The notes under the pieces are model-generated. The model saw only the letters and a program-made list of their open reading frames with translations, made no database searches and was not told the origin of the DNA. A program made the translations under genes and the position numbers. From Saccoglossus kowalevskii (lineage: Eukaryota; Hemichordata; Enteropneusta; Harrimaniidae), in NCBI RefSeq assembly GCF_000003605.2, contig NW_003151255.1, positions 748,429 through 786,194 on the forward strand: a stretch of 37,766 bases of DNA, given 5' to 3'. Position 1 is the stretch's first letter; every line of letters begins with the position of its first letter. Below, piece by piece: positions 1 to 37,766 of the stretch.

Positions 1-341
1 GGAGGATATATGTTACAAGTGGCAGCTAGATTACACATTTTATTTGAATACTAAATATTAAAAATATTTTATTAATTGTTCTATGTGGTTAGGTTACTAT
101 GGCAATCATAATATTTGAATTTCCAGCCAAATAATGCAATGCTCAATTGTTCTTGACATTATATCCCCGATTTATATCACACATATGAATTAAAACCTAA
201 AACTTGAAAGATTTTATCATCATGGAACAACAGTAATTTTTATTGAAACAGTAATATTTCATTTCATTTTTGTTAACTTTATTGTCCCACATTAACAATT
301 TTGTGAAATTTGTCCTATTGGATACAAATGAATACACTTAC

Positions 342-468
342 AATACACACGTGATTGACGACTGGTCGATCGGAGGTGACATCCAATTAGAATAAGTCAA
401 GCTTCCACCAGTTGCATACTCAAAAGTGTCGTCGGCTTGTGGATCGATAACACCAATCCAAAATGGTA
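342..468 (-). CDS. CTLD gene, exon with WIG core and long loop
   Basis: 127 nt with a consensus GTAAGT donor. It contains FWIGV and the loop with SNWM, and leaves in phase 2 after TCV, so a further 3' exon is required beyond the window edge or in unread sequence to the left. Confidence 0.8.
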
Positions 469-719
469 CTGTGGACATAATCATACACAAATTTATCAGG
501 GATCAATATCAATCATATTATCTATTATGAAAAGAATAATCGAACGACACATTATGGAAATATATGTAAAACATATCACACATGAATATCCTGCTGTTGC
601 TTGTATTGCTGCATCTTGTTCTGCCTGTGAGCGAATCTCTGCAAGCTTTGAATTCCTGGTTTCACAAGCAGCTTGGGCCTGCATCCAGGTTTTTGGTTCG
701 GTCACAAATTCATACGTCA
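342..719 (-). CDS. C-type lectin-like domain gene, two internal exons (partial)
   Basis: Two minus-strand exons encode the first two thirds of a CTLD. The first exon runs 719 to about 582 (acceptor TTTTTAG; the donor could also lie at 573, same phase). It encodes the YEFV strand and the first helix, with WMQAQAACETR and LAEIRSQAEQ. The second exon (468 to 342, acceptor CCACAG, strong donor GTAAGT) encodes the core FWIGV strand and the long loop ending SNWMSPPIDQSS and a TCV cysteine strand. Phases agree (1 at the internal junction). The loop has neither EPN nor QPD, so classical mannose- or galactose-type calcium binding is not expected. The final CTLD exon should lie left of the window, and I could not find the upstream exons or the start. 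It is a separate gene from the large lectin at 27-37 kb, on the opposite strand. Confidence 0.8.
582..719 (-). CDS. CTLD gene, exon with first strand and helix
   Basis: 138 nt, entered in phase 1 and left in phase 1. It encodes the W-x-x-A-x-x-x-C helix typical of CTLDs. The alternative donor at 573 would add three codons. Confidence 0.75.
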
Positions 720-1135
720 CTAAAAATAAATTTTAATAAATATTTATATTAGACATAATTATAAGAAATAAATGTAATAGTACCTTAATATCCCATTATA
801 TGGAAAATATCTCACGTCTGACACTACGATATAGGATTTATTTAATTAATGTAGCAACAAAGAAGTAATAAAAGTAATACTGCACGAAGTTATTAATATT
901 CCTATTGTATATTCACAATATCCTGTTCAATCACAGATTTCAAATGAAAACAACAAATAAGCGACTCGTGAATAATACTACCAGCAAAAACCGGACTGCT
1001 ATATGGTCAGATGATGTTTTCTTCCCGCTCACAAATTAGGCACATTAAGGCAGTCATCTTTCCTATTGCAAAGTTACACAGATATGCGCAACCTGCAAAC
1101 TGTTCGAAATAGTTCTAACCTATGAAATCTATCAA
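720..1135. other. No gene recognised
   Basis: AT-rich sequence upstream of the minus-strand CTLD exons. I looked for the preceding CTLD exon on the minus strand and found no candidate that splices in phase. Confidence 0.5.
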
Positions 1136-1292
1136 TTAAAGGGGAAGGATCGTCACTTGCGCACGCGCCGAAATTGAGTCCCAAGCGATGATAATAACAC
1201 ACGCTAAAATGCAATGGGTAGACGATTGTTTTTAAACAGTGACACACTATGGCCATCTGACGCATGCGCAGGTGACGACTCCCCCGCTTTAA
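1136..1292. mobile_element. TTAA-flanked MITE (piggyBac-like non-autonomous element)
   Basis: A 157-bp element bounded by TTAA at both ends. The terminal inverted repeats start TTAAAG, then a G-rich run and a GTCGTC-like or ATCGTC core, followed by TGCGCACGCG on the left; the right end reads as the reverse complement of TTAAAGCGGGGGAGTCGTC. Duplication of TTAA at the target site is the hallmark of piggyBac-type transposases. The element has no coding capacity. Related copies lie at 29197, 29711, 32985 and probably 36099. Confidence 0.75.
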
Positions 1293-1745
1293 ATGTGATT
1301 TATAAAATATGCATATCCATCAGGTTACACAGAATAAACTGTATCAACTTCATAACTTTACGGGTGGATGAAAATTTTGTTTGGTCGATTGGCGAATAGG
1401 TATACAATAATCTTATACCTTATATGTATCTACAATTTTCATAAACTCACAACACAAACATAGAAATATTAAAAATGGGTTAACTGCAAAACAGCAAGTC
1501 ATGCCCTAAGGGTGGTGGAGGTTATACTAATCTGTGAGTGTGCGGTATAACAGTGAGACTGTAGTCAATATAGTTAACATGTAGCAGAAATTATTGGGTA
1601 AATCAACGATTAATTAATAAATTAATTTGAGTTACTAGCTTCTTTACTACTCACGTGCTCGTTTTTCAGTAGATCTCTGTAAAATAATCATAAAACAGAA
1701 ATAGTAATTACTTAATAATAATATGAATTCAGTTTCATAATCATT
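1293..1745. other. No gene recognised
   Basis: AT-rich spacer between the MITE and the retrotransposon remnant. It has only short chance reading frames. Confidence 0.5.
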
Positions 1746-3240
1746 ACTAGAGTTGTACAACAACTTGCTGAATGTGTCTATCCTGAGTCGCAGTGTGGAT
1801 TCCGTGCCAACAGATCGACTATAGACATGATCTTTTCTCTCTGTCAGCTGCAAGAGAAGTGCAGAGAACAGAAGATGCCTCTGTACATCGCTTTCATCGA
1901 TCTCACCAAATCATTTGACACAATTAGCAGAGAGGGCCTCTTCAAGATCCTACCCAAGATAGGCTGTCCACCCAGGCTGCAAAACCACATTGAATTCTTT
2001 CACACCAACATGAAGGAGACGGTACTGTACAGTGGCAGCCTATCTGAGCCATTCGACATACACAGCGGAGTGAAGCAAGGCTGCATTCTATCTCCTACGT
2101 TGTTCAGGATCTTCTTCTCCCTGCTCCAAAAACATGCCTTTTATACCGAAACAGAGAAAATCTACCTCCGTACAAGATCAGAGGGCAAGCTGTTTAACCT
2201 CAGCCGCCGTAGGGCCAAAACAAAGGTACGTGAAGCTCTGATCAGAGACCTACCGCTGACGACGCCAGACTTGCAGCGCATACAGAGCAGGAACTCCAGT
2301 CCATGATGAATTGTTTCTCCCAGGAATGCCAGGACTTTGGTCTGATCATCAGCCTCAAGACGACATAAGTGTTGGGCCAGGGTGTAGAGGCACCTCCAGC
2401 CATCACCATCGGTGACTATGAACTGAAGGTTGTGAATCATTTCACATACCTCGGGTACACCACCGGTAACAATCTCTCCTTGGACAAGGATATTGACAAG
2501 AAGATTGGAAAGGCTGCAACTACACTTGCCCGTCTTACCGCACGAGTCTAGGAGAACCCCAAGCTCTTTGTCAAGACCAAGATGTCTGTGTACAACGCTT
2601 GTGTCCTCAGCACACTTCTCTATGGAAGCGAAACTTGGTCCACCTATGCCAAGCAGGAGAGCAGGCTAAATACCTTTCGCATGAGGTGTAATCGTCGCAT
2701 CCTGGGGATATCATGGAAGGACAAAATTACCAATTTTGAAGTGCTGTCTAGTGCTGGCCTCCCGACCATGATTATTCTTCTCAGACAACGCAGACTATGC
2801 TGGATAAGCCACGTCCGTCGCATGGAGGATGGCCGATTCCCCAAAGACCTTCTCTACGGCGAACTGATCTCAGGAAATAGAAACACTGGAGGGTCATAGC
2901 TGCGTTTCAAAGATGTTTGCAAGAGGGACTTAATGGCTCTTAATATTGACACAGAACACTGGGAGGACCTTACAAACGACAGATCCAACTCGAGATGTAC
3001 ACTGTCCAGGCAACTAAAATCCGGAGAAACCAGACTGATGCGCATTGCAGAAGAAAAGCGGATCTTGCGAAAAGAACTCTGCAACAGACCTGAGTCAGTT
3101 GACAAATGTGCCCTATGTGGCAGGGACTGTCATTCTCGTATAGGAATGTTTAGCCACAGTCGACGCTGTAGGGTTGATGTCAATTAGGATTTTACCATGG
3201 TCAATATTGACCGACGGAGGTCATTATATTTTTGGAGGGA
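1746..3240 (+). mobile_element. 5'-truncated, inactive non-LTR retrotransposon (reverse transcriptase 3' half)
   Basis: Conceptual translation shows reverse transcriptase motifs in order: CGFR at about 1795, FIDLTKSFDT at about 1893 (catalytic Asp block A), GVKQGCILSPTLF at about 2068, and after a frameshift DDARLAAHTEQEL from 2258 (the second catalytic Asp pair). The thumb/connection part follows with YNACVLSTLLYGSETW and RMEDGRFPKDLLYGEL. The tail has a Cys/His motif CALCGRDCHSRIG followed by SHSRRC near 3107-3172. It is inactive: the frame changes between about 2110 and 2258, and stops fall at 2366, 2549 (TAG where related proteins usually have Trp) and 2897. The endonuclease half is absent, as expected from abortive target-primed reverse transcription. 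The C-terminal sequence resembles the very common invertebrate endonuclease-RT elements, but I do not assign a clade. Its GC content is clearly above that of its surroundings. Confidence 0.9.
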
Positions 3241-4819
3241 AGGGAAAAAACTAAACAGTTATTAATAAACATAACATAAACATAAGTAAATAGTATGAAT
3301 TGTAGGTTCTTTTCTTTAATCATTACATTCATTACCAAGTTTATCTGCAGAAAGTCAGATATAATGGTTTATAATCGCATTCTTATTGGAGTTTTCAATA
3401 TTTAAACATTATAGCATTATAACATTATGTTCGATTTGGGGTAAAGCCAAAACACATCCGTAAGCTTACTGTTCACAATGCATTCTATGAAAATCGCTAA
3501 ACAAACAGTTGATTTAATGCGTTTTAAGCTAAATTCATTGTGAATACAGGGAAATGGCTTCTTCCAAAATATCTAAATTTTCGCCTGAAATTTATATCAC
3601 CTTCTCGCAAACATAATAGTGGAACATACATAAAAAATACCCGACATATTAACTAGACAAGACACAAGAAAACATATGTGCGGATGGCTCAATAATTATT
3701 TGATGCAAATGAATTTGAAGTGAGCAAGCCATACGTCCAACGATTTTTGAACTAAAAAACACATTTTAAAGTTCAATTTAACATGTTCACAGGTGTGACA
3801 ATCATGATTACCATGATCTATATTGCAATTTCAATACTACTAAGGTTTTTTTTTTCATAAGAGAACACATCCTTTCAAAAGTGAGTAGAGTAGTGTCATA
3901 CGGTAAATGAAATGTTTATCATTTGTAATCAGTTTGAAAAAAACTAGACCAAAACCTCTGTTGAAGCTGCTCCAGTGAAACTGGCAATAGTGAGTATTAT
4001 CAGTAAGCCAAACATTCTTCTTATTGTTGAGAGACGTCGTCTTCGAATGTTTTTCGAAGCATGGCAACCCAATATTTATTACTCAAACAAATGTCCAGAT
4101 ATTTAAATAAAGTGCTTTTTAAAGCATTTAAAGTGTTTTTCCTTAATGTGGGCAAAGATGGACACTTACAAACTTTGCTCAGACACATTCATTTTTAACA
4201 TGGCAGGAAAATATACTTCCATTGGTAACTGGTGCAAATACACAGCTTAACAGTTTCACTGCACAACGTTTCGATAACTGCTGTGTTGAGGTTACAATTT
4301 CGGGGTAAATCGTCTACACTAAGCGTCGTTACTGTGGCAGCTTGGTGTCAATAGCGAGGTGTGGTGCTGAGTTTGCGTTTCCAAATTTCTAGCCCTTTAT
4401 TTACATTAATAATTCACTCTCAATAGAATAGAGTCAATGTATCAAGACCAAAACGCAGCATTAAACTAAATTTTCACTAAAATTCAAATAACTAATTTGG
4501 AAAGATTAAATAAAATCTTGTTTTCCGAGTTTTTAAACATTTGAACTATTACACTCCATTTTCAAGCTCGCTGGAATCAAAAATAAAGCATAAAATAATT
4601 CATTTAATTTTTAAAATACAATGAATTTCATCTGCAACAAATACGATGATGATTAAGTGCAATAATAAGCTTTCTGTGTTCAATACAATTTAATTAAACA
4701 TTAAACATACAAGTTAAAGAGTATTTCAAAATTCACCAGTGACCATGGCAACAAATTAGTATCCTGGGAATCAACAGGACATATAGTTGGTATGCATGGA
4801 TGTCATGGATGGATTTCAT
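3241..4819. other. No gene recognised
   Basis: AT-rich sequence with only short open frames without domain signatures. I see no splice-flanked coding exon. Confidence 0.5.
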
Positions 4820-5300
4820 GACAGTACCAACACCTACTAAGCTATGATGTATGCTGTCAACATACTGGGTCCAAATAATATGCATCATCTTTTGGGACTC
4901 GTGGGAGTATACTCTACTGCCCTCAAAGGTGGTGTTGGGACTAATAGTTTTTTTGCGGAGGCTACCAGGATAGTGACTTTGTTTGAAATATGGGTTCTAC
5001 TCGTGCCTTTTTCAGTCTCCTTTCTTGTGGATGTTGCTGGTTTTCAACTACTTTATTGCACTCTTTTATGCATCTTTGAATTTGCTGCAGATAGTCTACA
5101 TTAGAGTCCGGTGTACTGAACATAGTAAGACTGTTGTCTACCACATCTCATTCATGCATAGTAGTTATCATACTTCATACATATAGAGATTAATCGTCAC
5201 TCGAAATTACATCCTTGGCATTATGTCACCTGTAAAATACACAGGTGAAAGGTCAAAGGTCAAGGACGCCACAGGTCAACCTACTTTCACGTCTAGTTTA
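4820..5300. repeat. Dispersed repeat, copy 1
   Basis: Shares long stretches with 7240-7800, such as the ATGCTGTCAACATACTGGG block, the TGCATCATCTTTT block, the GGTTTTCAACT..TTTTATGCATCTTT block and the GGTCAACCTACTTT block, in the same order and orientation. No open frame is shared by both copies, so it is a non-coding interspersed repeat. Copy 1 carries AGGTCA-type motifs at its right end. Confidence 0.75.
5243..5262 (+). promoter_or_regulatory. Triple DR1 nuclear-receptor half-site array
   Basis: Three hexamers spaced by exactly one base: AGGTGA (5243-5248), AGGTCA (5250-5255), AGGTCA (5257-5262), with a further AGGTCA at 5273-5278. DR1 spacing is the site type used by RXR/HNF4/PPAR-type receptors. 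It lies inside dispersed repeat copy 1, and the equivalent part of copy 2 (about 7770) is degenerate. Function is inferred only from the motif. Confidence 0.4.
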
Positions 5301-5579
5301 GCTAAACATCTGTTCAACAAAGACAGAGCTGTGAATAGCTATATACATACCGGGTTGGCAAGTACAATTCGGAAACAAATAGCTCTTATATATAATTAAA
5401 ACATTTTATTCCACAAGTAAACAGAAGCAACGCTTTCAATGCCAGCGTTACGTTAGATGTGCTCCCCACAACTTTAATCTATCCATAATGCATCAGTAAG
5501 CACTGGCACTGTTGAGATGGTCTACCACTAAAGAACCTCCCAGATTTATCTGCCAATCTTGGAGTTTTAACACATTTTC
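5301..5579. other. No gene recognised
   Basis: Spacer between dispersed repeat copy 1 and the minisatellite. No structure seen. Confidence 0.4.
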
Positions 5580-6180
5580 TTAGTAACCCCCTGCAGTGGG
5601 AAGGAGCCCAATACCATCTGATGAGAAGCCCACTGCAATGGGAATACGGGCACAGTACCATTTGGGTAACAACCTGCAATGGGAAGCGGCACCATAACAA
5701 TTTTTGAGTAACCCCTTGCAATAGGAAGAAGTACATTACCAGTTGGTGAGTAACCACTTGCAATACGAAAGAGCAAAGTAGCATTTGGTAAGTCGCCCCC
5801 TGCAATTGGAAAGGACACATAACCACATTACATTGGTGACGAACCACCTGTAATGAGTTGGAGCACAGTACCATTTGTTGAGTAACCCCTCCAATGGCAT
5901 GAAGCGCAGATAATTTGGTGAGTAACCACCTGCAAAAGGAAGGGACACAGTACCTTTTGGTGAGTCATCCCCTATAATGGGGAGAAGCACAGTACCATTT
6001 GTGATTAACCATCGGCAAGGGGAAGAGGCACAGTATCCTCTGGTGAGTCACCCCCTGTAATTGAAGAAGCACACTAACATTTGGTGAGTATTCCCTCCAA
6101 TGGGAAGGGACACAATGCCATTTGCTGAGTAACGCCATGCAATTGAAAGGTGAACAGTGCCATCTGGTAATAAACCGATC
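5580..6180. repeat. Minisatellite, about 42-bp unit, about 14 diverged copies
   Basis: Each unit has the consensus form GTAACCACCTGCAATGGGAA, then GGGCACAGTACCATTTGGTGA, with many substitutions and one- or two-base length changes between units. Because 42 is a multiple of three, the minus strand shows several overlapping open frames of 83-131 codons with a 14-residue repeat. These are a by-product of the period, switch frame between units, and lack splice or start support. Confidence 0.85.
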
Positions 6181-7239
6181 CATGTTTCGACTGATATTTT
6201 TGCCGTTCTGTACAACCATCATACAGTATTACCACAATGAAACGAAATATTACTAATTTAACAACACTGATTTGTATTTTATAACTGTTTTGTTATCAGG
6301 ATATAACGAACGATCACCATGCTTCCTCTCTCCTGCACGACGAAGCATCGTGTCATATTACTTATCTCTGCTATAGCATTATGAATCTATTTTACCAATT
6401 GTATTGTATGGACTGCACATATGCTTTGTCCAAATGATACGATAGAGCAAGAGAGCTGTGCACATCTTGTCGTAATGTGGGGTTTTCCAATGTTCATTAT
6501 TATAAAAGATTGCAATTTATTTAGAGCTAATGAGAATCAAATAAGGTAAAAATAGCCTAAACTATATTGAATTCAACTTCTATGCGTTTATATTTTTGAA
6601 AATTCAATATTAAACTAAAATATTAGGAACATGAGGGTCGTCAATTCAAAGCTTTCAGTCATTTTGTGAGAGCTGTGATGTAATGGAAGTTACAATTACA
6701 CACACACCATCCCCACCGGCCACTAACACATCCATCCACCCAAATTTTGATCTGCTTTTCAGATGAAATTAAAATCACTCGCAAATGAATGAAACGGCAA
6801 CACAGATTTGGATGGAAATGCATTTCCAAACTCGAGCTTGTCTGTGAAACTTGATTAGAACCCCACAGAAACATTCCCAAGCTTGGCATAGACCCCCCCC
6901 ACCACCACCACCACCACTAAAAACCCAGAGAACATGTATCTTCGTTGTAAATGACATCAACATCAACATCAAGTAATAACAGGTGTCAAATCCAATCCGG
7001 TTTTTACCTGAATCGCTGTCGAATTTTGTTCTGGGCGTTATGAACTGCGTTGATGTAGCAGAAGAGAGATTCACCTGGTAGTTATAAAAACACACTGTTA
7101 ATGTCACGTAATTCTTTTTTCTCACCCTGTCAATGCTGGCGCTGTTTAAATCATTCCTCGAGTTCTAGTCGGTATGGTGTTCTGCATTTCTAATCAGGTT
7201 GGTGATGTTTTATCATTGTAGCTTGAGAGAGAATGTGTT
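6181..7239. other. No gene; short microsatellite inside
   Basis: AT-rich sequence. The only structure seen is the C8 run plus ACC trinucleotide repeat at 6893-6917 and a short CATCAA repeat at about 6956-6972. Confidence 0.5.
6893..6917. repeat. C8 / (ACC)n microsatellite
   Basis: Eight C residues are followed by about five to six ACC units. On the minus strand it produces a poly-Gly stretch in a chance open frame. Confidence 0.9.
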
Positions 7240-7800
7240 GTTTTTTTCGATGGTCCCACCTCCTACTAATCCATGATATATGCTGTCAACATACTGGGCC
7301 CAATTACTATGCATCATCTTTTTTAACTTGTGTGGGCATATAACCTAATGGTTATCTGCCTTCTGTGATGTTGTTAGGATTAATATTTTATTTCGTGGGG
7401 GTACCAGCTTAGTGTCTTTCTTAGAGTTTTTCTCATGGCTTCTTCATGCTCCAACCATGGGGACTAATACCCATATAGCTTAAGATGGCTAAGATAAATT
7501 ACTATAGGTTCGATCCTACATTTAACATACAGTAGATTGATCTACCACGTCACTAGGTATGGGCCAACTCTGACTGGGATTAGTGGTGGATCTGCCTAAA
7601 TTGTGTTTATGTTCATTTGGAATGTAGTTGCGTAAAAACATTGATTAATAGCTGCACAAATTGTCTCAATGGTTAATTCCGATCTTAGTCTTATCCCTCT
7701 CTGATAGGTTTTGTTGGTTTTCAACTTCGTTATTGCCTTCTTTTATGCATCTTTCAAGGGCCAAAGGTCGTGGAGTTCAAACGTCAACCTACTTTTAGAC
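7240..7800. repeat. Dispersed repeat, copy 2
   Basis: Same order of blocks as 4820-5300, but with a roughly 275-bp stretch (about 7430-7705) that copy 1 lacks. That stretch contains weak A-box and B-box-like sequences (7476-7489 and 7507-7516) but does not fold as a convincing tRNA. Confidence 0.7.
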
Positions 7801-10800
7801 AGTGTTTTATTTCTGTGTCAGCATGAAATGACCCCAAACTGATTTCAAGTTTGGAATAGACACGTAAACGTATCAGTCAAGCTAAGCGTCGTTTCAGCAA
7901 AGATACGTGAAGGTAGGTTTGTCTGATGTAAAGACATAAACATTCATTCGTCAAATATTACTCTGTTCCACTACAGAAAACACCCCATGGGTGTGAAATG
8001 ATAATTCCTAAACACATGTCACATCAACAAAATAAAGGTGGTACTGAATACGAAATTGAATAAATTCAGGAAAAAGTTATAGGTGTGAGACACTCAAGGT
8101 TGAGATTTTAGTTCTACCTGATACACAATGACCATGGGAGCACATAATTGTTTATTGTGATGATGATGTCAATCCCGCGTAAAACCCTATTTTTAGAAGG
8201 TTCACGGGAATTTCCGTAACTTCACCCCCTAAGAAAATATTAACACGAAAAATACACTTATTCTCCTGTATCTCAGCTTTCTGATAACATATACATTGTC
8301 ATAGCTGCATGCTTAATAACGGTGGGAGTCCTAATCACAATAAAACTATAAGTCCCCTTTCCACTCCCGCTATCTCAAATAAACACAAAAAGTATACTGC
8401 GCCATTTTCTTCATATTTAATTTCTCCACCGATTTGACACGTATTAAGTAAATAGAGAAACTGTAACTGTGTCGCTCGTCATCGAGCGCGTCAGTTTTTC
8501 TGTTTCTGTTCTATTCTGCTCTAAATCAAACATGCATGTACTCACAAATATTTTCCCTATATGTTCTGTCTATTGGACTACCATTATTTTGAAATGATGT
8601 GTACATTGATTTATTGTTGTTTGGCGTCCATATAATGCGGAGAAGGGCATGGTACTCGTTAACAATGGTTCGAGCAATCGACAAAAATTGATGGTCATGT
8701 CCCGGAGCGATCACTTGTATTATTTATATACGGATATGCGAAGACCAAGTTTTTAGTGAAAATCTACCTTTTAAAACAAGTTTTCAATGAAAAAAAAACG
8801 TCCCTTGAATCAATTTTACAAGAAAAACTCTTATTACATATACACTAGTTTAAAATCATCATCAAATTTACCTCTCACTGCAACGAGTCATGCATAATAT
8901 CACACACAGCAAAAAAACGATACCTTTGATTCTTAAAAATGTCAAAAAGGAATCCCTTGCCCATTTTTAAACATGAGTTATAGACCCGCTGGCTGCCTCG
9001 CATACCTCGCGGTAGGTTTCTACTAGTGCCCCCAGGCGAACATATATCCGTCTATGTATTACTATGAATACGGCATATGATGACAATACTATCAAGTGAC
9101 CCTAATTCAAAATTGGATAGATTTGGTCACCCAAAAAAAAGGGTGTACTTTTACGAAGTTACCATGTAACCAAGAAACGTTTGAAAGACTGGCTATAAAA
9201 ATAGAAAACCGTATTGTTTTGGAAGTTATACTTGAACAAAACTAAACTAGAAGACAGCGTATTGTCCAACAAAACAAAAAAATGTTGCCCGTAACTCGAA
9301 TTTAACTGTTATTGAACAGCGAGTTAAATTTGAGCATGGTTCAACGACGTGGGCGTGGTTTTCTAAAATATTTGCGTGGTCATTTATGTAATTCGATGTT
9401 CGTAACTCAGCATCTCGGTGTTAGACCGATACTTTGCAGACGTCATGAACGCGACTCGTTATGTGTTCCGTTTCTTGGCCATTTGTATTAAAATCAACAT
9501 TTAGGTAACTACAATATAAGTAAACTATAATAACAACGTGAGGTAACTGAAGAAAACACCAAAAATGCCGTAATAACTGTATGGCTTTCTATGCGTTGCT
9601 CCATGCTATGGTGGCATTTTTCGTTACATAAACTTTTGCAATTTTCCAAACTGCTGATTTCCCTGCCTGTATCAATGCTCAATCAATTGAATTACTTTCT
9701 GGAAATTTATTTGAATAGTTACCGTTTATTTATTTATTTCTAGTCAGCAACAGGTGAGAACGAATTAATGATTCGTCTGTGATTCAGACATTCTTTAAAA
9801 GGTACTAAGCATGATAGTGTAATAACCTTCAGATCACTTGAAAGCTCAAATACAGGTGAATACGGTAGTGTATATGCCGTGTCAATATTTGACGGTCAAT
9901 AAATAGGGAACGAACAATTTCGTAGTGAGAAAATGCGCCATTTTAAAATAAGTCAATTATTTATATAGGCCAAGGTAAATTATTTCATATCTATTTTAAA
10001 TAATCATAACATTCAAACTAAGCACACATCGAAGTATTGGAACATTCAAACATAAAATTGCACTGTTTTCAATTTCACAAAGTATTTACACTATAGCTAC
10101 TATAAATACACACATGTCACACTCTTGGAATAATTTTACTTTCACGCAAGAGGCCCTAATTTCTAAACGTGTGCTTCACTATAATTTTACTTTACAATAC
10201 GAAACAATACATTGCCCCCCCAATACTGTTGTAACGGATTTGTTTTAGTATGCCCTACATATATTTTGTTTAGAAAAAAATAATGTTCACCTACATAAAT
10301 TCATTCATGTTCACTATAACATTGTTGGCGTTGTGCCTAGGACAAAGTAGAGTTCATTGCTTTTTCTAAATAAAATATATTATGATATAATAACACTATA
10401 CATCAGCATGCATTTTACAAAAATCATAGTGACTTTGAACTATGGAAAGGTTAACTGTGTAAATAAAACACAATTTCAATATTTAATGACGATTTCATAT
10501 CATCATCATCATAGACCCAATTTATATGAAGAAACGTTACTATTGCAGATTTCTGTTTTATATAACATGCACATCTGTGTGCTTTTTTTAATTTTGTGTC
10601 CAATGTAAGTACTGTGTAAATCGTATAGTTATAAGTAATATACATGACTGATGCATCTATATATACATACATAATAAATGCCACTACCTAACTATACACC
10701 TGTATCTTTAGAGTCAGGATCAGGCTAGGCAATTACATAAAGATAATTAGTAAGCACTATATAAGCCGTTATCAGGATTCAAAAAGTATGGAAAGATCGG

Positions 10801-12117
10801 TGAATGGTCATATTGATCAATAAATTAGGCATACATTTATACTGATATATATTCCTTATGTAAGTATAAGTTCATTCCATGATTTAACCAATGTATAGGA
10901 TGACACATATTTTATTTATTTGCTATTTAATCTTTATTTAGAGAGTTTTCCTAAACGCAGGTTTTTATTCTCAACATTTGTAATGAATGAGTTTTTTAAC
11001 ATAAAATTTCGGCTTAAATACGACAAATGATTTTAATTGCGAGAGAATAGCGGTCTGGGATGAACTCTACACAGAAAACACAACAAATATCAGGCCCTTA
11101 AATTTGTAGATGGCGTATGTACATGTGTTTTTTGCATTTTGACTCTTTGGAAACTCAATTTTATCATATTTCAAGGGTAGAGGGAAGAAGTTGAAAAATT
11201 ACAAATTGGCGGACAAAGGTATCAAAGGTATCAACAACTTTTACACGTCAATTATTACAAATATACATGAATTCAACGAGATTGGCGTCAGTGACAATGA
11301 ATGAATATGCAAATTTTCAAATACGTATATATAAACCATTGTATTGTTTTTGTATTATTAAAGACAAAATATACATATAATAAAATCAAAATAAATCTGC
11401 TCCATCGGATTGATGCCAACAACAATCAGAACGTCGCTGTATGTATGAAGGCACAAACACACATTTGAAAATAAATTCATTAGTATTCATAGATATATTG
11501 ATAATCAGTGAGGGAATTTCATAACAATCTGACGGTGGTGGAAATTGATTTCTTGCACAATTATGTGCATGCATAGTTACATAAACACCATAGTGGAATG
11601 TTTAGAATAGTTTAATATTATCCGAGTAATACATTCATCAACTCATCAATATGTTCCCCTGATATCCATAGAAATGTACTAATTCTATAGAGGCATTTTT
11701 ATATACCAAGTATGAAATCAATCAAACAGATAATTATCAAGAGAAGTCAAATAGTATTTTTGACCAATTACAGAATTGAAGATATCGTCAAATATTTTGA
11801 TCCACCCAATTTGCATATACACTACATATCAAAGCAATCGAAGTAGCGGTTTTCATGAATGAATCGAAAATATTTTTGTCAACAAAAAATTAAAAATATC
11901 CACTAAAATTTACATTCAAACCATTTAATTTTCAGATTCACGTATAATCGAGGACCACCCAAATATTATACACCAAGTATCGAACCATTCGAAGTTTTCA
12001 AGAAAAAGTCGAAAATGTTATTTGGCTTTCAATCATCCTCTTATGCAGATCAGTCAGCGTCCAAATGATCCAAAACAAACTGAAGTAAAAAAAATGTAAT
12101 AATCATCAATCAGTATT
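7801..12117. other. 4.3-kb gene-free region
   Basis: AT-rich sequence downstream of the P450 3' end. It has only short frames of 62-85 codons, none with recognisable domain or splice support. I see no clear polyadenylation hexamer close behind the P450 stop. Confidence 0.55.
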
Positions 12118-12195
12118 TCATTGCCTAGATTTAATGCGAAGTATAATGCCATTTGGTGGTGACAGGAATCCCATCTTGCCCAGTTCCGGAGGAAT
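12118..12195 (-). CDS. P450 exon 13 (C terminus and stop)
   Basis: 78 nt after acceptor TTTATAG. Encodes [20 protein letters not shown] and ends SRQ with stop TGA at 12120-12118. Confidence 0.9.
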
Positions 12196-15100
12196 CTATA
12201 AATAAAGAACAGAACATTGAACAGAAAGGTAATAACATGATTCTATATGTAAAACACAGTATATAATTTATAGGTATTATTATACGATGTAATGTATAAT
12301 TTACCTGAGTTTCAGCACATGGTTCGAATGTAAACTTCTGCAATGCTCGAACCAGCCCAATCTTTGCCTCCATCAATGCGAATCTCATTCCAATACAGTT
12401 ACGAGGACCAGCACCAAAAGGTATCCATGCATATGGGTGACGTTTAGCTTTTTCTTCCTTGCTGAACCTTAATGATGAATATGTTCAGATAATATTTCAT
12501 TAATGCCTGTGAATAATTGTATTTGACTGAAAAATATTGCGCCAAACACACTAACAGTAAATTAACAGTAACAGGTACAAACCCAAGATGGCTTGGTTAA
12601 TTTTGAGTGAACTTGTTTTATTAAAACGTCGAGGTTATTTCTAGTTCTCTAGTATACAACCTACAATCTCGTGTGTTAACTTTAAGTACGTCACCAGCTT
12701 GCATTGTTACATTTGCAATGCTTACCTTTCGGGAATGAACTTGTCCGGATCTGGGTAAATATCAGGATCGTGGTGAATTCCATAAATAGAACCGACTACA
12801 GTCATTCCACTAGGTATCTTTATTCCATTGATATTGACATCTTTGTTACATTTACGATCAAATCTGTCAATTGTATGTGTGCAACATTTAATTTATTAAT
12901 TTTAAGTTATGTAGAGTTTTGTGTCTATCGGACAATACAGAAGTCCATATAGACAAGGGCATATATGCATACATAAACAATCTTGGGCAAGAGATGAAGT
13001 AACACAACCAAACAACAATCTTACATGCACATGATGTATTTAACATGGCCATTGAAAGGCCGTACCTGTGTATGCGAGGGGGGAAATAACTAAAACGCAC
13101 TAAGTATCGTGAATTAATGGCAATGAAAAATTGGGTTATTTATGGTAAAGCGTACCTTGTTGCCGGTGGATATTTTCTTAATGTCTCGGAAACAACCATA
13201 TCTAGATATGTCATATCGGAAACAGCATCATAACCAACCTCCTCGTAGCTGAGCATGACATTGTCGATTTCTTTATGTAACGTGTCTTGTACTTCGGGGT
13301 TTGTTGCCAGATTATAACAGACAAACGCCAATAGCGTACTTGTAGTTTCGTAACCAGCAAAGAAGAACAATAATGACTAATAACAAAATGAAAAAAATAA
13401 TTGATTCGTATAAATTGAAACGGCATAATTAGTGACTTAATTAGAAATGTCAATATTTCAATCACCTTTCATTCAATTTATTTTTTGGTTAAGCGTCTTC
13501 ATATGATAAATGTTTGAATGTAATTAATCTCTTTTTCACCACCCCATGTGCGACATTTAAAAACGTTTTTTCACAGTCGCTGGAAATGTTATTCGGGTTA
13601 GTCTAAAATAAATCTGTCCCCCATGTTCCCGCTCACCTGTCCCACAATTTCATCGCGGGTAAATCCTTTGTGAATTTTCATTGATGAAGATGGATCGTCT
13701 TTGACAAATTCTACTTTGTTCTCCCCTTCATGCTTATCCTCTTCATATTCTTTGTTCTTCATGTACTTTTCATATACATCGTGGGCATTCATCATCAATT
13801 GTAGAAAATCTATTCTCTGAAAGAAATACAACATACAAAATATAAAATACTTTGTAATATGTTACATACGAGTAATGTAGAAATCGAGTACATCTTCACA
13901 TCTTACTGCATTTTTGACACTCATCTCACCTTTGACATTCAGTCCACTTACCTGGTTCGAATCTGCGGTTGATTTTCGCATCTGAATAGCTTCATCAGTA
14001 ACTTGCACGAAGAAATTCAGAATTTTTCGCGGAATAAAGGCGACGTCGAAATAGTTCAAAATTGGAACAAGAAATGGGAAGAACACTGCAAAACAAGTAT
14101 CGACATAATTACTAATGTATTCATCGATCCGCTAAATTTGTACATTGTAATCATGATGTGGATCGAGATAACTCGTTCTCTAACGTACACATCATAGAAC
14201 ACCACAATCCGGTTCCTGCATGATTAGATGTATTATATACAACGGTGAATAATTGTATTTATGTTGTCTACTACATTGTTCGTTTCAGAAAATTGTAAGT
14301 GTTTAATTTAATATTGCTGTTGTTATCAAGTCAGACTTGGTAATTATGGTGAATTATTATAATTGAACATTATCGTTTTTATCTTATAATCTTATAACTA
14401 GTCCTCCTTGCCACGCAGTAATATAACGAGGTGTATGGTTATATTCAGAATAAGTAGTTACTGTACATATGGGTTTCACGTGAGGAGAAAAATGTGCGCA
14501 CTATTTTATTTCAAAACATGCGACAACACTTGAATTGTTTGGCCCGTACATTTTCCCATGCAATATGGTGTGTGTGTTTGTCGGTTGTTTTGTTTTTTCG
14601 AGCTAGTGAATTCTATTAGTTTACAAATATTCGCTTGTTAGACTACGTTGGTGATACTTACATACAATTAATACCACAGGACTAAACAAACTGAACTTGA
14701 AGGCTTTCTTTATATTCACCACAAACGGGTGGTCTGGTTGCGACTGCGAATTAACATCGAGTCCAAATCCAGCACTACCAATGCTGTCAATTACAAAACT
14801 TCCAAACATTCTGCAATATGAGCGACAGAACATCATTATTAAATCTTTCACTACAGAACATAGTGTTGAAATTTAAAAATCAAATGCCTGTACGATATTT
14901 TATATTTGTTTTATGCAATGTTTAATTCCCAGAATTATTGAGGTGAAAATCCGAAAAAGACAGCACTGAAAATCGGTATTCCTACTCCTAAAATAAATCA
15001 ATTGTTTACACTGGTAATGCAGTCATATGATTGCCTTAACCGAATACGTGATTCAAAATGGCTGCTTATTTGATGGGTAAACGACTAGAGGTACGCAAAT

Positions 15101-18100
15101 GACATCAACATTCTGTGATTTTTTTCGAGGTTATTTTCATTAAATTAAATACTTACTCTTTGATTTCAACTGGTTTTTCCGAGTCACAGTGATTTTTCAA
15201 GTTATTCACCAACTCAGTGGCACACCGATTTATAAGAGGGGACATCTGTAAATTGCAATCAAACACAGTGAATTGTTAAACGGAATATATGAATACTTTT
15301 TGGAGGATTCAATGATGCCTTTGTTAGATTCATGCTTATTGTCGTGGTCCACCCGTGATTCAACACCTATTGTTTTTCCAACTAACTTGAAATGCAATAC
15401 AAGTAAAATATAGCTAGTTGGCAGACGTAGACGGGGTGGGGATTTTCCGAAAGATGTATGTCGTGTCTAAAGTACATGCATGTGCATGATGGCTGAGAAG
15501 TGCTAAGCTGTGCATTGCAGCTAGTGAACATGACAATAACAATTTTGCAATTGTAATTAGCGATGTGAAGGGGTTACATGCTCATTTATGCCCATAGGAT
15601 AATAAATGAATGCGATAGAACTAATCAACTGACAGTGTTTAATTTGCTAAATGTTCACTTATGTTTGGCCTTTAAATACGAGGTACTCTAAGGATACATT
15701 GGCAGGTTACTTGTCCCTTGACGTTCTCGGGGTGGGACAATATCACAGAGCGTTTAAGTTGCTCATCCCTGTTGTACATCGAGCTGCTGTGGAAAAACAG
15801 CAAAAGTCGAAAAAACGGCACAAACTCAACATTGGGGAAACAAACAAATTAATTAGGGATAGTCTTGGCATGCTGTTCAGGAGAGTCTCAATAGTTAGCC
15901 CAAAGTGTCGTTGTTTTCACCGGTTGTGTGTGCTGCGTAGTGAAAATGCCACCATGTTCGCTCCCGAGAATATGTCGACAAATTAGGTTAATAATAGGCA
16001 ACCACCCTCTGCTCGCATAAGCTTATTGATATTACTGACCAAGTTAGTGAACGTAAGTCGACGTGTCTCGCTATATACTATGCTGTGATATACGTACTCG
16101 ATCACTTTTTGGAGAATGCAAATACCAATGTCGAAACTGTAAATTGTCGGCATACTGTGACGTATGTCGTAGTAAAATATGACCCAGTTAGTTTCCATAA
16201 TGTGAATGCGTCATTATTCACGATGTTAAACTTACCAGTTTCATTTTAGCGCCACTGAATGAAGGGGTCAGAGTGTTCCGCGCCCCTCTCCAGTGGTCAT
16301 CGAGTAGCACAGTAAGGCCTGAATCTAAAGGTCTACTTTTCAGTGGGAGTACCTGTGATATGCGAGGCAAAAATAATGAAATAAGCATTTCAATGTATTC
16401 TTAGTTTCGTGTTTACAGTTAAATATCAGTAGCAAAACAGGTTGTCTGACGATACGCGATTATGGCACCTGAAATAGCTATGTAATCTGAACATACCCGT
16501 CTGTTGACGAAAGACCCAAAGTGTTTGACACATATCTGTTTACATATCTCTGGGTCGGCGAAGGTTATTACTGGTGTACGCCCTTCGTAGGCCCTATGTA
16601 TTTGGAGAAAAAAAAACATTCAAGATTATATTTCAGATGTATAACATATCCATTTCTAATATTGTGTTGGAATATAGGAAACATACATATACTGGCATAT
16701 AACCATCATGTTCTAAGCTACGCAGGTCATTTCTAATAGAATCGATCTGTATTTGTTGTGCATATTGATTTTTTAAAATATATGTTATCCTTCGACAGTT
16801 CAGAGTTGATATGACTGAACTTCTACAGTGATTCTGTTTAACCAACAATTTTTCCGTAATCACTAGTATGTCATTCTTTGGGTCAGAAATAACTCACGAA
16901 AGGAAGATTTAGTCTGACGACCACAGTTTGACATTTGTAGTTCACGTCCGATTGCCAGTCATTGAGTATTATCGTAGAATGAATTGCATACGTTCAATTG
17001 TTGCGTTAAAAGCTGATAAAACACATTTTGTATTGTGAATCTACTTTAAATAAAATATATGTTGTGAAAAAGGTTTGAAGCAATTATTTTCACAACTAGT
17101 GTGTCTTTAGGTCGGGTTGGCCAAAGACTATAAAGACTATCTTCTCTATAGTCTTTGGGTTGACATAATGAATATTCTCCTCGTTTACACATTAAAATAG
17201 CTCAAAGTAGCCCAATGTGTAACAAATGAAGTTGACACGAGTTTGGCGAATATTTATACAAATCATTTAGCAAATACTGGCAAAAATATTAACGATTATC
17301 GTGAGGCATACATACCCATATACTTTGCCATATTTCTTTATCCATTCCAGATCCTTGTACTGAATCCCCTGTAGTGAAATGAGTTAACCAATCGTTGACT
17401 CGTTGCATGTATTGGTTAGTATGCAAAAACCTGTATCCAAGTAATCTGATTGGACCATGACAGACTATCTCAAAATACACCAAAATTCATACATACACAA
17501 ATTACATATTAAACTTAACGGAGATGGATTATAGAAAGACTCTTTTGCATTTAAAATACCACACCAGTCACTCGGCTTCACCATATATTATTAAACGCAT
17601 CTAGTAATGTTTGAATTGGTCAAGAATTCAAAGGAAAGGAAAAATCAAATTATGTGTATTCAATTCATATATAGCAATTGATACCAATTGTATGTGGTAT
17701 AGTGGTAATCGCATGAAGAGATTTCCTACAGGAAACATAGTCGTCATAAATCAGTGTGTTGCTAATTGTGGCGCCCTCTGTTATGCAATTCGATACAGGC
17801 ACAGTGCTACGGTAAATTATGAACCTATTATTTTATAGTAGGTCCTTGGGTAAATGTAGTGCAAAAATCTACCTCTCTGTATTGCAGCATGTTACCAAAT
17901 AGTGGCCATGGTGACGGACCGGGGATTCCCATTTTCTTTAAAGTTGAAAACGTCCATGTTGAATATCTACGGGAATATAGAAATGTATAAGATTGTGTTT
18001 GCCCATCGTCCGATTTGCACGGTTTCGCTAGAACCGACCATCAATGACCGTCCTTACGAAACCGTGCGTGGTCGTGTTGGGAAAAGCTTTATTTGACCTC

Positions 18101-19865
18101 AGTTACATGAATGATTGGATTGAACGCAGTTGGATTCGATACAATAACAGCAAGCCTCATAAATTTCAAATTAAACCAATAGATTGTGTCATCGTATATC
18201 ACGCCATAGCTTAACTGACAAAAACATGTGACCCGCGGTTGATTTCACATGGAAACGTGCCACAGCACGAGACTACGTATTCGAGACTTTGTATTCGTAT
18301 ACCACTGAAACGCAGAGGATCACGCACCGTTGTTTTACAGGTGCATTGTGGGAATTGTGCCAACTTGAAGGTATAATGGTGAGGCGACGGCCAAATAAAT
18401 GAAACTTGACAGGTAACGATGGTTTATGCCTGTCCTACCTGCTCACAATTTTACTGCTATAATAACAAATAATTCCAATTTTACAGATGAATGTATCTTT
18501 CAGTAAAAGATACGTACTTTGTAGTGCGGTTTCATATCATGAAGAAATGCAAACCATTATGACATTAAAATGATGTGTCACCTGGACAGGTCGGTCTCCT
18601 TGGTTTCAAAGAAATGGATTTATATACATAATGTACACATACCGGATATGATTCAGATAGGTAGCGTTGGTATGTACTGACTAGCATAAGCCTATACTAT
18701 CTGAGGCTGGTGAGGTCACACCTGGTAATATCAGAAGCATTGTAGTATGAATATCGAACATGATGTGCCTCTGATGCAAGTCATTTGATTCAAAATAGCC
18801 GACTGACAGACTTACTAACGGTATTTTAAATTGGTTTACTCTCCTGTAATATTTTGTACGAAGGCAGAAAAAAAGCGCGACGGACTCACTGGAATGCTAA
18901 ATATACAGATAATATAAAGTTTTTTTTTAGTATTCCCCAATCATCGGGAACCACAAATTTGCCATCAACGGCAATAATCAGTCGACCACAGTCGTCAGGG
19001 AACGACAAATTCCCGATGTTTGATAACAATCGTGACTGTGCCATACCATACTATTTTTAGAATAGCTTTTATATTACGAAATCATTGATAATCGGCAACC
19101 TGTAACCAAATATGTAGCCTATATAATATGCGTTTATATCCGTCGATTCAATTCAGTGGTGGCGCAAGGTTGGTGAGCAGACCCCCCTCCCCTCTCCATG
19201 CATAATTTCGTGCCGCCGGCTCTGTAATTTCTTTGTTTGATCATGAGTTACCACGGGGTTAACATGAGATCTGTGTTAACATCGATCTTAAGACAAAGTG
19301 GTCTGGTAAGTTTGAATCGTCAGCACTTCATTTTGAGTCATATTGCCAGTCGCCCCAGTCATAATCGTCATCGTCATCCTCTCAGTCCCATAGTCATCAC
19401 GTTACTGTGTGTATAGAGAGAACATAATATATACACGGCCACCACGACAAAGAAACTAATTTCATATGTACAAGTAAAACGAGCATAATGGCATACTAAT
19501 ATGATACAGTGTGGTGGTGTGACAAGACCACATGCTATTGACACGTTATCAATGACCCAACCGTGAACCATTTGGACTTTACACTACGTAGAGTCAATGC
19601 GCATGTCGCATGCGATTGAACAATTGCATTTGAAATGTATACATAAATACTACTCACAGAAGACTGTTCTTCACACAGTTCACACACGGACAAAGGCACC
19701 GCGTTAATACATACTTGGTCTATGTTTAGGTAGAACATGGCATCTACATAGCTACCACAAAATAATAATCTAGTTTCCTACTTACATGTAAAATAAGCAT
19801 AACGTCATAAAAGCAAGAAACAGGGTGGTTGGTGTGACAATACCGCATGCTATTGATAGGTCCAT
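12118..19865 (-). CDS. Cytochrome P450, CYP3-clade, complete 13-exon gene
   Basis: A haem-thiolate monooxygenase of the endoplasmic reticulum membrane, of the type that oxidises lipophilic xenobiotics and steroids. Minus-strand exons in coding order: 19865-19786, 17966-17873, 17368-17316, 16593-16497, 16352-16236, 15245-15157, 14810-14662, 14085-13952, 13816-13637, 13376-13156, 12863-12726, 12467-12305, 12195-12118. All junctions are in phase; 1593 nt, 530 residues (mammalian CYP3A are slightly over 500). Motifs in order: N-terminal hydrophobic anchor (residues 1-27), hinge [14 protein letters not shown], helix C WRGAR (W129, R133), helix I AGYETT (338-343), ExxR (E395-R398), PERF (449-452), haem loop [10 protein letters not shown] with Cys475. 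Nothing essential is missing. Exons of 94, 53, 89, 149 and 163 nt match the sizes I recall for mammalian CYP3A exons 2, 3, 6, 7 and 12. Residues 285-320 form a charged insertion. CYP3 clade membership follows from sequence and gene structure; the subfamily and substrate are unknown. Confidence 0.93.
12305..12467 (-). CDS. P450 exon 12 (haem-binding loop)
   Basis: 163 nt, donor GTAAAT. Contains [17 protein letters not shown] with the proximal Cys475, and ends PCAETQ in phase 0. Confidence 0.96.
12726..12863 (-). CDS. P450 exon 11
   Basis: 138 nt, acceptor TTGACAG, donor GTAAGC. Encodes [19 protein letters not shown] and [16 protein letters not shown], ending inside the PERF arginine codon. 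Confidence 0.94.
13156..13376 (-). CDS. P450 exon 10 (helix I and ExxR)
   Basis: 221 nt, acceptor TTATTAG, donor GTACGC. Contains the oxygen-activation motif AGYETT and the K-helix ETLR. The 5' and 3' boundaries differ from the mammalian CYP3A exon 10/11 positions I recall. Confidence 0.94.
13637..13816 (-). CDS. P450 exon 9 with charged insertion
   Basis: 180 nt, 60 codons, acceptor TTTCAG, donor GTGAGC. Starts [11 protein letters not shown], as in CYP3A. It then carries a Lys/Glu/Asp-rich stretch of about 35 residues longer than the CYP3A equivalent before [10 protein letters not shown]. Confidence 0.9.
13952..14085 (-). CDS. P450 exon 8
   Basis: 134 nt, acceptor TTTTGCAG, donor GTAAGT. 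Encodes [20 protein letters not shown], corresponding to the CYP3 F-G region, and ends TADSNQ. Confidence 0.92.
14662..14810 (-). CDS. P450 exon 7
   Basis: 149 nt, acceptor ATTGCAG, donor GTAAGT (chosen over a GTATGT seven bases earlier because it keeps phase and the CYP3A exon length). Encodes [20 protein letters not shown] and the F-helix region. Confidence 0.92.
15157..15245 (-). CDS. P450 exon 6
   Basis: 89 nt, acceptor TTTACAG, donor GTAAGT. Encodes [16 protein letters not shown] and EKPVEIK, the helix D/E region. Confidence 0.92.
15651..15986 (+). CDS. Unrecognised 111-codon open frame inside a P450 intron
   Basis: Open frame in P450 intron 5 on the opposite strand, more GC-rich than its surroundings, with a Lys/Arg-rich middle ([10 protein letters not shown]). 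No domain recognised. It may be an old transposon or processed-gene fragment, or chance. Confidence 0.15.
   Translation: MFTYVWPLNTRYSKDTLAGYLSLDVLGVGQYHRAFKLLIPVVHRAAVEKQQKSKKRHKLNIGETNKLIRDSLGMLFRRVSIVSPKCRCFHRLCVLRSENATMFAPENMSTN
16236..16352 (-). CDS. P450 exon 5 (helix C)
   Basis: 117 nt in phase 0 at both ends, donor GTAAGT. Contains [17 protein letters not shown], the W-x-x-x-R haem-propionate motif. Confidence 0.93.
16497..16593 (-). CDS. P450 exon 4
   Basis: 97 nt, acceptor ACATAG, donor GTATGT. Encodes [15 protein letters not shown] through HFGSFVNRR, the beta-1 sheet and helix B region. Confidence 0.93.
17121..17158. repeat. Perfect 12-bp inverted repeat in P450 intron 3
   Basis: CCAAAGACTATA at 17121-17132 and its exact reverse complement at 17147-17158, separated by 14 bases. 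A stable small hairpin on either strand; role unknown. Confidence 0.85.
17316..17368 (-). CDS. P450 exon 3
   Basis: 53 nt, acceptor CACTACAG, donor GTATGT. Encodes [17 protein letters not shown], the segment that in CYP3A reads ..KKYGKVWG, with the same length and phase. Confidence 0.92.
17873..17966 (-). CDS. P450 exon 2 (proline-rich hinge)
   Basis: 94 nt. Acceptor with pyrimidine tract ending CCCGTAG; donor GTAGAT. Encodes [17 protein letters not shown] and the following [14 protein letters not shown]. Confidence 0.92.
18017..18067. repeat. 11-bp inverted repeat near P450 exon 2
   Basis: GCACGGTTTCG at 18017-18027 and CGAAACCGTGC at 18057-18067 are perfect inverted repeats about 50 bp upstream of the exon 2 acceptor, in intron 1. 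Confidence 0.7.
19250..19680 (-). repeat. P450 promoter/first-exon duplicate, copy B (decayed)
   Basis: Related to the functional first-exon region. TCAATAGCATGTGG and GTCACACCACC match exon 1, but a deletion fuses the promoter segment (..GATAACGTGTC) directly to the middle of the exon. This removes the ATG and about 50 bp, and no donor remains. It cannot supply a first exon. Confidence 0.75.
19786..19865 (-). CDS. P450 exon 1 (start, membrane anchor)
   Basis: ATG at 19865-19863 is followed by [10 protein letters not shown] and a hydrophobic run ending TLCLFY. The donor is GTAAGT; it leaves in phase 2 and joins exon 2 to give YIYSTWTF. A TATA-like box lies about 75 bp upstream. Three related but defective copies of this region lie nearby, and only this copy splices in frame. 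Confidence 0.8.
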
Positions 19866-19938
19866 GTTAACTGCATTCAATAGTGTCCTTGCTTCTACGA
19901 CGACACGTTATCAATGACCCAACCGTGAAACATTTGCA

Positions 19939-19945
19939 CTTTATA
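19939..19945 (-). promoter_or_regulatory. TATA-like box of the P450 promoter
   Basis: TATAAAG on the minus strand, about 75 bp before the P450 ATG. The duplicated copy C has TATAAT at the matching distance (about 72 bp) from its own ATG. Transcription start is inferred, not seen. Confidence 0.5.
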
Positions 19946-20556
19946 TTAGGTGGGGTTAATGCGCATGTCTCATGCGATCGAGAAATTGCACAATTCATAT
20001 GCAACACACGGAAGACGGCCACGATTATTATCTTATAGAGGGTGTGTCATCAGAAACTGTACAAAATATTTGCCCCCTTAGGTTTGTACTAATCGATTGT
20101 TTCCACGATGAATTTTCTGTATTCGTTTTTACACTATGTGAAGATTGTTTTCTGCTATTCCATTTCCAGTTCTGTCATCAGCCAATGCAGAGTTTCCATC
20201 GGTGACGCGTGAAAATAAATCTAACAAAATAAAAAAACATTATGGTAATTTATGGTAACATACATAATGTAAGTTTGTAAAAAGTAACGTTGGCCGGTGA
20301 TTGATGATCTTTTTTCTGGCTTGTATTCTAAAAACTCTTGTCACACCGCCAACGATGTGAGTGATACAGGGCGGTTCGTAAAATATTTATCATCACCAGG
20401 GCAACAATAATGGCCAAGACCCCGGGCCAAAACCGTAAGCTAATATGACAGTTTTTTTATGTGTTTCATAATTAATAATCGGCAACTTGACATGTAACAT
20501 GCTTTTTGACGCTGATGTGAAAACAACCGACGATTTTCTTGTTAGATAATGTATTA

Positions 20557-20790
20557 GACTATTAGAAGGTAACATGGGATGAACTCAAAGGTCGATCTGA
20601 GACACAACGCTGTCTGGTAAGTTTGAATTGTCAGCGCTTCTTTTAGGTGCAGGAAACTCTCATTGTCGACCTTCTCCGAGTCCTCATAAAAATCGTCCCC
20701 TAGAATAGCTTCCCTTTCATAATCGTCATCGTCCCAGTCAACAAATTCACTCGGAAAACGATTTTCTTTCGCTTGGACATAGTCGCCGCG
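20557..20790 (-). other. Acidic 78-codon open frame within copy C
   Basis: A stop-to-stop frame without Met contains FVDWDDDDYEREAILGDDFY and ends FEFIPCYLLIV. The corresponding part of copy B keeps the DDDDY core but stops soon after. No homology recognised. It could be a relic exon captured in the duplication or a compositional accident of the repeated GATGAC. Confidence 0.25.
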
Positions 20791-21200
20791 TTACTGCATG
20801 ATCTATTCGTAAATGGAACATGGCATCTACACAGCTACCACAACTAATGTATTTTACATGTAAAATAACTATAATGACATACAGACACGAAATACAGTGT
20901 AGCTGGTGTAACAAGAACGCAAGCTATAGATAGGTCCATGTTAAAATTCAATATCGTCTTTGCTTCAACGAAGATACGTTATCGATGTCACGACCGTGAA
21001 CCGTTTGGGCATTATATCAGGTAGGGTCAAATCATATGTCACACACTATCAAAACATTGCACGATTCATATGCAATATATACGTACTACACAGGACACCA
21101 CTAATGTTTATTTTGTGAACGCATCGTATTGAAAAAGATGTGTATAGTAATAAAAAATACATTAAAGTTAACTGACACGTAAAAATGAATCTAACAAAAT
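20570..21200 (-). repeat. P450 promoter/first-exon duplicate, copy C
   Basis: Retains ATG (20939-20937), MDLSIACVLVTPATLYF, a TATAAT-like box and a GT donor at 20857. The exon (20939-20858) is 82 nt instead of 80, so splicing to P450 exon 2 would shift frame and stop within ten codons. A decayed alternative first exon, or an exon that serves another purpose. Confidence 0.75.
20858..20939 (-). pseudogene. P450 exon 1 relic in copy C
   Basis: Begins MDLSIACVLVTPATLYF, clearly related to the real exon 1. Two extra bases upstream of the donor break phase. Confidence 0.7.
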
Positions 21201-21264
21201 ATAATAGTTTTATCGTAAAATATACACATGCATTCTATCCTGTTTAAATTATTTTATTATTTTC

Positions 21265-21375
21265 TGTTAACTGCATCCAATGTCATCTTTGCTTCCACGA
21301 ATGACCCGATCGACCGTGGACCATTTGGACCTTGCATAGATAGGGCCAATGCGCGTATGTAAGTGTATTGATGCG
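21265..21375 (-). repeat. P450 promoter duplicate, copy D (fragment)
   Basis: Matches only the promoter/5'UTR part: GTTAACTGCATCCAATG, TTTGCTTCCACGA and ACCGTGGACCATTTGGAC. No exon 1 sequence follows. Confidence 0.65.
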
Positions 21376-21743
21376 TCCAGGGCAAAAACGTGTCCAATAT
21401 GTAACGATTTCCATTGAAACATGTTAACCACCTGCTTTTAATTTCATTCCTTTTTATACCAGATTTGAAGCTGTGGGAATTAAATATAAAAACAGTCCCG
21501 AGTTCATATTGCAGCCTGGATGTGTACCCGGCCCCTGTGCGTCAAGTGTTTAACGTAATGAAAAATTACACAATGACTGCTGGTTGGTATCAAATGTATG
21601 TTTTGAGAAACGTAATGTAATATATGAAAATCGAAAAATGACAGACGTGTCTAACCGTGACATTGGATATAGCTGAACAATAACATATATTTAAAAATGA
21701 AAATCTCCCACCTGCAAATCATTCACTACAAAATAAAATGATT

Positions 21744-21824
21744 AGTAAAGCACATTCGCGCATGGTTAGTACTTGCATGGGAGACATTCTGAGTAAACAA
21801 GCTGTTGGAATTTATTCCTTTTCT
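21744..21824 (+). pseudogene. 5S rRNA 3'-half-like segment, unit 1
   Basis: AGTAAAGCACATTCGCG, then TGGTTAGTACTTGCATGGGA, closely resembles the box A to box C part of animal 5S rRNA genes. The 5' half is missing and the box A region is the most degraded of the three. Confidence 0.7.
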
Positions 21825-22672
21825 TTCATCACACACATGGTAAAAATATAAAGCAACGTTCCTGCATTCTTTCTTACTGTGATGTCAATCATTTACAGTG
21901 GAGTATCGTGGAATTGTATATTTTTAAATTAATGAAACTTTTCAAATTCCTTCTAATTTTCAAGAATAGGTTGATGCTATCGGCTCGCAGTAGGATTTAA
22001 ACTGCTAAAACACCGTGCAAAGTTGTTTAAAGTGAAAGCAAAATTGTGCAAAGTTGGTACATGTATTTGTATTATATATGACCTAAACTGTTGATATACA
22101 GAAACGCGCAGTTGTAATGTCGACAACTTTAATAAAAGCCAGTAGACAGCAGCCTATATATGTTCACATTATCTGACTGTAAAATGTGCGAAAACAGTGT
22201 GCAAAGTTGGAAAAACGATTAAAATCTTGGCGGCGTTGCTTGTATATTTAACATAAGTCATTGTCATGACAACCCCGCAGTTAAATTTCGAAAACATTAA
22301 GTAAATGTCTCTAAAATGCCTCACGTATATGCGATTATCACAATAGCGAAACGAGAAATCAACAACAAAATGCTTACAAAGTTGAGAAAAGCGATTTCAA
22401 AGTAAGTAGATTCATTCAGGATTGTTACCTGTGATGTCATACTAACAAGTCCTACAGTTAAAAGTTCGAAAATATGAATAGACATTTTTTAAATTGCCGT
22501 TAAACAAGCGCAGTGTTACTCGAAGCTTGTAGAGGTCATAGGTCAATTCTAGAAGGTACTTGTGCAAGCGATGTCAATTTTAAAACATTCAAAAACATGA
22601 AATAGTCACCAATTCGAATAAATTTCAAATAACTAATGCTGCTGTGTAGTTAGATGGTCGACCAATTTCGAA

Positions 22673-22753
22673 AGTAAAGCACAATCGGGCGTGGTTAGTA
22701 CTCGCATGGGAGACTCCATGAGTGAACAACCCGTTGGATATTTTACTTTTTGT
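22673..22753 (+). pseudogene. 5S rRNA 3'-half-like segment, unit 2
   Basis: AGTAAAGCACAATCGGGC, then TGGTTAGTACTCGCATGGGA, followed by GACTCCATGAGTGAACAACC and a T-rich stretch that could act as a Pol III terminator. Box C has one change relative to units 1 and 3. Confidence 0.75.
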
Positions 22754-23597
22754 TTCATCACACACATGGAAACGTATAAGGCAACGTTCTTCTATTCTTT
22801 CTTACTGTGATGTCAATCATTTATTATAATAGTAGAGAATCGTAGATTTTCAGTAACTTTTAAAATTAATGGAAAGTTTTCAAATTCCCTCTAATTTTTA
22901 CGAATACATTGTTGATGCTGTCGGCTTGTAGTATGTTTTAAACTACTAACACACCATGCAAAGTTGCTCAAAGTCATTGCAAAGTTGTGCAAAGTGATTG
23001 CAAAGTTGGCAGATGTATTTGTATATATCACCTAAGTTATTGGTATACAGAATCGCGCAGTTGTAATGTCGACAACTTTAATAAAAGTCAGTAGACAGTA
23101 GCCTATATATGTTCTGATTATCTGAATGTAAAATGTGCAAAAACAGTGTTCAAAATTGGAAAAACGATTGAAATCTTGGCGGAGTTGCTTCTATATTTAA
23201 CCTAAGTCTTTGTCATGACAACCCCACAGTTAAATTTCGAAATCATTAAGTAAATGTCTCGAAAATATCTCACGTATATGCAGATTATTACAATAGCCAA
23301 CCGAGAAATCGACGACAAACTGCTTACAAAGTTGTGAAAATCGATTGCAAAGTTGGTAGATTCATTAAGGATTGTTACCTGTAATGTCATAAAAACAAGT
23401 CCCACAGTTAAAAGTTCGAAAATGTGGATAAATATTTCGTAAATTGCTGTGGAATTAGCGCAGTGTTACTCGAAGTTTGTAAAGGTCACAGGTCAATTCT
23501 AGAAGGTACTTGTACAAGTGATGTCAATTTTAAAACATTACAAAACGTGAAATAGTCGCCAATGCAACTTGTTGTTAGATGGTCGACCAATATCTAA

Positions 23598-23678
23598 AGT
23601 AAAGCACAATCGGGCATGGTTAGTACTTGCATGGGAGACTCCCTGAGTGAACAACCCGTTGGATATTTTACTTTTTGT
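23598..23678 (+). pseudogene. 5S rRNA 3'-half-like segment, unit 3
   Basis: The best preserved: AGTAAAGCACAATCGGGCA, TGGTTAGTACTTGCATGGGA, GACTCCCTGAGTGAACAACC, then ATATTTTACTTTTTG. The box C region differs from the usual animal 5S sequence by a single base in 20. No 5' half of 5S is seen. Confidence 0.75.
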
Positions 23679-24350
23679 TTCATCACACACATGGAAACGT
23701 ATAAGGCAACGTTCTTCTATTCTTTCTTACTGTGATGTAAATCATTTATTATAATAGTAGAGAATCGTAGATTTTCAGTAACTTTTAAAAATAATGGAAA
23801 GCTTTCAAATTCCCTCTAATTTTTACGAATACGTTGTTGATGCTGTCGGCTCGTAGTAGGTTTTAAGCTATTAACACACTATGCGAAGTTGCTCAAAGTG
23901 ATTGCAAAGTTGACAGATGTATTTGTATATATGACCTAAGTTGTTGGTATACAAAAACGCGCAGTTGTAACGTCAACAGCTTTAATAAAAGCCAGTACAC
24001 AGCAGCCTATGGATGTTCACATTATCTGGCTGGAAAATGTGAGAAAACAGTGTGAAAAGTTAGAAAAAGCGATTGAAATCTTGGCGGAGTTGCTTGTATA
24101 TTTAACATAAGTCATTGTCATGACAGCCCCGCCGTTAAATTTCGAAAACATTAAGTAAATGTCTCGAAAATACCTCACGTATATGCAGACTATCACAATA
24201 GCGAAATGAGAAATCGACGACAAACTGCTTACAAAGTTGTTAAAATCGATTGCAAAGTAGGTAGATTCATTCAGGATTGTTACCTGTGATGTCATATTAA
24301 CAAGTCCCACAGTTAAAAGCTCGAAAATGTGAATAAATATTTCGTAGATT

Positions 24351-27300
24351 TAACAGAACAAGACCACAATCAATTATATTAATGTAATTATAATATATTT
24401 TCGTTGTTTCATGTTAATTTTTTGAAGTCTATCCGAACATTTTGATGACCTGGCCACATATGAATCGATAACAGATTTCCAATTATAGGTCTAACAGAAA
24501 CTTGATGTTGATAAATGTTGATTAATTAAAATTAAGCAATTACAATACTGAATTTCAAAATAGATTAGACAGAGAAGAGGTGGTTTTGCCTTGTATATAA
24601 ACCTAGAAATTGCATATACAGTGAAAAGTGATTTAAATTCGTTTAATGTTAACAGTCAAATTGAATCTGCCTTAATCTACCTAATCACTCAAATCATAAT
24701 TTCACAAACGAATTTGTACATATACTTAACAGCTATTCATTAATTCACCTATAGACAAACCAACCATAACCACATTACACTCGGTTACACTGATTGATAA
24801 TATATTCATCAACAGCTTACAACCCTAAACCAGTAATATTTTACTTACAAATATCTCAAACCGTCTTCCAAATTATATTTGCCAACAAAACGTCATCACC
24901 CACAATGAAGCAAAATTCATTATGCAAAATCATTTTCCGCTAAGATTGTGAAAAGCTCTCCATTCGTTATGACACACAAACTTAGAGAGATGTTATTACT
25001 GATAAAAACAAACAAAGCATATGATGCATTTGATAACAAATTGGATTCTGTTATTGATAAGTGCATTCCAATAAAACAATGTGATTATAAAGAATGTAGT
25101 AAGTGTTAAAACTAATGTAATGTATTTGATTGAACCACTTACACACATTTACCTCTGTGAAGTGGACAAGTTCCACTCCAATATTCATAAAAAAGAAACC
25201 GCATATTCTGAACAACTATGGTCCATTACAAGATCTGTCACGTATTTCGAAAATATGAGAACGTGTAATTTATAACAGAACAGTTCATATTCACTGATGA
25301 ACATTACTGTATTAGGGCCATGATTAACACAGTTTAAATTAAAATAATTTAATTGGTTAAGAAATTCACAGTGCAGTACAAACAGTTTATTACCAAATAA
25401 AAGAATTAAATTTACGATAATGTACAGAAAATTTGTCATATGTTTGACATGTTTTAACAATGGCATGCTGAAGATAACCTAGGTGTCGTGCAACAAACAA
25501 CTAAATAATGAAATTTTAGTGATGATATTCACGCCATGTATCAACAATGTAAACAGATGTATTCACAAACTAACATTTAAATATACAAAGTTAGTGCGAT
25601 GTGAAGTAAATTAACTCACTCACGGGTTCTCGCTGCCCTTTTCTCAGAGCTTGTAAGCCCAAATTCTACGGCGAATATAAAAATCCACTCTTATAATCAC
25701 AAAACATTTCGTTGTAAAACACATATAACCCTGGGAAAAACAGTTGATTAAGTCGACGCAGACAGACTTTTCTCCGTCTGGCACAAAACAGCCACTGCTT
25801 TGATATTTATTCGTGGCAATTCGTGACAATTAACAATTTTAAATGTTTGCATGATTCTCCCTCCACGGTCGATGAAGACCATATATTTTAATGTATTAAC
25901 TAGCATAGTTGTTACTTAGGATTTGATGGTTCAGCGGTGTCCCCGATCAAGCATGATTTGGATCCAGTGATTCAACTTGTCTCAAATTATTTTAGATGTT
26001 CTTGTTGCGGATCAATATTTCTGGTCATAATTACCCTCTCAATCACAATTGCGATTTGCAATAGCCTCTATACTAGTGACACACATCTTATCAAAAATCG
26101 CGGTAACCGTTGTCTAAATATTACAAATATCTGATAAAATACAAGTTATACTATATATAATTAACGGATCGTAATGTATTAGAGATAAAAATCAGGTCGA
26201 AATGAACCTTTTTATTTGTGTTCTAATGTCCACAGTAATGTGATATTTATTTATGCACTTGGCAATTAAAAACGTTATTGTATTGCTCATGGTCGATAAA
26301 ACGTTCAGTTCAAACAGGCGGTTGTCATATCAAATACGGATAATCAAATAGTGTTCGGATATTATGGGAAATGTGCTTGTATTGTATTGTATACAACATA
26401 TTTCACGTTTTACAAATCACTTCAAAGTCAGTAGTTATATATATTATGCGTTCAAGGTGGATTAGGAGCTTCGAATTCAAGCAAAACACGCTGAAGTCCG
26501 TATGTGTAGAGAAATCCAAAACTATTTGGCATTGTTATCACATTAAATATAGTGTGTACACATTCGGTGTATATATTATACAAATAAAAAAAACTAGAAC
26601 TAAGCGTCTTTGGTTCAGCCAACCCAGCATTAATACGGTGTCAACTAAGGTATTCTTGAATGCGACCATCTATTACCTCTTTCCCGCGAATGTCTACAGT
26701 AGCAGAAAATATAAAGATGATTACAATTCTAAGGTAGCCACTTTAATTCATATCAGGGATCAATAACTTCATTAGTGTATGTCAGTTTAGAATTATTGAA
26801 GTCAGGTCATCTTCCGACATGATGAAATCTGCATTTGGTGTATTCGCCTCGCAGTTTCACTCGTAGCTTGCATTCATTGGGGGGAAATTCGCCAGGCTGC
26901 AAATGTCTCGTCAAATATGAGAGCAAAAGCAACGATGATGCCTTTTGATTTGATTTTTTTAACTTGAACCCAAAAATTCGAATCTAATATCTGAATCAAA
27001 ATAACAAAATTAATAGTAGCAATATCAACTATTAACATAATAACAACAACGCGAAAAATATGGCGAGTGTCAAAAATTGTGGTATGTTTCAGTATATATG
27101 TCAATATTTGGTACAAAAAACGACTTATCCACTTTAACAAATAACTGACACGTCCACACTTAATGTAGTTGCACAGCAAGTATATGATTATGTGTATTGC
27201 AGCTTGTTATAGTGTAGTAAAATAATAGCTATATATTAAATGATATATGTTGTCCTTTAATGTATTAATACATATTAGTAATAATAATGCTGTTTCAAAA

Positions 27301-27686
27301 ATGTAACGCGGTCATCGTGATTATTTTGTCAAAGGTTCATCGTGGATGTGTCGGTCAATACGTGGACATAAGATTGAGCTGTCACCGTGGTTTAATTATT
27401 CAAATTAATATAAATGAAACAAGGCGTGTTTCTTGTTGGTAACATGATACATCATACTCAATGTTATTGCCAAGAATCAACTCAATAATACATTTTGTCG
27501 GAAGTAAACACATTAAATTACACGTGTTTTGGCGTGAAGTGTAATATTCGTCATTTGTCATGAATGTGACCTTCTAGTAACAGATATGAATATAGATAAT
27601 TGTTTTGACGTAGTTACATTAATTAAACGGGGATCAATATCATGTGCTAGGGTCGACTAAATGACATTAGCTACCCTTCTAGCAAG
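24351..27686. other. 3.3-kb gene-free region
   Basis: AT-rich intergenic sequence between the 5S-like array and the chimeric lectin gene. Frames of up to 131 codons exist but are Ile/Tyr/Lys-rich translations of AT-rich DNA with no domain. The promoter of the lectin gene should lie at the right end; I see no clear TATA box there. Confidence 0.5.
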
Positions 27687-28010
27687 ATGAAAGCTATTAT
27701 TGGTGTAATCGCTGTGTTACTTTTATCGCCTGGATTTTTGCAACTCAAGGAGGATAATTCATCAGAAGAAAATTCATCGTCTTCTGAAAAAGATGAAATC
27801 GAAAGCAACGAAGAAAATATGCAAATTGAAGACCATGGATTCGAATTGTATACATTCAAATCAGTGATAGAAAATGTCTCGGATACTTTTCTGGGCGGTA
27901 GAAACAACAACATCACCACCACCATCAAGAGCATCATCAATAACAATGCCAGCAGCATCAACATTACCACCAGCAATAATAATAATAATAATAATAACAA
28001 CAACAACAAG
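27687..28010 (+). CDS. Lectin exon 1: signal peptide and low-complexity region
   Basis: MKAIIGVIAVLLLSPGFLQ, then a stretch rich in Glu/Ser (EDNSSEENSSSSEKDEIES) and an Asn-rich end with 11 consecutive Asn. The ATG follows CAAG. It ends AAG before GTAAAG in phase 0, matching exon 2. Many N-x-S/T sites. Confidence 0.7.
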
Positions 28011-31000
28011 GTAAAGTAAATTGGAGATGTCTTACAAATTGGCTAATTGCAATTTTCAAACCAATACAATACAATACAATACAATACAATACAATACAAT
28101 TTCAGTCAATCCAGCCAACACTTTTTCTACTGATCTTACATAATGTTCTTTTATTTATAATGATGATTGTCTATTTAAATGTTTGCAGCAGTGTACTGAT
28201 ACCAAGCCATACACAGCTGTGTGTGAAAAGAAACCATGTGAGCCGCCATCCACTTGTGAACCGTCGTGTGGTCAAGACAACTTCATATGCATATGCCATA
28301 CGGATGTTTTTACTGGGTCTTACTGTGATAAGACAGCTATCTACTCCGGTACAGACTAATAACACATAATCCCTGGGAGACATTTTTGTCGAAATCATGG
28401 TGTGATATATGTATGATTTGGTCCTCCCGATTGACATGAATATTAAAAATTGATATAGTTGAAAACCCATTTTGTACTATTTCATACGGGGTTCATACAT
28501 TTAAAAAGCAATTGTTAGCACACTGACAAAATGAAGGCTTTTCGCGTGAATATGATGACGCTTAATACCGAATAGCGAGTGGCGCATTATCGCGTGCTTT
28601 AGTCATGTGGTATCGTTTGATATTTGAACGGTTTTGTGCCTTGTGTCGTATATACATTATCGAATAACTTATTATTCTTTAAATATAGTATCACAGTAGT
28701 ATTGTGTGTCGTATATTCATTGGTCTAGAGAAATTGACACCCAAAATTTTGAAATGTACTTTATGTCACTTATTTCTTGTTTGTTTTTGTTTATTCTCAG
28801 AGAACGTGACTTACATTGGATGCCACAGTGATGTTTCATCAGGTAGTTATCAACAGTCGACCTGGGTGTATATAGACTCCGTATCCCTTACACCTGGCAT
28901 ATGTGTTCAACAGTGTGCTGAATATGGAACTTATTTTGCGACACTTTTCGTTAATGACCACGGTGTAGTGAAATGTAAATGCGTTAACTTCTATGATAAA
29001 ACCAGGCCAATCAGTGAGTCTCTGTGTGTCACACCATGTCCGGGTAATACACTTTATTATTGCGGTGGAATTGAGAGTGAAGCTGTTTATTACACCGGAA
29101 TAGGTACGTCAATGTGATGATCATGCTCTGTCGTCAGGGTAACCACTGTCCCCGTATGCATTAACAATTAATTCATTAGCATTGTTTCAATTATACTTAA
29201 AGGGTGGCAGTCGTCGTGCCGCGTCCTGTTCGACATGGGACTCATAGCGACGTATACAACGCGTATAAAATACATTGTTTATTTACATGAAATTCGAACA
29301 AGCGCTGCGCGACGACCACCGCGCTTTAATGTAGGTCTTTTTATATATATATTTTCGTAACATTGCATTGTCGATGCTTTCGTTTTTTATCATTTAGGTT
29401 TTCCAGAGCTCGGTAACTGTATTTTCGGTGATATGAAGAGTTTCTCCTATGGCACCCAATGTTTTGGGATATCACCTATACCACGACCATGGATGGAAGC
29501 TGAAATAAATTGTATCACCAACGGAGGAAACTTAGCCACTATATATGATCAAACAACACTGGTGTAGTATTTCTTCTGTTTTATTAAAGTAGTATATATG
29601 TTCATTCCCAACTTGTGATGGGCATTTATGGGCAGTATTTTCTCAGAAATATTCCCACCGACATGGACCCTTAGTACTACATATATTACGTATGTAGTAA
29701 TTTTTGTTATTTAAGGGCGGTAGTCGTTGTGTCGCGTCTCGTTCGATATGGGACTCATAGCGACGTATGAAACGCGTGTAAAATACATTGTTTATTTACA
29801 TGAAATTCGAACACGCGCTGCGCGACGACCACCGCGTTTTAAAAGTAATGAATTTGGGTGATATATAAATTGTTAGTGTTTTTTTTTTTTTCTTTTTTTT
29901 TTCTTTTTTTTTTGGAAAATCATTTCATAATCAGTTGATTAGATTCTAGAACCGTTACTTGAATACTTTGGCATCACATGATCTGCTGTTTATATATTAA
30001 AATATTGTATTACCCTTGTATTGGTTTTGTGACGCCTTCCGCAATAGACAATTCACTTATTTTTAAATGTGTAGAATTATTAATTCCATGATAATGGTAT
30101 GGTGTCTGCCGTCCCTAATTATCTCCATGATGTAAACGGTAGAGGTAACACTTGCGTATTACGTCTTTTCTCAGCAAGCAATAATATACTTCTTACATCG
30201 AAACTATGATGGTGGTATATTGACTGACTTTGCTATCGGTGGTAACAACTTAGACACTGGCGAGACTTACAAGTATACCGACGGAGTAGAGGGGATTCTA
30301 GATCCAGTCTTAGATTTGTTTGGTGTTGGTGATCCATCCGGTGACTTGCATCATTGTGTGGGTACGTAGAAACATCACTATCGTATTTTGTATTGTGTAT
30401 ACGAATATTTGTTCTTGGCACCTTTGACCAAAATGGCCGCCGAGATTTCGTTGAGAGAAAGACACGAGACTTGATTTTACCCCTCAAACATCATACCATT
30501 CTCACCCGTCATATCGTATAAATGTTCAGTTGATCTATCTAAACATGTGGTATTTGGAACAGTGGACGCAATGGCGGGGAGAATGAAATAGTATTGGAGG
30601 GATTGCGGCACCATTTGCGTCTTGTGACTAATCCTAATTCGACCTGCGCTTAGAGTGTTTTGGATAGCATTTGTGGAGGATTAATTTAATGGAACAATTT
30701 GCGTGTGGTCCTCGCCTGTTACATTGTTTTTATCAGTTGGCGGATATTCGACTCAAAATACTCATCACTTCCTTTCAGGACTGTTTTCTATATTCGGTTA
30801 TAAGATGGGAACATACAATTGTTCTACCAGCATCTGTTTCATATGTTCCTCTGGTAAATACATCTCTATATACTTTCATCAGTCTATAATAATAAGGTTA
30901 AGTTCAAGTTTCTCGTGGAATGTTGCAATGTGTCTGAATGTATAGCTTTAAATTAAAAAATAGCATGCTAGGTATGACACATAATTTAGTGAAAACCCAA

Positions 31001-34000
31001 CGAAACAAATGTCATAATTTAATCAGATTGGCTAAATGTGTAATTTACTTTTTACCAGATGCTATGAACATCAAGTACACATTAAACAAGACGTCAAGTG
31101 TGACCACAGTGAATCAAATAACAGTGTTGGATAATGTCACCATATGTACATGGGTGAAACTATTACGTCCTGGTTGTTTATATGCATACCAAAGCACGAA
31201 TGGAACTGTTGGCATCGGGGTGTACCAGACCGAAAATAACAGTATCAATGTATACATAACATCGATAAAAATTACGATAAATGCGGTAATCGGTGATGAT
31301 GGTTGGCATTCCATTTGTACATCCTGGTCGTCGACGCTCGGTCGGTTGGTGATGTTTAAAGATGGAGTCTTTGTAGAGAAATTCGAAAATCTTCTTCTTG
31401 AAACACAAGTTTCAACTACTGGACACATTGTCATAGGCCGATTCCAACGCACATTAACATCGAACGCACGTGGTTTCACGGGTGATATCTCACAATTCAA
31501 CGTATGGAATGTACTTTTGAGCGAGGAGGACGTTAACAACTGTAGATGGGACATCACGTTAGGTGGAAACCTATATGCATGGAACAGTAACAATGTGTTA
31601 CCACCACAAACGTACTGGGCTTCTTTCTTTGAGGGAGTCGATGGTAAGAAACAAACATGCAGTTGCCAGTTATGATGATAATACATATTCACTATGGCTT
31701 TGTAACAATACCAATCAATGATGTGTATATAATGTTATAAGTTAAAATTACAGAATATCACGAATTGAATTACGTAAATGTATTATATCGATTTGTTGCA
31801 ATGTCACAGAAGAAGAAAACAACGGTTTCAAACGTAATCACCAGTGTTTACTTTAGTTAATACTTGTTCACCCACTTGCAATATTATTGTTGATGCCTTG
31901 CTCTATAATTTGCGATTGAGCTATTAAAACGAGTTTTGCTTTTAGTAATATACTAGGTCTTTCACAAACCATATTTTGCAGATAATACTAACGAAAGTTT
32001 GAACAATCCCACTACGTCCTACCATTGTTTTGATGCATAGGATTGTTTGTAAACAGCGTATCCATCTCGTTGTTAGGTATTCCATGTGGTTATAATGGAA
32101 GCGGCATTCTGTATCGAGATACGTGTTATCATTTAGTAGAAGAGGCACGTGATTGGTTCACAGCTAATATGGCGTGTGTGCCGCGCGGTGGTAGACTGAC
32201 AAGTATAGACGTGGGTGACGTACAGGTAAACAAATATATGGTTGATAACGTGCAATGCATTCGTTCATTCATTTATTCATTCATACGTTACAATATACAC
32301 ATTTATTCTTAGACGAGTAAAACACACATAACCGAATAGGCAATGGAGCTTTCTCCATAGTTAGATGGGTTAGAAAATTAGTAATGTATCGATAAAAAAT
32401 AATAATAATTATTATTCATCCTTTGAAATTATTTGACACAAATAATATTGTAGCAAAACAATATTAAATATATAAAACACAATGTAAATAATAAGTACAA
32501 ATAACAAAATCTAGTTTTTGTTTTTAATTTCAAACAAAATAATTATGAACATATTCCTGAATCTGTTTACTTTAAGGTTTCCACGTTTACTTTAACATCC
32601 AGAAGCTAGTATATTTATTAATTTTAGTCAAATTAGATTTCACCGTGTTTATATTTTTTTAATATATTTGTAAAAGAAAAGGAATAGTGGATTCAAAGTT
32701 AACTAAAACCACTTTCCTTTAAAATATTGTTAGCTGATGACATTTGCATTTGCCGTTTTCAGTTTTCCCAATAAGCGTATTATGTAGTATTATCATTCGA
32801 GAGTTGTCTCATACAAAAACAATATTTTAGTAGTATAATTTATAGTAAAGACATTCCGCCAAGCTCACTTCTAGGCAGCATTGCATGTGTGTCTGTTTAT
32901 TCCTAAGTGTTTTTTTGCAGAAATGTAGGTGCACTGAAAATTTATATCATTATTTGATTGTCACTATTTTCTTGTACGGTTTTCTTAAAACGGATGGGTC
33001 GTCACATGCGCGTGCGGGGAAATTGAGTTCCAAGCGACGATAACAACACACGCGAAAAACGCAAAGGATTTTTAATACAGATCGAAACAGAAATGTTACT
33101 GGGGTCATTATTATCTCTTTGCTTATATAGATGTGTTTATATAATTATATTTCAAGTATCAAGTATGATGACGTGGTGATCTAGATGATAACATCTTTTT
33201 TCAGTCTTTTCTCAGGCGTCATGCTCTGTTGACAGGAAGCAATATTGACTGGTGGTTCGGTGTGTACAAAGGACTGTTTTCATTGAGTACCACAAGAAAC
33301 ACATACGTGGGTGGTTATACTGTATTCACCAATCAGGTCGCAGAACGCGGAGACTGTGCGGGTAAAACAATATTTTTTATTTCTTTTAGAGTTTCCAGAC
33401 TTGCGATATTATAGGAAACTATATTAATACATCTAGAAGGCAACAGATCAATCTTGTTTAACTGAATATTGCTTTCAAAGAACATTGATAAAGATCTGTA
33501 GCCGATTGAAGTGTTAATAATCAAATTATAGAAAGAAAAAAAATAACATTAAACCAGCAAAATATTTCATTGTTTTTACATGAAGAATGGTGCCGCTGAG
33601 GGCGGTATCACATTCTTAGTGCCAACATTTCAAACCCCTTCTAGTCATATATGGATACACCAAACAACTAGCAGTCCTGTTTAATTTGATATAAAATATT
33701 GAGCAAATGACCTCCGTAATTGAAACATGTTAGAAATAAATGAGCTACTACAGAAAGTACGCCCATATGCTGGCGTATAATTATAAACAAGTGAATTGTA
33801 ATGCATGTTTTATTTTACGTTACATAGAAATGAACTTCGAGTACAATATGTTTTGGTCGTTGGAAAACTGTTCTGAGGAGAATTTCTTTATTTGTCAAGA
33901 GGGTAAGTAAGTCGCGGCCATGTTGCATTCTTTTGTACAAATATGGCGAGGTACTTGTACATCTTGTACTGGTATGTTATATATCAAGTTGTGTCATCTT

Positions 34001-36722
34001 TATTTAACTAAATTTATACGATATATTGCTAATATTTTGCGCATAATATTTGTCATTGTTATAAATATGAAACAGAAAAGCATATTGCAGGTTTAGAATA
34101 CATTTTCCTGGTGAATTGACTTGATGTGTCAATCTGCGCTCACAGTTAACCAATTCTCTCTCTATTTCTGTCTACCTCGCTTTGTTGGTGTTATTCAACG
34201 TGTCATAGTGTACAACTGTTTCTTTCCGTGACTGACCACTCTTTAATGCATGTGTAGTAAATATATATTTACTTTGTGTGTTTGGTTATGGGAAATTTAA
34301 TGCGATCGCTCCCCTATTGTCTGTTTACCAATATCTCCGCGTCATTATGCCATGCTGGAGACGTATTTGAGAAGACAAAAATTAAATTAATCTTTTATTT
34401 TATTTTGTATCATCGTCTTTTTCAGATATCGATGAGTATGGGTGTCCGTTTGGTGAGTGAATATATCACGTTTAGGCTCCATGTGGGTCAGTAATACAAT
34501 TCCAGTAGGTAACACTAATGCTAACTAGATCGATATCAGAAATATCGTCCAGCCAAAATACGTGTGTGCCATGCAATCAGACAATAGAAATCAAGTTTTT
34601 GCATGTCAAATAATGGGTTACAGTAGTGGTTGGGAAGAAAGAAAAGATGGAAAGATGGTGATGAGTGTTTGCTTGTAATTTATGAAACACTTTTGTAAAT
34701 GTCACGTGACCGCAGTGCGATAGTTTATTGCATAAACCACAGTTTCTCTATCCCAGAGGGACTGTGCATAAACCTCTGAGCTATATGCCTCCGCGGCGAA
34801 AACGACAGTGATTTCACCGATAATGAAACTATTACAATGGGTAGGAAATCTTAAGATTGAGAGAGCTGAGCGCCAACATTTATGTTTCTTACGACTAATG
34901 TATAGTCCTGTCCGCGTATAGCAATGTTGATAAATATCGGGACGATGTTCAAGGGAAAAAAACATGCATTGAAAATGAGCGACGTTAGACAACGCAATAA
35001 ACATCGAAACATGGACTGAATTGGTGAAAAAGATATTAACAGTTATTAAATTTTGTACAATTGAACAGAGAAAAGCATCTTCCCTTATAAAAATCAACAA
35101 CATTTTTGTATAGACTGCAACTGTTGGGTTTGTAATTGCGAAGATTTCTGTTGACTTGGAATGCTTGGTCAGGCCTGGTTTTATCCCATGTGTTTTTGAA
35201 GATAGTAAATTTAGGGTCGCAACCGGCATTGTCGACTATAGTAGATACAAGTGATAGTATGTCTGTTAGTATACGGATAAACTCAGGACAGTGCCATTAC
35301 ACCACTTTCATCTCAATTGCCTACTTCAAAATTCACAGTCAGATCTAGTTTTTAGTAACATAATTACTTCAAATTCGCTATATTTCCTGAGCTTCGAGTC
35401 CTAACACCATGCAACACCGAACTCACATTCATCAGGGCTCATTTCACCAAATATACCAGACACCTGTTCCTCATACTTTCGTTGAGACTTCATTGGTCAC
35501 AATAAATTGAACCGATACGTCATGACTTCAATCTCATGAAAGTGAGAAAGTAATATAACATAATTTATGTAATTTTAATGTTGTGACACAATGTTTATTT
35601 CTGTTTTAGATTGGGAACATTTCAATGGTAGCTGTTACCATATTGTTAATGGAAGGCACGAGACCGATTTCGTGGACAGCCAGCGACTATGCAATGTGTA
35701 TGTAATAAAATCAGTTATTTTTTTATCGAACCATGGAGGTAAAATACATGATCGAACATTGAGCATTGAGCAAAATATTTGTGTTTAGCTCCATAGGCGT
35801 TTAGCCGAATCATGTCAAAATACCTTCCTTATTTCATACACTGGCAACATTTCTGTGTATTAAATATACTGATTTACATTTAAATGCTTATAATAGAGCT
35901 GGTGCTCAGTTGGTGCATATAGATACTAATGAAGAATCAAAGCACGTAGTTGGATTGATAGCTAAAACAATACTGGGATGTGGCGTTGTATGGATAGGTA
36001 AGTTTGTTTCTTTTATTATAGAAAATAAAACCATACTTCAGCATACATCTTATGCTAATGTGTTCAGCACAATACTGGATTAATGTGTGCGTACTTCAAA
36101 TAAAGCGCCATAGTCGTCACGTCGTGTGCGTTATTTCGTCTACAGTGCTTTCAGAAATGCTGTTTACATAATTTACGCTTTAATAAACATAAAACATTTA
36201 TAAATTTGAAAACTGAAGTTGAGCAATCAGAATGATCGCCATGGCGACACCGCGGATAAATATATGCTCCTGAATGGGACGACAAGTCTGAGCGTGTGCG
36301 CAGGCGTATCGTGAATTATATCACTAGTATAGTAGTTTATAAATTAATAAACGCTGCTCGGACTGATAAATATGATATATAGAAGATAATATTTGGTAAT
36401 CGTAGTTATTTAGGACTACGATTATCAAATATTATCTTCCATATATCATATTTACTAGTATACTGTATAGTGAAACGTTTGGTTACTATGTTATAAATTA
36501 TTTATCAAATAAGTAAATTGCTTTTCTGAAAGCAAATAATTGCATTTGGCACACGTCGAGCTGTGCTAGGGGAGTATATATACATAGTTAATATTTATAT
36601 GTATACACATATCATTTCTTTTATTAGCTGGTAATGACGATAACTGCTTGCTATTAAAGTGCGATGAGGACCAGGTGAAAGCTGATTGTCTGGAAAAGCA
36701 TGCTTTTGTTTGTGAAATATAG
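27687..36722 (+). CDS. Secreted chimeric protein: EGF-WSC-CTLD-pentraxin-CTLD-CTLD, complete 14-exon gene
   Basis: Exons: 27687-28010, 28189-28348, 28801-29103, 29398-29561, 30175-30361, 30779-30853, 31059-31643, 32077-32225, 33205-33361, 33828-33902, 34426-34452, 35610-35697, 35897-35997, 36628-36722. All junctions keep phase; 2490 nt, 829 residues. Order: signal peptide (1-19), acidic Ser/Glu and Asn-rich low-complexity region (20-108), EGF-like (about 109-156), WSC (about 163-262), CTLD1 (263-404), pentraxin (405-600), CTLD2 (600-726), linker, CTLD3 (736-829). No transmembrane segment or GPI-type tail is seen, so it should be secreted and, from the many N-x-S/T sites, glycosylated. The domain types point to extracellular carbohydrate or protein recognition, possibly immune. 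None of the CTLDs has EPN, QPD or WND, and the pentraxin lacks the EQD calcium loop. I know of WSC with CTLD in polycystin-1, but not of this combination. The first exon is the least certain. Confidence 0.87.
27975..28007 (+). repeat. Coding AAT/AAC microsatellite (poly-Asn)
   Basis: 33 bases of AAT then AAC codons encode 11 Asn just before the exon 1 donor. Likely length-polymorphic without frameshift. Confidence 0.9.
28062..28100. repeat. (CAATA)n microsatellite in intron 1
   Basis: About eight perfect copies of the pentamer, 50 bp behind the exon 1 donor. Confidence 0.95.
28189..28348 (+). CDS. Lectin exon 2: EGF-like domain
   Basis: Acceptor TTTGCAG (a second CAG three bases later is possible). 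Cysteines at 110, 120, 125, 131, 135, 142, 144 and 154; the last six fit the EGF pattern with C-x-C near the end (CICHTDVFTGSYC). Phase 0 in, phase 1 out. Confidence 0.85.
28801..29103 (+). CDS. Lectin exon 3: WSC domain
   Basis: Acceptor TTATTCTCAG, donor GTACGT, phase 1 to 1. YIGCHSD, LTPGICVQQCAEYGTYFAT, CKCVNFYD and CPGNTLYYCGG are the classical WSC landmarks with all eight cysteines. WSC domains are putative carbohydrate-binding modules. Confidence 0.93.
29197..29329 (+). mobile_element. TTAA MITE in lectin intron 3
   Basis: 133 bp including TTAA at both ends. Terminal inverted repeats TTAAAGGGTGGCAGTCGTCG and the reverse complement of TTAAAGCGCGGTGGTCGTCG. About 90% identical to the copy at 29711, same orientation. 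Confidence 0.88.
29398..29561 (+). CDS. Lectin exon 4: CTLD1, N-terminal half
   Basis: Acceptor CATTTAG, donor GTGTAG (weak). Encodes YGTQCFGIS, PWMEAEINCITNGGNLATIY: the CTLD first strand and helix. Phase 1 in, 0 out. Confidence 0.88.
29711..29842 (+). mobile_element. TTAA MITE in lectin intron 4
   Basis: 132 bp with TTAA at both ends, sister of the element at 29197. Most differences between the two are C/T changes. Confidence 0.88.
29879..29913. repeat. T-rich low-complexity tract
   Basis: Almost pure T with two interrupting C residues, 36 bp downstream of the second MITE, in intron 4. Confidence 0.95.
30175..30361 (+). CDS. Lectin exon 5: CTLD1 core and loop
   Basis: Acceptor TTTTCTCAG, donor GTACGT. 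DFAIGGNNLDTGETYKYTDG replaces the usual WIGL core. The loop ends GDPSGDLHHCV, so DPS stands where EPN or QPD would be. Phase 0 in, 1 out. Confidence 0.88.
30779..30853 (+). CDS. Lectin exon 6: CTLD1 last strands
   Basis: 75 nt. Acceptor CCTTTCAG, donor GTAAAT. Encodes LFSIFGYKMGTYNCST and CFICSS, the closing disulphide strand. Confidence 0.85.
31059..31643 (+). CDS. Lectin exon 7: pentraxin domain
   Basis: A single 585-nt exon, phase 1 to 1, acceptor TTTTACCAG, donor GTAAGA. TICTWVK, DDGWHSICTSWSSTLGRLVM, GHIVIGR, GFTGDISQFNVWNVLLSEED and YAWN are pentraxin landmarks. Cys434 and Cys491 match the conserved disulphide pair. The signature is slightly off (H-S-I-C rather than H-x-C). The loop before GFTGD is short and lacks the EQD calcium ligands. 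A symmetric exon, hence easily shuffled. Confidence 0.93.
32077..32225 (+). CDS. Lectin exon 8: CTLD2, N-terminal half
   Basis: 149 nt. CGYNGSGILYRDTCYHLVEE, then WFTANMACVPRGGRLTSID. Same phases (1 in, 0 out) as exon 4, suggesting CTLD1 and CTLD2 arose by duplication of a three-exon block. Confidence 0.9.
32985..33075 (+). mobile_element. Partial TTAA MITE in lectin intron 8
   Basis: Left half only: TTAA, then GTCGTCACATGCGCGTGCGG and AAATTGAGTTCCAAGCGACG, matching the 1136 element at roughly three quarters of positions. No right inverted repeat. Confidence 0.65.
33205..33361 (+). CDS. Lectin exon 9: CTLD2 core and loop
   Basis: 157 nt, acceptor TTTTTTCAG. DWWFGVYKG is the WIGL-type core; the loop ends FTNQVAERGDCA without EPN or QPD. 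Phase 0 in, 1 out, like exon 5. Confidence 0.9.
33828..33902 (+). CDS. Lectin exon 10: CTLD2 last strands
   Basis: 75 nt, exactly the length and phase of exon 6. FWSLENCSEENFFICQE closes the domain. Donor GTAAGT. Confidence 0.9.
34426..34452 (+). CDS. Lectin exon 11: 27-nt microexon
   Basis: Acceptor TCTTTTTCAG, donor GTGAGT, phase 1 to 1. Encodes DIDEYGCPF, supplying the first cysteine of CTLD3 (CPFDWEHFNGSCYH after splicing). Confidence 0.75.
35610..35697 (+). CDS. Lectin exon 12: CTLD3 start
   Basis: 88 nt, acceptor TCTGTTTTAG. WEHFNGSCYHIVNGRHETDF and DSQRLCNV. The donor GTATGT is chosen among three GTs because it joins exon 13 in phase as CNVAGAQLVHID. Confidence 0.8.
35897..35997 (+). 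CDS. Lectin exon 13: CTLD3 helix 2 and core strand
   Basis: 101 nt, donor GTAAGT. AGAQLVHIDTNEESKHVVG and GCGVVWI, ending exactly at the WIG core. The long-loop exon expected next was not found. Confidence 0.85.
36099..36260. mobile_element. Degenerate TTAA-type MITE in lectin intron 13
   Basis: The left end TAAAGCGCCATAGTCGTCAC resembles the MITE terminal repeat of the elements at 1136 and 29197. A weaker inverted match ends GACACCGCGGATAAA near 36260, giving a similar size (about 160 bp). Confidence 0.4.
36368..36453. repeat. Near-perfect 39-bp inverted repeat (long hairpin)
   Basis: Arms 36368-36406 and 36415-36453 pair with only two mismatches around an 8-base loop. It is AT-rich. It could be a fold-back element or a pre-miRNA-like hairpin. 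Flanking ACTAGTATA words occur at about 36323 and 36454. Confidence 0.9.
36628..36722 (+). CDS. Lectin exon 14: CTLD3 end and stop
   Basis: Acceptor TTTTATTAG. Encodes GNDDNCLLLKCDEDQVKADC and HAFVCEI, stop TAG at 36720. It supplies the closing cysteines of CTLD3. Confidence 0.88.
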
Positions 36723-37216
36723 TCCCGGGAATATAGTACATAAAGTTGTACGAACTTTTTCAAAAGCAATACTACAGGTGTACCCAAGCTGTTGGTTTGT
36801 TATATAATTTGATCTACTTATTCTAGGATTTCTCTATCAAATATTTTTCTTGCTATTATGTGTGTATAATTATAATGTGATAACTGAATATATCGACTTG
36901 ATATAAAATGTTGATCCAAGCTCAAAGATAGATTGCCTTCATTTTGTTATTGTATATGTGTGTTTCGGTTTGTTCGTGTCAGCCACTTCTCGTTTTTGGT
37001 AAAAAGTGATATTTCCACAATCAGATTACTTTGATATATTACTTTGATATGCATAGGTACTACAGGCGGGCCTCTCTCAGATTTGCTCATTTCAAGATAC
37101 CTTCAACTCTTTAATTGAAATGTGCATTGCTAACATGGGAGCTATCTGTCGAGAGGCTGCTTGTTTAACATTAAAATTGTCTCAACCATATTGATTTGGA
37201 TACAAGTCAAATCTGC
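36723..37216. other. 3' flank of the lectin gene, no gene seen
   Basis: Expected to hold the 3'UTR. No AATAAA is evident in the first few hundred bases, so the polyadenylation site is not assigned. Confidence 0.4.
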
Positions 37217-37766
37217 TAAGATAGTGTCTTGATTTGGGTGAGCGATAGGGCGAGTGGAGGGATCACTCGTCTTTGAAAATAAGGTCTGATGTAAGGTTTG
37301 ATGATGTGTACTCGCTTTATAAGATAGTGTCTTGATTTGGGTGAGCGATAGGGCGAGTGGAGGGATCACTCGTCTTTGAAAATAAGGTCTGATGTAAGGT
37401 TTGATGATGTGTACTCTCTTTATAAGATAGTGTCTTGATTTGGGTGAGCGATAGGGCGAGTGGAGGAATCACTCGTCTTTGAAAATAAGGTCTGATGTAA
37501 GGTTTGATGATGTGTACTCTCTTTATAAGATAGTATCTTGATTTGGGTGAGCGATAGGGCGAGTGGAGGGATCACTCGTCTTTGAAAATAAGGTCTGATG
37601 TAAGGTTTAATGATGTGTACTCTCTTTATAAGATAGTGTCTTGATTTGGGTGAGCGATAGGGCGAGTGGAGGGATCACTCGTCTTTGAAAATAAGGTCTG
37701 ATGTAAGGTTTGATGATGTGTACTCTATAAGATAGTGTCTTGATTTGGGTGAGCAATAGGGCGAGT
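37217..37766. repeat. 103-bp satellite, more than 5 copies, continues past the window
   Basis: The word ATAGTGTCTT recurs at 37221, 37324, 37427, (ATAGTATCTT) 37530, 37633 and 37732: period 103 four times, then 99 through a 4-base loss. Units are almost identical, so the array is young or homogenised. Each unit has the inverted repeat CGAGTG..CACTCG around 7 bases. Confidence 0.97.

Follow-up and report, generated by a model that had tools for sequence, protein, structure and literature searches.

According to the accessible part of PMC10140915, most metazoan proteins with C-type lectin-like domains (CTLDs) stem from species-specific arrangements, and bivalves have unique CTLD architectures in which WSC is among the added domains. 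The bivalve proteins resemble the protein described here in that CTLDs and WSC are combined with other recognition domains in a lineage-specific arrangement, but pentraxin, the further domain type found here, has no occurrence in the main text of that source as far as it is accessible. Human PKD1 also combines WSC and a CTLD in one protein, while several of the sea urchin REJ proteins (SpREJ) have them apart (PMC1934368, accessible part). Polycystin-1 and the SpREJ are membrane proteins with PKD, REJ, GPS and PLAT domains, none of which is present in the protein described here.

The best PDB relatives of the pentraxin-like exon (exon 7) belong to NPTX1/NPTX2 and the long pentraxins, whose presumed calcium-site stretch and signature histidine are absent here; they also differ in that the exon 7 domain is joined to WSC and CTLDs. 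The pentraxin-like domain of the adhesion GPCR G4 (8b55) is without GQEQD in the aligned stretch, as here, but it is part of a receptor whereas a secreted chain is predicted for this locus. SVEP1/Polydom, like the predicted protein, is secreted, multi-domain and extracellular and has a central pentraxin domain. Its own domains are vWFA, Sushi, HYR and EGF, however, and WSC and C-type lectin have no occurrence in the accessible text of PMC12549020. The terms 'WSC domain' and 'pentraxin' co-occur in the accessible text of PMC4581086 and PMC5792016. No protein with the order WSC-CTLD-pentraxin-CTLD-CTLD was seen in full-text searches of the literature, the partial coverage of which makes this weak evidence of absence. 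Searches for relatives by sequence pattern gave no match in viral contigs and 21 matches, none of them a relative, in prokaryote genomes (both are non-animal collections). The combination of a WSC domain, a pentraxin-like domain and three CTLDs looks unusual.

The locus is found in Saccoglossus kowalevskii, in a stretch of 37,766 nt (contig NW_003151255.1, positions 748,429 to 786,194) that is referred to as the window and whose numbering is used throughout. The gene is on the plus strand at 27687-36722, where 14 exons are spliced in phase to give 2490 nt, encoding 829 amino acids and a stop codon. The 14 in-phase exons proposed by a sequence-only reading were recovered when the model was rebuilt, with the same length of 829 residues. 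All 13 introns, which range from 178 to 1157 nt, have GT-AG ends. Stops are found at 6.4% of positions in the intron sequence; compared with this baseline, the pentraxin exon, open for 195 codons, has p ~2.5e-6 and the WSC exon, open for 101 codons, has p ~1.2e-3. The exons were picked for openness, so the product of p over all exons is no test.

In a profile-HMM check of the 829 residues, WSC and Pentaxin on single exons and Lectin_C on the whole protein were above the Pfam cut-offs. An unspliced scan of the plus strand recovers WSC and Pentaxin and misses Lectin_C, because the CTLD exons are split. No NCBIfam family was found for the model at E ≤ 0.1, and Pfam rows below cut-off on single pieces (Conotoxin, Usher_TcfC, Sialidase, Chordopox_A33R, Man-6-P_recep and UL45) were disregarded. 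The upstream plus strand (17690-27687), searched for exons with a known domain, contains no Pfam family at E ≤ 0.01. The phases, the open frame and the signal-like start argue for a single, exon-shuffled gene with a probably secreted product, in agreement with the initial reading, and the gene could reach past, or differ from, the 14-exon model.

Exon 1 (27687-28010; phase 0 out), identified from the splice model and hydropathy, encodes a signal-peptide-like start and an acidic, Ser/Asn-rich sequence with a poly-Asn end, the latter encoded by an AAT/AAC repeat (a coding microsatellite). The hydropathy pattern at the N-terminus fits the signal peptide that had been predicted. A mean hydropathy >1.6 over 19 residues is reached only by windows that begin at residues 1-4 and 781-782; those at 781-782 fall within the core of the third CTLD (CTLD3), and no clear second membrane-spanning segment is predicted in the model. 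A crude signal filter, set after exon 1 had been seen, was passed by none of 89 first-ATG open reading frames (at least 40 amino acids, starting outside 27600-36800). Exon 1 is the least certain exon because no Pfam family was found in residues 1-82 and because it ends in a microsatellite. It holds six of the 15 N-glycosylation sequons of the model.

Exon 2 (28189-28348; phase 0 to 1), also from the splice model, is cysteine-rich and EGF-like by eye only. Its assignment as EGF found no profile support, with no Pfam family at E ≤ 10 for two trims of the exon. The order of its six cysteines is plausible by eye, and the gap between the last two is one residue longer than in the usual EGF six-cysteine pattern. 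The last part of exon 2 aligns over 17 residues with the beginning of WSC (53% identity; E between 8e-4 and 2e-3); the shared stretch is at 28294-28344 in exon 2 (CHTDVFTGSY) and at 28821-28871 in the WSC exon (CHSDVSSGSY). This likeness may be due to chance or may hint at a kinship of exon 2 to WSC rather than to EGF.

Exon 3 (28801-29103; phase 1-1) encodes a complete WSC domain with eight cysteines and a CGG motif. WSC (PF01822) matches this single exon with 39.3 bits (cut-off 27.8) over positions 1-82 of the 82 in the profile, which bears out the domain assignment made initially. Eight cysteines were counted, and the spacings C-x3-C, C-x-C, C-x3-C and C-x7-C and the CGG motif were read by eye. 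A PDB sequence search with the exon gave no relative, only a single unrelated row (E 0.41). Among the modules, the WSC domain is the only one in which the diagnostic features are preserved. The cysteine numbers match those of Wsc1 in the accessible part of PMC9024836, where WSC is assigned the PAN/Apple fold and where SiWsc3 is cited as a member that binds glucan and Kremen as one that binds protein.

The first two CTLDs are each encoded by three exons. CTLD1 is formed by exon 4 (29398-29561; first part, phase 1 to 0), exon 5 (30175-30361; middle, phase 0 to 1) and exon 6 (30779-30853; last part, 75 nt, phase 1 to 1), and CTLD2 by exon 8 (32077-32225; first part, phase 1 to 0), exon 9 (33205-33361; middle, phase 0 to 1) and exon 10 (33828-33902; last part, 75 nt, phase 1 to 1). 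Both trios were assigned by Lectin_C and by alignment to PDB CTLD chains. Lectin_C (PF00059) matches the whole protein with 58.4 bits in two stretches; when taken alone, CTLD2 scores 31.8, CTLD1 21.6 and CTLD3 19.6 bits (cut-off 22.6). Of the three CTLDs originally proposed, CTLD2 therefore passes by itself, while CTLD1 and CTLD3 are just under the cut-off yet align to PDB CTLD chains. The best single-CTLD chain for CTLD1 has E 7.9e-5. In the PDB search with CTLD2, a chain containing two copies of NKG2D ranked first (E 9.2e-12); among single-CTLD chains the best were bitiscetin alpha (E 1.2e-6) and NKG2D (4pdc, E 7.7e-6). Bitiscetin alpha and NKG2D are protein binders. The motifs of calcium-dependent sugar-binding C-type lectins are EPN/QPD and WND; a motif search found no EPN, QPD or WND within the three CTLDs, and a lone EPS match is in exon 2. 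Snaclecs are termed non-sugar-binding in the accessible part of PMC6468738. A 133-nt repeat, 90% identical, flanks exon 4 in both introns (29197-29329 and 29710-29842) and does not occur a third time in the window.

Exon 3 (WSC), exon 7 (pentraxin) and the trios of CTLD1 and CTLD2 all begin and end in phase 1, as is to be expected of extracellular modules that spread by shuffling. CTLD1 and CTLD2 share 31% identity over 48 amino acids (E ~1.6e-4); in both, the phases are 1-0-1-1 and the final exon has 75 nt. The match between CTLD2 and CTLD3 is weak (E 0.013 to 0.017) and the phases of CTLD3 differ. This pattern may be read as one internal duplication, giving CTLD1 and CTLD2, and a separate third module.

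Exon 7 (31059-31643), which is located between the CTLD1 and CTLD2 trios, encodes a whole pentraxin-like domain in one phase 1-1 exon, identified from Pfam and PDB matches. Pentaxin (PF00354) matches exon 7 alone with 57.9 bits (cut-off 25); Laminin_G_3 is also above its cut-off (42.4 bits against 27.6), with an E-value weaker than that of Pentaxin. The finding of a whole pentraxin in a single symmetric exon, reported from the sequence-only reading, thus holds, and it is unsurprising because vertebrate long pentraxins likewise have the pentraxin domain in one exon. The closest PDB chains are NPTX2 (E 1.1e-15) and NPTX1 (E 1.4e-13). The exon was matched to 13 sequences, with alignments from five of the 13. 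In all four pentraxin alignments shown (NPTX2, NPTX1, the SAP-like 3flp and human SAP), GQEQD, which we take to be the pentraxin calcium site, is replaced by GRFQR, and a three-residue gap follows 4-5 residues after it. The pentraxin signature, H-x-C-x-[ST]-W, has no match in the model, where SICTSW carries Ser instead of His. An AlphaFold prediction of the pentraxin exon alone had a pLDDT of 34.5 and is useless as a model.

CTLD3 is encoded by exons 11 to 14. Exon 11 (34426-34452; phase 1 to 1) is a 27-nt micro-exon (CPFDWEHFNGSCY) that provides the CP opening the domain. Exon 12 (35610-35697; phase 1 to 2) encodes its first part and exon 13 (35897-35997; phase 2 to 1) continues through the WI(G) motif, both assigned by Lectin_C and PDB CTLD chains, and exon 14 (36628-36722) encodes the C-terminal part and the stop, assigned by alignment to agglucetin beta-2 (3ubu_B). 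The interval contains 67 cassettes that are open and phase-compatible, and exon 11 alone among them yields CPxxW when joined to exon 12; 19 of the 67, exon 11 included, place a cysteine within their last six residues. Its acceptor and donor are good by eye, and the alignment to CLEC4C (4zes) begins inside it. Exon 11 is the strongest local argument for a single gene.

CTLD3 has a PDB CTLD match at E 1e-7, and several of its PDB matches, which cover the first half of the domain, are sugar-binding lectins such as DC-SIGN. Eight cysteines are kept. In the comparison with agglucetin beta-2, the aligned pieces stop at chain residue 69 (query 73) and restart at 96 (query 77), such that the long loop has three residues against 26 (chain 70-95) in this best match; the C-terminal piece is weak alone (E 4.6). 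The missing loop falls around the exon 13-14 junction. A search of intron 13 for AG..GT cassettes of 30 nt or more with an open frame and compatible phases gave six, and none of the four listed (the longest per start) was loop-like by eye. As none of these four fits, the long loop of CTLD3 is taken as absent. A MITE-like hairpin at 36362-36459 (45-nt arms, 91% complementary, 8 nt between them) is located in this same intron, where long-loop coding would be expected.

Outside the gene, frame scans of both strands at E ≤ 0.01 covered 1-7691, 7690-17687, 17690-27687 and 27768-37766, and revealed no family beyond p450, RVT_1, a Lectin_C match at the left edge and the WSC, Pentaxin and Laminin_G_3 of the gene itself. 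A second CTLD gene probably has exons on the minus strand near the left end of the window (~340-700), with Lectin_C at 598-696 (18.8 bits, under the cut-off of 22.6) and a next exon, recognised by eye, near 340-475 (FWIGV...GGSLTYSNW). A cytochrome P450 is encoded on the minus strand, with Pfam p450 at 12266-12481 and 13158-13373 (110 and 83 bits, in two frames) and further P450-like open reading frames by eye as far as 14872. A reverse transcriptase on the plus strand (1752-2120; RVT_1, 56 bits) is found in open reading frame pieces at 1722-3187, apparently a retroelement with interrupted frames. A tandem repeat with a 103-nt unit (37217-37766; 5.4 copies, 97% matches) continues off the end of the window.

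Because the canonical calcium and sugar residues are lost and the WSC domain is intact, calcium-independent binding or adhesion is favoured, with WSC as the contact. We give a probability of about 0.5 to the reading that the gene is a lineage-specific product of exon shuffling and encodes a secreted extracellular protein, probably N-glycosylated, that functions in this way. A polysaccharide or glycoprotein would be contacted mainly through the WSC domain. The pentraxin-like domain and the CTLDs would act as modules for protein binding or self-association that need no calcium, with the Asn/Ser-rich stretch at the N-terminus as a glycosylated spacer. The role would probably be adhesion or recognition in matrix, mucus or body fluid, and not classical calcium-dependent sugar reading. 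The sequence itself shows in which order the modules stand, that the start is signal-like and that canonical residues are lost; what is said of secretion, ligand, oligomerisation and tissue is our inference. Unconventional binding of calcium or sugar may be compatible with the loss of the canonical residues, and the sugar-binding lectins among the PDB matches of CTLD3 count against the favoured reading. It is suggested more tentatively that the gene represents an undescribed extracellular family in which WSC, pentraxin-like and CTLD modules were brought together by phase 1-1 shuffling and the folds of both pentraxin and lectin type have become calcium-independent binders.

A soluble innate-immune protein recognising several microbial ligands, possibly via WSC and unconventional sites, appears rather doubtful. 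The multi-ligand pattern recognition claimed in the sequence-only reading is weakly favoured by the domain types, which are typical of recognition proteins, but the pentraxin and the CTLDs are without the canonical calcium and sugar residues. The combination of WSC and CTLD in human PKD1 would also be consistent with a diverged member, or an N-terminal fragment, of the polycystin-1/sea urchin REJ family whose membrane part has been lost or is outside the window. Such an origin is improbable, as no PKD, REJ, GPS or PLAT is found in the model or in the unspliced plus-strand scan of 27768-37766, a second transmembrane segment is not clear and a stop ends the last CTLD exon. Pentraxin has no occurrence in the accessible part of PMC1934368.

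The remaining alternatives concern the gene itself. A division into two genes before the pentraxin exon, which would require a first exon close to intron 6 (205 nt), is not favoured: there is an in-frame ATG at 30938, but the sequence after it has no hydrophobic character by eye. It is also improbable that the model is partly wrong, for example in taking exon 1 as the first exon, or that the gene is decaying, with CTLD1 and CTLD3 eroding. The absence of a Pfam family and the microsatellite in exon 1, the Lectin_C scores of CTLD1 and CTLD3 and the truncation of CTLD3 would fit such a state; against it are 829 codons without a stop or frameshift, the GT-AG ends of all introns, the micro-exon that completes the start of CTLD3 and the eight cysteines retained in that domain.

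The preferred reading, that of a secreted, calcium-independent binding or adhesion protein, overturns nothing, since PMC10140915 (accessible part) describes lineage-specific combinations of CTLDs as the rule. If the order of modules is true and unreported, the gene would illustrate clearly how modules are shuffled as phase 1-1 units. It would also mean that two calcium-dependent recognition folds have been retained as scaffolds after their canonical sites were lost.
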